A stretch of DNA of 53,003 nt from Drouetiella hepatica Uher 2000/2452. Lineage in GTDB: Bacteria > Cyanobacteriota > Cyanobacteriia > Elainellales > Elainellaceae. The notes beneath the pieces are model-generated. The model worked only from the letters and a program-made list of their open reading frames with translations, was not told the origin of the DNA and made no database searches. Below are positions 1 through 53,003 of this stretch, one piece after another. Position numbers and translations under genes: made by a program. The stretch is taken from NCBI GenBank assembly GCA_019359505.1, contig JAHHHD010000036.1, positions 1 to 53,003 on the forward strand. The letters are read 5' to 3'. Within the stretch, counting starts at the first letter, position 1; each line of letters starts with the position of its first letter.

Positions 1-193
1 AACATTCATGCTGCAATTTTATCTACGAAGAAAACAAAGAAGAGAAACTAAAAAAATGAAAAAAAGAAACTAAAAACACAAGTTCAGAATCGATTCCCTT
101 GACTTCGTCGGACTCAGGGCATATTGTAAACTGCGGTTTCTCGATGAGTTCAACTTGCAAATCACCTCTCGACAGTCCGCTTCAGCACAGCAT

Positions 194-1021
194 TCAAGCA
201 AAAAATTCTGTTAGACCATCATCTAAATCTTGAATAATTCTTCTCAATCCTGTCACTACTGATTTGAAGAAATTAATCACAGGAATTACTAACCCTTTTC
301 CTTCTTTGTAGTCTTTATATGTACTGTTAACAAATTGAGCTACCTGTATCACGAATCCAATGGTGGCAAATATGCAACCTTTTTCAATGCGAATATATAA
401 TACTTTTGCCTGATCGCCAAAGCTCTTTCTCACAGTCTCTTCGAGAAGCCTTCTCAATTCTGTATCTCTACTCTCATAATATTTCCAAAGTGTTTCGTGG
501 TCGCAGGAATGTAACTCACGAATTTTGATCCCAATTTCTTGAGTCTTTTGTGACTCTTCTGCTAACTGGTCTACAATAGCTTGAGGTACATCTTCACCAG
601 CTTGAACAGCCCTTTCAATGTTTGGTTGCAGTTCTGAAAATAAGGTTAAAAGTTGAGGGTACTGTACAATCTCAACAGAAACAGGAACTGGTAGATAAAT
701 AGCTCCGGTCTCAGTATTGCTACCAACAGTCTGAGTACTACTGCTAACAAGCTTGTCCTTTGATTCATTTGATTTGCGAAACATTGACCAAATAGCATAT
801 CCAGCCGACACAGCCGCTGTAGCTACTGGAGCGACTGTAACTGCAACTGCAACTGCTGCAACTCCAACCGCAACGGTGAAAGCATCTTGAGAGTTCCGCT
901 TTCCCAAAGAGGGAGCTACCTGAGTTTCTTTACTTAATATTTTTTTAATGACAGAATCATTCTGACCTTGATAGCTTTCAGCGGTTCTAGGTGCAGAAAT
1001 TGACTTATCTGATACTTTCAT
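194..1021 (-). CDS. Hypothetical protein with one hydrophobic segment
   Basis: I do not recognise this protein (about 275 residues). The start at 1021 is chosen because GGAGAG lies about 8 nt upstream on the minus strand. A longer reading from 1072 adds 17 residues without its own Shine-Dalgarno. Near residues 45-75 there is an Ala/Val-rich hydrophobic stretch ending in a WSMFRKS boundary, compatible with one membrane-spanning or membrane-inserting helix. The following ~180 residues are charged and probably helical, and the C-terminus has another amphipathic segment (FFKSVVTGLRRIIQDL). The overall look is a small membrane-associated helical protein. It stands alone, with repeat-rich DNA upstream of its promoter side. 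Effector proteins of accessory islands can look like this, but nothing in the sequence fixes a function. Confidence 0.6.
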   Translation of the reverse strand: MKVSDKSISAPRTAESYQGQNDSVIKKILSKETQVAPSLGKRNSQDAFTVAVGVAAVAVAVTVAPVATAAVSAGYAIWSMFRKSNESKDKLVSSSTQTVGSNTETGAIYLPVPVSVEIVQYPQLLTLFSELQPNIERAVQAGEDVPQAIVDQLAEESQKTQEIGIKIRELHSCDHETLWKYYESRDTELRRLLEETVRKSFGDQAKVLYIRIEKGCIFATIGFVIQVAQFVNSTYKDYKEGKGLVIPVINFFKSVVTGLRRIIQDLDDGLTEFFA

Positions 1022-1131
1022 GTTCCAACTCTCCAGAATCAAAATAATTGTAATCTTAGGTACAGACTGCACCCATTAAGGCTTTTGATGAAGTTCTAAC
1101 GCACAAGCCGATTATAACGAAGGAATTAGTA

Positions 1132-1189
1132 GGGGTCGAGTTAAACTCAGCGGAGCAGTCACCCACTCCGCTGAGTTTAACTCGACCCC
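1132..1189. repeat. Perfect long palindrome, dispersed repeat family A, copy 1
   Basis: Two 24-bp arms (1132-1155 and 1166-1189) are perfect reverse complements around a 10-nt non-palindromic centre. A diverged copy with the same centre lies at 35408-35455. The structure could form a strong hairpin or cruciform. It sits between the gene ending at 194 and the Excalibur fragment, with no coding capacity of its own. It could be a terminator-like hairpin, although no T-run follows, or a non-autonomous palindromic element. Confidence 0.85.
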
Positions 1190-1271
1190 AAGCTGTGTCG
1201 CTGACTGCGGCGATTCAGCCATTTAAAGCTTAGATGAGTGATTGGAGTAGTTGCGCGGGACGCAACTACTC
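1190..1271. repeat. Dispersed 82-bp repeat family B, copy 1, ending in a hairpin
   Basis: This segment matches the reverse complement of 38619-38700 at about 71 of 82 positions by hand alignment. Its last 27 bp form a hairpin with 11-bp arms (GAGTAGTTGCG, 1245-1255, and its complement, 1261-1271). The arms are identical in both copies, while the 5-nt loop differs completely. It directly abuts palindrome A. No coding capacity is apparent. Confidence 0.75.
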
Positions 1272-1479
1272 AATCAATTTCGCGTGGTTCTAGACTTTTG
1301 GCTCAACGAAAAATCAAGGGTTTCAGACCATAACTAAACGGTGATTTAAGCCAAATCTAGCCCAGAGCTATTGACGGCAAGAGCAAAACGTCAAAATCTG
1401 TATAATCTTGAAAAAGCCTGAAAGCTTTACCCATCAAGACATATACTGATTTGAATGTCTTAAATTCTACAAAAAATAG

Positions 1480-1635
1480 AGGCTAAAACCTCTGCTAGAA
1501 AAGGATTCTAGCCTTAACGTTGTTTTTTCTCGTTTGCTGAACATACCCGATGTTCCATACACCAACTTTCAGGTACGCCGGCCTGACCCACATCGTTTCG
1601 ATCGGGATAAGGACGGTATTAGCTGTGAGGCTTAG
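1480..1635 (+). pseudogene. Excalibur-domain fragment
   Basis: Read in the frame that stops at 1633-1635, this stretch ends in IPDVPYTNFQV, then DPHRFDRDKDGISCEA. That matches the C-terminal part of Excalibur calcium-binding domains (DP..FDRD.DGI.CE), which often follow thermonuclease or other extracellular domains. The first cysteine of the domain and any upstream partner are missing, and an in-frame TAG lies at 1477-1479, so this is a remnant rather than a gene. Longer open frames on both strands across the region (to 1797 and 1849) are overlaps without recognisable content. Confidence 0.5.
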
Positions 1636-1786
1636 TGGAAGGATCTTTGGGCAGTCAACAAAAGCATTTAATCGTCGGACGAGTGTAAGGGTCACACAAG
1701 CATCTTGCTGCCAAAGGCTTGTCGTCTGTTCTGTCTGGAGAATAGTTCTGCTACGAACTTCGTTAAAGGAGCGATCGCGCTTAACC

Positions 1787-2362
1787 TTACAAATCAAGCC
1801 AGCTTATCCAGTTCTCACCCTTAAGCCCTCTGTTAGTATTTCGCTTTAGCTCGTGCTTCTCATTGTGGGCATCAATTTCAGCCTTGTGTTCAGAGAAATA
1901 GCTTTCAAGCTCCTTGGTTGAATGAGGAGATACTTCAGCCACAACCGCACGAGAGATGTAAATCTTCTTCTTACTCCCAGCAACATTATTGTATTCCTGG
2001 ATAGCTGAAACTATCTCATCGATTGAGATAGGCTCTTCATCTTCTGATTCATCCTCATTAACCTTCTCAGCTTTACTCGGAGCTGGCGGAGAGATTAATG
2101 AGCCTCCTTCATTACCAAGAAGCTTCTCTAGCCGTGCTGAGACTTCCTCATCACTTAGCCCAGTTGAAGGAGCTTGAGTTTGTACTCCATAGAAGGACTG
2201 CCGGATTGCATCAAGTGCCTGCTTTCGCAGCGTCGTCACTGCCTTGGCGCTGATTCCAAATTGAGCGCCAATATCTGAGGTTGACTTTCCAAGCACTTCA
2301 CCCACGATCGCACCAAGTGCAATCTTACTTTTTTCTGCTGGCGACAGATCTTTTAATAGCAT
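1787..2362 (-). CDS. Putative HTH-containing hypothetical protein
   Basis: This is a 191-residue protein that I cannot assign to a family. Residues 5-55 contain a likely helix-turn-helix: SKIALGAIVGEVLGKST followed by DIGAQFGISAKAVTTLRKQA resembles the sigma-70 region 4 / Trp-repressor type of recognition helix. A low-complexity acidic linker (around residues 95-115, rich in Glu/Asp/Ser) separates this from a C-terminal basic and aromatic segment ending in WISWLDL. The layout (N-terminal HTH, acidic linker, second small domain) suggests a DNA-binding plasmid protein. No strong ribosome-binding site precedes the ATG. It stands alone on the minus strand with AT-rich DNA upstream. Confidence 0.6.
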   Translation of the reverse strand: MLLKDLSPAEKSKIALGAIVGEVLGKSTSDIGAQFGISAKAVTTLRKQALDAIRQSFYGVQTQAPSTGLSDEEVSARLEKLLGNEGGSLISPPAPSKAEKVNEDESEDEEPISIDEIVSAIQEYNNVAGSKKKIYISRAVVAEVSPHSTKELESYFSEHKAEIDAHNEKHELKRNTNRGLKGENWISWLDL

Positions 2363-2616
2363 ACTGCTCGATTCTTCTATTCAACAGGTCAGTTAATTAT
2401 TATAGATGAGACAGAAAATATAGGAGCGTAATTGATTAAAAGTTTCAGTTCCACTTTGAAATGTATTATTGTCTCATTTACTAGCATGAGAAACCTATAA
2501 AGCCGTTTTATTATCAAATGAAATTTTGCTAAGGTGGCTCACCATTATGAGTATTGAGATAATATGTCACGAGATATATTTAGAATTTTTTGATAGCAGG
2601 AAGACCTAAAGCTTTT
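2363..2616. other. AT-rich intergenic DNA
   Basis: Non-coding DNA between the HTH-like gene and the MITE-like element, rich in A/T. It should contain the promoter of the minus-strand gene starting at 2362, but I could not define convincing -35/-10 boxes. Confidence 0.4.
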
Positions 2617-2775
2617 GGCTCTATAGCTGTTTCAGGGAGATAAGCTAGAGGGAAAAGCTGAAGGGCTTGAGCCAGTTACATTCCAGGTTCTTTCGGCCTC
2701 CAGAGCTGAAAAGCTCTAGCAGCAAGCGTTTTAAGTTCTTATCTCCAACCACCTCCCTGAAACAGCTATAGAGCC
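2617..2775. mobile_element. MITE-like element with 23-bp perfect terminal inverted repeats
   Basis: The left arm (2617-2639, beginning GGCTCTATAGCTGTTTCAGG) and right arm (2753-2775) are perfect reverse complements and bound a 159-bp segment with no open frame. A short further match (AGATAAG inside the left arm versus its complement inside the right) extends the similarity with a gap. This is the architecture of a miniature inverted-repeat element or an internally deleted insertion sequence. No clear target-site duplication is visible, and no autonomous partner is in this window. Confidence 0.75.
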
Positions 2776-3015
2776 ATTCAAATTTAAACATTAGCAAGCA
2801 AACCAAATGTGACTGTTACCATAAGTTGAGTAACTGGCTCAACTTATGGTTCCAAATCGAGTTGCTCATTTTCTTTCAGTCAGGCAGAATAGCCTTCATA
2901 CAAGATGATGCCCTTGTGGTACTTGATGAGGACGGCATTTCGAGTTTAGCAGTTTTAATTTCTACGTACTTAGGTTGACAATAGAGATGACGTATATGTT
3001 GCTGAGGGAATGGAG

Positions 3016-3450
3016 ATGATGGAATATCGAGAGAACGAGAATTTATGTTTTGAAGAATATTATGACTTTCTAAAAAGGTCTGATCTTGGCGGTCAATATC
3101 CTAAAGAGCGTTTTGAGGAAAGGATAAGAAAGCTCTTGACTACTCGATCAGTTGCCATTACCGCTAGAAATGATGAGGGGAAACTGGTTGGAATAGCATT
3201 TGGTGTTACGGATTTTTCTTACTTCCTGTTTATCACGGATCTCGGTGTGGATAGAGCTTATGTAAAACAAGGAATAGGAAGTGAATTATTGATTCTCATT
3301 CGAGAGGCAGTTGGTGGAGAAGATGATATTACAGTTGTTACCGTTGCTCATGAGACCGCAATAGGTTTCTACGAAAAGTGTGAATATGTATCCGAGAAGC
3401 GCTTGTTTTGGAAACCTTGTAACCTCTGGAGCAAAATTGAAGTAATTTAG
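3016..3450 (+). CDS. GNAT family N-acetyltransferase
   Basis: A 144-residue protein that would transfer an acetyl group from acetyl-CoA to an amine on an unidentified substrate in the cytosol. The GNAT core is visible: beta strands FLFITDLGVDRAYVKQ lead into the acetyl-CoA pyrophosphate loop KQGIGSELL (the Q/R-x-x-G-x-G/A motif A), followed by a helix, then a beta5 strand (DDITVVTV) and the C-terminal AIGFYEKCEYV, typical of motif B. Length fits a single-domain GNAT. Of three in-frame ATGs (3010, 3016, 3019) I favour 3016 because GAGGG sits 7 nt upstream. The gene stands alone and the substrate is unpredictable from sequence. Confidence 0.88.
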   Translation: MMEYRENENLCFEEYYDFLKRSDLGGQYPKERFEERIRKLLTTRSVAITARNDEGKLVGIAFGVTDFSYFLFITDLGVDRAYVKQGIGSELLILIREAVGGEDDITVVTVAHETAIGFYEKCEYVSEKRLFWKPCNLWSKIEVI

Positions 3451-3665
3451 CTCAGCAAATCAAGAACTCCGCTGCGAGCGGGCGGAGTATGAACAGCCAA
3501 CTCTTCTAGCATTTTACTTACGCCGCAAGCGGCAGGGAATCTACCCTTAGAAATTGAAGAACTTAAGGAAGCAGGTAGAGTGGCAGTTCCCGTGCTTATC
3601 TTGCCAGCACAACGGCAGTGATTCGGGAACTCTAGTTTCTAGTCCTTAGTTTGATCAACTTTAGA
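3451..3665. other. Intergenic DNA with a short GC-rich inverted repeat
   Basis: Just after the GNAT stop there is a small CTCCGC...GCGGAG inverted repeat (about 3470-3487) not followed by a T-run. No gene or known element is recognised. Confidence 0.35.
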
Positions 3666-4175
3666 ATGCCGATTGCTACCCTCATTCTCACCACATACAA
3701 CCGATCGTCATACCTCCCCTCCGCCATCGCCAGCATCCTGTCTCAAACCCACCACAACTTTGAACTTCTTATCTGGGACGATGGCTCTACAGATGGCACC
3801 CTCGACATTGCTCAATCATACGCCCGTTAAGACGATCGCATTTGTCTAATTGCTGCCCCGCACCAAGGACGTGCCCAATCCCTCATCGCTGCCCATGCCC
3901 TAGCCTAAGGCAAGTATGTCGGTTGGGTAGATAGCGATGATCTGCTTGCCCCCACAGCCTTAGCAGAGACGATCGCCCATTTCAATACTCATCCCGAAGT
4001 CGGCAGGGGTTACACCGACTACCAGGTAATTGACGAGCACAATCGACTCAAAGGATAAGGAAACCGCTGCCGCATTCCTTATGACCCACAACGGTTATTA
4101 GTGGATTTCATGACGTTCCACTTCTGGCTGATGCGACGCAGCGTTTACGAGCAAGTGGGCACCGACAACCGTTGA
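3666..4175 (+). pseudogene. Family 2 glycosyltransferase pseudogene with three in-frame TAA codons
   Basis: One continuous frame reads as the N-terminal half of a GT-A glycosyltransferase: MPIATLILTTYNRSSYLPSA, then WDDGSTDGT (nucleotide-sugar-binding D-D), and GWVDSDDLL (the DxD-type metal site). It is interrupted only by TAA at 3828, 3906 and 4056, with no frameshift between them. At the second and third stops the surrounding sequence (ALA*GKYVGWVDSDD and LKG*GNRC) calls for glutamine, so CAA to TAA is the simplest change; the first (YAR*DDRI) is also compatible with Gln. Similarity ends at YEQVGTDN, so the 3' half is lost. Intact members usually have about 300 residues or more. Confidence 0.85.
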
Positions 4176-4377
4176 CTTAAATGAGTTTTACAGAAAAGTC
4201 CCTGAAATATAGTGAGTGACAACTCCCTCTCAGACTGCTGTTAACGCATCACAGTCAAGGCAATAGCCCGCTGGTTTCACAGGGTAGTGTGGTCAATCTG
4301 GGTCACCTATTTGTTCTTGAAGCGTGTCCGCAGGGCTTGACCTTTGAGCGGTGTAAGAAAGCCAGTTCCCCTCCAAT

Positions 4378-5310
4378 CTACGCTAACTGCAACCCTAGAT
4401 GACTGACCCCACAGTAGGCATCATGCACTTGAATGGCTTGCTCAAACTGGGGCAAAATCTGCGGCTCCCCGATGATCTTAATCAAGTGACAAACAGCATA
4501 AGCACTCGATACCGGTAACACGATGCCTGTGATGGGGTCATAAACAAATCGCTCTGGGTCTGCCTCAACCTCTACCCGCCAAGGCTTAGGCTGAAGCCTG
4601 GCGCGAAAGGTAGCCTGGAACTTGCACAGCTTGGCATACAACGGATCAACATAGAGGTTTTGCATCAAGCGTTGGGTCTGACGCTCCAGGGGGTCAAACT
4701 CCTGAGTGGTGCAGAAGTAGCGCAGTCCGTTTCGGGTGTGATACACCCGAAAGCCGAGGTGAGGATACTGCTCCACAATCAGATGTAGCGCCCCGATCGC
4801 CTGTCTTTGACTAAGAGCCACTTGGCAGTTCACTGGACAATCTCGGGGGTTGGCGAACTGAGGGACGCCCAGATCAACATCGACAATCAATAGATGCTCG
4901 GCATTGAGTACCAGACAGCCATAGCGGTTAAGGGTAATGGTTGCCTGCTGCTGCCCCTGGTAACAGATTTCATGCAGCACAGGTTCGTTCAATACACTGT
5001 ACTCACCTTGAGCTAAGCGATACCAATTGACGCTCTGAGAATAGTCGCCAATGGCAATGGGGCTGAGGGAGGTGATGCCACTGCGCTCAGGCAGAGAGAG
5101 AATCCCAGACCACTTCTCGATTAACAAGGCGGTGTCGGCGTGAGGGTCTGGGGCTATCACTAATTGCATCAGATACTCTCTCACCTGGGCGATCGGACTT
5201 TCAGCGTTCCGTTTGCCTGACCAGAAGCAGAGCTTGCGGTAGAGGTGAGGGTTTGCCTCAATGAACTGCTCAACTCTGTCTAAAGCCGTCATGGATGATG
5301 CGTTTGTCAA
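4378..5310 (-). CDS. Hypothetical protein, weak primase-like (AEP) motifs, last gene of a 3-gene operon
   Basis: A protein of up to 310 residues that I cannot place firmly. Residues 139-147 (LLIVDVDLG, Asp144/Asp146) followed about 45 residues later by YHTRNGLRYF (His191, Arg197) resemble the hhDhD and sxH motifs of archaeo-eukaryotic primases. The downstream Arg/Lys-rich FRARLQPKPWR is compatible with that fold. This is inference from motif shape only. The start is uncertain: TTG at 5310 has TGAGG about 10 nt upstream, whereas ATG at 5292 has no clear site. It follows two same-strand genes with gaps of 12 and about 57 nt, so the three are probably cotranscribed. Other options are an unknown nucleic-acid-binding protein or a cyanobacterial orphan family. 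Confidence 0.7.
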   Translation of the reverse strand: MTNASSMTALDRVEQFIEANPHLYRKLCFWSGKRNAESPIAQVREYLMQLVIAPDPHADTALLIEKWSGILSLPERSGITSLSPIAIGDYSQSVNWYRLAQGEYSVLNEPVLHEICYQGQQQATITLNRYGCLVLNAEHLLIVDVDLGVPQFANPRDCPVNCQVALSQRQAIGALHLIVEQYPHLGFRVYHTRNGLRYFCTTQEFDPLERQTQRLMQNLYVDPLYAKLCKFQATFRARLQPKPWRVEVEADPERFVYDPITGIVLPVSSAYAVCHLIKIIGEPQILPQFEQAIQVHDAYCGVSHLGLQLA

Positions 5311-5322
5311 GGTGGTTCAACC

Positions 5323-5616
5323 TCAGTTCTCTTGATCCAGACCGTCTAGCCCTTGCTCAAACAGGGCGATCGCTGCCAATGCCCCAATCAGCCGCTGTTG
5401 GAGATCTTCTACGGTTAACGCTTCTTCCATCAGAGCGACGGCTTCCTGCAGAGACACCAACAGAGTGTTGGCAACGTCAGCTTGATCGGTTCCTTGTGCC
5501 AGTTGGGCTAGGTACTCTGCTTTGACCACCATCTGTTTGAGGCGCACGATCGGTTGCTGTGCCCTGAGTTGAAGCGGGGGAAGCGGATTCTGAGCAGTGT
5601 CTTCGCAAGGGGACAT
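5323..5616 (-). CDS. Small helical hypothetical protein, middle gene of the operon
   Basis: A 97-residue protein of unknown function. The start at 5616 is preferred because GGAG lies 7 nt upstream; a longer reading from 5658 has no such site. The sequence is almost entirely predicted helix (VVKAEYLAQLAQGT, then VANTLLVSLQEAVALMEEAL and LQQRLIGALAAIALFEQGL), with heptad-like Leu/Ala spacing, so a small coiled-coil or helical-bundle adaptor is likely. It lies 57 nt after the upstream gene and 12 nt before the downstream one, suggesting a stoichiometric partner of one of its neighbours. Confidence 0.6.
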   Translation of the reverse strand: MSPCEDTAQNPLPPLQLRAQQPIVRLKQMVVKAEYLAQLAQGTDQADVANTLLVSLQEAVALMEEALTVEDLQQRLIGALAAIALFEQGLDGLDQEN

Positions 5617-5673
5617 GGGGTGGCTCCAAATAGAGGAAAAAGAACATAGCTTGTCCATAGACTCGTTTTCATG

Positions 5674-6582
5674 TCACTGTTGTGCTGCTGATGGCAGGAA
5701 GCGTCGCCGGGGTGAACCCTTTTGCAGCCATAGGGCATCGCTGGGGACAATCTGCCCCCATAGGAGCCTCAAATGATCCTCTATCTCTGCGGTGATGGGC
5801 AAAAACAAGGGATCATGCTGTTCGTACTTGATCAGGGCATAGAGTTCTACTCGTTTTTTTCCCCTTTCCTGCTGGCGATAGCGCAGCTGAGGCTGATAGC
5901 CTAGTCCTTCCAGCAGGTGCAGTACAGAGGCGATCGGCAGGTTCTCCACCCGGTCGAGTTGCACGGCAAAGATTACCTGCCCTGGCTTGGGTCGTTGCGG
6001 CATCTGGTAGGGGTGTGGAACTAGAGGCTGAACTTGCCAGGGCGATCGCCTGAATGCTGGGTCTCGCTGACAGTGACAGAGCAGCACGCGCTCATATTCG
6101 GCAACGGTTACAGCGTTGAGGGGCACAAATGCCTGGACGCTCTTGACGAACCAGCCCGGAAATTGAGGCAAGATCTCATGGACTTGGGGAGCGCTGTCAT
6201 TGTGCTGGGCTGTGCCGAAGCTTAACCATCCTTCATCCTCTATAGGCGTGGTAGATTTGCAGTCTGCGTCGCGGAGGAAATACAAAATGGGCGATCCTCT
6301 ATCGAGTCGATCCGGTACTAGCTCATCTTGGGTACAAACCGCCATGTAAAAGCCTGCTGTGGTTGCAGGAGTGATTTCCTTAGCAGGGTGATATGCCTGC
6401 ACCTGGTCGATATTCCAGTTCACGCCTCCCCAAACTTTGATGGTGTTCTCAACCGGGGGAAAATCTGAGAACTCCAGCAGGTACTGTTCCCAGGCAGATT
6501 CCGGCTCCAGACCACCGAGCTTTGGTATCGTCTCTCTAGAGGGATGGAGAGACCTGAAAACAAAGTAGATAAGATATTGCAT
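5674..6582 (-). CDS. Hypothetical protein, first gene of the 3-gene operon
   Basis: A 302-residue protein with no family I recognise. It begins MQYLIYFVFRSLHPS and contains several aromatic-rich strands. The middle is rich in Pro and Gln, and the C-terminal third (VIFAVQLDRVENLPIAS to VELYALIKYEQHDPLF) looks like an alpha/beta domain with a basic stretch (RYRQQERGKKR) that could contact nucleic acid. No catalytic motif stands out. The following two genes on the same strand are close enough to form an operon with it. Upstream is a 660-bp stretch without genes. The absence of transposase pieces inside the trio and the intact frames suggest it is maintained. Confidence 0.65.
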   Translation of the reverse strand: MQYLIYFVFRSLHPSRETIPKLGGLEPESAWEQYLLEFSDFPPVENTIKVWGGVNWNIDQVQAYHPAKEITPATTAGFYMAVCTQDELVPDRLDRGSPILYFLRDADCKSTTPIEDEGWLSFGTAQHNDSAPQVHEILPQFPGWFVKSVQAFVPLNAVTVAEYERVLLCHCQRDPAFRRSPWQVQPLVPHPYQMPQRPKPGQVIFAVQLDRVENLPIASVLHLLEGLGYQPQLRYRQQERGKKRVELYALIKYEQHDPLFLPITAEIEDHLRLLWGQIVPSDALWLQKGSPRRRFLPSAAQQ

Positions 6583-7244
6583 GATTTTCTACCAGGTATT
6601 GTTCAAGTTCCGCGCTGAGTGTTGAATTGGTCTAGGTCGCTTTCAGGGTGTAAGCAGGTCTCAGTTGAGTTAATCCGATCGCCCAAAGTTGGCGAGATTT
6701 ATCGTGAAGAGTGGTATGCCTTTTATGTCTATTCAGTTTGTTTCAAGAGCTTTTATATCTGTTTACAGCCCTAGGACATATCCATGCAGAAATCAGGTCT
6801 ATATCGATCTAGGCTCGTCATCATAAGTTGTTTCAAATAGAGGGAGCATCATAGACACTCTCATCGTCATTTAGTACACTTTTCCTGTCGAGTTGATAGA
6901 TGTTCTATCAACCAAGTTTGTACCTGTGCTGCTCGATCGAATGGTATCTACTGGTACTCCAGCCACCATCGGTTGGTTGCAAGTCCGATCGCCCAGAAAC
7001 AGCACACCCAGGATGCGCGTCTGCAAGCTCAAAAGGGCGGTTGAAAGATGGGCAAATTAGGCTGCATAATCCGTTGTTCAGCGGTGTTATTTCACTGCAT
7101 TGCTGGATAAATCCAGGACGCTCATGGGCACCAATCTCTTAATTGAACTACCTGTTTTTCTACGAGTCCAACAAATCGTGTCATTTTGACAACGCGCTGG
7201 CTCAAAAGCCTGAATATCCTGCTGATTAGCAATTCTCTCTTCCG
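6583..7244. other. Gene-free region downstream of the replication gene
   Basis: I see no convincing coding frame in these 660 bp. A short inverted repeat with 9-bp arms around a 3-nt loop (GTTGATAGA, then TGT, then TCTATCAAC; 6892-6912) is the only clear structure. The region lies between the end of the CyRepA1-like gene and the promoter side of the unknown operon, so it could hold that operon's promoter or plasmid-maintenance sequences. Confidence 0.4.
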
Positions 7245-10200
7245 TTAGCACAAATCTGCTAGCAGTGCTATCTCCATTTTTCCAGAACATCCACTCTGGA
7301 AAATCCGGACGGAGTCTGCCTCTACAAAATCTACTACCCAGTCGCCGGCTTGGCACAACCACCGGACGATCGCTCCTGGCAAGATGCCCAAACATTCGCT
7401 AAGGCTCCGTCGCACTTCGCTCGTTAAGGCGTTTAGTAAGGCAGAACGTTCTGATGAATTCCAGATTTTCCAGAGTGACTGCACCAACGCTTGCTCTTGT
7501 GCCGCTACTGCCTGCGATAAAATTTCCACCCCATCTGCCAACTCTTCAGGAGTTAAACCTAGTCTGATAACCTCGGTAGTCACAGCCCCCCCTTTATTTA
7601 TATTTCTATCAAAATCACCCCCTGTGACTACCGAAACCGATTTAGTCTCAACTCCCGACTGAGGATGGGTTTCACGCTTAGAGCATCGGTATTCTAAAAC
7701 TTCCTGAGCTATCGCCCATTGCTCCAGGTCAAGGCAATAGATTCGCACCTGTTCTCCACGGGCGCCGTCTCGTCGATCGCATACTAACCGTAATCCAATC
7801 TGCTCAAATAACTGTTGCAGAATTTGGATTGGGGTAGCATTGCGACGAATGGTGAGTCCCAGAAAGTCTTTGATAATTAGCGCATTGCGTTGAGCATTCT
7901 TTTCTAACGCCACTAAGTCCAGGTCATCATTGCGAAATTCGCGCTCAGGGTTGATCAGTAGATGTAGCCCTAGCTCTCGTCGTAATGCCCAAGTCACCGA
8001 GTCATTGCGCCAATCCAGGGGATGAAACTTCTCTCGCTCTGCCAGGTCTTTAGCTGCCACGAACGCTGGTGGAAAGTGAATGCGTTTACCATTTACTGGA
8101 TTGACTTCAGACGGCTCTTCAAGCAATGCTTCTAGAAGTGTGAACTGACGAATCGTGCGACCTCGTTTATCCAGTTCAATCAGTTCTGTGTCTACCTCTT
8201 TGCCCCAGGAAGTTTCGATGCGGTAGCGCTCTAGCTTGTACCAGTCCTCCTGGGTCGGGCGTTCCTTCGACTCCAGCCGGCGAGCTTCAGAAGCAGAAAT
8301 CTTCTCAGCACCACAAATACCTCGGCTGCGGGACTGCTGGTTAATATCGCGAGCTGCCTTCAACTCCTCTTGGGTTTCCCAATCTTTTTCTTCACCTAGC
8401 AGGATCAGGTGATGCCCCTGGGACTCAATCAGGTAGCGAACATCGCCCCGCAGGTTGTTGAGGGACTCATTGCGACGAGCTTGAATAGCGGCCCACGCGT
8501 TCCAAGCGAATTCATCTGCGATCGTCTTCTCACCGCTGCCGGCAATGATCTTTAGAAGAAAGCCACAGAGATCATTCTCCTGAATTCTGTTTCGTTGGAT
8601 TCGCTCGGCATTGGTAGGACGGTAGCCCCCAATCGGGTTGGGATTGACCCAGACATGCCACTCTACTTTCGGTCGGTAGCGATTAAGTGCCTGAATACAG
8701 TCTGTCCCAGCCAAGGAGCCGCCGACAAACACGCCAAATACTTTATCGAAATGGGGAGTATCAATGCTGACCCCTGTGTTAACTGAAGGCGAGTAGATCA
8801 GGCAGTCGAGACCATCAAGCTTTCCAGGTGCGTTGATATTTTCAATCAGCGATCGCATCCCTGGTTCATTAGAGTTCTCAGAGTTGATGCAGACAATTCG
8901 CTTTTCGAGAAACAGGGTTTGAAGCGCTTCGTAAAGGTCTTTGGAAAACTCCAAGCCATCACAGGCGACAATGACCCGATCGCCTAGAAACAGTGAGGCC
9001 TTGATTTGGCGGACGATGCCAGAGCGATCGTTGCCCTCATACCAAAAGGCGCGGCGGTTCCCATTCTGGTAGCGATTGCGGATGACAAACGGCAGTTCAG
9101 TCGGATCAGGACGCATTGCCAAGATGAACTTCAGCGAGACGTCGGAGAGATGGGCATCACTGAGCACCACGCACTTAGCGGAATAGATAAAGTGTTTGAG
9201 CGATTGCAGGATGGCGTGACGATGCTCTTTGCAGGTTGAAGAACAAAGCAGGTGAGAGATGAACTGTTCGCATTCATCGAGGAAGAGGTAGTCATAGGTG
9301 TTGCCTTCTGTGTTGAGCTTGTGGAGAGAGTCAGCGGTTAGTGAAAGACACCGCTCATGCCACATATTCCAGCCGTAGTCAGAATAGATCGCGGTGCCCA
9401 GACGAGCTGCCAGGTTTCGCAGCAGGGCAATACGATGACCCAGATTGAGGATGCGGGCGTTAGGGTGGCTCTGCTTGATTTGCTTGAGAAACTCGGTCTT
9501 GCCCGTGCCCATATCTGAGAGGAGGGCAATGACTCCAGAGTCTGGCAGGGGTCTAATAAGCTGACTGGGAGAGGACTGGGTAGATTGCAGTAGGTAGGGT
9601 TGGTCAAGATCGATCGCGATCTCATAGGTAAGGGCATGCCCCATTAGCCAGTGCTGCCGATGCCGCTCATAGGACTGGAGTGAGACAGCATCTAGGTAAA
9701 GTTGGTCAAACGATTCTATGCCTCTGGCAACAATGAAGTCATCGACACCCTTCTCAGGTCCCGGCAGCCGAATAACTTTGACGGTGCAGCTTGCCTGCTC
9801 TAACAGCTTGCCCGTGCGAAGCAGCGCCTGGCTAACGTGCTGGCGGGTTTTGGGATGAGTGTCGTGGTCAAAGCAGAAGAAGAAGGTTCGATCGGCAGTG
9901 GCAAAATGCTGCAGGTCAGGAATCAGATGTTCTGGTCGGTTGCCCTGGCGTTTTTTGCGTCCATTCCAGACCCCTGGTAAGGCGATGGCGACATAACCTG
10001 CACTCAACAAGGCAGCTGCTTTCTTTGCGCCTTCACAGATAATGATGGGGAGATTATAAGTCCACACCCATTCCCAGAAGTGAGGCTGGGTATGGCGATC
10101 TCGCAGCCGCAGCATCAGAGGAGAGAGAGGGACGCGGTGACGAGAAGCAATGGTCTCCCAGGTGGCCCGATCGACATCTAGGAGAATGGATAGGGTTTCG

Positions 10201-10484
10201 CAGCCTGCAGGATGTTCGTACTTGCGAGCTTTACCCTTGTTGGCATCAATGAGGGGATCGTCAGGTTTGAATGGACCCCAGTTGCGCGGCTCTCCGGTCT
10301 GTGGATCGAGAGTGTGGCAGTACCAGCCAGAGGTAAAAGGGCACTGTTTCCATCTGTGTTCGGACTTCCAGTTAATCCACTGACGAATGAACCAATTGTC
10401 GTCGGTGGAGTGAAAGTTGAGATTTGCCAGCGAAGAGGAGATTGCGCTGGCCTGCAATTCCTGTTGGTGTTGAGGTATCAGCAT
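7245..10484 (-). CDS. Plasmid replication protein, CyRepA1-like (DUF3854 plus helicase/ATPase)
   Basis: A 1079-residue protein with the domain order of the CyRepA1 family, the replication initiators of many cyanobacterial plasmids. An N-terminal Toprim-like DUF3854 region has IIICEGAKKAAALL (Glu151), FCFDHD (about 203-208) and GVDDF (246-250). A P-loop ATPase/helicase follows, with Walker A DMGTGKT (324-330), Walker B FLDECEQF (about 401-408), and a distal helicase-like segment with YSPSVNTGVS. The ~350-residue C-terminus is less conserved, ending in a probable winged or basic domain. Its presence is the best evidence that the window derives from a plasmid. In the Synechocystis plasmid pSYSA a related gene is controlled by an antisense RNA and RNase E; the structured region upstream of this gene (10485-10866) could play a similar role. 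No Shine-Dalgarno is evident. Confidence 0.9.
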   Translation of the reverse strand: MLIPQHQQELQASAISSSLANLNFHSTDDNWFIRQWINWKSEHRWKQCPFTSGWYCHTLDPQTGEPRNWGPFKPDDPLIDANKGKARKYEHPAGCETLSILLDVDRATWETIASRHRVPLSPLMLRLRDRHTQPHFWEWVWTYNLPIIICEGAKKAAALLSAGYVAIALPGVWNGRKKRQGNRPEHLIPDLQHFATADRTFFFCFDHDTHPKTRQHVSQALLRTGKLLEQASCTVKVIRLPGPEKGVDDFIVARGIESFDQLYLDAVSLQSYERHRQHWLMGHALTYEIAIDLDQPYLLQSTQSSPSQLIRPLPDSGVIALLSDMGTGKTEFLKQIKQSHPNARILNLGHRIALLRNLAARLGTAIYSDYGWNMWHERCLSLTADSLHKLNTEGNTYDYLFLDECEQFISHLLCSSTCKEHRHAILQSLKHFIYSAKCVVLSDAHLSDVSLKFILAMRPDPTELPFVIRNRYQNGNRRAFWYEGNDRSGIVRQIKASLFLGDRVIVACDGLEFSKDLYEALQTLFLEKRIVCINSENSNEPGMRSLIENINAPGKLDGLDCLIYSPSVNTGVSIDTPHFDKVFGVFVGGSLAGTDCIQALNRYRPKVEWHVWVNPNPIGGYRPTNAERIQRNRIQENDLCGFLLKIIAGSGEKTIADEFAWNAWAAIQARRNESLNNLRGDVRYLIESQGHHLILLGEEKDWETQEELKAARDINQQSRSRGICGAEKISASEARRLESKERPTQEDWYKLERYRIETSWGKEVDTELIELDKRGRTIRQFTLLEALLEEPSEVNPVNGKRIHFPPAFVAAKDLAEREKFHPLDWRNDSVTWALRRELGLHLLINPEREFRNDDLDLVALEKNAQRNALIIKDFLGLTIRRNATPIQILQQLFEQIGLRLVCDRRDGARGEQVRIYCLDLEQWAIAQEVLEYRCSKRETHPQSGVETKSVSVVTGGDFDRNINKGGAVTTEVIRLGLTPEELADGVEILSQAVAAQEQALVQSLWKIWNSSERSALLNALTSEVRRSLSECLGILPGAIVRWLCQAGDWVVDFVEADSVRIFQSGCSGKMEIALLADLC

Positions 10485-10692
10485 GAGGGGCTCTGTCCCG
10501 AATGGGGTAAGGAGACAAAGAAAAATGGCGAGCCTGTCCGGAAGTCATGTGTAGGACTCCCGAGTCAGAGGAAATTGGCACAAGTTTCTCTGCCGCGTTG
10601 ACAAACGGCGAGCAGAAAGCATGAAGGTAGAAAACTTTGAAAACTGCTCTCTGCGGAAGTTTGAAGGGATAGAGAGCCATACAAAAATTATG

Positions 10693-10728
10693 CAATTTGT
10701 TAAGAGTCTTGCATCTCTCAACAAATTG
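10693..10728. promoter_or_regulatory. Inverted repeat upstream of the replication gene
   Basis: Two 14-nt arms (10693-10706 and 10715-10728, CAATTTGTTAAGAG and its complement with one wobble position) flank an 8-nt loop about 210 bp upstream of the CyRepA1-like start. On the plus strand the right arm is directly followed by TTGACA (around 10726), a good -35 look-alike pointing away from the replication gene, although no clean -10 follows. It could be a replication-control hairpin, an operator or part of an origin. Confidence 0.45.
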
Positions 10729-10831
10729 ACACTACAATTGCCATAGCAAAGCTCAGTAACCTAACATCCGCCCGCCAAAGCATCAGTTAGCGTTACCACG
10801 CTCCATCCCATTCAATTTAATAAAAAGCCTT

Positions 10832-10866
10832 AAAACCCTTATCTGTTTTCCCAGTTAGGGTTTTTT
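10832..10866 (+). terminator. Rho-independent terminator, probably bidirectional
   Basis: AAAACCCT (10832-10839) and AGGGTTTT (10857-10864) form a stem whose right arm runs into a six-T tract (10861-10866), a plus-strand terminator. Read on the minus strand the stem is followed by AAGGCTTTTT, so it could also end the XRE transcript coming from 11236. A plus-strand transcript ending here, starting near the TTGACA at 10726, would be about 100-130 nt long and lies in the replication leader region. Confidence 0.6.
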
Positions 10867-11020
10867 GCTTCTAGAGTGTCTAGAACATAGAATGCACCTC
10901 TTGTTACAAGTGGGAAAGCTTTTTCAGCATCAGATGCGCAAAATTTAGCACCTGATTGAGGTCAACTTACGCTGCTAACTACTGTCAGCTAATAGGTAAA
11001 GAGAATCTCAAGGCCTCAAG

Positions 11021-11236
11021 TTAGCTTGCCAAGTGTTCAAATTCTGCAAACTCGTCGAGTGAGAGTTGCAAAATTCGGCACATGGTTTGGGTTTGCCGAG
11101 GTGTCAGACTTGGGATATGTCTACTAGACTCCCAATTCCTCACGGTTGTCTCGGTGACGTCCAAGGCGATCGCTAAGCGCCGTTGCGTAACCCCAAGCTC
11201 TAAGCGTCTTTTCCGAAGAGATTCTCCAGTCCACAT
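11021..11236 (-). CDS. XRE-family HTH transcriptional regulator
   Basis: A 71-residue Cro/C1-type DNA-binding protein. It consists almost entirely of the XRE helix-turn-helix: LRKRRLELGVTQRRLAIALD, then VTETTVRNWESSRHIPSLTP, which matches the 'lxxlReekgltQxeLAxxlgvs...vsrwErGkrxP' pattern. The short C-terminal tail (CRILQLSLDEFAEF) is typical of minimal plasmid repressors. It is encoded immediately upstream of the replication region on the same strand, ends near the bidirectional terminator, and a 14-bp perfect palindrome lies 12 bp before its start codon. It is therefore probably autoregulated and may help set plasmid copy number or control a neighbour. Confidence 0.88.
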   Translation of the reverse strand: MWTGESLRKRRLELGVTQRRLAIALDVTETTVRNWESSRHIPSLTPRQTQTMCRILQLSLDEFAEFEHLAS

Positions 11237-11247
11237 AGCTGTTGGTC

Positions 11248-11261
11248 GTAAGTTAACTTAC
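11248..11261. promoter_or_regulatory. Candidate operator palindrome for the XRE regulator
   Basis: GTAAGTTAACTTAC is a perfect 14-bp palindrome located 12 bp upstream of the XRE start codon on the minus strand. Position, symmetry and size match an operator for an autoregulating dimeric HTH protein. No second copy was noticed nearby. Confidence 0.5.
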
Positions 11262-11343
11262 TGAAGTATGGTTGCTCCAGATCCTACTTCACCCGCGAGA
11301 GATCGAAACAACAACTTTTGTAACTAAAAGCTGGCGATATAGA

Positions 11344-11580
11344 TCAAGACTGTTGCCCTGTTTGGGGTGGGGGATACTTATCTGGAAATTTTGCTCTAAC
11401 GCTTAACTCGATCAAAAACGCTGCCAGATTGGCTGGGGGGCGGGATTCCCACTCAGCCCATTGCTCCAAGTCTTCAAAGATTCGAGCTGGTAGCGTTACG
11501 GTAATTCTCTTAACGTCCTTTGCCACGTCTAAATCACTGTTGCTGAGATGCAAGCAATGATAGCCAGTTAGCCTCACCAT
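11344..11580 (-). CDS. Ribbon-helix-helix (CopG-like) protein
   Basis: A protein of up to 78 residues. The segment KRITVTLPARIFEDLEQWAE followed by LAAFLIELSVRAK has the strand-helix-helix pattern of ribbon-helix-helix regulators: a short beta strand with alternating hydrophobic/polar residues, then two helices. Such proteins act as dimers on operators of plasmid copy-control, partition or toxin-antitoxin genes. The first ~20 residues before DVAKDVKR are not part of the fold, so translation may start further downstream; no clear ribosome-binding site decides. No obvious toxin gene adjoins. Cyanobacterial plasmids often carry such small CopG-like proteins near replication genes. Confidence 0.7.
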   Translation of the reverse strand: MVRLTGYHCLHLSNSDLDVAKDVKRITVTLPARIFEDLEQWAEWESRPPANLAAFLIELSVRAKFPDKYPPPQTGQQS

Positions 11581-11672
11581 CTTTAAAAAGTCGTCTACTT
11601 CGCATCTATGGTATGTTAATTAGCACCAAAATACTCTGTTCTGACTCAATTCTTAGTTTTTAACTTTACACC

Positions 11673-11966
11673 ATGCCAAATCCCCTGCCATTGTTTCCTC
11701 CAATTGTCTTGCCTAAAACGATGCCGGTGAGCATTCCCCAACCCAAGTTTCATCTGGGTGAATCTGTTGGTTGGCAGGCTGAGGCAGACTTTGGGCGTGT
11801 GGTCGGAGTGATCTATAGCCATGAGGCAACGCATCAAGAAACGGGGCTACACTATTTGATTTTGCTTGACGCGCAGAGTCCCTCCCACAGGTTTTGTACC
11901 CATGACTTTGCTTTTGAGGAAGATTTGGAGCGCTTAGCCCACGGCTCTAGAGGTCAAGACTCATGA
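11673..11966 (+). CDS. Small hypothetical protein, first gene of the array-associated cluster
   Basis: A 97-residue protein of unknown function. The N-terminal ~25 residues are Pro-rich, followed by FHLGESVGWQAEADFGRVVG and GLHYLILLD, which read like a small beta-barrel (SH3-like or KOW-like) domain. The C-terminus is acidic. Its stop overlaps the start of the next gene (ATGA, 11963-11966), so the two are translationally coupled. It heads a plus-strand run that continues through an HTH protein, a glycine-rich RAMP-like protein, the 5-bp array and an HNH nuclease. Upstream (11581-11672) is AT-rich DNA likely to hold the promoter. No Shine-Dalgarno is visible. Confidence 0.65.
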   Translation: MPNPLPLFPPIVLPKTMPVSIPQPKFHLGESVGWQAEADFGRVVGVIYSHEATHQETGLHYLILLDAQSPSHRFCTHDFAFEEDLERLAHGSRGQDS

Positions 11967-12247
11967 CTAATTTCAACCAGCAGCGGGTGCTGGAGCTGCA
12001 CAACCGGATGTGTATGAATCCTGAAACTTTCAGTCACCGCTGGGGCATGAATGCTGGTGAGATTGCTGCAATCTGCGGGATTTCGCGATCGAGTGTCAGC
12101 CACTGGTTAGGGGGGCGTAGCAGTCGTCGCACACCGGGCGGTGCTCATCTGCGCATTTTGGCAGTGGCAGATTTTTTATTAACAAACGCAGAGCGGATTC
12201 AGCCTCTTCTGGAACGCTGGCAGCAGCCAGAAGAATCAGAAAGGTGA
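11963..12247 (+). CDS. HTH-domain protein of the array-associated cluster
   Basis: A 94-residue protein with a clear helix-turn-helix in the middle: MNAGEIAAICGISRSSVSHW is a good match to helix-turn-recognition helix (ICGIS-RSSVSHWL). A basic GGRSSRRTPGGAHL segment follows, then a C-terminal helix (ILAVADFLLTNAERI). It probably binds DNA as a regulator or as a DNA-binding subunit of the cluster. Its ATG overlaps the upstream stop by 4 nt. The next gene begins 93 nt downstream, far enough for a separate start but still consistent with one transcript. Confidence 0.75.
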   Translation: MTNFNQQRVLELHNRMCMNPETFSHRWGMNAGEIAAICGISRSSVSHWLGGRSSRRTPGGAHLRILAVADFLLTNAERIQPLLERWQQPEESER

Positions 12248-12340
12248 GCCTGTGTCAATTTGACATCATTTTCTTGCTTTACATTCTGCGCTGATGGTTA
12301 ATGGTTTCAAGCAATACGCTTGTTATTAAATTTCCCAACT

Positions 12341-12970
12341 ATGACACCACTAGCCTCAGTAATTGGTAATTTACTCACGGCACAAGTTTCCATACAAGGC
12401 ATACGACCACTTTTGTGGCACCACTTTGGAATAGACGCGATTCCTCTTCAAAAGCAGGAGACAGAAGGGGTGGCGGGACACAATCCAAACGAGTGGCGCA
12501 AAACTGTTTTGATGACCCCCGATCGCCAACTTTTTATCTACAGTACCTATGTTTTCAGCTGTATTCGGGCTGCTGCCCCATTCATCAAAAGGGGCAAATC
12601 GCTACAAATTGCGGTTTCTGCGACGCTACAGATTGAAGAAGAGGTTATTTTGATGAGCGATCGCTTTGTGCCACAGGAGCCAGAACTGATCGAGCGGAGT
12701 CAGACCTTTAAAGAGCTACCACCCGTCTACATCTATGTAGAAGGTGTAAAGAATCCATCAACAGGACGGCGAAACATTCGTTATCGAGTTGCTGCAGCCC
12801 CAGAGTGGAAGTGCCAATTCACGCTGAATTGGGATAAGACCGTACTCTCTCGTGAAGAGATGGAAGCTTTGTGCTTGACAGCGGGGCAATTTGTGGGCTT
12901 GGGCGATGGGCGGACGATCGGTTTTGGACGGTTTGACGTAACATCTTTCATTGTCTCCGATACATCCTAG
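12341..12970 (+). CDS. Protein with RAMP/Cas7-like glycine-rich C-terminus
   Basis: A 209-residue protein from the ATG at 12341; an in-frame TTG at 12320 would add 7 residues. I cannot name the family with certainty; it resembles, from memory, conserved unknown proteins of phages and plasmids. Visible features are an N-terminal strand with IRPLLWHHFG, a central EWRKTVLMTPDRQLFIYSTY, a conserved-looking CIRAAAPFIKRGKS, and near the C-terminus GLGDGRTIGFGRF (residues 186-198). That last motif looks like the glycine-rich loop of RAMP-superfamily RNA-binding proteins (Cas5/6/7). No catalytic His is evident. It ends 19 bp before a degenerate pentamer array, with an HNH nuclease just beyond. The RAMP link is inference. 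Confidence 0.7.
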   Translation: MTPLASVIGNLLTAQVSIQGIRPLLWHHFGIDAIPLQKQETEGVAGHNPNEWRKTVLMTPDRQLFIYSTYVFSCIRAAAPFIKRGKSLQIAVSATLQIEEEVILMSDRFVPQEPELIERSQTFKELPPVYIYVEGVKNPSTGRRNIRYRVAAAPEWKCQFTLNWDKTVLSREEMEALCLTAGQFVGLGDGRTIGFGRFDVTSFIVSDTS

Positions 12971-12989
12971 ATGTGTCGGACACCCATAC

Positions 12990-13103
12990 GGTTGGGTGGG
13001 GCTAGACAGGGCAGGACAAGATGGGATAAGTCGGGAACCGGCAAGGCAAGGTTAGGTGGGGCGTGGCCAGGAAGGCACGACAAGACAAGACAAGACAGGG
13101 AAC
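12990..13103 (+). repeat. Degenerate 5-bp-period tandem array (consensus GRYRR)
   Basis: In these 114 bp every fifth base is G. I count 17 successive pentamers from 12990 to 13074, one 4-nt slip (GCAC, 13075-13078), then five more pentamers to 13103. By hand, position 1 is G in 22/22 units, position 2 is G or A in 21, position 3 is C or T in 19, and positions 4-5 are mostly A or G (examples GGCAA, GACAA, GACAG, GGTGG). It fills the gap between the RAMP-like gene (stop 12970) and the HNH start (13108), and its last units supply the AGGGA ribosome-binding sequence. Period 5 is not a coding period. Confidence 0.85.
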
Positions 13104-13107
13104 AACC

Positions 13108-13416
13108 ATGCGGAGACGACGGCAGCCCAGAGCCATTTGGCAGCAAACTCGACAACGAATTTGGCAACGAGATAAAGGGCGCTGCCAGGGGCCCTATTGC
13201 TATGGAAAGCCTGCACAATCACTACTACTTTACAAGGCGCATATTGATCATGTGCTGGAACTTTCGCATAGAGGCACAAATGCAGACTCGAATCTACGTA
13301 CCCTCTGCCGGCGATGCCATGTGCTGAGAGCTAGAAAATCGCATCAAGGCATGATATCTAAAGCATTACACGATGGAATTATTCCACCAAACTGGCGATC
13401 GCTTGTATGGGAATAG
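13108..13416 (+). CDS. HNH endonuclease
   Basis: A 102-residue metal-dependent nuclease with a complete HNH finger. IWQRDKGRCQGPYC supplies Cys26 and Cys31, AHIDHVLELSHRG holds the catalytic His48, Asn62 (SNLRTLC) is the central residue, and CRRCH gives Cys67, Cys70 and His71. The four cysteines form the zinc knuckle common in phage and mobile-element HNH proteins. I start it at 13108 because AGGGA is correctly spaced upstream and the basic N-terminus MRRRRQPR fits the family; longer readings (from 13063 or in another frame from 12971) run through the 5-bp array. It is the last gene of the cluster. It could nick or cut DNA near the array, act as a homing-type nuclease or be an antiphage nuclease. 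Confidence 0.88.
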   Translation: MRRRRQPRAIWQQTRQRIWQRDKGRCQGPYCYGKPAQSLLLYKAHIDHVLELSHRGTNADSNLRTLCRRCHVLRARKSHQGMISKALHDGIIPPNWRSLVWE

Positions 13417-13651
13417 AAGCAGGATACACATTTGATAGAGATGAGCTTCTTTTAGTAAGCAATCTCGGCTACCCGTGCTTTGTATTATGAGCTCACGTAC
13501 TGGCGAACCTGATTTAACCATTTATGTGAATGAATTTTTCGGCTATTGGGGCTAAGTTTGTCAGAATTTTTGGTCATGATGTTGTGCATAGATTTACCTA
13601 ATATTTGGTAATGGACTCGTCATTTAGCGTAATCAAAATGGCGCTACTAAT

Positions 13652-14587
13652 ATGGTTGAGCAAGGACAAGATTTATCTGGACTTGATAGTATTGGACTGG
13701 TAGCTGAGCTAGATGCTACTGATGACGCGTTATCAATGCAGAATGACTCATTTTGTATGATGTCAATTTCAGAGATTCAAGTGCCGTCTCATCAGCCTCG
13801 AAGATATTTCGATCCACAAAAGCTGGAACAACTGAGTTACTCTATCAGGATTCACGGGATTCTCGAAAATCTATTGGTTCGCCCTTTAGATAGTGGAAAC
13901 TATGAATTGGTGGCTGGGGAAAGGCGGCTAAGGGCAGCGATCGCAGTTGGATTGGCTGAAGTGCCTGTAACAGTCCGCGAATTGACGAATGAGCAGGCGC
14001 TCTCCCTAAGTCTTCTCGAGAATCTTCAGCGTGTAGACCTCAATCCAATTGAGGAGACTGAGGGAGTTTTGAAGTTATTGGCATTACGGCTTAGTTTAGA
14101 ACTTGATGAAGCTGTAGCTTTACTTTATCGACTTCAAAATGAGGCTAGAGGAAGAATTACCCATAACATTATAGGTAGTCCTCAGCTTGAGCAGCTCGAA
14201 GCAGTGTTCTCTGACGTAGGGCGGTTTACCTGGGAGTCGTTTATTGTCAATCGGTTGCCATTGCTCAAGCTGCCGCCCGAAATATTAGATTTAGTTCGCC
14301 AGGGAAAGCTTGCCTACACTAAAGCGCAAGCGATCGCGCGGGTTAAAGACAAGGGATTTCAGAAGAGTTTGTTGGATGAAACCCTATCCCAGGATCTGAG
14401 TTTAGGGCAATTGCGCCAGCGAATCCGCAAACACTTAAATATAGAAATACCTAAAACCATTGTTCCAAAAGATTTGCTTAGTCAAACTTATCAGCGGATT
14501 CAATCATCCCAAGCTTGGAGTGATCCACAGAAGAGAGAGCGTGTCAAAGAACTTTTACAAGAACTATCTGCACTACTAGAAGACTGA
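13652..14587 (+). CDS. ParB/RepB-like partition protein (orphan)
   Basis: A 311-residue ParB-family protein. Residues ~38-130 form the ParB/Sulfiredoxin CTPase-type N-domain: ISEIQVPSHQPRRYFDPQ, then LSYSIRIHGILENLLVRP, GERRLRAAIAVGL (the GERR(h/w)RA box) and LLENLQRVDLNPIEE (the ENxQR motif). The central domain carries a probable HTH, and the C-terminus ends in SSQAWSDPQKRERVKELLQE, a motif shared with the ParB at 23712-24725 and the fragment at 25921-26031. No ParA gene adjoins, so it is either an orphan, uses the ParA at 24718, or serves as a regulator. It lies just downstream of the HNH cluster and convergent with the integrase. Confidence 0.88.
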   Translation: MVEQGQDLSGLDSIGLVAELDATDDALSMQNDSFCMMSISEIQVPSHQPRRYFDPQKLEQLSYSIRIHGILENLLVRPLDSGNYELVAGERRLRAAIAVGLAEVPVTVRELTNEQALSLSLLENLQRVDLNPIEETEGVLKLLALRLSLELDEAVALLYRLQNEARGRITHNIIGSPQLEQLEAVFSDVGRFTWESFIVNRLPLLKLPPEILDLVRQGKLAYTKAQAIARVKDKGFQKSLLDETLSQDLSLGQLRQRIRKHLNIEIPKTIVPKDLLSQTYQRIQSSQAWSDPQKRERVKELLQELSALLED

Positions 14588-14663
14588 GTAACTTAAACCC
14601 TAACTTCAATGGCGGAACTTGAGAAATTTCTAGGTCAGGTATCTTTAACCTGCAAGTACTGCT

Positions 14664-16334
14664 TCAGGTATCAGAATCAGACTCAAGGGTCAGCCATGCT
14701 ACACATTTTGCAATATCTTCATCTACAAGATTAGATGACTCAGATTTAGATGGAGCAAAGTTAGGAAGATGGGTTGAAACTAGTGTCGTAACAAATGCTG
14801 ATAGCTGCAAACGGAGAGTTTCTGGAACATACTGAAGCAACACAGTATCCACTAACTGTACAATTGATTGTAAAGCAGTCTTTAATTGAGAGTTCTGCTG
14901 TTCTAAATTGATGATCTGTTGTGTTTGTATTACCTCATCTTTTAAGTTCTCTCCTTTAACCTCGTTAAAGGCTCTAGAGTCCTCGGAAGAGCAACTAATC
15001 ACAACAATTTCTCTCTTATTGCTTCTGCCTAAGTAGTGCTTGAGAATAATATCAGCAGTGTTTCCAACATAGGCGGCAAGATCCATAATCTCACGCATAG
15101 TAGATTCATTGAGTTCAATCCTTCCTTCGACTGCTAGACTAATAAAAGTATGACGAGTGTTGTACTGAGGTCGATAATGATCAATGCCACCGTGCTCTTC
15201 ACCTAAAGCTGCAAGCTTAGAGACAATTCCTGCTGTAAAGTATTCTTTTTGAACTCCACTCTTCAGAATTCGCACTATACGGTTTTCATGCCAGGAGTTA
15301 TAAAAACTTTTTCGATTGATATGAAGACCAGTAGGCTCTTGAAATACGAAGCCGTCTGGATTTTTATTAAGCGATGAAAGCCTTCTCAAAAGTCTTTCTA
15401 ATGCCGGATCCTCAATTGGAAATTCTCGATCTTTTCCAGTTTTAGTTTCATTCCTTGGATCATGCTTACCTCTCACAATAGCTATTGTTTTTCGGATGTA
15501 AATAAGACCCCTTTCGAAATCAATATCGCTCCATAGTAGCGCAATTGCTTCTCCAGTCCTGAGTCCTGTTAAGAAATAAAACTCAACTAAATCTGCATAG
15601 CGATGATAGTATGGATGACTGCGATAAGCTTCAATGATCCGCTCCATTGCTTGACGAGAGAATGGATCTGGATGTTCATCACTAGGTCTTGGTTCCTTAA
15701 GAGCCTTTATGACGCTCAGAAATGGGTTTTTATGAATCTTATTTTCCTCAATTGCCCAGTTACAGCAAACGGATAATTTTAAAAGGGTCTGATAATATAC
15801 CGCATATTCTAGTTGTGACAATTCTTCTAAGATGTTTTTGACATCTGAGAGAATTTTTGTATTTAAATTAGTAATTATATTGTAAGCAGTTTGATAATTT
15901 GACAGAGTTGATTTACTGCGCCGAAGAACTAACTCCAAATATTTCATGTGTTCTAGAAACAATTCATCCACTGCTAGCTCTATATTCAATTTAACTTTTG
16001 ATTGTTCGGGTTGACCCAGCTGATAGAGAATATAGGACTTTAATTCTTGCTTACTCATGTCGTTGACATTGAGTTCTTTAAGAGTATGAGTTCTGACATT
16101 AATTTTGTCTAACACACCTTGAACAGCAGTAAGGTTTTGCTGTGTTGCCGGTAAACCAAGCATAAAGAATTCTTGCTCCTCGTGCTTCCGGAGGCTAGCA
16201 GGTATGTTAATGCGTATTGATCCTGGCTGCCCTTTCTGCTTAGATGGGCGAACTGTACAGGAGATAGTACCGCGAGGAGAACGCGGTACGCGCTCTTTCT
16301 TACGAGTAACTTTGATATTTTTTCGTGTAGACAT
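14664..16334 (-). CDS. Tyrosine recombinase / integrase
   Basis: A 556-residue site-specific recombinase. The N-terminal ~100 residues are basic and contain an arm-type DNA-binding-like segment; a SAM-like core-binding domain follows (around 110-210) and then the catalytic domain. Catalytic residues: Arg259 (TGLRTGE), Lys301 or Lys298 (TKTGKDR), the box II motif YNTRHTF (Arg394, His395, with Tyr391 at the usual His position, a substitution seen in other integrases of this type), and the nucleophile Tyr434 (LKHYLG). The C-terminal ~110 residues contain a coiled coil (IINLEQQNSQLKTAL), longer than in minimal integrases. Repeated AAGTACTTTA-type motifs upstream may be binding sites. The frame is intact, so the protein is probably active. 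Confidence 0.9.
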   Translation of the reverse strand: MSTRKNIKVTRKKERVPRSPRGTISCTVRPSKQKGQPGSIRINIPASLRKHEEQEFFMLGLPATQQNLTAVQGVLDKINVRTHTLKELNVNDMSKQELKSYILYQLGQPEQSKVKLNIELAVDELFLEHMKYLELVLRRSKSTLSNYQTAYNIITNLNTKILSDVKNILEELSQLEYAVYYQTLLKLSVCCNWAIEENKIHKNPFLSVIKALKEPRPSDEHPDPFSRQAMERIIEAYRSHPYYHRYADLVEFYFLTGLRTGEAIALLWSDIDFERGLIYIRKTIAIVRGKHDPRNETKTGKDREFPIEDPALERLLRRLSSLNKNPDGFVFQEPTGLHINRKSFYNSWHENRIVRILKSGVQKEYFTAGIVSKLAALGEEHGGIDHYRPQYNTRHTFISLAVEGRIELNESTMREIMDLAAYVGNTADIILKHYLGRSNKREIVVISCSSEDSRAFNEVKGENLKDEVIQTQQIINLEQQNSQLKTALQSIVQLVDTVLLQYVPETLRLQLSAFVTTLVSTHLPNFAPSKSESSNLVDEDIAKCVAWLTLESDSDT

Positions 16335-16346
16335 GGCGAACTTAAA

Positions 16347-16529
16347 AAGTACTTTATTGAGTGAAAATGCTCTTTTTTACGAAAACTGATTCTCTGAAAC
16401 GCCCTATTTATCTAGAAGTAACTGTTATGCTGTCTTTTCGAGGAACGACTATAGAATTACTGAACCCTCTAGCCATAAGGGTTTCGTCAACCTATTCAGT
16501 CAAAGTACTTAAACGCGTACTTTAAGTAC
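16347..16529. promoter_or_regulatory. AGTACTT-type repeats upstream of the integrase
   Basis: AAGTACTTTA occurs at 16347-16356, and an inverted repeat of 9-bp arms (GTACTTAAA and TTTAAGTAC around a 7-nt spacer) lies at 16505-16529. All are in the region upstream of the integrase start codon. They could be recombinase arm sites, an attachment site or operators. Confidence 0.4.
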
Positions 16530-17208
16530 AACTTTTGGGCATAGCAAAGGATTAGAAAGCATTGAAATCATTAGTAGTCCGTAGCAGAGGCGATCGAATC
16601 TACGGCGCACTCTACAGCGCCCCTTACCGAGGTTCATAAATTTCTTAGGTTTAAGCCTATTGTTCAGAAGTGCTCAAAATTAGCATGAGAAGACGTTCTA
16701 ACAGCTAGAGCGTAAGACGTACTCAAGTTCGCACTAATTAACATCAAGGGTCGTCCAGCTTCTCGAAGATTGAGAATTGCTGAACTCTGAATCACGTACC
16801 CAATTTTGCTAGGGCACTAGCCTAAGAAAAGAGCTAGTATCTTCAATTTCCTGGTTGCTTTGGCAGAATGGCGATAAGCCTCTGAGTCTTTTGCATTACA
16901 ACCCTTAGGTAGAGACAGTTGGCTAAAGACCTCCATAAATGCGTAACCCAGCAAGAATTTTTGGTACATGGCGGGAACTAAAGGGTATTGAAGTTAGCAG
17001 CAGTAAGCTGCTTAGACGATCGGATATGGGGCACATTCAATGGGGATTTCCTTGGAGCTTGATCCTCTAAAAGGTGCTGTCATGAGCCAGTACCCTAAGT
17101 AGGCTAAGGAGTCGTTAACTCAAAAGAAACTAGTTTGCTAGAACGACCAGAGTTATTTCGAAATTGAGTAAATTTGATCAATCTCTCTATGGCTTTCAGC
17201 ATAATCGA
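16530..17208. other. Gene-free region between integrase and NACHT gene
   Basis: No convincing coding frame, RNA gene or terminal repeats were seen in this ~680-bp stretch. It separates two divergently oriented genes and is the most likely location for the integrase promoter and possibly a recombination site. Confidence 0.35.
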
Positions 17209-17302
17209 GGGATAATCCCGCAGCAAGTCTTGAGCTAAAAAGCTGTAAACCCTAGGAATTGCTGGCTTTCTGTGCTGCGGGATTATCCCGCAGCAAATCT
17301 TG
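17209..17302. repeat. Paired 24-bp direct repeats with palindromic core before the NACHT gene
   Basis: GGGATWATCCCGCAGCAART followed by CTTG occurs at 17209-17232 and 17279-17302, 70 bp apart, with two differences. Each contains the palindrome GGGATWATCCC. Around copy 2 the symmetry extends to 23 bp (17273-17295). The pair sits 120-210 bp upstream of the preferred NACHT start. Likely a regulator-binding region. Confidence 0.6.
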
Positions 17303-17420
17303 TAGACAATCTTTCCTAGCGCTGTAAAATTGGGCTATGTGGCTGCGGGAAAATAGCCTGTTAAGATTCCGCAGGGCTTTCCACTACTTTTTTCTGAGGA
17401 ATCTTACACTTCTTGACACT

Positions 17421-20024
17421 ATGGCTCGTTCAGGCTTGAGTGCTGAAACACGGAATCAAATCGAAGCTTTAGTTAATGCGCTTCTAGAGTGGGGAGACGC
17501 AGTGATTAACCATGGAGGGCAGTCGCCTTATGATATCGAGTTTGTTCAAGCTGAACAGCCTCAAGGTCAGACTTGGCTACGTGTTAAAGCTACTTATGAG
17601 TCTTTGTGCTGTCTTCTAAACTCGTCTCATTCTCAAAAGAGAAAAGATGAACGAAGGAGTATACGACGCTTATTAGAGGCTCGCATAGCAACTCTTGAAA
17701 AGGTTGAATTACTGGAGAAGATTCCTGATGGCATTCATAATCTTCCAGGAAAATCAGGGACTTATTTTGACTTGAAGCTGAGCTTAGATAATAAAAATGA
17801 AAGCCTAGAAGTGCTAAAAGAGAGATTAAATCTAAATAAGTCACAGACTTCGACCAATTCTCTTTTAGCCGAGCAGTCACAGACTTCGACCAATTCTCTT
17901 TTAGCCGAGCAGCCAAGTTCGAATATTGATGCTGACGTTCGCTACGTTCGGCAAAAACTCAATAGAATTATTCAACAGGAGTACGGTCAGATTTGCGTTT
18001 TTGGAATCTCACAACTTGTAAAGGTCTCAGATATCTATACTCAAACAGATATTTGGAAAGAACTCATTAATCAACGTTGGCCATCACCCTCCATGCTTTT
18101 GCAGCCGGCTCACTCTTCTGAGCACTTAAGCCGCCTTGGCAACGAACATTATGAACCACCGCGTTACTCTGGGTGGAAAACTGCTGAAGAGTCTCAACGC
18201 TTGATCGTGCTGGGCAAACCTGGAATTGGAAAAACAACCTACCTTCAGCATTTGAATGTCCAATGCATCGAAGGTGCGTTTCGACCTGATAAGGTTCCCA
18301 TCTTTGTACAATTGGCCCAGTTTGAACGAGTTTTTCGAAACGATCCAAGTCAGAATCTATTCCGTTTTATTTGTTCAATTCTAAGCAGATATGGAGTAGA
18401 TGCAGATAGAGTTCAGTCCATTCTGGAAGCTGGCAGAGCACTGCTTCTCTTTGATGGATTCGACGAAGTTCCTTCAATCAGCGATGAGCAGATAACGAAT
18501 CAACTTAGGCAATTTATTGCTCAATACCACCCTAAAAACTCTTTCTTCATCACCTGTCGCGTTGCAGCAAATCGATATCGGTTTGCCCAAGAAAATTTTA
18601 TTGAAGTTGAGGTTGCTGATTTCAACCGTAATCAGGCGAATTCTTTCATTCGCCTCTGGTTTAAAGCCCTCTTGAAAGATCGACCTGAGGCGGCTCATGC
18701 TCAAGCAGAAATATTGATTTCAGCGCTAAACCAGCCAAAACATCGCGCTATTCAAGATTTGGCAGTAACACCGCTAATGCTCAATTTAATTTGCACTGTG
18801 TTTCGAGATATAGAGGGATTACCTAGCGGTCGAACTGAACTTTACGAACGAGGTATTAATGCTCTTCTAGAAGATTGGGATCGGCATCGGCAGGTCTACC
18901 GCGAGACCATTTACCATAATTTGACCAAGGTAAATACCCTAGAGTTACTTCTCAAGATTGCAAGAGTCACGTTTGAGCAAGCCCATCTCCTGTTTGAGCA
19001 GAGGCAGGCTGAGTGGCTGACCTGCGAATACCTAGCATCCTTAAAATTAATTCCAGCTAATTCTGTGGAATTGCAAGAAGCCAGTACGATCGCCATTAGA
19101 AGAATCGCAGAAAATCATGGGCTTTTAGCCGAACGCGCACGTGGGATCCTCTCATTCTCTCACCTAACTTTTCATGAATATTTCACAGCGCGCTCAATCT
19201 GCCTAGAGCAAGCATGGCCAACATTACTAATTCATTTGCACGACTCGCAGTGGCGCGAGGTCTTTCTTCTAGCCGCTGAAATGTCTCCATTTGCAGATGA
19301 GGTAATTCGCCTTATGCTACAGGAGATTCAAACATCTTTTGCCAAGCACTCAGATTTGCAGCAGGTGCTAGCTTGGGTAAACCAGATGGCGACTAGAGCA
19401 GCTCAAGCGTTGCCATACAAAACATCAGCCCTGCGAGCCTGGTTTTTCTGTTTGGTCGGGTGCAATTTTGATGAAGGGGTTGAATCGTTTCGCAAAAGTG
19501 GTCAGGCTAACTCTGATTATCATGCGTTCTCATTGTCGCGATCAATGGGTCTTGATGAGGTTTTAGCAAACGATATTGCAGAACTGACCTTTCTGTATGA
19601 GCGACTGTGCCATGCTTTAAGTTTAGTTTCTAGAGAAGAAATAGTAACTGAGTTAATCTCAGCGCTCCCTGCTCTTCACCGCGATCGTCTAATTGACGGG
19701 CTATTACCTGCTATCTTGCCGATCAAAGCCTTATTGTTGCAGCTCGATGACCTTATCTCTCCTGCTCAGCAGAATTTATTTCTAACTTGGTGGCGACAAG
19801 AAGGGCAAGAATGGGCGTTGAATACACTAGAAATATATCGACAGACTGACGGTGCAGAGGCAGATATTCCTCAGCCTCCACAGGATGTTTTGAAGCAGTA
19901 CTATGACGCTAATCTACTGCTGCTAGATTGTATTAGGCGTGCAGGAGCGATAACAACCTCAGTGCGCGAGGCTGTAGAGACTACACTGCTTTTACCCAGT
20001 GAAATTGATGACTCAAGAGACTAA
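17421..20024 (+). CDS. NACHT-domain STAND NTPase
   Basis: A signal-transduction ATPase of about 867 residues. I prefer the start at 17421 (MARSGLSAETRN); an in-frame ATG at 17337 adds 28 residues rich in aromatics and unlike the family. Order: N-terminal helical domain (~1-130), a variable linker with a 12-residue tandem duplication (~140-164), a linker motif VKVSDIYTQTDIWKEL, the NACHT domain with Walker A GKPGIGKT (~265-272) and Walker B LLLFDGFDEVPS (~340-351), winged-helix and helical regions ending in SFSHLTFHEYFTAR, and a C-terminal helical domain finishing in VREAVETTLLLP, as in cyanobacterial NACHT proteins. Related STAND proteins sense phage or stress and trigger death. No classical effector domain is obvious at the N-terminus. 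An upstream palindrome pair may regulate it. Confidence 0.9.
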   Translation: MARSGLSAETRNQIEALVNALLEWGDAVINHGGQSPYDIEFVQAEQPQGQTWLRVKATYESLCCLLNSSHSQKRKDERRSIRRLLEARIATLEKVELLEKIPDGIHNLPGKSGTYFDLKLSLDNKNESLEVLKERLNLNKSQTSTNSLLAEQSQTSTNSLLAEQPSSNIDADVRYVRQKLNRIIQQEYGQICVFGISQLVKVSDIYTQTDIWKELINQRWPSPSMLLQPAHSSEHLSRLGNEHYEPPRYSGWKTAEESQRLIVLGKPGIGKTTYLQHLNVQCIEGAFRPDKVPIFVQLAQFERVFRNDPSQNLFRFICSILSRYGVDADRVQSILEAGRALLLFDGFDEVPSISDEQITNQLRQFIAQYHPKNSFFITCRVAANRYRFAQENFIEVEVADFNRNQANSFIRLWFKALLKDRPEAAHAQAEILISALNQPKHRAIQDLAVTPLMLNLICTVFRDIEGLPSGRTELYERGINALLEDWDRHRQVYRETIYHNLTKVNTLELLLKIARVTFEQAHLLFEQRQAEWLTCEYLASLKLIPANSVELQEASTIAIRRIAENHGLLAERARGILSFSHLTFHEYFTARSICLEQAWPTLLIHLHDSQWREVFLLAAEMSPFADEVIRLMLQEIQTSFAKHSDLQQVLAWVNQMATRAAQALPYKTSALRAWFFCLVGCNFDEGVESFRKSGQANSDYHAFSLSRSMGLDEVLANDIAELTFLYERLCHALSLVSREEIVTELISALPALHRDRLIDGLLPAILPIKALLLQLDDLISPAQQNLFLTWWRQEGQEWALNTLEIYRQTDGAEADIPQPPQDVLKQYYDANLLLLDCIRRAGAITTSVREAVETTLLLPSEIDDSRD
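17841..17912 (+). repeat. Perfect 36-bp tandem duplication inside the NACHT gene
   Basis: Two identical 36-bp units (17841-17876 and 17877-17912) encode a duplicated 12-residue SQTSTNSLLAEQ. The duplication keeps the reading frame, lies in the linker before the NACHT domain and, being perfect, must be recent or prone to copy-number change. Confidence 0.9.
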
Positions 20025-20057
20025 GCTTTGGGGCATATACCTTAATAACAGAGCAAA

Positions 20058-21467
20058 CTAGCGGCGAATCAGAGGCGGGCTAGAAACCGATCGCCGAAGA
20101 CCTGTGACCCGCATCCGGAGCTGATCCGATGGAGCCATGGTCAGACCGCGTCGAATCGGTCGGATCGGCTGGGAGTTGGCTATTGTCATCTCCATATTTA
20201 ACACCAACTCAAACAAGACCAGTTTCATTTCAAACAGCGCAAAGGCAGAGCCAATACACCGCCGATCGCCCCCGCCAAACGGCAAATACTCATAAGGTGA
20301 AAACTGCCGCTCTAGAAATCGCTCTGGTCTAAACTGCTTCGGCTCAGGATAGACTGCCGCCCGGTGATGCGCTAGATAAATTGAGGGCATAACGATCGTG
20401 CCAGTTTCCAAGGCATAGCCGGCAACAGTCATCGGCTGCTTGACTATGCGGGGGAAAGCGCTGATGGCGATCGGGTAGAGACGCAGAGTCTCCTGACAGA
20501 TAGCGCTGAGATAGGGCAACCGGGCGATCGTCATGGGGTCTAGATTAGCCTTATCGCCTAGTGCATCTATTTCTGCCAATAGCCGCGTGCGAACATCCGG
20601 TAAATGGGTAATCCAATACAGCGCCCAAGCTAAAGCTGATGCCGTTGTCTCGTGCCCTGCAAACAGCAGCGTAATCAATTCATCGCGCAATTCAACATTG
20701 CTCAGCGGCTGTCCTTCAGAATCACGCGCTGCCATCAGCAACGCCAGAATATCCGTTCTCTCTGCATCAGGTTGAGTGTGGCGATCGGCAATCTCGGCAT
20801 AGATTAAGTCATCCACCTGCTGCCGCAGACGCAAAAAACGCCCCCAGGGACTCCAAGCTCCCCAATCCTTTTGCAAGAACGGATAGAACAATAACATTGC
20901 ACCCACGGGCGAACCAAAGACATCCAGCATTTTGCATAGAACCTGCCGCAACTGGTCGTAGCGCTGCCCGCTATCGAGACCAAACACTGCCTTGAGAATC
21001 ACCTGCAAAGAAATCGACTGCATGACCGGACGCACCGCAAAGGTCGTGCCGATCGTCCAAGGGCGCATGACTTGCTCTGTGATGTCCTGGATCACCTGAG
21101 CATAGGAGCGCATCCGATCGCCGTGAAAGGGAGGCATCAAAAGCTGGCGTTGGCGCTGATGGGCTTCGCCTTCGAGCAAGACAATGCCATGCTTACCCAA
21201 GAGGAACTGAAGAACTTGATTGCCCCGTCCAGCGCTCAACTGTTCCGGTCTAGCTGTAAAGATATCTTCTAGAGCCTCAGGGCTGCTGAAGTAGATTAAG
21301 GCTGGTTTGGAGTCCGGCGCAGTCACCTGGTAGTCATCGCCATAGGCTTTGGCACGGGCATCCAGGGTTTCAAAGGGACGAAAGATGAAGCGTAGTCCCC
21401 AGATACGACGGAGCCAGTAGGGAGAGTTCAGAGGGCCGTTCAGCGATCGGGTAGAAGGGTCAGCCAT
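20058..21467 (-). CDS. Cytochrome P450, CYP110-like
   Basis: A complete 469-residue P450 monooxygenase. The I-helix oxygen-binding motif is LLFAGHETTASALAWALYWI, the K-helix ExxR is in QETLRLYPIA, and the heme-binding loop is PFGGGDRRCIGSAFALFEM, with the Cys ligand followed by I-G. Early sequence PYWLRRIWGLRFIFRPFETL matches the N-terminus of the cyanobacterial CYP110 family, whose members hydroxylate fatty acids, terpenes and alkanes. There is no membrane anchor, so the enzyme is probably soluble and depends on a separate ferredoxin/reductase. It stands alone, convergent with the NACHT gene. Substrate cannot be told from sequence. Confidence 0.93.
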   Translation of the reverse strand: MADPSTRSLNGPLNSPYWLRRIWGLRFIFRPFETLDARAKAYGDDYQVTAPDSKPALIYFSSPEALEDIFTARPEQLSAGRGNQVLQFLLGKHGIVLLEGEAHQRQRQLLMPPFHGDRMRSYAQVIQDITEQVMRPWTIGTTFAVRPVMQSISLQVILKAVFGLDSGQRYDQLRQVLCKMLDVFGSPVGAMLLFYPFLQKDWGAWSPWGRFLRLRQQVDDLIYAEIADRHTQPDAERTDILALLMAARDSEGQPLSNVELRDELITLLFAGHETTASALAWALYWITHLPDVRTRLLAEIDALGDKANLDPMTIARLPYLSAICQETLRLYPIAISAFPRIVKQPMTVAGYALETGTIVMPSIYLAHHRAAVYPEPKQFRPERFLERQFSPYEYLPFGGGDRRCIGSAFALFEMKLVLFELVLNMEMTIANSQPIRPIRRGLTMAPSDQLRMRVTGLRRSVSSPPLIRR

Positions 21468-21646
21468 GATGTCGGTTGAGTGGGTCAGACTGGAGTTTGA
21501 ATCAAACGATGCCTCTCTATATTAATCAGCAATTGATGGAGCCACTCAACGCCTGATTGTTCTGATGCCCTCCGAAGTTTGGAGCAGCTTTAGATCAAGG
21601 CGATCGGTTCTATCATTGAGTCTTCCCTTGATTTTTACTGCTTACC

Positions 21647-22657
21647 GTGCAAGTTGATGTTCTCTTCTACCAGCTATTTCAGAGTTTTCCAGCCATCTTC
21701 TTCGACTTGCTGGGCCAGCCCGATGTTAATGTCAGCAACTATGAGTTCACCTCCCCTGAGGTCAAACAGCCGACCTTTCGCTTTGATGGGGTGCTCAAGC
21801 CCAAAAGTAACTCTCCTGACGACATTCTGTATTTCATTGAGGTGCAGTTTCAGAAACGTGCCAAGTTTTACACGCGCCTGTTTGCTGAAATCAACCTCTA
21901 CTTTAATCAGTACGACCCACCTTACGAAGATTGGTACGCGGTTGTGATCTTCAAAAACCGCAACACAGAAGTCATGGCACCTCTACGCTACCAGGAAGTC
22001 ATGGAGCGACGGGTAATTCAGATCTATTTAGATGAGATTGAATCGTTGGCGCAGCGATCGATTGGCGTGGGATTGGTGCAGTTACTTGCAGTCACCTCCA
22101 AGCGCAAACTAGGAGAGCGTGCCCAGGAGCTGATTGAACGAGCCAGCCAGACTCCATCAGCAGGGGGTGCATTATCAAGGGAGCAAGCGATAGAATTGGT
22201 GCAGACGATCGTGCTGTATCGGTTCCCGAATTTAAGTCGAGAGGAGTTGGAAGCGATGTTGGGCCTAGCGGATCTCAAAAACACCAAAGTTTACCAGGAA
22301 CTCCAGCAGGAAGTGCGGGCAGAAGCACTCCAGGAAGGCGAGCTTAAAGCTAAGGTTGAATTAGTATCTCGGATGCTGTCTCGTGATTTCGGGGTTCAAG
22401 AAATCGTGGAGATCCTGGATTTGCGAACAGATACAGTTGTTGATGCGGCGATTGCAGCTTTGCTGAAGGCTAAGCTGAATGCCAAGCAGATTGCTAAGCG
22501 ATTAGAGCTTGAAGTTAGCCAAGTCACGCCTAAAGCAGTCCGGTTGTTGCTAAGTGAAGGTAAAAGTGAAGCCCAAGTTGTCCAACAGATTGGGATAACT
22601 CTAGCCGCCGTTCGACGCGTGACCCAGCCAAAGTTACAGAAGGCTGAAGAGAATTAA
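21647..22657 (+). CDS. Rpn family recombination-promoting nuclease-like protein (DUF2887)
   Basis: A 336-residue protein starting at GTG 21647. The start is fixed by the family's typical opening (here MQVDVLFYQLFQSFPAIFFD). The N-terminal PD-(D/E)XK-like nuclease fold shows FRFDGVLKP (Asp) and ILYFIEVQFQ (E-x-Q in place of E-x-K), followed by KFYTRLFAEINLYF. These proteins are very abundant in cyanobacteria and relate to the RpnA-type nucleases formerly called transposase-like. The C-terminal ~120 residues contain three helical units (VELVSRMLSRDFGVQEIVEI and two relatives, each followed by a VxxA segment) that look like degenerate tandem HTH repeats. It stands alone; function is probably a selfish or defensive nuclease. 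Confidence 0.85.
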   Translation: MQVDVLFYQLFQSFPAIFFDLLGQPDVNVSNYEFTSPEVKQPTFRFDGVLKPKSNSPDDILYFIEVQFQKRAKFYTRLFAEINLYFNQYDPPYEDWYAVVIFKNRNTEVMAPLRYQEVMERRVIQIYLDEIESLAQRSIGVGLVQLLAVTSKRKLGERAQELIERASQTPSAGGALSREQAIELVQTIVLYRFPNLSREELEAMLGLADLKNTKVYQELQQEVRAEALQEGELKAKVELVSRMLSRDFGVQEIVEILDLRTDTVVDAAIAALLKAKLNAKQIAKRLELEVSQVTPKAVRLLLSEGKSEAQVVQQIGITLAAVRRVTQPKLQKAEEN

Positions 22658-22739
22658 GTTCTGGGGCTGTTGTACACCAGGAATACGTTTCTTAAGTAGC
22701 AGAGGGTGAAAGCCTATTTCCTTGGACAGGAGCGAATGG

Positions 22740-23087
22740 CTAGGCGAGCGCATACCCTGTGTGTTCACGCACATGAGGTGGGTGAAAGGCAAGAACGATG
22801 TAATCTTTGGGCACACCTGCGGCGACGAGTTCTGCGGTGATACCGTGATCAAGTCCATCATGGTGCAGCCAGATTTTGTCGTTACGGATTTCAGCATCGA
22901 AAACTAGAGCATGAATTCGTTTTTTACCGCTCCACCCCTCAGTAACGATGAGATAGCGGGTGTTATCGGCACTAACGATGATTTTGCTAAGGGTTCCGTC
23001 TTCTGCGTGGTTTAGAATTTCACAGTAGTTTTGCAAAATTTGGTAAAGGATTTGGCGGTGTTGATCTAGCGCACTTCGGGTATCCAC
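22740..23087 (-). CDS. xisI: XisI family protein
   Basis: A 115-residue protein of the XisI family, named from the control of fdxN-element excision in Anabaena heterocysts but found in many cyanobacteria without such elements. Recognisable segments are YRQIL-type N-terminus (LDQHRQILYQILQNY), DNTRYLIVTEGWSGKKRIHA and the closing IVLAFHPPHVREHTGYA. It starts at GTG 23087 inside the end of xisH, overlapping it by 22 nt, the usual coupled arrangement. The pair may behave as a nuclease with its partner (XisH has an endonuclease-like fold), possibly a toxin-antitoxin or defence-like module; the regulation role here is unproven. Confidence 0.92.
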   Translation of the reverse strand: MDTRSALDQHRQILYQILQNYCEILNHAEDGTLSKIIVSADNTRYLIVTEGWSGKKRIHALVFDAEIRNDKIWLHHDGLDHGITAELVAAGVPKDYIVLAFHPPHVREHTGYALA

Positions 23088-23488
23088 TGAATAATGACCT
23101 CCTGAATTTCATCAAAAATGAGCAGTTTCAAACGACGACTTGCGAGAACAATTTGAACAATTTCCTCCTGAAAGAAGCTTTCATATACTGAGTCACGGAC
23201 AGCCAGGTAAAGTAGGCGATCGGGGTACTGGATTCGCATCAGGTCTTCGTAGAGCAGATATTGACCGAGTGCTTGTTCGAGGTCACTGACGGGAGATGCG
23301 CCAATGAAGCTTTTTACCTCTACCGCAATTTTTTGATTTGCCCGTTCAGCGACCAGCAGCTTTTCAGCTCCTAAATCAATAAGGAGGTCACGTTTTCCAA
23401 CTTTAAGAGGTAAATTGTCCGTGACCGTCCACCCCTCCTTTTCAAGGGCGTTTTTTACAGTATCGTGATAGAGGTCCTTAGCAGGCAT
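23066..23488 (-). CDS. xisH: XisH family protein
   Basis: A 140-residue XisH protein. It opens with the family signature MPAKDLYHDTVKNALEKEGW and carries a PD-(D/E)XK-like core: LLIDLGAEKLLVAE (Asp, Glu) and IAVEVKSFIGAS (E-x-K), so it is a probable nuclease fold. The tail SFFQEEIVQIVLASRRLKLLIFDE is also typical. It is the first gene of the xisHI pair. In Anabaena these proteins are needed for excision of the fdxN element together with the recombinase XisF; no xisF-like serine recombinase is in this window. Confidence 0.92.
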   Translation of the reverse strand: MPAKDLYHDTVKNALEKEGWTVTDNLPLKVGKRDLLIDLGAEKLLVAERANQKIAVEVKSFIGASPVSDLEQALGQYLLYEDLMRIQYPDRLLYLAVRDSVYESFFQEEIVQIVLASRRLKLLIFDEIQEVIIQWIPEVR

Positions 23489-23634
23489 AGCTTTAGATTA
23501 AAACAAATCGAGTTGTTATTATTCGGGAGAATCAGATTAAACTGTTCCGGGGCAGGGAAGCGTTTGGGATCGGCGGTAGCATGCTTGGCGGGTCCTAGCC
23601 AGTTTTTAGTTAGCGAGAACCCTTTACCCCACTC

Positions 23635-23674
23635 AAGAAGCGTATTCCCTACTTAAGAGGCGTATTCTCTATGT
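23635..23674. repeat. Imperfect 20-bp tandem duplication upstream of xisH
   Basis: AAGAAGCGTATTCCCTACTT (23635-23654) is followed directly by a close copy (23655-23674; shared core GCGTATTC-CT). It sits between parB and the xisH promoter region and could be a regulator-binding site or simple duplication. Confidence 0.4.
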
Positions 23675-23711
23675 ACAGCTGTGCGACGGTAAAGACTGAC
23701 CTGTGAAGTCA

Positions 23712-24725
23712 TTACCCGTTAGCTTCCGGTTGCTTCAACAATTGCTCCATTTCACTCAGCAGCTTCTCTAGTTTCTTCTTTTTCTGTGGATTTTCCCATA
23801 TCTTGGCCTGTTTAAGTTGTCTCGGAACCATTACAAGCCGTTGCGGAAGATCCATCAGCTTTTCAGGTTTTGTTGAGCGTAGTGTTTTGACTCGCTCTTG
23901 GATTTGATCAATGGACAAATTGCCAGCTAAAGCCGACTCTAGCAACTCCTGCTGCTGCACTGGATCTTTAACCTTTAGGATCTCGTTGACTTTGGTATAG
24001 TGCAATTTCCCTTGTTGAAAGACGGTTTGTATATACTCTGGCAGCCGTAGCAAAGGAAGACGATGTTTTCGAAAACTTTCCGGAGACAACCTTCCAGCAA
24101 TTTCAAATACATCTTTCACGATCTCCCAATCTTCAATACGGACAACGTTGGACGTAAGCCCTCGTTTCTGATTTGCTGCCTGGTTGAGTAGACTAATTAC
24201 CTCACTCTGCGATCGGTCTAAGTGCCGCGTTAGCATATTCATGATCGCATGAGTTTCTTCCCAAGCATTCAGATCGCTCCGTTGCAGGTTGCTAATCGAT
24301 TTGATGTCTTCTGCGGTGCTATCACCAACTTCAAAGATCCGCACCAAGACTGACTCTAACTTTGCACGTTCAGCCGAGCGATGCCGTTTTTCCCCAGCTA
24401 ATAAATCATATTCATCCGTTGATCCTGGACGTAATCGCACTGATAAGGGGTCAATTACCCCGACTGAACGCATGGATTTTGCCATGTTATTCAGTTCTAT
24501 TTCGTCAAAGTAACGGCGGTCTTGCCCGGAATCGCGGTGAATTTTGTTGAGCGGAACCCAAATAACTTCCGATTGATGTGAAGTCATTTGGGCTGAAAGA
24601 GTGGCAGATTCAGGCTCAGGGGATGGAGAAATAGCAGGAGTTGCTGGAGAGGTTACTGAATCAGATTCCTTACGAATCGTCTGCATTAATCCACTAAAGC
24701 GATTCGGTTTTTTAATATCAGCCAC
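23712..24725 (-). CDS. parB: ParB partition protein
   Basis: A plasmid-type ParB of about 337 residues. I start it at GTG 24725 because AAGGAG lies 7 nt upstream; the alternative GTG at 24728 and a longer frame from 24767 are less likely. The start overlaps the ParA stop (24718-24720), the classic coupled parAB layout. After a Ser/Pro-rich leader comes the N-domain with HRDSGQDRRYFDEIELNN, AGEKRHRSAERAKL (the GERR-type box with K for R) and SNLQRSDLNAWEE (ENxQR-type). A central HTH region follows, and the basic C-terminus has QAKIWENPQKKKKLEKLL, also seen in two relatives in this window. It should bind parS-like sites such as those at 24137 and 25365. Confidence 0.9.
   Translation of the reverse strand: MADIKKPNRFSGLMQTIRKESDSVTSPATPAISPSPEPESATLSAQMTSHQSEVIWVPLNKIHRDSGQDRRYFDEIELNNMAKSMRSVGVIDPLSVRLRPGSTDEYDLLAGEKRHRSAERAKLESVLVRIFEVGDSTAEDIKSISNLQRSDLNAWEETHAIMNMLTRHLDRSQSEVISLLNQAANQKRGLTSNVVRIEDWEIVKDVFEIAGRLSPESFRKHRLPLLRLPEYIQTVFQQGKLHYTKVNEILKVKDPVQQQELLESALAGNLSIDQIQERVKTLRSTKPEKLMDLPQRLVMVPRQLKQAKIWENPQKKKKLEKLLSEMEQLLKQPEANG
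24137..24156. promoter_or_regulatory. Candidate parS-like site inside parB
   Basis: TACGGACAACGTTGGACGTA fits the palindrome TACGNNCAACGTTGNNCGTA. It lies within the parB coding sequence and shares a 17-bp identity (24143-24159) with the site upstream of parA. Confidence 0.55.
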
Positions 24726-25326
24726 CACAAATCTCCTTACCGATCTCAAAATAGTCTTTCCAAGCAAGTTTTGCTTTTGAGTCTTTTACCTGTTCCACCA
24801 GAATCCCTTGATTAGCAGCTTTTTGAAAAGCAACTGCCTCACGGATCTTGCCCTTAAAAATTGGAAACCCTGATTGCTCCAGAAACTCACGAGCTTCCTC
24901 ACCCTCTCGCCTTGGGGAAGGATGAATCCTTGTCAAGAGGACACAATATTTTTCAGTTTTCAAGGACTTGAGCAACTCAACCGTTTGAATGAGCGCATCT
25001 AGAGAAAGCGAATCAGGCGTTGTTGGAAGAATAAGAAAGTCGCAGCCATCTACGATTTCTTTCATCTCTTCTTCTTCAGCGCTTGCTTCAGTATCAATGA
25101 CAAAATGCTCAATGCCTCGACTATATTTGGCGGCCTGGTTTACCCCAACAACCTTAAAGGGAAGCCCACCATTCTCTAGCCCTCTTTCTGCCCACCGGGT
25201 TGCTGAGCGATTAGTATCTCCATCAATGAGAAGCGTTTCTCCTTTTAGCTGTAGAAAGGCGGCAAGGTGTATAGCAGTAGTTGTCTTGGCTACACCGCCT
25301 TTCAAAGACGCAGTAGTAATGATCAT
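24718..25326 (-). CDS. parA: ParA family partition ATPase
   Basis: A 202-residue compact ParA/MinD-type ATPase that moves plasmid copies along the nucleoid with ParB. The deviant Walker A is KGGVAKTTTAIHLA near the N-terminus (the diagnostic first Lys of KGG is present), Walker A' is LLIDGDTNRSATRW, and Walker B is FLILPTTPD in a shortened form. The protein lacks the N-terminal HTH of type Ia ParA, so it belongs to the small type Ib-like or orphan class. It is first in the parAB pair and overlaps parB. A parS-like palindrome lies 39 bp upstream of the start codon. Confidence 0.92.
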   Translation of the reverse strand: MIITTASLKGGVAKTTTAIHLAAFLQLKGETLLIDGDTNRSATRWAERGLENGGLPFKVVGVNQAAKYSRGIEHFVIDTEASAEEEEMKEIVDGCDFLILPTTPDSLSLDALIQTVELLKSLKTEKYCVLLTRIHPSPRREGEEAREFLEQSGFPIFKGKIREAVAFQKAANQGILVEQVKDSKAKLAWKDYFEIGKEICGG

Positions 25327-25364
25327 AGGGCAGCGCTCTAATTGAAGCTACGGGCTAGAACATC

Positions 25365-25384
25365 TACGCCCAACGTTGGACGTA
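25365..25384. promoter_or_regulatory. Candidate parS/operator upstream of parA
   Basis: TACGCCCAACGTTGGACGTA is an almost perfect 20-bp palindrome (one mismatched pair) that fits TACGNNCAACGTTGNNCGTA. It lies about 40 bp before the parA start codon, where a ParB- or ParA-bound centromere/operator is expected. The same 17-mer recurs inside parB. Confidence 0.65.
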
Positions 25385-25544
25385 AGCTCCAAGTACCCAA
25401 GGATAGCTTACATTTAAACACTGCATTATGTTGATGACTAATGATTTTGAGTGTGACCAAAGGTTCAAAAGTTTACAAAAGTGAGATATGACAAGTATTC
25501 GACTGCCCTTTGTTTCCCTCTATAGCACTGTGCGCAATTCAGTT

Positions 25545-25856
25545 TTATAGTGCATCAGTCCGATGAATTGATTCAATCAATTCCTCAACTTCTTCATCAT
25601 CTGCACATTGCTGCACCTGAGATCTGAACCACTCCAATTCCTCAACTTCCGTCTTCTGCATCTGGTATACCAACAGCGTTCCTGCCACCCGCGCTAAGGT
25701 AAGGGATTCATAGGAGATGTGATTCAGCAGATCGTTGGACTCTTGATACAGCCGTGCTGCTGCAACATCATCCAGCGGTCTCCCCATCTGCAAGGCAATA
25801 TCTTGCAAGCTTTGCTGAATCGATCGCTGAAGATCTGGTGGAGAATAATCGTTCAT
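25545..25856 (-). CDS. Small hypothetical protein
   Basis: A 103-residue protein I cannot place. It is largely helical, with LQRSIQQSLQDIALQMGRPL near the N-terminus and an acidic, Glu-rich tail (KTEVEELEWFRSQVQQCADD). Size and composition are compatible with an antitoxin or a small adaptor, but there is no toxin-like neighbour reading in the same direction. It lies downstream of the parAB control region and upstream of a ParB gene fragment on the other strand. Confidence 0.5.
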   Translation of the reverse strand: MNDYSPPDLQRSIQQSLQDIALQMGRPLDDVAAARLYQESNDLLNHISYESLTLARVAGTLLVYQMQKTEVEELEWFRSQVQQCADDEEVEELIESIHRTDAL

Positions 25857-25920
25857 GCCTTCAGTGTAAAGGATTCCAACGCTTTAGGACTCATCTTCAC
25901 TTTCGTCGCTCGCCTTTAAA

Positions 25921-26031
25921 GATGTGTTAAAACTTGCCAAGCGATCGAAGATTTGGGACGATCCTAAAAAGCAAAAGAAGTTGGAGAAGGTTCTTGCTGA
26001 GCTAAAGTCATTAATCTCTGATGAATTTTAG
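25921..26031 (+). pseudogene. ParB C-terminal fragment
   Basis: The frame ending in TAG at 26029 reads KLAKRSKIWDDPKKQKKLEK and ends in SLISDEF. It is a clear match to the C-terminal tail of the two intact ParB proteins here (QAKIWENPQKKKKLEKLL in one, SSQAWSDPQKRERVKELL in the other). Everything upstream is missing, so this is the 3' end of a third parB-type gene, cut off by a rearrangement. Confidence 0.75.
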
Positions 26032-26085
26032 TTCTAGACGAAAGGGTATTCAGCATCTTCTGCTTTAGCATCTGAGGGGATAGGT

Positions 26086-27108
26086 TTGGTGAGCACGCTA
26101 GATTTAGGTGAATACGGGAGTCTTCTTGTTGAGGTCAAGCAGCGTATTCGCTCTGCTCAATACGAGGCGCTTAAAGCAGTCAATAAAGAACTGATTGCCT
26201 TGTACTGGGATATTGGAAATTTGATTTCAACTCGTCAGCAAGGCGATAGCTGGGGAAAGTCGATCGTTGAACAGTTGGCTAAAGACTTGCAAGCAGAGTT
26301 CCCAGGCATGGGTGGTTTCTCTGTCCGTAATATCTGGAATATGCGAAGCTTCTACGTCACTTACAGCCAAAATCAAAAACTGCAACCAATGATTGCAGAA
26401 ATTGGATGGACCCACAATTTGACCATCATGGAGAAGTGTAAGGATGATCTAGAGCGAGAGTTCTACATCCGGATGACTCGTAAATATGGCTGGACAAGGA
26501 ACGTTTTACTCCATCAAATTGAAAATCAGACCTATGAAAAGACGCTATTAAACCAAACGAATTTTGAGGCTACAATTTCTGAAGAGATTCAGAATCAAGC
26601 TAAATTAGCGGTAAAGGACGAGTACACGTTCCCATTTTTGGAACTGGGGGACAAATATTCGGAACGTCAACTTGAGACTGCCATCTTGGCAAAAGTTGAA
26701 CCTTTCCTTCAAGAGATGGGTGGAATGTTCACCTTTGTTGGAAGCCAATACCGTTTAGAAGTCGGCAACAAAGAATACTTTATTGATATTGTGCTCTATC
26801 ACCGATCGTTACAATGTCTTGTGGCGATCGATCTCAAGATTGGGGAGTTTGAGCCAGAGTATATTGGCAAAATGCAGTTCTATCTAGCGGTGCTGGATGA
26901 TCAGGTGAGGCTCCCGCATGAGCAGCCTTCAGTTGGCATCATCCTGTGTAAGATGAAGGATAAAACGACAGTGGAATATGCATTGAAAGATGCTACTAAG
27001 CCGATCGGGGTTGCAACTTATCGAATGACTTCGACATTACCACAGGAACTAAAGGGACAACTGCCTAATCCTGAGCAGGTAGCAAAGTTGTTAGAAGGTC
27101 TGAATTGA
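26086..27108 (+). CDS. PDDEXK nuclease domain protein, YhcG-like (DUF1016)
   Basis: A 340-residue protein of the YhcG/DUF1016 family. The N-terminal half is the DUF1016 helical domain: ALYWDIGNLISTRQ, GWGKSIVEQLAKDLQ-like segment, GFSVRNIWNMRSFY and the conserved IGWTHNLTIMEKC. The C-terminal half is the PDDEXK nuclease: YFIDIVLYHRSLQCLVAIDL followed by KIGEFEPEYIGKMQFYL, giving Asp and D-x-K in place of E-x-K. Translation starts at TTG 26086 or the adjacent GTG 26089, both just after GAGGGG. Members occur beside restriction systems and mobile elements. It is next to a ParB fragment, so it may have arrived in the rearrangement that cut that gene. Confidence 0.9.
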   Translation: MVSTLDLGEYGSLLVEVKQRIRSAQYEALKAVNKELIALYWDIGNLISTRQQGDSWGKSIVEQLAKDLQAEFPGMGGFSVRNIWNMRSFYVTYSQNQKLQPMIAEIGWTHNLTIMEKCKDDLEREFYIRMTRKYGWTRNVLLHQIENQTYEKTLLNQTNFEATISEEIQNQAKLAVKDEYTFPFLELGDKYSERQLETAILAKVEPFLQEMGGMFTFVGSQYRLEVGNKEYFIDIVLYHRSLQCLVAIDLKIGEFEPEYIGKMQFYLAVLDDQVRLPHEQPSVGIILCKMKDKTTVEYALKDATKPIGVATYRMTSTLPQELKGQLPNPEQVAKLLEGLN

Positions 27109-27120
27109 GAGAGTATCAAG

Positions 27121-27912
27121 CTAGATTAAGTCTGGATCAATTCCCATTTCTCGAAGCCTTTCTGCTAATCTAGCGGCTTTTTCTTCGGCAGACTCAGCCC
27201 GTTGCTCTGCTACAACGGCTTGTTCGCTGCCAGTCAATAGCAAATCGCCCTGCACATCCCACCAACGTAACCAAGGCTGGGTCTGATTCTGATAAGCACC
27301 TTCCCAAACCCCAACTTCTACTTCCATTTGCGGAATCAGGTAGTGACCACGACTATTAGCTATCATCTGCTGATACTGTCCGCCTACCAGCTCATACATC
27401 TCTAGTTCACCGCTGTTGATAAAAAAAATGCCATAGTACGGAATCCGCATAATCTGCTCATAGACCCAAAATTTACCGGGTCTAGTTGTTCCACCCTCTT
27501 CAGAGTAAGAAAGTGGGGTTTGGTCATATTCCTCGCTGCCATTACCCGAAGCAAACTCCAGAGCGATCGTCGGGGCAATAAACTCTCGCCATAAAACATA
27601 CGATCGCCGGATTGCCCCTCTCAGTCTAGGCGGCACATTTGGCACATAAAACCAGTCTGGGGCCTCTGCTCCTTTTTCCGGTGGATCTGTTTCTCGCCAG
27701 TAAATTCCACAATCTTGCCCGATCGCATACTGCCCATCAGGATGAAGTCGTTCTAGGGTTATTCCAATTGAGTCAGTCAAGATTAAGGATTGTGGATGTT
27801 CCTGAAAATTCTTCACAAACGAACCGTCCGACTCTGGTAGCTGCGTGTGGTCGGGAAACTGTGGCGGCAGCTCATCAGGAGCCAATGCATTTTGAGTTAG
27901 GGTTTCAGCCAT
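27121..27912 (-). CDS. Uma2 family endonuclease-like protein (DUF820)
   Basis: A 263-residue member of the Uma2 family, which is extremely common in cyanobacteria and has a PD-(D/E)XK restriction-endonuclease-like fold. Typical segments are DWFYVPNVPP (P-D-W for the PD motif), LWREFIAPTIALEFASGNGSE (E at the E-x-K position), KFWVYEQIMRIPYYGIFF and VGVWEGAYQNQTQPWLRWWD. A coiled-coil tail (AEQRAESAEEKAARLAERLR) closes the protein, as in many relatives. It stands alone and convergent with the PDDEXK gene, with a 12-nt gap. Biochemical role is not established for the family. Confidence 0.9.
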   Translation of the reverse strand: MAETLTQNALAPDELPPQFPDHTQLPESDGSFVKNFQEHPQSLILTDSIGITLERLHPDGQYAIGQDCGIYWRETDPPEKGAEAPDWFYVPNVPPRLRGAIRRSYVLWREFIAPTIALEFASGNGSEEYDQTPLSYSEEGGTTRPGKFWVYEQIMRIPYYGIFFINSGELEMYELVGGQYQQMIANSRGHYLIPQMEVEVGVWEGAYQNQTQPWLRWWDVQGDLLLTGSEQAVVAEQRAESAEEKAARLAERLREMGIDPDLI

Positions 27913-28350
27913 CTCCTTTTACCCATCCAATCTGGTTTCAGCATAGCGCAACTGCTATCTTTCTCTGCTTTGCTGTTGTCAAGCGTGTTATCCGAAGGCT
28001 CATCTGCCTGGTTGCTACGTGAAGGCGAAGATGAGAAGGGGACATTTTTGATAAGCCGTGCGGAATGGCATCGCCGAGTGAATGCCGAACTGCCATGCTT
28101 CATAGCTTGCTGCTGCCACTGCCCCGCGTCGAGACGGTGAACCCCCGACCACAAGAGGCTGACCTCAATATCGGGGTTCGTCTCGTTGCTCTACGGAAGC
28201 ATAAAAAGCATCCATATTAATATGAATGATCTTTCAGACTACGTTCATCTCAATTGAGCACAATCTCTGAAAGCTGTCGCACTATCTTATCGATGGTTTA
28301 GTCATTCGCAGTAAAGTGGCTAGTGTAGCCCTGTTGTTGGGAATGCCTCT
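27913..28350. other. Intergenic region
   Basis: No gene or known element is recognised in this ~440-bp stretch. An open frame on the minus strand (to 28154) has no recognisable content and no ribosome-binding site. Promoters for the flanking divergent genes probably lie here. Confidence 0.35.
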
Positions 28351-29571
28351 ATGTTTAACCGCCCCTACGATGTTGTCCTCTATGGTGCCAGTGGTTTTGT
28401 GGGCAAACAGACGGTGCAATACTTTGCCCAACAGACCGCTTCCAAACCAATCCGTTGGGCGATCGCTGGACGGAACCGTCAGAAGCTAGAAGCGGTAAGA
28501 GAGGCGATCGGAGTGGAAGTGAACGTGCTGGTTGCTGATAGCCAAGATCAACAGGCGGTAGATGACATCGTCGCTCAAACGCGGGTGCTGCTGACGACAG
28601 CCGGCCCTTTCGCTCTCTATGGCAATGCCCTTGTCGAGGCTTGTGTCCGCTTCAAAACCCATTATGTAGATATCACTGGAGAGACACCCTGGATTAGAAC
28701 GCTGATCGATCGCTATCATACCCAGGCAGCCTCAGATGGAACCCGCATCATTCCCTGCTGTGGTTTTGACTCTGTGCCCTCTGATCTTGGCACCTATCTA
28801 GTTGTCCGCCATTTACAACAATTGGGAGTGGCTTGTCAAACGGTAACGGCATACTTTCAAGCTTATGGCGGCTTAAACGGGGGCACGCTGGCATCCGGTT
28901 TGAACCTCTATGATTCAGACCAGTCAGCGCAGGTCAGTGATCCCTTTTTGCTGAACCCGTCCGCGATCCGCACCCCAGATGAGATCACCCGCAATCGAGA
29001 CCCGCAATCGCCCTGCTTTGATCTGGATCTCAATACCTGGGTTGCACCCTTCTTTATGGGAGCGGTCAACACTCGGGTGGTACGTCGCAGTTGTGCTCTG
29101 TACGAACAGTGGCAGGAACCCTATGGAACCGACTTTACCTATCAGGAGTATCTCAAGTTTGATGAACCCTGGGCATGGCTCAAAGCGACGGGTGTCACCA
29201 CAGGGCTTGCCCTACTGACAGGTGTTTTACAACAGCCCCCCCTTCGATCGCTCCTCCAGCCTTTGCTGCCCCAACCCGGCAGCGGTCCTTCTGAACAAAC
29301 GATGAATGAGGGCTGGTTTTCTTGCGAACTGATCGGCACGGGCACAGATGGACGTCAGGTCCGAGGGCTGATGCGTGACCAGGGTGATCCAGGGAACCGG
29401 GCGACGGTCAAGTTTCTCTGTGAATCTGCCTTGAGTCTGGTGCTACAAACGGAGGAGTTACCTGGTGGTGAAGGGCGGGGGGGTGTTCTAACTCCAGCAA
29501 CCGGATTAGGCGATGTTTTAGCAGAGCGGTTACGTCAGGCGGGTATGAGTCTAGATGTTCAAACAATCTAG
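28351..29571 (+). CDS. Saccharopine dehydrogenase-like / trans-acting enoyl reductase family protein
   Basis: A 406-residue NAD(P)-dependent reductase-like protein. The Rossmann fold is evident at the N-terminus: YDVVLYGASGFVGKQTVQYF (G-A-S-G-F-V-G dinucleotide loop), RWAIAGRNRQKLE and VLLTTAGPFALYGNALVEAC. The motif THYVDITGETPWIR and IIPCCGFDSVPSDLGT are typical of the saccharopine-dehydrogenase-like proteins found in bacteria and eukaryotes, which are related to mycobacterial trans-acting enoyl reductases. The role in cyanobacteria is not established; lipid metabolism is plausible. The length is normal and the gene intact. It stands alone. Confidence 0.9.
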   Translation: MFNRPYDVVLYGASGFVGKQTVQYFAQQTASKPIRWAIAGRNRQKLEAVREAIGVEVNVLVADSQDQQAVDDIVAQTRVLLTTAGPFALYGNALVEACVRFKTHYVDITGETPWIRTLIDRYHTQAASDGTRIIPCCGFDSVPSDLGTYLVVRHLQQLGVACQTVTAYFQAYGGLNGGTLASGLNLYDSDQSAQVSDPFLLNPSAIRTPDEITRNRDPQSPCFDLDLNTWVAPFFMGAVNTRVVRRSCALYEQWQEPYGTDFTYQEYLKFDEPWAWLKATGVTTGLALLTGVLQQPPLRSLLQPLLPQPGSGPSEQTMNEGWFSCELIGTGTDGRQVRGLMRDQGDPGNRATVKFLCESALSLVLQTEELPGGEGRGGVLTPATGLGDVLAERLRQAGMSLDVQTI

Positions 29572-29688
29572 GGCGTTGTCGTCTAACAATTCTTCCAAAC
29601 GCTACTGACATGGCATTAGCCGCTCACAGACAGCAGCGATCGCCAGTTCTCTTTGCCCAAAGCGTTTGCCAAAGAATATCAGCGCCCA

Positions 29689-30580
29689 TTATAGGCTCTC
29701 CTCCGCCTCGCCGATCGCCTTCAAATACGCTTCAGCAGCAGCCTGCTTAAACACGCCCTGAGTGTAGCGCTGGAAGACCCGGTCACTCTTAATGCCCATC
29801 ACCTCCGTGCTAAACAGCGGATTAACTCCTCGCCGCGTCACCTCCGTGCCAAACGAATGGCGGAACCGATGCGCATGGATGCCCTCTACCCCCGCGATAG
29901 TACCCAACTTTTTCACCATCTTATGCAACCCCTGATAGCCTAGCCTTTGCCCTGCACTCTTTGGGTCTTGTGCTAAGAACATCGGACTCTCCGGCGCTGG
30001 AGCAAACCCTTCTCCCTGCTGCCCTCGCCATTCCAATGCTCCACATTCAACGCTGAAGCCTCTGATGCCTGCAAACCATGAGTGAGCACTGCAATGATAG
30101 CTCGATCGCGCACCTGAGTCTTGTCATCCAGCTCTAGCACTGACCATAGATCCCCGAACTCCTCCGCCTCAATATGAGCGGCCTGCGGTTCCTCCTGTCG
30201 CTCCAAGTCGATCGCATCGGTGGGCAAAGGTTGATTTATCGGATAGCCATTGCTGCGGCGCAGCCAGTCGTAGAACGATCGCAGCGTATTAAGAGCATGA
30301 TTCACCGAAGCAGGCTTTAAGCCCTTTAGCTTTAACTCCCGTCGATACTTGCCGATATCGCTCCGCGTGACCTCAAGCCAAGACAGCGGGCAAAGCGCTG
30401 AAGTTGTCCCCGGTACATCCGCTGCGTGTTGTCTGCCTTTCCGGTCTGCCGTAGAAACTCCTCGATCTGCCAATCTCTCAGGTCAGGAGGGCGATCGCCC
30501 CTATCCCCACCCTCCGGCTTTCCGCGTTCCAGTGAGACAATCACGATGGGTAAAACGGGGTCAGGTGGGGATGAGTTCAT
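29689..30580 (-). pseudogene. Tyrosine recombinase pseudogene (two frameshifts, mutated catalytic Arg)
   Basis: Three reading frames together give one integrase. N-terminus: LRDWQIEEFLRQTGKADNTQ then YRGQLQRFA (to about 30390). After a frameshift: WLEVTRSDIGKYRRELKLKG, ATG-less core domain and HGLQASEASALNVEHW (to about 30035). After a second shift and a deletion: GLHKMVKKLGTIAGVEGIHA, HRFRHSFGTE (box II) and the nucleophile region VFQRYTQG. The usual first catalytic Arg in T-x-G-L-R-x-S-E is Gln here (HGLQASE), and the strand region with the catalytic Lys is deleted. The gene is dead on three counts. Confidence 0.85.
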
Positions 30581-30698
30581 GGGCGATCGGGTTAATGTTA
30601 TGGATTCAGGTAAAGATAACTTCAGGAATCTTCTTCAATATTTACTTCTAATGTGGCATAGTAAAGCACAATCCCCGATTTGCTATGAAGAGATAAAA

Positions 30699-31934
30699 AT
30701 GAAGGTTTTTAGTATTATTGTGGGTTTGTTTAGCTTCACTTTGACTGCATTTCTTGCCCTAAGTTACATTAATCCTGCTGTAGCATCTCCTGATCCAGTT
30801 CTTTATGAGAAAGTTCAGCAAGCACAGCCTGACTTTTTAGAGAAATTAGAAACTCTTGTAAACATTGATTCTGGAACAGGAGATCAGGACGGGCTTACTA
30901 AGGTAGAGGATCTCATTATTGAATATTTGAAATCAATTGGAGCCACTGTTCAAACTGTAAGTGCAACTCCTAGTATTGGACGCAACATTATTGCTACCGT
31001 TCAAGGAACGGGAAGGGGTAAAAAGATTTTGCTCCTTGCTCATACCGACACTGTATTTAAAGAAGGAACTGTTGCTGAGCGTCCTTTTAGAGTGACTGAT
31101 GGTAAAGCTTATGGTCCAGGAGTAATGGATGATAAGGGTGGCATTCTTCTAGGCTTTGAAGCTCTCAAAATCCTGAAGGGGATAGATTTTAAGAATTTTG
31201 AAACAATTACTTTTTTGATTAATCCGGATGAGGAAAGAGGGTCATTTGGTTCTCGTGACTTAATCAAAGAAACTGCTGCTGCCCATGATGTTGCCTTTGT
31301 CTTAGAGTTTGGTTCTCCCGACGATAAAGTAACTTCATGGCGTAAAGGTATTGGTTATTACGGATTTGAGGTTAGAGGTCGAGCAGCTCATGCAGGCGCT
31401 GAACCGGAAAAAGGTTGCAATGCGCTGATAGAAGCATCTCATCAAGCATTGCAGCTAAAGGATACCGGCAACCTGAGGAAACAAACAACAGTAAACTTTA
31501 CTGTATTTCAAGCGGGGGAGCGTCCCAACATTATTCCCGACTTTGCAAAGGTTCAAGCCGATGTACGAGTGTTGGATGCGCAAGAATACGATCGCCTTGA
31601 ACAAGACTTTAATCGCATAGCGCAAAACAAACTGCTTCCCTGTACTGAAGTCACAATTCTTGCAGAGCGGGGCCGTCCACCCTTTCCACCAAACTCTCAG
31701 ACTGATACGTTAGTCAAGAAAGCACAAGCGATTTATCGAGAATTGGGTTTTAGCCTTGGAGTAGAGGGGAGTGGAGGTGGTACGGATGGTAACTATGCGG
31801 CTTCGGTTGGCACAGCGACACTAGATGCGCTTGGACCTGTTGGTGGGGGGGCACATAGCGCAGACGAATATATTAACTTAGACCGAATTGCACCTCGAAT
31901 GTATTTATTGGCAAAAATGATAATGGAGCTTTAA
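30699..31934 (+). CDS. Secreted M20 family metallopeptidase (glutamate carboxypeptidase-like)
   Basis: A 411-residue zinc peptidase. I start it at 30699 because this gives a good signal peptide (MKVFSIIVGLFSFTLTAFLA, cleavage near AVASP) with GAAGAG just upstream; a longer frame from 30426 overlaps the integrase remnant. Metal ligands of the M20 fold are visible: LLLAHTDTVF (His), GPGVMDDKGG (bridging Asp), NPDEERGSFGSRD (catalytic Glu and Glu ligand region), VLEFGSP and the closing GGGAHSADEYI (His). The dimerisation/lid domain lies between (GYYGFEVRGRAAHAGAEPEK). It resembles carboxypeptidase G2, which removes C-terminal glutamate from folates and peptides. Probably periplasmic nutrient salvage. 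It stands alone. Confidence 0.92.
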   Translation: MKVFSIIVGLFSFTLTAFLALSYINPAVASPDPVLYEKVQQAQPDFLEKLETLVNIDSGTGDQDGLTKVEDLIIEYLKSIGATVQTVSATPSIGRNIIATVQGTGRGKKILLLAHTDTVFKEGTVAERPFRVTDGKAYGPGVMDDKGGILLGFEALKILKGIDFKNFETITFLINPDEERGSFGSRDLIKETAAAHDVAFVLEFGSPDDKVTSWRKGIGYYGFEVRGRAAHAGAEPEKGCNALIEASHQALQLKDTGNLRKQTTVNFTVFQAGERPNIIPDFAKVQADVRVLDAQEYDRLEQDFNRIAQNKLLPCTEVTILAERGRPPFPPNSQTDTLVKKAQAIYRELGFSLGVEGSGGGTDGNYAASVGTATLDALGPVGGGAHSADEYINLDRIAPRMYLLAKMIMEL

Positions 31935-32027
31935 TAGTTTAAAGCTCAGCTATCGCTGAGGGAGCTGTGTCGCGAAAACTAGTGGATGATAAGGTAGACA
32001 AGCCCAACCTTGCTCTCTCTTCCTCTA

Positions 32028-32227
32028 ATGTCTACTGCTTTTCTGTTTAAGTGGCAGCACTTTCTACCTGAAATCATCCTGCTTACTGTTCGGTGGTAGT
32101 GCCCTTCGGGTTCGCTAGTTCTATACGAAAGAAGACCCGCCTTCAGGACTGGGCTCACCGCTATTCCCTCAGCTACCGAGACTTGGAGGAAATAATGGCT
32201 AAGTGTGGAGGGAACGTGGATCACTAG
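32028..32227 (+). pseudogene. IS6-family transposase N-terminal fragment, interrupted by a 62-bp insert
   Basis: From ATG 32028 the frame reads MSTAFLFKWQHFLPEIILLT then VRW, the start of IS6-type transposases. It is then interrupted for about 62 bp (around 32098-32159; contains a GCCCTTCGGGTTCGC motif often seen in cyanobacterial repeats) and resumes as RYSLSYRDLEEIMAKCGGNV, ending in DH and a stop. The catalytic DDE part is absent here. A C-terminal IS6-type piece lies at 34197-34678 on the other strand. Confidence 0.75.
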
Positions 32228-32381
32228 ACTTCTTGCTGTGAATGCCAAACGAGAAAGTTCAAACTATTAGAAACTCGTGCCAAAAAATGATTCACGCAAG
32301 AGGTCTAATTAAGAAAGCTCTAAACTGAGCTACCTGCCGGCGCGTTACCTATGCTCAGCCTATCTCTATCCAATCCATCAA

Positions 32382-32555
32382 CTATCGCAAGTCCTGCCAG
32401 TAAGCGTTCTGACTGTTCTTGAACAGCGATCGGGCCTGAAAGTATTCCTCTACCCGCAGCCAACGTAAATCAGAGGGTTGAGGCGATCGAGCTGGAACCG
32501 AAGCTTGGGAAGAAATCAAGCGAATGATTGGTAGACCATCTGAGTTAGAAAGCAT
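32382..32555 (-). pseudogene. Integrase N-terminal fragment
   Basis: A 57-residue frame reads LRWLRVEEYFQARSLFKNSQ then NAYWQDLR, the SAM-like N-domain of tyrosine recombinases. The frame stops with TAG where an ordinary residue (R or Q) precedes LMDW in the family, then runs on recognisably to a TGA. The catalytic domain is missing. Confidence 0.6.
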
Positions 32556-32707
32556 GAGGATTCATACAAAACTGGGATAGCTTTGTGATTTTAGCTTGTT
32601 TCAAGTAAAATATTTATACAATATCTTATATACGACTAAACTATGACTAAGTTCGGAAGGGCTAGGCTATACTAAATGAAAATCCTTGCACTGTGGGAGT
32701 TTCACGG

Positions 32708-32983
32708 ATGCCGTCGCCTTTCCCTGGCATGAATCCCTACCTCGAATATCCAGCCTTTTGGTCGTCATTTCACACCCGACTCATGGTGGCGATCGCGGAT
32801 ACGGTAGCGCCCCAACTGCGCCCCAACTATTACATTGAGGTTGAGACTCGTACTTACCAGGATCAAGAAGAACCTGAAGAAATCTTCGTGGGTATTCCAG
32901 ATGCCGCTGTCTTAGCGGCTCAGGCAAGCGATCCATTGGAGCCGTTGCGAGTTCAATCGGGTGCAACGTTAACTCAGAAGTGA
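32708..32983 (+). pseudogene. DUF4058 family protein, truncated
   Basis: The start at 32708 is supported by GGGAG 8 nt upstream. MPSPFPGMNPYLEYPAFWSS is the signature opening of DUF4058 proteins, which are widespread in cyanobacteria and usually about 250 residues or more. LMVAIADTVAPQLRPNYYIE and VGIPDAAVLA also fit. The frame stops after 91 residues, at a junction with unrelated sequence, so only the N-terminal third remains. Promoter-like AT-rich DNA (32580-32680) precedes it, so it may still be expressed. Confidence 0.8.
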
Positions 32984-33009
32984 CCCCGCTCCATTTTCTT
33001 GCCCCAGCT

Positions 33010-33225
33010 GTGAATGAGCAAAAGATCTGGCGCAATTTGCAAATGAGTGGCGTAAGCCTGCCAAGTTAGAACCGATCAGTGTTTTAGCCTTTTGACCTAC
33101 TTCTAATCACTGCTGCGTAAACACAGTTCATCTCAGGTTATCAGAAGCCAGAACGCTTGACTAGACGCGCATTGGCTAATTGCGCCACTTATTTGCGAAT
33201 CGCTCCAGATCTTTTGCTCATTCAC
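33010..33225. repeat. Inverted repeat of 43 bp (33010-33052 and 33183-33225)
   Basis: The arms match with four mismatches and begin with GTGAATGAGCAAAAGATCTG (left arm). They flank about 130 bp. The right arm falls at the edge of the ABC permease fragment and the left arm just after the truncated DUF4058 gene, marking two rearrangement junctions. Confidence 0.65.
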
Positions 33226-33228
33226 AAA

Positions 33229-33405
33229 TGTCGCGTAATAGTCCAACGTACCCGAGAACCGCATATAGGCAAATTGGGAAGACACATTGTTCAAGTTGCT
33301 AAACATGAGAGACATCACCAAACTGCCTGCGAGAATGGCATGGAGTGATTCAGTGCCATTTCTGGTGACGAAACTGCCTAATGCAATAATGCTCAACACT
33401 GGACT
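33229..33405 (-). pseudogene. ABC-2 type permease fragment
   Basis: Read on the minus strand, SPVLSIIALGSFVTRNGTES, then LHAILAGSLVMSLMFSNLNN and FAYMRFSGTLDYYAT form a stretch I recognise as the membrane part of an ABC-2 transporter permease. The longer open frame that contains it (33133-33627) has unrelated sequence on both sides, so only about 59 codons of the permease survive. Confidence 0.65.
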
Positions 33406-33460
33406 GGTGCAAGGAAAGTTTTCTTTTGCATGATGATAGGCTCTGAAGGCAAACAACACT

Positions 33461-33994
33461 TTAGTGACTACAGGACGATCGCTCGTAATAGAAACGGCTA
33501 GGCTCGTGGTATAAGACCCAGGAGGGCTCACAGCCTCGTGGAGATTTACCGAACCGCTGCACAATAGGACTGTAGCCCTCTGCTGAATTGCATCGAAGGT
33601 TTGTGACATCGTTAAGTGCTGTTTCATCAGCTTGAGAGCCTGTTGAAACTGGCAGCATTCCCAAGAATTTTTGCGGGGTAGTTCGTTCTAAAAACCAAGT
33701 CCGAATTTTTTCTAATTCCTCTGGTGAGCAAGGTTGGCCACCATGATTTGAATCAGGATCGAGTCCAGGCTTGAGCTGAATCCGAATCCAAATATCCCTT
33801 GCTTCTGCAAAAGAATATCCTCCTCCAATAATTTGATCTCCTTGAGTGACCAAAGAGCCAAATTTCCAATCGTTACGAAATTGGTTGCTGCTAACAGGAA
33901 TCGGAAATTCTCCAAAATAGGCAATTAACAGTACAACCAAAAGGAGCAGTGGAACACCAACGCAGGTCGCAATAGTGGCAAAAAGGAATTTCAT
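33461..33994 (-). CDS. Membrane-anchored hypothetical protein
   Basis: A protein of 177 residues from ATG 33994 (a GTG at 34042 would add 16). It has one N-terminal transmembrane or signal-anchor helix (FATIATCVGVPLLLLVVLLI). The rest is a small outside domain with WKFGSLVTQGDQIIGGGYSF, the Cys-containing GGQPCSPEELEKIRTWFLER and a C-terminal WVLYHEPSRFYYERSSC. I have seen such small proteins in other filamentous cyanobacteria but know no function. The two cysteine regions might form disulfides in an exported domain. It appears complete and lies in a region full of broken genes. Confidence 0.6.
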   Translation of the reverse strand: MKFLFATIATCVGVPLLLLVVLLIAYFGEFPIPVSSNQFRNDWKFGSLVTQGDQIIGGGYSFAEARDIWIRIQLKPGLDPDSNHGGQPCSPEELEKIRTWFLERTTPQKFLGMLPVSTGSQADETALNDVTNLRCNSAEGYSPIVQRFGKSPRGCEPSWVLYHEPSRFYYERSSCSH

Positions 33995-34196
33995 CGCCAA
34001 GTTCGTAAAAAGGACTCCATCTGAACAACGAGCTTGAAACACAAAACCAGCGACAGACTTCGCCTTCGAAGCAACTCTCGCTCTCTCTTCCTGTCATTGC
34101 ACCTTATCTTTCAAGGAGTTGCTTCGAAACTGTCAGATCTGAGTACTCAAATCGCGGCTTTTTTGCAACTTTTCATCATTGTAAACACTCTCTTTC

Positions 34197-34678
34197 TCAT
34201 TTTTCAATGGCATGAAATAGATTCTGCAATTCATTCACTCGTTCGATAAAGTGCTCTCGTTGCTTCGATAAAGACATCAATCCTATTATTTTTGCTCTGG
34301 GTTGCAAAAACTGCTTCACTTCATCAAAAGCTTGACAAAATCGTTTCGCACTCTCAATCGCCCCAAAGCCTAAAGTTGGATAGTAACGTTGCTTGATCCC
34401 TCGATGACTCTGTTTGATCAGATTTCCCAAATAATCTCTCACTTCATGCTCAACATCCGTTCCCAACTCCTCATCAATTGCTCTGGGATACGAACTCAGC
34501 CCATCTGTCACGACTCGCTGCGGTGGTTCTCCCGCTATCTCATGTGCCTGGGCAAAAAACGCTCTTGCCGATTCAATGTCTCGTTTCTCGCTCAACCTCG
34601 CATCGACTAACTCGCCATCCTCACCGATCGCACGGTACAGATAGCACCATCTTCCTTTGACTCGGATGTACGTCTATT
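34197..34678 (-). pseudogene. IS6-family transposase C-terminal fragment
   Basis: The minus-strand frame reads TYIRVKGRWCYLYRAIGEDG, ELVDARLSEKRDIESARAFF, then RVVTDGLSSYPRAI (the second catalytic Asp) and SHRGIKQRYYPTLGFG (region of the catalytic Glu). It is the C-terminal two thirds of an IS6-type DDE transposase, cut off at 34678 where an unrelated inverted-repeat segment begins. The N-terminal domain with the HTH is absent. Confidence 0.85.
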
Positions 34679-34693
34679 AAATGTCAAGACCCA

Positions 34694-34809
34694 TTGGGCT
34701 CTTCCCAGCTTTTGGTGATCTGGTTTCTGCAACAGCTTGGAAACCTAGCACCTTCGTAATTAAGATCAGCGGCTACGCCCTTTTTCACCAAAAGCTGGGA
34801 AGAGCCCAA
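34694..34809. mobile_element. Segment with 25-bp perfect terminal inverted repeats
   Basis: Arms 34694-34718 and 34785-34809 are exact reverse complements (left arm begins TTGGGCTCTTCCCAGCTTTT). They bound a 116-bp segment lying between an IS6-type fragment and an IS701-type fragment. It could be a MITE, or the right arm could be the end of the IS701-type element. Confidence 0.6.
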
Positions 34810-34845
34810 CTGCATTGTCACCTGACAAATTCAACCTCCTTCGTT

Positions 34846-35307
34846 ATGGTGGCTGCCCCTGCCATCAAACTGAGCGAGATTGGAGATAGTTATGGCTTTA
34901 GAACCTGGATTGAGTATGGACTTAAGCAGTCCAAGGATGCCTTGGGTTGGGCAGATTTCCACATGACCAGCTATAACCAGATTGAAAAATGGTGGGAGAT
35001 GGGGATGAGTGCGTTCCTCATGGTCAGCTTGTTTGCTGATGCTTTTAATGACGCTTGTCCCATTGCTCATCAACAGTTTGCTCAACATCCCTGGTGGAAC
35101 AACCAGAGCGGTTGGAAGCACTTGTTCAACAACTTGCGCTTAATCATCCAACCATTGATTTGTTTTAACTGGACCCAGCGCTGGTTACAAGTCTTCCCGA
35201 TCGCCTCCTTAGAAACTGGATTTGAGCAACTCACCGAGCAGATGAATCAGTTTGTTTGCCCCATGATCCATCAGCTCAACTTACAGCTTATATTTTCATC
35301 CCGATAG
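34846..35307 (+). pseudogene. IS701-family transposase C-terminal fragment
   Basis: The frame contains IGDSYGFRTWIEYGLKQSKD, ALGWADFHMTSYNQIEKWWE and QHPWWNNQSGWKHLFNNLRL, the conserved C-terminal region of IS701-type transposases with the catalytic Glu context (E in WIEYG-LKQSKDALGWADF). The N-terminal DNA-binding part and the first two catalytic Asp are missing. The open frame begins at 34681, but sequence before about 34850 belongs to the inverted-repeat segment. Confidence 0.85.
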
Positions 35308-35407
35308 AGTGATTAATGAGGGTTAAAGGCGAGTAGAGCCTATCTGAAAACCTTCTCAGATCCCTAATATTCAGTAGGCAAAATAGTGTTTTCGGATAGA
35401 CTTTTAA

Positions 35408-35455
35408 TCAACTCAGCGGAGCAGTCACCCACTCTGCTGAGTTAAATTCAACCCC
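35408..35455. repeat. Dispersed repeat family A, copy 2
   Basis: A shortened, diverged copy of the palindrome at 1132-1189. The central CAGTCACCCA and adjoining arms (CTCAGCGGAG and CTCTGCTGAG) are kept with one G-T wobble. The rest of the region to 35848 has no gene that I can recognise. Confidence 0.7.
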
Positions 35456-35848
35456 TTCCTCAGTGTGGTCACGCGGCTCAAAGGGGTTTCCAGGGTTAAT
35501 CGTGTCAGTTTTGCGATTTTCCTTTGAGAATCAGCTCCCCTTGGGACTGAATATGGCAAAGGCGATCGCTCTGGTTAAGAAAACGATCGCCTTCGACTAT
35601 CAGCCCCGCCAGCGAAATTAACCCAATCGCAGCAAGGCTGTTCGCCCACTCTAGCCGAACATTTTGGGAATATTTTAGTTCTGCACTCTTAAAGCTTATC
35701 CAGATAAGACCTTCAGCCGATTTTGAAGGCGTTAGTTCCGCACCCCAAAACTCTCACTCACCGCTTGAAGGCGTAAAGGTAGCGACGCTGCAATGAAGTG
35801 TCACGCGATCGCTGGTAAAGATTCTGTCCAAAAAGGGCTAACTCTGAC
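35456..35848. other. Gene-free region before the S9 peptidase stop
   Basis: Contains HIP1-like GCGATCGC-type sites and no coding frame of note. Nothing else is recognised. Confidence 0.35.
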
Positions 35849-38197
35849 TTAATGCTCTTGAAGCCCCTTAAGATAGCGATCGCACCAGCGCACCATTTCC
35901 CAAAGTACGTGCCCCACAGACTCTTGAGAGCGATAGCTATGATCTTCTAGCGGCAGTTCTACCCACCGCACTGTTGCACCGAGTCCTTTCAACGCTTCAT
36001 AGAGCCGCTCCGTTTGTAAGGGATAAGTACCGACATTGCTATCACTTGCACCATGAATTAGCAAGAGTGGTGCGGTGATGGTTGCAGCATGAGTGAAAGG
36101 TGACATTTGCATGTAGGTGGTACTCGCTTCCCAAAAGTGTCGCTGTTCTCCTTGAAAGCCGAAGGGGGTGAGCGTTCGGTTGTAAGCGCCACTGCGGGCA
36201 ATCCCTAAGCGAAATAAGGAGGTGTGGGCTAACAAATTGGCCGTAGTAAACGCTCCGTAGGAATGTCCACCGATGCCAAGGCGATCGCGATCAGCGACTC
36301 CACGCTCCACGACATAGCTGACAGCCGCCTCTGCGCCAGCAATCAACTGTTCTACATAGGTATCATTGGGTTCGATAGTTTCTTCACCAATAATTGGTAA
36401 CGTTGGATTATCTAAAATGGCATAGCCTTGGGTCAACAAGAACAACACTGAGGCATAACGAGGGCGACTAAATTCATTTTCAGTGACGGTCACTTGCCCT
36501 GCCAATTCTCGGTTCTTGAATTCCTCTGGATATATCCAAAACAGCATCGGCAAGGCTCCATCCTTTTGTGGATCGTATCCTGCGGGCAGGTAAAGCTTTG
36601 CCGATAACGCCACGCCGTCTGCGCGCTGGTATCGCACTACCTCTTTTTGTACGCCCGCAAACTGGGGAGCTGGATCAGCGTAATGGGTCAGGGGTAAGAG
36701 TTGATCTTGACCCAATGATCGCTTGAAATAATTCGGCGGCTCAGTTTTGGATTGGCGTCGCGTGATCAGCGTCATATCTTTCAGCAGATCGACAACTCCC
36801 TCAAAATAAGGCGCTTGACATTGCCAGATACGTTCTGTTTGCCCAGTGACTAACTCCATTCGATCGAGAAAGGGGTAAACTCCCTGGGGTGAAGCACCCC
36901 GCCCGCTGAAGTAAATGCTTTGTCCATCTGAGCTGAATCTCAGAACATGACAACCGTAAGCGCCTGGGGTCATCAGTGGCATCCCTGGATCACGATAGCG
37001 ATCTTCAAAACTGCGATCGATGAGCAGGGTCGGGGGAGTTTGCGGTTGATCCGGATGAATCCGCCAAAGCCGCAACTGTCGCGTGTCGTAGTCTCGCTCC
37101 CAGAGCAGCGCCACATTGTCCCGCCCCCAGCGAATCCGCCGGAACCGATACTGCGACCGCCATAGCTCCTGAGGAGGCTCCGTAAAAGGAGCATTCAACT
37201 CCAGCCCTCGATCTCGCTGCGGCACTGCCTGGGTGGGGTCGCCGCCGTCCAAAGCTTCCACCCAGAATAAGCTAGCTGGAAGATCGCTCCGCCAACGGAT
37301 AGCCCTGGCTCCAGGTCGCACTGCATCAAACTTAGTTGAACGCTGATCATCTAAGGGTAAATCTGCAAGTTGGTGAATCAAGCTACCCCGCTGATCTAAA
37401 ATCTGAATGCACTTGGGAAACCGACTAGCTGGAACTTGATATGAGAACGGTCGATGCAGCGTTTCGAGCAGAATATATTGCCCATCGGGCGAAGGCACCA
37501 CTGAACTGATTAAAGCAGAGGCGACGAGCGAAGTCCGCTGACCTGCCAAGTTGATTTGCTCCAAGGTTGAGGTGACATAGTATTCAAACAGGGTCTCATC
37601 ATAGGGGGAGGAGAGTAAATTTGTATAAGTCAGACTCGGGGTTTTGCGCCCCAAATTTTCCTGAATCCGAGGAGGCTGCACTTGTGGGGCGATCGGTGGA
37701 TCTCCCCGGTCTGGAACAATGACTTTACACAAAAAAGCCTCGTTAGATTGCCAGCAGTAAGGACTGCCGTAAGTACCATTTAAGATGGGTTCAGTGACTC
37801 GCCAGGGTTTCCCAGCTGCCAACTCCATCGCCCACAGTTCTAAGCCATTCGATTGGGTCAAGGTGAAAGCTAGCTTCTGCCCATCGGGTGACCAGCGCAG
37901 AAAACTGATTTGCACTGGATTAGGTAGCGGCACTCCGCGTTTGATACCCGTGGCAAGCTCGGTAATCCAGAGCTGACGATAAGGATTGGATCGAGCCGGA
38001 CTGTTGGTTTGTGGATTGAGACGAAATCCAGCGACTGCCACTTCAGGGGCTGCCAGATCTACAATGGAGCATAAAGAGGGCCGCTCTAACTCTAAAAACC
38101 ACTGCTGCGTCGGAGAGAAGGAGACTGTTGGAGTGGGCGGAGCAGTAAGAATTTGATGAATGGGAGCAGGCGGAGTTTGCCAACTTTGTTCGCTCAT
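35849..38197 (-). CDS. S9 prolyl-oligopeptidase family, chloroplast-type glutamyl endopeptidase-like
   Basis: A complete 782-residue serine peptidase. The N-terminal half is a beta-propeller (residues ~80-510, with blades such as LSFLRWSPDGQKLAFTL and VVPSPDGQYILLETL), and the C-terminal third is the alpha/beta hydrolase. The catalytic triad is Ser in GIGGHSYGAFTTANLLAH, Asp in LLLIHGASDSNVGT, and His in LPLEDHSYRSQESVGH. The opening PPAPIHQILTAPPTPTVSFS and PSLCSIVDLAAPEVAVAGFR match the glutamyl endopeptidase CGEP of plant chloroplasts and its cyanobacterial relatives, which degrade peptides in the stroma/cytosol. No signal peptide is visible. It stands alone. Confidence 0.9.
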   Translation of the reverse strand: MSEQSWQTPPAPIHQILTAPPTPTVSFSPTQQWFLELERPSLCSIVDLAAPEVAVAGFRLNPQTNSPARSNPYRQLWITELATGIKRGVPLPNPVQISFLRWSPDGQKLAFTLTQSNGLELWAMELAAGKPWRVTEPILNGTYGSPYCWQSNEAFLCKVIVPDRGDPPIAPQVQPPRIQENLGRKTPSLTYTNLLSSPYDETLFEYYVTSTLEQINLAGQRTSLVASALISSVVPSPDGQYILLETLHRPFSYQVPASRFPKCIQILDQRGSLIHQLADLPLDDQRSTKFDAVRPGARAIRWRSDLPASLFWVEALDGGDPTQAVPQRDRGLELNAPFTEPPQELWRSQYRFRRIRWGRDNVALLWERDYDTRQLRLWRIHPDQPQTPPTLLIDRSFEDRYRDPGMPLMTPGAYGCHVLRFSSDGQSIYFSGRGASPQGVYPFLDRMELVTGQTERIWQCQAPYFEGVVDLLKDMTLITRRQSKTEPPNYFKRSLGQDQLLPLTHYADPAPQFAGVQKEVVRYQRADGVALSAKLYLPAGYDPQKDGALPMLFWIYPEEFKNRELAGQVTVTENEFSRPRYASVLFLLTQGYAILDNPTLPIIGEETIEPNDTYVEQLIAGAEAAVSYVVERGVADRDRLGIGGHSYGAFTTANLLAHTSLFRLGIARSGAYNRTLTPFGFQGEQRHFWEASTTYMQMSPFTHAATITAPLLLIHGASDSNVGTYPLQTERLYEALKGLGATVRWVELPLEDHSYRSQESVGHVLWEMVRWCDRYLKGLQEH

Positions 38198-38332
38198 GAA
38201 TCAATCGGGGATGGAGCACTTGATAAAGGGTAGCAGCATTAATCCCTTAAAGAATCAAAAAAGGTATACTTTGCTAGCTCATCCCTTCACCTTCAACATC
38301 CTAGCTAAGGGCTGCCTCGCCCTCCTGATTTT

Positions 38333-38551
38333 ATGACTGAGCAACTGTCTTTATTTCTGACGCTAATCCACCCGATCGCTCTCCTCTGCATCGCCCTCAA
38401 TCGATGAAGATGAGTGCAGAGGCAATTGTGCAATGGAATCAGCGAGTCTATGAGTTTCAGACACAACTCGGATACCCTTGATCCGTTTGCCTTGCGCCAA
38501 CAGAATGTTGCGTTTTGGCGGTGGAAGTCGCCGGATTCTGGGATTGCTTAG
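38333..38551 (+). pseudogene. Decayed gene fragment, possibly GIY-YIG nuclease-like N-terminus
   Basis: Three frames in succession read MTEQLSLFLTLIHPIA, then KMSAEAIVQWNQRVYEFQTQ, then LDPFALRQQNVAFWRWKSPD. This order resembles the N-terminal part of a cyanobacterial protein that I associate with GIY-YIG nucleases. Two frameshifts and a stop at 38549 show that the gene is dead. The family assignment is from memory and uncertain. Confidence 0.4.
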
Positions 38552-38618
38552 ATTTGCACAAAATACGGTTCAAGATGCCTCTTTTTGCCATTGAGTGAAA
38601 CCCTCTAACCCATTGATG

Positions 38619-38700
38619 GAGTAGTTGCGATGGACGCAACTACTCTAATCACTCATCTGAGCTCTAAATGGCTGAATCGCCGTAGGCAGCGACATAGCTT
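38619..38700. repeat. Dispersed repeat family B, copy 2
   Basis: The reverse complement matches 1190-1271. The GAGTAGTTGCG hairpin arms (38619-38629 and 38635-38645) are identical to those of copy 1, and only the 5-nt loop differs. It lies in a gene-free region (38552-39186) that otherwise has no recognisable genes. Confidence 0.75.
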
Positions 38701-39186
38701 CACCTAGAAGACGTTCCGACATTATCAAGACATTATCAAGCCCGGCACCCTCTTCCAAGCCAAGTCGCCTAGTCTCACTCAATCCGGTTTGGTCAAAGAT
38801 CAAATGAAGAGGCTTGTGCGGGAAAACCGCAGGTAGGCTTCTGTGGAGAGACTCTTCAGGGTGCAGGGCTGAATTTTATGACGCTCTTAATACCGAAAGG
38901 CAAGAGAAACGGGGAATATAAGCAAGCCTAACTATTGTAGGAGTCCTCTCTACTCGACGACTCGACCCCCATCCTCTCTGCGAGTGGAGGATCATACGTC
39001 GCCTGCTACCCTAATCCGTTGCTTCGAGGACTATTAACTTGGTAATTAAAGAGAATGCAGAGTTAATAGCTGTTGCGCCTTCAATGGCATTTAAGACAGG
39101 CTATTCATCCTAAAAAGATTTCATACGTCAAATGAGAAACTGATGAAACTCACGGTAGGAGAACGCTGCCATTACTAAAATTGATC

Positions 39187-41043
39187 CTAATTTTGAGACC
39201 GATATTTTGAGCCATCCGGCATGATGGCTCCTTCCCTGAAAGCAGCCGCCAATTCAGACTCACTGACCTTGGCTCCTTTCAAATTCGCACCCGTTAGATA
39301 GGCTTCTGCTAAATTTGCGCCACTCAAGCTGGTGTTCCTCAAATTGGCTCCGCTGAAATTAACGTGGCTTAAATCGGCACAAACCAAATTAGCATGACTG
39401 AGATTAGCGCTGCTGAGGTTAGCTCGATTCAACTCAGCAAAACTGAGATTAGCGCCGCTCAGATTCGCACCACTCAGTTTGGTCTGGTGCAGAGCCGCTC
39501 TGTTAAGATTGGCGCTGCTTAAGTTGGCGTTGCTAAGATCTGCTGCGCTCAAATTCGCGTTACTCAAGTTCGCTTTGGGAAGCTGAATTTCGGTTAACTC
39601 TGAACCTGGGGCATCCAATCCTCTGAGCGGAACACCGTCTTCATTCAAGTCTTGCAATGCCAAAATTCTGGCGTAGCTCACTTTTACCCCATGAGCAGCA
39701 TCGATCGTGCCCCAGGCTTGATAGTGGAATTGTTTACGGCGATCGGGCGCTTCTTTGATAAACAGCACTAGAGCAACAACTAGACTTGCCGTATCGGCGG
39801 CTTCTAAAAGTTCTGCCACGAGAGAGTTATCATCGACAATGACAGTAAGGGCTAACCAGCTAACGGCTGCCAGAATGGCTACTAACCAGACTGGAGCTGC
39901 CCAGAAAGCGTCAACTGCCTGCCCCAAAACTTGACTTGGAAAGGTATGCCAGTGGGGATTAAAGACTTTTGTCCGAAACTCACCAATTCGTTGCTTAGAG
40001 TTAGTTTCTGATGTTGTTAAGGGTTCTGAAGCTCTTTTCCCTTCGGCTGTTGCTGTTTTCTCGTCTGCTGTCTTCTTAGCTTCAGTTGTCTTTGGGGGTG
40101 ATTGTTGAGGAGCACCTTTCAGCATCTGTGCAACGATGGTGCCGTAAGCATCCGTCCAGGCTTTGCTGAGTTCAGGAGTCCATTCAGCTTGTAGATATTG
40201 CTCAAACGTGAGCAACAGGGCTTGTCCCACTGCAGGATATTGTTGGGGAAGCGACCCATAGCCAACGTGTCTGGCTCCCAGTGCACTGAGAACGGGCGCT
40301 AAAGCGCTGGGATTGCGAAGATTTTCGACCACTAACACCAGTGCGTTTAAGAGTTTCTTCTTCTGCTCTGCCATCTTGACCTGGGCAAATAGTGGCTTTA
40401 CCTCTGGATGAGCCTGAAACAAGTTTTCGTAAAAGCTAGCGACAAATTCTTCAGCATGAGGCTTAATTTTCTCAAAGCTTTCCTCTAATAGCTCGACGGG
40501 AAGCTCTGATATTGCCACTGCAGGTGTTGCCTCGACTTCAGTTAGTGCATCTGGTACGGTGCTGGCTGCGCTCTCTGCGATCGCCCTCTGATGATTTGAA
40601 GGGGTTTCTGGCTCCGATCGCTCTTCTTCTACATGAACATTCCTCGCTCCCTTCAACATCTGTGCAGTAATGGCTCCATAAGCATCGCTCCAGGCTTGCT
40701 TCAGTTCAGGAGTCCAATTGGGCTGGAGATATTGCTCAAGTGACAGCAGCAGAGCCTGACCCACCGCAGGGTAATATTTGGGAATGGCTCCATAGCCAAC
40801 ATGTCTGGCTCCCAGAGCATCCAGAACTTCTCCTAAAACCTCTGGATTGCGAAGATTTTCAACTACTAACACCAGTGCATTCAGCAGCTTTTTCTGCTGT
40901 TTCACTATGTCGGTACTGACAAACAAAGGTTTTACCTCTGGATGGGCAGCAAACAAGTGTTCGTAAAAACTGGCTACAAATTCGTCTGCACGAGGTTTAA
41001 CTTGCTCAAAACTTTGCTCTAATAATTCAACATTGAGAGACAT
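39187..41043 (-). CDS. Tandem-globin / transmembrane / pentapeptide-repeat fusion protein
   Basis: A 618-residue fusion that I do not know as a named family. Residues ~1-135 and ~183-312 are two flavohemoglobin-type globin domains (each with SFYE-LF-AHPEVKPLF and proximal His81 or His259 in LGARHVGYG, followed by YPAVGQALLL). Between them and after them are Ser/Thr/Glu-rich linkers. Residues ~380-403 (APVWLVAILAAVSWLALTVI) and ~410-432 (ADTASLVVALVLFI) are two transmembrane helices. Residues ~490-600 are a pentapeptide-repeat solenoid (A(N/D)LSx units). This suggests a heme-based O2/NO or redox sensor at the membrane with a right-handed beta-helix output. It is last in a same-strand run of seven genes that also encodes an NADPH oxidase and an amine oxidase. 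Confidence 0.88.
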   Translation of the reverse strand: MSLNVELLEQSFEQVKPRADEFVASFYEHLFAAHPEVKPLFVSTDIVKQQKKLLNALVLVVENLRNPEVLGEVLDALGARHVGYGAIPKYYPAVGQALLLSLEQYLQPNWTPELKQAWSDAYGAITAQMLKGARNVHVEEERSEPETPSNHQRAIAESAASTVPDALTEVEATPAVAISELPVELLEESFEKIKPHAEEFVASFYENLFQAHPEVKPLFAQVKMAEQKKKLLNALVLVVENLRNPSALAPVLSALGARHVGYGSLPQQYPAVGQALLLTFEQYLQAEWTPELSKAWTDAYGTIVAQMLKGAPQQSPPKTTEAKKTADEKTATAEGKRASEPLTTSETNSKQRIGEFRTKVFNPHWHTFPSQVLGQAVDAFWAAPVWLVAILAAVSWLALTVIVDDNSLVAELLEAADTASLVVALVLFIKEAPDRRKQFHYQAWGTIDAAHGVKVSYARILALQDLNEDGVPLRGLDAPGSELTEIQLPKANLSNANLSAADLSNANLSSANLNRAALHQTKLSGANLSGANLSFAELNRANLSSANLSHANLVCADLSHVNFSGANLRNTSLSGANLAEAYLTGANLKGAKVSESELAAAFREGAIMPDGSKYRSQN

Positions 41044-41149
41044 TGTTATATCAAAATGAAATGAGCAAAAGCATTAATTAAAAGATAAAACCGATGATTG
41101 ATAGGGTTTCTGACATTCCCTCATGCAATTGCCACGTATTACTCTAGTA

Positions 41150-41500
41150 TTACAGCTCTAAATTTTCCAGCTCTTGCCATACACTTGCCATGAATTCTGT
41201 GGGGTTTGTGATACCCATCTCTCCTAAAGATTTCCACTCCTCGCTGCTGTAGTCAAAGTTAAGACCCATGACGTCTTGAGTCCAGTAGGCGATATTTGAT
41301 GGTTTCTCTATCAGTTCACAGGTGAGTTTTATCAGTTCTATCCCTGATAGATTAGCTCTAGCTTTTGTGGTCAGGCAAAAGGAAAGCAACTTCGCTAAAT
41401 TACTATCGGGTGGAATGGCAATCAGAAATGCCATGTTTTGAGCGAGTAGAATCTTATCTAAATTCATTGGGCTGATCTTGATTAGAACGTGAGAACTCAT
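41150..41500 (-). CDS. Hypothetical protein between globin genes
   Basis: A protein of about 116 residues (105 if it starts at the ATG at 41467). It shows LAQNMAFLIAIPPDSNLAKL, LSGIELIKLTCELIEKPSNI and an acidic C-terminus (EFMASVWQELENLEL). I recognise no family. The gaps to the neighbouring globin genes are 65 and 106 nt on the same strand, so it is probably cotranscribed with them. It may be an accessory protein of the locus; no metal or cofactor motif is evident. Confidence 0.5.
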   Translation of the reverse strand: MSSHVLIKISPMNLDKILLAQNMAFLIAIPPDSNLAKLLSFCLTTKARANLSGIELIKLTCELIEKPSNIAYWTQDVMGLNFDYSSEEWKSLGEMGITNPTEFMASVWQELENLEL

Positions 41501-41565
41501 TCTTTATGCTGTAGTTGTATAGACGTACTCCATTGTCAGTCTTCAATCCCTTAAATCCCTCATTT

Positions 41566-41997
41566 CTAGAGGACTTCTGATTCAGGAGAGAGCTTAGCTG
41601 CTCCTTGTAGCATTAAAGTAGTGATCGCTTCAAAAGCATCTGTCCAGGCTTGTTTTACCGCAGGAGTCCAATCGCTCTGGAGGTACTGTTCAAACGTGGT
41701 GAGCAGGGCTGCTCCAACAGCAGGATAGTGTTTTGGAAGCGTCCCATAGACGGCGTGTCTAGCTCCCATCTCTTCCAGGGTCTTTCCTAAGGCCTCTGGT
41801 TTGCGAAGATTATTGATCACAAATACTAGAGCAGCCAGTAATTGTTTCTGTTGTTTCGCCATGTTCGTTTCAGCAAACATTGGCTTCACTTCCGGATGGA
41901 CAAGGAACAAATTATTGTAGAAACTGGCAACAAATTCCTCAGCATGAGGTTTGATTTTGCCAAAGCTTTGCTCTAAAAGCTCAATATTTAATGACAT
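41566..41997 (-). CDS. Single-domain globin, flavohemoglobin-type
   Basis: A 143-residue globin with high similarity to the two N-terminal domains of the fusion protein downstream. The family motifs are LLEQSFGKIKPHAEEFVASF (helix A/B), HPEVKPMF (CD region), the proximal His81 in GARHAVYG and YPAVGAALLTTFEQYL. No reductase domain is attached, so it is a bacterial single-domain globin, likely binding O2, NO or peroxide with electrons from a separate partner. Its position between EF-hand, histidine-phosphatase-like and fusion genes on the same strand indicates a role in the redox locus. No Shine-Dalgarno is visible. Confidence 0.9.
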   Translation of the reverse strand: MSLNIELLEQSFGKIKPHAEEFVASFYNNLFLVHPEVKPMFAETNMAKQQKQLLAALVFVINNLRKPEALGKTLEEMGARHAVYGTLPKHYPAVGAALLTTFEQYLQSDWTPAVKQAWTDAFEAITTLMLQGAAKLSPESEVL

Positions 41998-42038
41998 AAG
42001 TAGTGCTTATTTGTAAAATTGAACTTCATCATTGAATT

Positions 42039-42158
42039 CTACGTTGCAGCAGGAGTAGCAATGTTCAAGTTGGCAACCATGCCATAGGTCGAGAGATAAT
42101 CTTCTAACTCATCTAGGTCAATTGAACCACTTTGGTCAGCATCCAGCGTTTTGAACAT
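42039..42158 (-). CDS. 39-residue ORF with a canonical EF-hand loop
   Basis: A short ORF starting at ATG 42158 and encoding MFKTLDADQSGSIDLDELED and 19 more residues. DADQSGSIDLDE (residues 6-17) is a perfect 12-residue EF-hand loop (Asp, Asp, Ser, Ile, Glu spacing). The reading frame extends upstream (ITDY-) without the rest of a calmodulin-like protein, so it is either a truncated EF-hand gene or a tiny Ca2+-binding peptide. It is in register with a same-strand run that also includes an EF-hand NADPH oxidase. Too short for default gene callers. Confidence 0.5.
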   Translation of the reverse strand: MFKTLDADQSGSIDLDELEDYLSTYGMVANLNIATPAAT

Positions 42159-42233
42159 ATAATCTGTAATATAGCTCCTCGGCGTTGCTGAAAAGTAATG
42201 ATTTTTCTACGAGAGAGTATGACTTTGAGATAG

Positions 42234-42602
42234 TTAGATCATTACAAAATCAGCAACGCCAGATTTTTCACCAATACGATGATCAATGTTAACCGGAGTA
42301 TCAAGTGACTTTAACAACTGGCTGATATCGAGCGCTATTTCACAGGTTTGCTTTGCTCGTCTCATGTGAGAGACGTAGACTGCATCAAATTTCACGCCTT
42401 TCTTCTTGATGTCATTTCCTGCCTGTCGTGCCTGTAGCCGACCAAAGGCAGTCAAATCAACATTCAAAACGCCTGCAAAAATATTGCGCTCATTGCTGGT
42501 ACTCTCACCATGCCGAACGAAGTATACCTGCCCAGTTTGACGAGCGCGGTCTTCTGCCTTGTTAGAAGGCAAGTTGTGAGAATCAGAAGTTGTCTTTGTC
42601 AT
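42234..42602 (-). CDS. Short histidine phosphatase-like protein
   Basis: A 122-residue protein with the start of a histidine-phosphatase domain. VYFVRHGESTSNERNIFAGV has the catalytic RHG, FGRLQARQAGNDIKKKGVKF follows, and SHMRRAKQTCEIAL has the second Arg. Members usually reach 180-220 residues with another His near the end, so this one either is a short form or has lost its C-terminus. A degraded copy with the same opening lies at 46322-46688, upstream of the NADPH oxidase, suggesting duplication in this locus. Possible substrates are phosphohistidine or small phosphate esters. Confidence 0.75.
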   Translation of the reverse strand: MTKTTSDSHNLPSNKAEDRARQTGQVYFVRHGESTSNERNIFAGVLNVDLTAFGRLQARQAGNDIKKKGVKFDAVYVSHMRRAKQTCEIALDISQLLKSLDTPVNIDHRIGEKSGVADFVMI

Positions 42603-42786
42603 CAGTTCTTGCTATTTTCCTTAACGTTTCCACTTTTATGAATGCGCGAATTAGCTTTCTACATTTTGGAATCTAAGACAACAGTTACCCGAGCCATTGT
42701 TTTATGGCATTCCAGTTTTGGAACGATGCAGTTGTTTAGCCAGTGGTTTGGGCTGTGTTGCAAAACTATGTCCACGCCAAAACCTA

Positions 42787-44178
42787 CTAGCTCAAAATTT
42801 GTTCAGCCGCAGCCTCACCTGTCTCAATAGCCCCTTCCATAAAGCCCTGCCAGTCAGCAATGTGTTCACCCGCAAAGTAAACATTTTCAAAATTACGCTC
42901 CAAGATCGGTCTAATAGTGAACCACTGCCCTGTGCCGTAAATGGCATAAGACCCTCTGGAATAGTCGTCGTTTCCCCAGTAATAGCTGACTTGCTTCAGC
43001 AGACGAGATCGCGTATCGATAAAAGCAGACTTTAAAGCATCATCAACGACTGCACTTCTCCACTCGTCAGACTGTCGAGCAAAAACATCTGCTTTGTCCC
43101 CAATCACATAGGAGATTAGAACTCCCTTTTGAGAAGGTTGATTCTTGGTTGCATGATAAAGATAATGGGGTAAAACATCGGTTACTAAGTCATAGCTCTC
43201 ATCATTCCAAAATCGCTGATTGTAAAGCAAAGCATTCTTATTAATTCGCGCATACTGCAACCCGCTGATTGCCCGTTGCTTATCGCGAGGCAGCATTGGT
43301 TCCCAAGCAATCTGTTTCATTGCAAATGTAGGCAGAGTGCAGATTACTTTGTTCGCCTCGATTTTGAAACCATTACTGCAAGTGATTGTGACGGTCTCAC
43401 CTGACTGAACAATTGAGACAACCCGATGATTCAGCAGGATTTGCTCTGGTTTGAGCTTGGCTGCTATTGCTTTAGCAAGCTGCTGATTGCCTCCTACAAT
43501 CTTGTAGTCCATTTCATTTTTCCTGCTGGACTCTGCGTATTCTGACAATGCTGCAAAGGCAGAAACCTGACGGATACTTTCACCAAAATCAGTACTGTCT
43601 ATCAACTCCCTAACATCTAAATCCTGACCGCTAATACCGTTATCGACAAGATAACGCCACCAGTCCATCTGATCAAGATCAATTTTGTCTTCCTCGCTTA
43701 GGTTTGCATAGTTGTCAAGAATTTCCTGGAATTTATTTTTCCAGGCATCTGAATACGCCCAAGCCTCTTTTTCAAAGTACTTGCCGTTGTAAATCAAACG
43801 GGTATTGAGCTGATTGTTCTTAAGTTCCAGTCCTAATTCTTTGCACAGTGAAAGCAATCGTGCATGGGATGCCCCGACCCACTCTGCACCCAACTCGACT
43901 ACCAAGTTATCAGCGTCATCGATCGTATGTGAGAGTACTCTTCCCCCAATGCGCGGTCGGGCTTCTAAAATAGTCGCATCAGTTCCCTGCTTTGAGAGGA
44001 AATATGCTGCCGCCAGTCCAGAAAATCCAGCTCCTAGAATCACAATTTTGGCGGGTGTGCTGGTAGCCATTTGAAAGGTTTTAGAGGCAGCCATTGCCCT
44101 CGCAGGTGCGATCGAGGCTCCTGCTAAAACAACGGGTGCGATCGAGGCTCCTGCTAAAAACTTTCTCCGAGTAATCAT
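42787..44178 (-). CDS. Tat-exported flavin monoamine oxidase
   Basis: A 463-residue FAD enzyme. The N-terminus MITRRKFLAGASIAPVVLAG is a twin-arginine signal, but carries a 10-residue direct duplication (LAGASIAP twice), so the signal h-region is longer than usual. After it comes KIVILGAGFSGLAAAYFLSK, the FAD-binding GxGxxG, then LEARPRIGGRV (the second FAD motif), and VVELGAEWVGASH. The C-terminal NVYFAGEHIADWQGFMEGAI is the second FAD loop. The fold is monoamine/polyamine oxidase; the reaction oxidises an amine to an aldehyde and releases H2O2, here in the periplasm or thylakoid lumen. It follows the NADPH oxidase gene by 97 nt on the same strand. Confidence 0.92.
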   Translation of the reverse strand: MITRRKFLAGASIAPVVLAGASIAPARAMAASKTFQMATSTPAKIVILGAGFSGLAAAYFLSKQGTDATILEARPRIGGRVLSHTIDDADNLVVELGAEWVGASHARLLSLCKELGLELKNNQLNTRLIYNGKYFEKEAWAYSDAWKNKFQEILDNYANLSEEDKIDLDQMDWWRYLVDNGISGQDLDVRELIDSTDFGESIRQVSAFAALSEYAESSRKNEMDYKIVGGNQQLAKAIAAKLKPEQILLNHRVVSIVQSGETVTITCSNGFKIEANKVICTLPTFAMKQIAWEPMLPRDKQRAISGLQYARINKNALLYNQRFWNDESYDLVTDVLPHYLYHATKNQPSQKGVLISYVIGDKADVFARQSDEWRSAVVDDALKSAFIDTRSRLLKQVSYYWGNDDYSRGSYAIYGTGQWFTIRPILERNFENVYFAGEHIADWQGFMEGAIETGEAAAEQILS

Positions 44179-44275
44179 AAAACGTTCCTTATCCCTATTT
44201 TTGCCTCAAGCTCTTAACGGGTTGATGAGCACAATAGCAGCGCATCATCGAAGGCTTATCACCCCAGAAACTTTG

Positions 44276-46300
44276 CTAAAAATTCTCTTTCCTGTAGCCA
44301 AATCCGTATTTGTGACAGAGATGTCTTAATTGCAATGACAATCCTGGAGGTCCGCAGAAATAGACATCAACTTTATCCGGCGCGTGCTGCTGTGCTATGT
44401 CGCGGAAAATCTTATCCCAGTCTGGACGCCCCGTTTGTGTACGGCTCTTTAAACCTGTGATCAAGTCGACCTGCGTTTGAGCATGCATCAAATCCATTGC
44501 CACAAACAGGGTGCTAGATTTCATATCTGACTTTTGTTGGGCACCTGTCAGATACAAGTTAATGTCAAATAGGTCATTAGTGTCTTGGGCTTCAATTCTG
44601 GATAGGAGTTCAACAAACCATTCAAACGCTTTTTGCTCTCGGTTGAGCCAGAAAAAATGTACCTTTTGCAACCGCATGCCTGAAGAACCGTGTTGGCTTC
44701 GATACAGCATACTCTTTAGAATAGAGGCAAATGGAGTTACGCCAATACCTGCACCGATGAGAATAGCGTACTTAGATTCAAAAATGTGGGTACTGGGTGT
44801 CCCATAGGGTCCATCTAAATGAACAAGTACTCCAGGCTCGTATTTAGAGCTACCTGACCGTATCCACTGCTCATGCTGTTCTCGGAAGAGCTGATAAAGT
44901 TTTCCAGTCCAACTGCCCGCAGAGCGGATGTGTACCGATAAGACATCCTGCATTTCGGGAGCACTGCTAATTGTGAATGGATGCCATTCATATTTAGACA
45001 GACTGGGACATTTAACAAACACATAGTCCCCTGGTTGATAGTGAAAAGATTGCGGACGTGCAATTTCCAAACCTAGAACTTTTGAGGGGAGTAGAGAGGC
45101 ATTAACAACATAGGCTGGATCTTTTGTATTTCGAGCGCGAATGACCTGTTCGATCGCAAATCCTAATACGGGTACCAATACCCACTGCCAAAATACTGGG
45201 CCATGAACTAATGCCAGGACAAACCAGACGACATACAGCATATGAGCCGTATAGAAAAGCGCAAATTTTCCGCCTTTACGAATCGGAGCTTGTGCTGTTA
45301 CCCACATAATTGCGAAAACTAGCAGTAACAAAAAGCCTGACAAGCCAGCCTTCGTCTCAAAAAGACTCTGAGCAAAGGGAACGGGTAATGTAGTGTAATT
45401 AAGAAAATGGGCGATCGTATGTGCGATCGCAAAGCCAAACATGAACTGACCCACGAGTTTGTGAAACTCAATGCCCTCATCTATCGGAAGATAGTTGTTG
45501 ATGCTTGTTTTGCGAAGCCAAGTCATAAAATGCCGCAGCATCGGAATTAGAATCAAAGCGCCGTTGAAGTTTAGCGCTGCCCCACATCCCCGCGCGATTT
45601 GAACATATAAATTTGCGCCTTGGTCTGCATATCGATCGGCTGCCCAAAAGAAAAGCAACAAATTGGCAATAAGGTAGAGAGACAAAAAAGCGATTTTGAT
45701 CCAATTGTTTTGAATGTAATGCTTGATGTAAGACTTTCGCGACCTCTTCTTAGGCACAACGGGTATTGCGTCATCTGGCTTGCGAGGTTTCAGCCAACTA
45801 ACGGGGCTAACTGCCATTGCCTCAAGAAGATCGGGATGCTTTTCTATTAAACCTTTGAACTCTTCAAACGAAATTTCGCCACTTTTATCCGTGTCCGCTT
45901 CTAGGAACAAAATGTCAACTAGAGCGGTAACTTGTTCTGGCGGGAAGTTGAGATTGTTTTCGTTCAAGCTAGCGACTATCAAGTGAGAAACTTCGTCTTT
46001 TTCGATGGCACCATCTCCGTTTATGTCGTGCAACTGATAAGCGAATTTCAGTTTTTCCTCTTCAGTTGTAAAGACAAGTTCCTCTACTGTTTTCAAAAAT
46101 TCTTCGCTATCAATAATCCCAGTTCTATCATTATCAAACAGGGAAAACATTCGTTCTGCGAAATACTCATCCTTCAGCCCCAGAGCTTTCTTAAACTCTG
46201 AGCGATCGATGCTCTGATCTTTTCCAGCAATCTTAGTAAAGACTTGTCGCAATTCCTCTAAAATTTTTCTTGGCGTATCCATTTTTCTTGGCGTATCCAT
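44276..46300 (-). CDS. EF-hand NADPH oxidase, NOX5-like
   Basis: A 674-residue superoxide-generating flavocytochrome. The N-terminus repeats MDTPRK twice because an 18-bp unit is duplicated. Three canonical EF-hand loops occur at 56-67 (DNDRTGIIDSEE), 92-103 (DINGDGAIEKDE) and 136-147 (DTDKSGEISFEE). The six-helix ferric-reductase-like domain has the two bis-His heme pairs: FHKLVGQFMFGFAIAHTIAH and YTAHMLYVVWFVLALVHG. The dehydrogenase domain has HPFTISSAPEM (FAD), GAGIGVTPFASILKSML (NADPH) and VYFCGPPGLS (C-terminal NADPH). Ca2+ should activate it, and electrons cross the membrane to O2. This layout is well known for eukaryotic NOX5 and some cyanobacterial NOX. It heads the same-strand run of redox genes. 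Confidence 0.95.
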   Translation of the reverse strand: MDTPRKMDTPRKILEELRQVFTKIAGKDQSIDRSEFKKALGLKDEYFAERMFSLFDNDRTGIIDSEEFLKTVEELVFTTEEEKLKFAYQLHDINGDGAIEKDEVSHLIVASLNENNLNFPPEQVTALVDILFLEADTDKSGEISFEEFKGLIEKHPDLLEAMAVSPVSWLKPRKPDDAIPVVPKKRSRKSYIKHYIQNNWIKIAFLSLYLIANLLLFFWAADRYADQGANLYVQIARGCGAALNFNGALILIPMLRHFMTWLRKTSINNYLPIDEGIEFHKLVGQFMFGFAIAHTIAHFLNYTTLPVPFAQSLFETKAGLSGFLLLLVFAIMWVTAQAPIRKGGKFALFYTAHMLYVVWFVLALVHGPVFWQWVLVPVLGFAIEQVIRARNTKDPAYVVNASLLPSKVLGLEIARPQSFHYQPGDYVFVKCPSLSKYEWHPFTISSAPEMQDVLSVHIRSAGSWTGKLYQLFREQHEQWIRSGSSKYEPGVLVHLDGPYGTPSTHIFESKYAILIGAGIGVTPFASILKSMLYRSQHGSSGMRLQKVHFFWLNREQKAFEWFVELLSRIEAQDTNDLFDINLYLTGAQQKSDMKSSTLFVAMDLMHAQTQVDLITGLKSRTQTGRPDWDKIFRDIAQQHAPDKVDVYFCGPPGLSLQLRHLCHKYGFGYRKENF

Positions 46301-46321
46301 CGTTAGACTAACCTCAAAGTT

Positions 46322-46688
46322 TTAATCAATTGAGTAATTTAGATAAGCGTACTCGTGACCTTGTCGCGAGATCTGATAATCAACCTCAGCAGAAGTATCA
46401 GGCGACTTCAGCGCCTGACTTTCAGTAAGGGGGATTTCACAAGCTTGCCGTGCCCTTCTCATGTGAGACCTATATGTAGCATCAAGATTCACACTTCTTT
46501 GTTCTAATGTCAACTCCTGCACGGCGTGCCTGAACCCGACAAAATGTAGTGAGGTCAATATCTGGTATTCCCACTAGGATTCCCCAAAAAATGTTGTGTT
46601 CGCTGCTGGTACTTTCACCATGCCGACATAAAGTGGGCACATCCTAGATGCTTATCTTTTTGTACAGCAGAGGCACTGGCAGAGTCAT
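46322..46688 (-). pseudogene. Degraded copy of the histidine phosphatase-like gene
   Basis: Minus-strand frames read RHGESTSSEHNIFWGI, then IDLTTFCRVQARRAGVDIRT, then after a +1 frameshift VNLDATYRSHMRRARQACEI. They align from end to end with the gene at 42234-42602. There is also an in-frame stop near the start and the C-terminal part diverges. It lies just upstream of the NADPH oxidase, at the other edge of the same locus. Confidence 0.85.
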
Positions 46689-47127
46689 TAGTTCTTAGCA
46701 AAGGATTAAGAGAAACCTATCCCAGCATTAAGAGTTTTAAGTTAAGTAACCTTAAAGTGCAAGAGCTGTCTCACAAGCACAATAAGGCATAATTCACAAA
46801 TTCATCAAGATCGCCAAACTTCTCATTGCTGAGTAGATGATCTGGGGGAACCTTAACTACAGTCTCCATTGTTTGGTTGAAAAGCTGTTGACCTTACTCA
46901 CGATCGCTGTCGAGTCCCTAGCGCTAAGGCAAACGTATGAAAAGTTCTGAGAACAGACCTACCCCTATCTGCAATCTAAAGCCCATACCAAAAGCGTATA
47001 CTAGTAGCTAAAAACACCTTACAGTAGGCGTAATTTGTTAAGAATTTTTGCAACAAAAGAGTTTGAGAGTCAATAACGCAGTTTTATGCGTCTGCCTACC
47101 GCTATTCATTAGTCCTCATTGTGAAAA
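46689..47127. promoter_or_regulatory. Divergent control region between the two redox gene runs
   Basis: About 440 bp between the dead phosphatase copy and the globin-receptor gene. The plus-strand receptor run must start within it. No defined promoter boxes can be supported, and no coding frame is present. Confidence 0.4.
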
Positions 47128-49728
47128 ATGTCAGATTCTCAAAATCGCCTGAGTAAGTTCTCCAATAGCTCTTTAGACAATCTCAAACTGGGCAACTGGA
47201 CAATTAAATCCAAGCTGCAAGCGTTGCTACTAGGAGTGAGTCTCGGTTCTGTAGTGGTCGTCAGCGGAATTGGTTGGTATCAGACACAAGCTATCCTCAG
47301 AACCAAGATTGCTGAACAACTTGCAGGGGTAAGCACTACCAAAGGTGAGCAGTTTGAGGCGTACTTTAACAATTTGAATAACCAGGTTGGAATGCTGGCA
47401 GCAGACGGCAACGTTGTTAGAGCGATGGTGGAGTTGAATGCGGGTTTCCGCATCCTGGAGAGCAGCCCTGTTTCTCCCGAATGGGATAAAGCTCTAAATA
47501 CTTACTATACAGAGCAATTTTTCCCTCGATTGCAAAAGAATCTACCTGCTCAGGCAGTGAAACCCAGTGTCTATGTGCCCATTGGGCAAGCCACTCGCTA
47601 TCTCCAGTACTACTACATTACTGCTAATCCTAACCCGGTCGGCGAGAAGGAAAAACTTTTTGATGCAGGTGATGGCAGCAACTATAGCCAAGCTCATGCC
47701 AAATATCAAGAATTCTTTGCCGGAATTATTAAAAAATTTGGTTATTACGATCTGTTTTTAATTAACCATAAAACGGGTGATATCGTTTATTCCTACTTTA
47801 AGGAAACAGATTTTGCCACTAATCGACTCCAAGGTTTTTATGCTCAGAGTGCGTTAACGGATTTAGTGCAGTCAGTTCAGGCAAATCCTGAACAGGGCAG
47901 CATTCAGGTTGCTGATTTCAAACCTTACCGCCCTTCTTATAACGCTCCAGCCGCTTTTCTAGCAACGCCTATTTACAGCGGCTCTAACATAATCGGCATC
48001 TTGGCGATGCAAATTCCTACTAAAGAGATCGACAACGCGATTAGCCGAGATAACAATTGGGAAGCTAGCGGTTTAAAGAAAACAGGGGAAGCTTATTTGG
48101 TTGGACCTGATTCCCTCATGCGTTCCACCTCTCGTTTTTGGGTTGGAGATTCCAAAAAATATCAAAACGCTGTTCGTTACATGGAGACTGACCCAAAAAC
48201 TCTGGAGCTGATGGATAACTTCAATACAACCATTGGGTTACAGAAAATTGATAGCTCGGCTTCCAAGGCAGCTTTGGCAGGGCAAAGAGGCATGACAGTA
48301 ACCCGCAATTACCGAGGAGCGGAGGTGTTGAGTTCTTATGCTCCTTTAAAGTTGAACGGGTTGAATTGGGCGATTTTGGCAGAGATGGAGGTGAATGAAG
48401 CCTATAGCCCACTTTACAGATTGCAGGGGACTTTGCTGATTGCGGCAGCGCTTTTCTTACTGGCAACGGCGTTTTTAGCGGCAATTGCGGCGAGGATGTT
48501 TACCGCTCCCCTGCGTCGCCTGACAGATAACATCCAGAAACTTGTTGCCGGGGAGTTGGACACAGAAATCGCGGTTAAATCTCAAGATGAGTTTGGGGAG
48601 CTAGACACAGAGTTTCAAGGGGTAGCGAACAAATTACGCCAAGCTGAAGAGCAGCTAGAGATCAAGAACAAAGAGAATGAGATTCTCTTGAAAACTATCT
48701 TACCCAAGACGATCGTCGAGCGTAGAAAACAAGGGGAGTTGTCGATCGCCGACAGCCTCAAACAAGTCACCATTCTCAATGCTCATCTAGCAGGGTTTTC
48801 TCAATTAAGCAAACAGCTTTCGCCGCAAGAGACAGCCACATTGCTGACCGAGCTATTTGATGAATTTGACTCAGCAGCAGAACGCTATGGCTTAGAACGC
48901 CAAAACTCCCTAAGCACAGACTATATGGCGGTTTGTGGACTCACCCAGGCCAGATTTGACCACAGTAAGCGAACGGTTGATTTTGCCCTAGTCATGTTAG
49001 AAATCATTCAGCGCTTGAATGCTAAGTATGATTCTGCCTTGGCTTTACGCATCGGCATTGATGCAGGTCCTGTGACAACAGGGATAGTCGGAACACAGAG
49101 GCTTGGATACGGTGTTTGGGGAGAAGCAGCGTATATCGCCAGCAGTCTCCAGAGCCAAGCTGATTTGAACTATATTTTGCTGACTCAAACTGTGCACGAA
49201 CGAATCGCAGATAGCTACACTTTCATTCAAAATCCTGGAGTAAAAATTCAAGGGCTGGGAGAAGTAGCAACCTGGACGTTGGTAACTGCTAAAAAGCTAG
49301 AACTAACTCAAGTGGCGTTGGTTCAATCCTCCTTTGAAAAAGTGAAGCCGATTGCTGATAAAGCTGCCGAACTATTCTACCAACGCCTGTTTGAATTGAG
49401 CCCCGACCTGCGTCCTCTATTTAAGGGAGATATGAAACAGCAGGAACGTAAGCTAATGGCTACGCTTGCCCTCGCCGTAGAAGGTTTGCGCCAGCCAGAG
49501 CAAATTATCGCAACCGTCCAGGATTTAGGTCGCCGTCATGCGGGCTATGGAGTTAAAGATGAATACTACGATACTGTTGGGGAGGCGCTGCTGTGGACTT
49601 TGGCACAAGGTCTGGATGAAGAGTTTACTGTGCTAGTCCGAAAAGCATGGGAAGAAGCCTACACATTCCTGAGCGAAATTATGAAAGTAGCAGCAGCAGA
49701 ACTTGAGTTGGAAAAGATAGGGGTGTAA
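47128..49728 (+). CDS. Cache-HAMP-cyclase-homology-globin receptor with a degenerate cyclase site
   Basis: An 866-residue membrane sensor. TM1 is around residues 30-50 and a double-Cache-type extracytoplasmic domain fills 51-425. TM2 (LLIAAALFLLATAFLAAIAA) is near 430-452, followed by HAMP (FTAPLRRLTDNIQKLVAGEL). A class III cyclase homology domain follows (~545-735), then a C-terminal globin (~740-855, proximal His804 in GRRHAGYG). The cyclase active site is lost: the first metal Asp is His553 (NAHLAGFS), the second is in the altered STDYMAV (596-602) without the usual G-D, the purine-binding Lys and Asp are changed, and the usual Asn and Arg are Tyr669 and Ser673. The domain probably signals through dimerisation only. 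It is first in the plus-strand run with a MscS-type channel. Confidence 0.9.
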   Translation: MSDSQNRLSKFSNSSLDNLKLGNWTIKSKLQALLLGVSLGSVVVVSGIGWYQTQAILRTKIAEQLAGVSTTKGEQFEAYFNNLNNQVGMLAADGNVVRAMVELNAGFRILESSPVSPEWDKALNTYYTEQFFPRLQKNLPAQAVKPSVYVPIGQATRYLQYYYITANPNPVGEKEKLFDAGDGSNYSQAHAKYQEFFAGIIKKFGYYDLFLINHKTGDIVYSYFKETDFATNRLQGFYAQSALTDLVQSVQANPEQGSIQVADFKPYRPSYNAPAAFLATPIYSGSNIIGILAMQIPTKEIDNAISRDNNWEASGLKKTGEAYLVGPDSLMRSTSRFWVGDSKKYQNAVRYMETDPKTLELMDNFNTTIGLQKIDSSASKAALAGQRGMTVTRNYRGAEVLSSYAPLKLNGLNWAILAEMEVNEAYSPLYRLQGTLLIAAALFLLATAFLAAIAARMFTAPLRRLTDNIQKLVAGELDTEIAVKSQDEFGELDTEFQGVANKLRQAEEQLEIKNKENEILLKTILPKTIVERRKQGELSIADSLKQVTILNAHLAGFSQLSKQLSPQETATLLTELFDEFDSAAERYGLERQNSLSTDYMAVCGLTQARFDHSKRTVDFALVMLEIIQRLNAKYDSALALRIGIDAGPVTTGIVGTQRLGYGVWGEAAYIASSLQSQADLNYILLTQTVHERIADSYTFIQNPGVKIQGLGEVATWTLVTAKKLELTQVALVQSSFEKVKPIADKAAELFYQRLFELSPDLRPLFKGDMKQQERKLMATLALAVEGLRQPEQIIATVQDLGRRHAGYGVKDEYYDTVGEALLWTLAQGLDEEFTVLVRKAWEEAYTFLSEIMKVAAAELELEKIGV

Positions 49729-49772
49729 CAAGGATGTCTGAAAAGTCCCACAGTGAGTAGCCAAACGTTTTA

Positions 49773-49848
49773 GATCCCCCTAAATCCCCCTTAAAAAGGG
49801 GGACTTTGAGTCTGGTTCCCCCTTTTTTAAGGGGGGCTAGGGGGGATC
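49773..49848. repeat. Imperfect inverted repeat, common cyanobacterial type
   Basis: GATCCCCCTAAATCCCCCTT (left) and the matching AGGGGGG-rich right arm form a long hairpin of 76 bp between the receptor gene and the MscS gene. Repeats of this GATCCCCC type are abundant in cyanobacterial genomes. It is not followed by a clean T-run, so a terminator role is unproven. Confidence 0.75.
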
Positions 49849-49968
49849 TTAAAGTGACTGAAAGCACAGCTAGCACCTTTTTAGACATTCTCTAAATGTC
49901 AATGCGTAAGTCCTAGAGTCATAAAAACTCCTTACTAATCACTATTTATCATTCGTTAAAAAACAGTC

Positions 49969-51465
49969 ATGGATAGATCACTTCTAGGATGGCTATTGCT
50001 TTTGGGACTGGGATTCCCATTGCTGAGTATCTTGCTTGATGAAGCTGCCTCAAGATTGGCGCGGCAGCAGCATCCCTTAGCGGTGGGTCTGCGCCAGGTG
50101 CGCGCGTATGTGCTGCCGCCGCTAGCCGTGCTGTTAGTTATGCGGCAGGTTTTGAGTGTCGCTGGCGAAGATTCCTGGGCACGTTTTGTAGAAACGTTAA
50201 CCTGGGTTGCTGTTATTGTGGCAGGACTATCTTTAATCAACGCCCTGTTGACCACAAAAAAGCAACCGATCGCGCCGATTAGATGGCAAATCCATGTTCC
50301 TAGCCTGTTCTTTCAGGCGGCTAGGGGTGCAGCGATCTTAGCCATTGGCTATCACGTTCTCAATGGAGTTTGGAGTATAAACCTGACTGGCTTAGGTTCC
50401 AGTGTGGGGATAGCTTCAGCAGTCATTGCCTTAGCGCTGCAAGATACCCTCAGTAACCTGGTGTCAGGATTACTGCTACTATTTGCCAAGCCCTTCAGAA
50501 CAGGTGACTGGATTGAGGTAGATGGAAAGCAGGGGCGGGTGATTGAACAAAACTGGTGGTCAGTCACTATAAAAAATCCTTCGCTGACATTCAACGTCCC
50601 CAATGGGGTGTTATCGAAAGCAAGCATTAGCAATTACGGTCAGAGAGGAATCTGGAAAAGTATTTACGCCTCATTTTCTTATGACGATTCTCCTAGCGAA
50701 GTGATTTCAGCCCTGAATACCTTGACTGAAGGTATAGATTTAATCGAAGCCAAAGATCCTGCTCTGGTTAGTTCCTATGAAGACTCTAGTATCACTTACA
50801 AGCTTGCCTATACAGTACTGCCTGAAAAAGATTGGATCGTTTCTGCGGAACTCAAATTTCGACTTTACTATATAACCCAACGTTATAGCTTTACTACGCC
50901 TTATCCGATTGCAGTACAGTACGAAGTCGATGCTAAAGAAGGAATACCAAGCCGGATTCCCCAAGTCCTAGAGAATCGCCAACAGGAATTGGCAACTTAT
51001 TTGCGATCGCTCCCATATTTCCTAACGCTCAATGATAATCAGGTTGAGAAATTGGCTGAACGGGCGAGGTTTAAAGCCTATGGTAAGGGTGAGTTAATTA
51101 TTCGAGAAGGTAGAAAAGACGAGGGGCTTTATATTATCTTCAAAGGCATGGGGCACGCCTATCTAACCGATGAGCAAGGTGACCGCCAGATAGTGGATGA
51201 GCTTGAACTTAATGAAGCCTTTGGTGAAATGGCTATCTTTCCAGGAGAGGTTAGTCCAGTAACAGCTGTTGCCACTGAAGATGTTGAGGTTGTAGTTATC
51301 CCAGCCAAAGAGATGATTGAAGCGATCGAGTCTAACCACAGATTTGCCTCAGAGATTCTTCAGTATATTGAGGAACGGAAAAAGATGGTTCGACTTGCCA
51401 AAGGTATCAAAGATGAGGCGAGTCCACTCACAAGTAACAATGGTCATCGAGTGCAAACGGGATGA
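49969..51465 (+). CDS. MscS-family mechanosensitive channel with cyclic-nucleotide-binding-like domain
   Basis: A 498-residue channel. TM helices occupy about residues 5-25, 45-65, 75-95 and 112-132, and the pore helix region GLGSSVGIASAVIALALQDT (about 142-161), followed by LSNLVSGLLLLFAKPFRTGD, is the conserved MscS TM3/beta domain start. The beta and alpha/beta domains follow to about 330. Residues ~345-470 are a CNB-type domain: AYGKGELIIREGRKDEGLYI and FGEMAIFPGEVSPVTAVATE. The phosphate-binding cassette has the Gly-Glu but lacks the usual Arg, so ligand binding may be altered. The stop overlaps the next start by 4 nt. The globin receptor with a dead cyclase is 240 bp upstream, so a signalling link is attractive but unproven. 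Confidence 0.92.
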   Translation: MDRSLLGWLLLLGLGFPLLSILLDEAASRLARQQHPLAVGLRQVRAYVLPPLAVLLVMRQVLSVAGEDSWARFVETLTWVAVIVAGLSLINALLTTKKQPIAPIRWQIHVPSLFFQAARGAAILAIGYHVLNGVWSINLTGLGSSVGIASAVIALALQDTLSNLVSGLLLLFAKPFRTGDWIEVDGKQGRVIEQNWWSVTIKNPSLTFNVPNGVLSKASISNYGQRGIWKSIYASFSYDDSPSEVISALNTLTEGIDLIEAKDPALVSSYEDSSITYKLAYTVLPEKDWIVSAELKFRLYYITQRYSFTTPYPIAVQYEVDAKEGIPSRIPQVLENRQQELATYLRSLPYFLTLNDNQVEKLAERARFKAYGKGELIIREGRKDEGLYIIFKGMGHAYLTDEQGDRQIVDELELNEAFGEMAIFPGEVSPVTAVATEDVEVVVIPAKEMIEAIESNHRFASEILQYIEERKKMVRLAKGIKDEASPLTSNNGHRVQTG

Positions 51466-52541
51466 TGAGGATAACCAGAGTAAAGGTGCACAGGACTTGC
51501 TTATTTTTGCTCAGCATCGTTTTACTATTGACAGGCTGTGCCCAAGGATTGGAGATCTCAAAAGAAAATATTGACCATTCATCTAGTGAAGATCAGCCCT
51601 TAAAAGAAAAATTAGGGATTCAGCAGGTTGAGCGTAAACTAGCTAAACCCCCTTTAACCCAAGGCTCGGCTCAACAGGGCATTGTGCTGCCAGATGTAAA
51701 ACCCGTGGAGATGGAAGGAACATTGGCGATATCGGGAGCGCAGGCAGTTTTGCCGATTAGTCAGGCTATTACCCAACGCTTTATTCAAGACGGCTACCCC
51801 GGTAAGATCGCGCTTTCTGATATCAATACTGAAGTTGGCTTCAAGCTATTTTGCGAAGAAAAAGTAGATATCGTCAATTCGACTCGCCCCATAACCAGTC
51901 AGGAGTCAGCCGCCTGTGCGAAGTCAGGTATTGAGCCAATAGGCTTTCCAATTGCCACCGATGCAGTCACTGTTGTCGTTAGTTCTCAGAATGATTTCGT
52001 TCCAAGCAGCCTGAAACGCGATGAATTAGCAAAGGTATTCACTGCCGAAAAGTGGTCAGATGTGAGATCCAAATGGCCAGAAGAGTTGATTAAACGCATT
52101 GTTCCATCTGGAGCAGGTACTGGAGGATCAGTTGAGTTGTTTTCCCAAGCTATCCTCAAGGGAAATACCAGCGAACTCACGAATGCTCCTAATACAGTAT
52201 TTTATGACTTTGCAGAGCAACTGCACTCAGAAGCTCTCATTAATCCCTACATGGTTGGCTTTCTAGGGTACGGCTCCTATCAGCAGAACCGGGACAAGCT
52301 GAAAGCGATCGCTATTGATGAAGTAGACCCCTTCCTGCAAAATTACCCCATAACTCGCCCGCTATACATTTATGCGGATGCTAACGCAATTCGGGAACGC
52401 CCCGAAGTAGAAGGGTTTATTAACTATTACTTGACCTATGTGAGCGATGAAGTTCTCAGTCTGGGCTACTTTCCCATTAAACCGACTGTATTGAATGAGG
52501 CAAAAACTGAATTGTTGCAAGTGAAGGGGGTAGTGGACTAG
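51462..52541 (+). CDS. PstS-like substrate-binding lipoprotein
   Basis: A 359-residue exported binding protein whose ATG overlaps the MscS stop (ATGA), so they are translationally coupled. It has a lipoprotein signal with LLTGC (lipobox, Cys near residue 26), then a Pro/Glu-rich linker. The periplasmic-binding fold matches PstS-like proteins: LAISGAQAVLPISQAITQRF, VDIVNSTRPITSQESAAC, FPIATDAVTVVVSSQNDFVP and VPSGAGTGGSVELFSQAIL. Classic PstS phosphate ligands (S-T-G-S motifs) are partly present. No PstABC transport genes follow in the window, so it may be an extracytoplasmic sensor for the channel instead of a transporter subunit. Confidence 0.88.
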   Translation: MMRITRVKVHRTCLFLLSIVLLLTGCAQGLEISKENIDHSSSEDQPLKEKLGIQQVERKLAKPPLTQGSAQQGIVLPDVKPVEMEGTLAISGAQAVLPISQAITQRFIQDGYPGKIALSDINTEVGFKLFCEEKVDIVNSTRPITSQESAACAKSGIEPIGFPIATDAVTVVVSSQNDFVPSSLKRDELAKVFTAEKWSDVRSKWPEELIKRIVPSGAGTGGSVELFSQAILKGNTSELTNAPNTVFYDFAEQLHSEALINPYMVGFLGYGSYQQNRDKLKAIAIDEVDPFLQNYPITRPLYIYADANAIRERPEVEGFINYYLTYVSDEVLSLGYFPIKPTVLNEAKTELLQVKGVVD

Positions 52542-52707
52542 ACCTGTGGAAATGGAGGAAACTTAGAGAGTTGTCGGGGTCGAGCCGAGATACTGATATC
52601 GTTGGCGAATTCATGAAAAAATTGTAAGAAATTATAAGCAGGCTGAGGAGTGACAGAATCGAGAGTCAGGATAAAGGTATAGGAGTATTTGCTAGGAGGA
52701 CCCTGCC

Positions 52708-52899
52708 ATGTCACTACACTCTGAAGCGATTCCTGCCATTCCTGAAGAAACAGTTCGCATTGCTCGTGCTGCCTTCTCTAGAGGAAACTTGTACATGAGA
52801 ATGTGGGATGAACTGGGGACCTTTTACCAGGATGAAGATTTGCTCACCTCTATCCCCGGCGAGGACAATTGGCAGAAGTGTGAAATGTCAATTACATAG
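52708..52899 (+). pseudogene. IS1182-family transposase N-terminal fragment
   Basis: The frame begins MSLHSEAIPAIPEETVRIAR, then AAFSRGNLYMRMWDELGTFY and QDEDLL, the typical start of IS1182-type transposases. AGGAGGA precedes the ATG by 8-9 nt. After about 47 residues the match ends and a stop follows at 52897, so only the first tenth of the gene is left. Confidence 0.8.
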
Positions 52900-53003
52900 G
52901 CGTGTGAATTTAAAGGCACTTTCTTCTCTTATTGAGCTGCTGAGATCGGTTGAGAGATCAAAAACAGAAGAGATCGCGGCTGACTCAAAACGACAATTAT
53001 CAG

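Follow-up and report, generated by a model that had tools for sequence, protein, structure and literature searches.

VIPR (Viral Interference Programmable Repeat) systems were described in a 2026 preprint (PMC13142463; bioRxiv 2026.04.26.720920 v2) and consist of a RAMP-family protein of ~20 kD, Vipr, with an RRM core, a G-loop and a thumb, together with an RNA termed vrRNA and an accessory gene. The vrRNAs co-purify with Vipr and are built of alternating GGY and NN elements, with 9–16 repeats and a structured tail at the 3′ end (PMC13142463). Double-stranded DNA is recognised via the NN letters with one target base skipped, the skipped base being the codon wobble position, and transcriptional repression has been shown as a consequence (PMC13142463). 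Seven types and the accessory genes vap1–6 were distinguished, those of types III–V being predicted nucleases or helicases, and nuclease accessory genes were tied to target destruction (PMC13142463). The reported targets are phage, prophage and satellite, and the Vipr clade branches apart from Cas5, Cas6 and Cas7 (PMC13142463).

Here, we describe a locus on a contig of 53,003 bases, the whole of which is referred to below as the window. Judged by its sequence, this locus is a VIPR, with a Vipr protein, a predicted vrRNA of the GGY/NN type and a candidate accessory protein, and it is a new, HNH-linked and plasmid-type one. The initial annotation of this DNA had proposed an undescribed system, a claim that fails since VIPR with GGY/NN vrRNAs was already in the 2026 preprint (PMC13142463); the window is therefore a new representative of a kind known since 2026. 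The proposal is thus supported in part, and its essentials have held up: the RAMP fold of the protein, the homologue-linked arrays in phages, plasmids and chromosomal contigs, and a nucleic-acid-guided system of mobile elements. A literature search by the VIPR name returned only PMC13142463, the main text of which mentions neither HNH nor cyanobacteria and names no conjugation-gene target.

The locus and the element that carries it

The features of the locus are as follows.

11673–11966, forward strand: small protein, its gene sharing 4 bases with the HTH gene; a homologue is present in 9/66 loci
11963–12247, forward strand: HTH protein, possible regulator, with HTH families scoring below their cut-offs
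12341–12970, forward strand: vipr, encoding a 209-aa RAMP (Cas7/Csm3-like) protein by its fold; the reading frame is also open from a TTG at 12320
12956–12980, forward strand: predicted 11-bp hairpin spanning the vipr stop codon, directly before the tract
12990–13069, forward strand: putative vrRNA guide tract of 16 G-R-Y-N-N pentamers, whose NN letters match the predicted target
13070–13103, forward strand: 3′ end of the array, a 4-nt unit followed by GGCAC, three GACAA, GACAG and GGAAC
13108–13416, forward strand: HNH endonuclease, candidate accessory protein (vap), matching PF01844 (E 2.7e-9, 37.5 bits against a cut-off of 21.4)

The 209-aa Vipr protein matched no family in Pfam and matched PHROG phrog_4652, of function unknown (E 1.5e-11); its G-loop is GLGDGRTIGFGRF. 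An AlphaFold2 model built from a 39-row alignment had a pLDDT of 90.8 and a pTM of 0.85. When this model was used in a Foldseek search, Csm chains ranked first (E 3.7e-8), and VIA-align gave Z 11.5 for a Csm chain (rmsd 4.1, 166 residues, 14% identity) and also Z 11.5 for a type VII Cas7 chain. The protein also matches the end of Cas6 models weakly (E 4e-4 in PADLOC; 14.9 bits against a cut-off of 58.65), which among the reading frames scanned was the sole trace of a class 1 CRISPR-Cas. According to the model, the assignment of a Cas7/Csm3 RAMP fold to the 209-residue protein holds: the RAMP/Cas7-like character had been proposed from the letters, with structure prediction as its check, and Csm3/Cas7 chains indeed come out best.

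The HNH protein, 102 aa long, resembles IscB in the HNH region only (27.3 bits against a cut-off of 175), and identification of its gene as an IscB (OMEGA) nuclease was rejected, as a full IscB protein is not present. Homologues of the HTH protein precede vipr in 8/66 loci, all of them cyanobacterial, and profile searches assigned no family to the small protein at 11673–11966.

The window codes for a CyRepA1 replication protein that scores above the NCBIfam cut-off, for two ParB-type proteins, a tyrosine recombinase and cargo genes, and its ends show no terminal overlap of at least 16 bases. The relatives of the genome are cyanobacteria, and the carrier may be a cyanobacterial plasmid or an integrated plasmid-like element. 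Its other genes include a NACHT (STAND) NTPase gene (17337–20024), a candidate defence gene that holds a perfect 36-bp tandem duplication (17839–17912); a second ParB-like gene and putative nucleases of DUF1016/YhcG type and Uma2 (23712–24767 and 26086–27912); and, as unusual cargo, a double-globin protein with pentapeptide repeats (39187–41043); an EF-hand ferric-reductase/NADPH-oxidase-like protein (44276–46300); and an adenylate or guanylate cyclase with a globin at its end (47128–49728).

The pentamer array and its linkage to vipr and HNH genes

From position 12990, a G recurs at every fifth base, 18 times in strict register, longer than any other single-base run at periods 2–12 in the window, and once a single 4-nt unit (13070–13073) is permitted, the array spans 12990–13103 as 23 units. 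The lag-5 autocorrelation of the array was 0.578, compared with 0.311 (sd 0.043) in 2000 dinucleotide-preserving shuffles, none of which was as high (z 6.3; 0/2000); lags 10 and 15 were also raised, and lag 3 was not. Five consecutive GRYRR units, with at most 2 mismatches, matched the window 8 times, every time inside the array, against an expectation of 0.05. By position, the units contain G100 at position 1, G54 A40 T4 at position 2, C63 T27 A9 at position 3, A54 G22 T13 at position 4 and A45 G36 C13 at position 5, giving the consensus G-R-Y-N-N.

The initial annotation had described 22 pentamers with one 4-nt slip and the consensus G-R-Y-R-R, lying between a RAMP-like gene and an HNH gene, with a period that is neither coding nor that of a microsatellite. 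The G at every fifth base, the slip and the lag-5 peak over shuffled sequence are all borne out, as are the flanking genes, of which the RAMP-like one stops at 12970 and the HNH one begins at 13108; as a refinement, 12990–13069, with 16 units, is the stretch that matches a target. A coding period was dropped because lag 3 is not raised, and a microsatellite because the units vary while the G is kept. A type III toxin–antitoxin RNA and a TRAP-like leader were also considered and dropped.

Tandem Repeats Finder picked up only the perfect GACAA part of the array (13079–13097), and Rfam gave 0 matches in the window. When the assembly that contains the window was searched with BLAST, a method ill-suited to diverged arrays, the array itself was the sole match; a short array motif was present at three further places in the assembly, none of them with a period-5 run of at least 9. 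The G register continues to the HNH start codon, with 23 units in the register compared with 16 that match the target, and no separate 3′ tail was recognised between the tract and the HNH start in the window. Much of the sequence at 13070–13103 is common to a homologous locus, L014 (homologous loci are cited by such labels where needed), and this stretch is probably a constant, non-guiding 3′ part. RNA folding of 13 loci placed a hairpin in some of these: stems comparable to that of the window, with differing sequence, were predicted in L014, L018, L085 and L083.

Homologous loci were gathered by protein sequence alone. Homologues of vipr were found in 6/60 genomes of relatives and 16/388 genomes of the class, the own genome being included in both counts, in 2/72,556 plasmid records (Nostoc and Paenibacillus), in Phormidesmis priestleyi BC1401 and IMG/VR (2 and 46 loci), and in 116/50,697 phage records, whose hosts by name are nearly all enterobacterial and among which one felixounavirus locus was opened. 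For linkage counts, 18 of 84 loci were dropped as duplicate, overlapping or near-identical, leaving 66 non-redundant ones. A G-every-5 array with a score of at least 11 was present on the coding strand, at most 1 kb away, in 60/66 loci, compared with 10/66 on the opposite strand, 3/82 in control stretches 2–4 kb away and 0/66 in block-shuffled flanks, which answers the question raised at the outset of whether such arrays adjoin the homologues in phages and plasmids. Counted without slips, period 5 reached a score of 11 in 59/66 loci, and periods 3, 4 and 6–9 did so in at most 2. Six loci had no array at this score (L055, L060, L080, L082, L091 and L093); L060 offers only 286 bases on one side, L091 ends within the gene and L093 is a fragment. 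An HNH gene adjoins vipr on the same strand in 56/66 loci. The array lies between the vipr and HNH genes, behind both, or ahead of vipr, and it is found on the vipr strand also in phage contigs and a Paenibacillus plasmid. In several phage contigs, the array is a series of tracts. The tract series, the hairpin-like stretches between the tracts of one of them (L057) and the hairpin at the vipr stop codon point to an array that would work as RNA.

Several individual loci have layouts of their own. The viral contig L059 carries six successive GTYNN tracts of 16–20 units each between vipr and HNH (4658–5293), set apart by similar short stretches in a CRISPR-like layout, and L057 carries four tracts (3573–3978), whose intervening stretches, read by eye, resemble two short hairpins with stems that vary in both arms from copy to copy. 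Second tracts on the opposite strand, 1.3–2.8 kb upstream of vipr, were observed in viral contigs L030 (1125–1224), L036 (2546–2620), L044 (2609–2688), L045 (2009–2093) and L052 (2661–2730). A 59-unit minus-strand period-5 G run with little-varied letters, 3.9 kb upstream of vipr in L019 (1404–1698), is either a vrRNA array or low-complexity coding sequence. Plasmid unnamed4 of the Gram-positive Paenibacillus cellulosilyticus (L024) has a GGYNN tract of 15 units along with vipr and HNH; the plasmid collection has no annotated gene in this region. Phormidesmis priestleyi BC1401 (G124) has an 84%-identical vipr with an in-frame stop and a retained tract (L014, also listed as L090), and a second, uninterrupted vipr (L077).

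A predicted target site in plasmid conjugation clusters

An NN core is common to three guides, namely those of the window, L014 and L083. Between the window and L014 guides, likeness was 23/32 in the NN letters vs 20/32 in positions 2–3 (P 0.60), and in the two pairs with L083 it was 19/22 vs 13/22 (P 0.09) and 20/22 vs 12/22 (P 0.016). For the target search, the L014 guide was read as NNxNNx on the opposite strand, converted into a peptide and compared by tblastn with 72,556 plasmid records. This reverse-read peptide matched two records, both cyanobacterial, at E values of 4 and 8 that are weak alone. On Leptolyngbya NIES-3755 plasmid1, the window guide, which played no part in the tblastn search but is related to the L014 guide, matches a single site with 27/32 NN letters at a 1-nt skip, compared with 19/32 at the next place on that plasmid and at most 19 at other skips. 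The score of the window guide at the Oscillatoria site was 20/32, which the best skip-0 place also reached there.

Homologues of the target gene were fetched, and the scanned set comprised 32 loci with 171,542 bases. Here, the window guide reached 27/32 in 6/32 loci, compared with at most 20 at skips 0, 2 and 3 and at most 23/32 (mean 20.3) for 200 order-shuffled window guides; at equal base frequencies, the chance of 27/32 is P 2.8e-12 per place and 9.7e-7 over the scanned set. The 5 mismatches in 32 fall in units 1, 2 and 4. The L014 guide reached 29/32 at the target, and 22/22 over 11 dinucleotides in L219, and the L083 guide 22/24, with 21/22 over 11 dinucleotides. All three guides had an identical best site in 33/34 loci, L238 showing no such site; L209, with 100% identity to the L208 gene, was kept in these guide scans (32- and 34-locus sets). 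The three guides have a common origin and each locus was selected because it has the gene, so these tests are not independent of one another. The window itself is without a target site (best 19/32). Based on these matches, we predict the conjugation-cluster site to be the natural target of the window guide.

Other searches delimit this prediction. A blind skip scan with 130 tracts over 539,793 bases of the retrieved loci gave 37, 51 and 33 sites of at least 17/20 for skips 0, 1 and 2, and 1054 for skip 3, which are the arrays themselves; over these 0.54 Mb, the skip rule was not recovered and no convincing target emerged. Two window-type cores, searched in viral contigs as gapped exact patterns, had 0 matches each. 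The one match of a shorter window-type core was without extension and was attributed to chance, as were the 89 and 20 matches of two felixounavirus guide cores, with mean extensions of 0.275 and 0.248. The L014 guide read forward as a peptide found nothing in plasmids or phages, its reverse reading nothing in phages, and the reverse peptide of an L018-type guide found nothing. When 123 tracts were compared with the target loci, 1, 7, 2 and 1 tracts reached at least 19/22 for skips 0, 1, 2 and 3; four of the seven skip-1 tracts are the window, L014 and L083 guides, L014 being counted twice (as L090). An L051 tract scored 19/22. Tracts of L058, L046 and L086 were not accepted as further targeting guides, as they matched only 27/52, 22/38 and 24/44 over their full length, and for the other cyanobacterial guides, no target was accepted.

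The Leptolyngbya target gene, LEP3755_64710, encodes 760 aa with an M23 peptidase domain at the end. A T4SS coupling protein (TrwB/TraD-type) follows it at a distance of 1.1 kb, and a MobA/VirD2-type relaxase is found farther along the same plasmid. The Oscillatoria homologue has a T4SS DNA-binding protein close by, and its plasmid is typed as conjugative. This neighbourhood suggests that the target gene serves conjugation. The site commonly encodes CTPYF[IL]GPVPF. Among 32 distinct sites, a count that leaves out L209 and L238, the majority-base frequency was 0.91 and 0.88 at the paired bases, compared with 0.56 at the skipped base, which is the third codon position. The guide would hence read the protein-conserved bases and pass over the drifting ones; its strand is complementary to the sense strand of the target gene (antisense). 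Searching the own genome with the target protein gave a best E value of 8.6e-31, a strength suggesting that the match covers the M23 part only. The L083 genome also holds a target homologue, with an open frame, which its own guide matches in 21/24 letters. The window guide is nearest to Leptolyngbya-type sites and the L014 guide to the L219/L220 type, and guide alleles seem to follow target alleles.

Proposed mechanism and comparison with known systems

We consider it likely that this locus is an HNH-linked VIPR, on a cyanobacterial plasmid or plasmid-like element, that interferes with conjugative plasmids through the predicted site. The tract would be transcribed as vrRNA and coated by Vipr subunits, one per G-R-Y-N-N pentamer, as the fold and the preprint suggest (PMC13142463). 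The NN dinucleotides would then pair with DNA as NNxNNx with one base skipped, a rule taken from PMC13142463 with which the sequence matches agree, at a single site in a conjugation-cluster gene of other cyanobacterial plasmids. The site encodes a conserved motif of which the guide skips the wobble positions, so that one fixed guide would fit many diverged plasmids. The array is best read as a putative RNA guide laid out in 5-nt steps, for a target in which each step spans 3 nt, two of them paired (NN) and one skipped; the initial annotation had proposed a protein that reads DNA or RNA in 5-nt steps. On balance, we favour a model in which binding blocks the target gene, with probable cleavage of the DNA by the HNH protein, and the outcome would be the exclusion of incoming or competing conjugative plasmids. 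The well-matched target homologue in the L083 genome speaks against plain lethal cutting, and because the guide is antisense to the gene, action on mRNA is also possible.

The same two observations, a guide complementary to the sense strand of the target gene and a near-matching target gene kept in the L083-system genome, would suit a VIPR that acts by silencing only, on DNA or mRNA, with the HNH protein being a free-standing homing-type nuclease or having another role, and transcriptional repression is indeed reported in PMC13142463. We nevertheless regard silencing only as unlikely: a same-strand HNH gene by vipr in 56/66 loci is above expectation for a stray homing gene, and PMC13142463 ties nuclease accessory genes to target destruction. 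The match of 27/32 at one place where shuffled guides reach at most 23 (P 9.7e-7 over the scanned set), and the agreement of three guides on the site in 33/34 loci, also make it quite improbable that the system has another present target, such as a virus, and that the conjugation-gene match is accidental or a relic, even though the targets given in PMC13142463 are phage, prophage and satellite ones, 5 of the 32 letters of the window guide are mismatched and other cyanobacterial guides gave no accepted target. The CyRepA1 and ParB genes nearby could recommend a plain DNA repeat, either as plasmid iterons or as a partition site, with Rep, ParB or the HTH protein as its reader; however, the array stays with the RAMP gene, and on the same strand, in phage contigs and in a Paenibacillus plasmid as well, and the NN letters match the target by a 3-nt rather than a 5-nt rule, leaving this explanation with hardly any credibility.

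There is a fairly good chance that HNH-linked cyanobacterial plasmid VIPRs in general are plasmid-against-plasmid weapons, in which a fixed guide reading only the first two codon positions of a conserved peptide covers a whole diverged family of conjugative plasmids. The sequences analysed here, which are separate ones, support the noncontiguous guide code of PMC13142463 and widen the predicted use of VIPR from phage–phage conflicts to the blocking of plasmid conjugation. Wobble skipping explains how a guide of fixed sequence could keep a diverged plasmid family at bay and, if true, this immunity would address a protein motif by way of DNA. The prediction yields an exact 48-nt target site.

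Among related proteins, felixounavirus VpaE1_087 (Escherichia phage vB_EcoM-VpaE1) is a Vipr homologue with 26.8% identity; like the window, its locus bears pentamer tracts on its strand, but several of them, and in the homologue-locus search it had no HNH neighbour. The Vipr fold is like that of class 1 CRISPR effector subunits, namely Csm3 and type VII Cas7 (Z 11.5, rmsd 4.1–4.3, 161–166 residues), whereas sequence identity to them is 12–14% and the locus has a single RAMP gene. Cas7 proteins follow a guide step of 6 nt, unlike the window array, which steps 5 nt. Disruption at every sixth position is described in PMC13142463. The window shares with the VIPR systems of that preprint a small RAMP protein, tandem pentamers, an accessory gene and a mobile element, as well as a predicted target whose codon wobble positions fall on the 1-nt skips (PMC13142463). 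It differs in its HNH accessory gene and cyanobacterial host, neither of which the main text names, and from the GGY pattern in the frequent A at the second position of its units. Between the tract and the HNH start no separate 3′ tail was recognised, and a hairpin is predicted on the 5′ side of the tract. Finally, in contrast to the phage, prophage and satellite targets of VIPR, the predicted target of the window is a plasmid conjugation-cluster gene.
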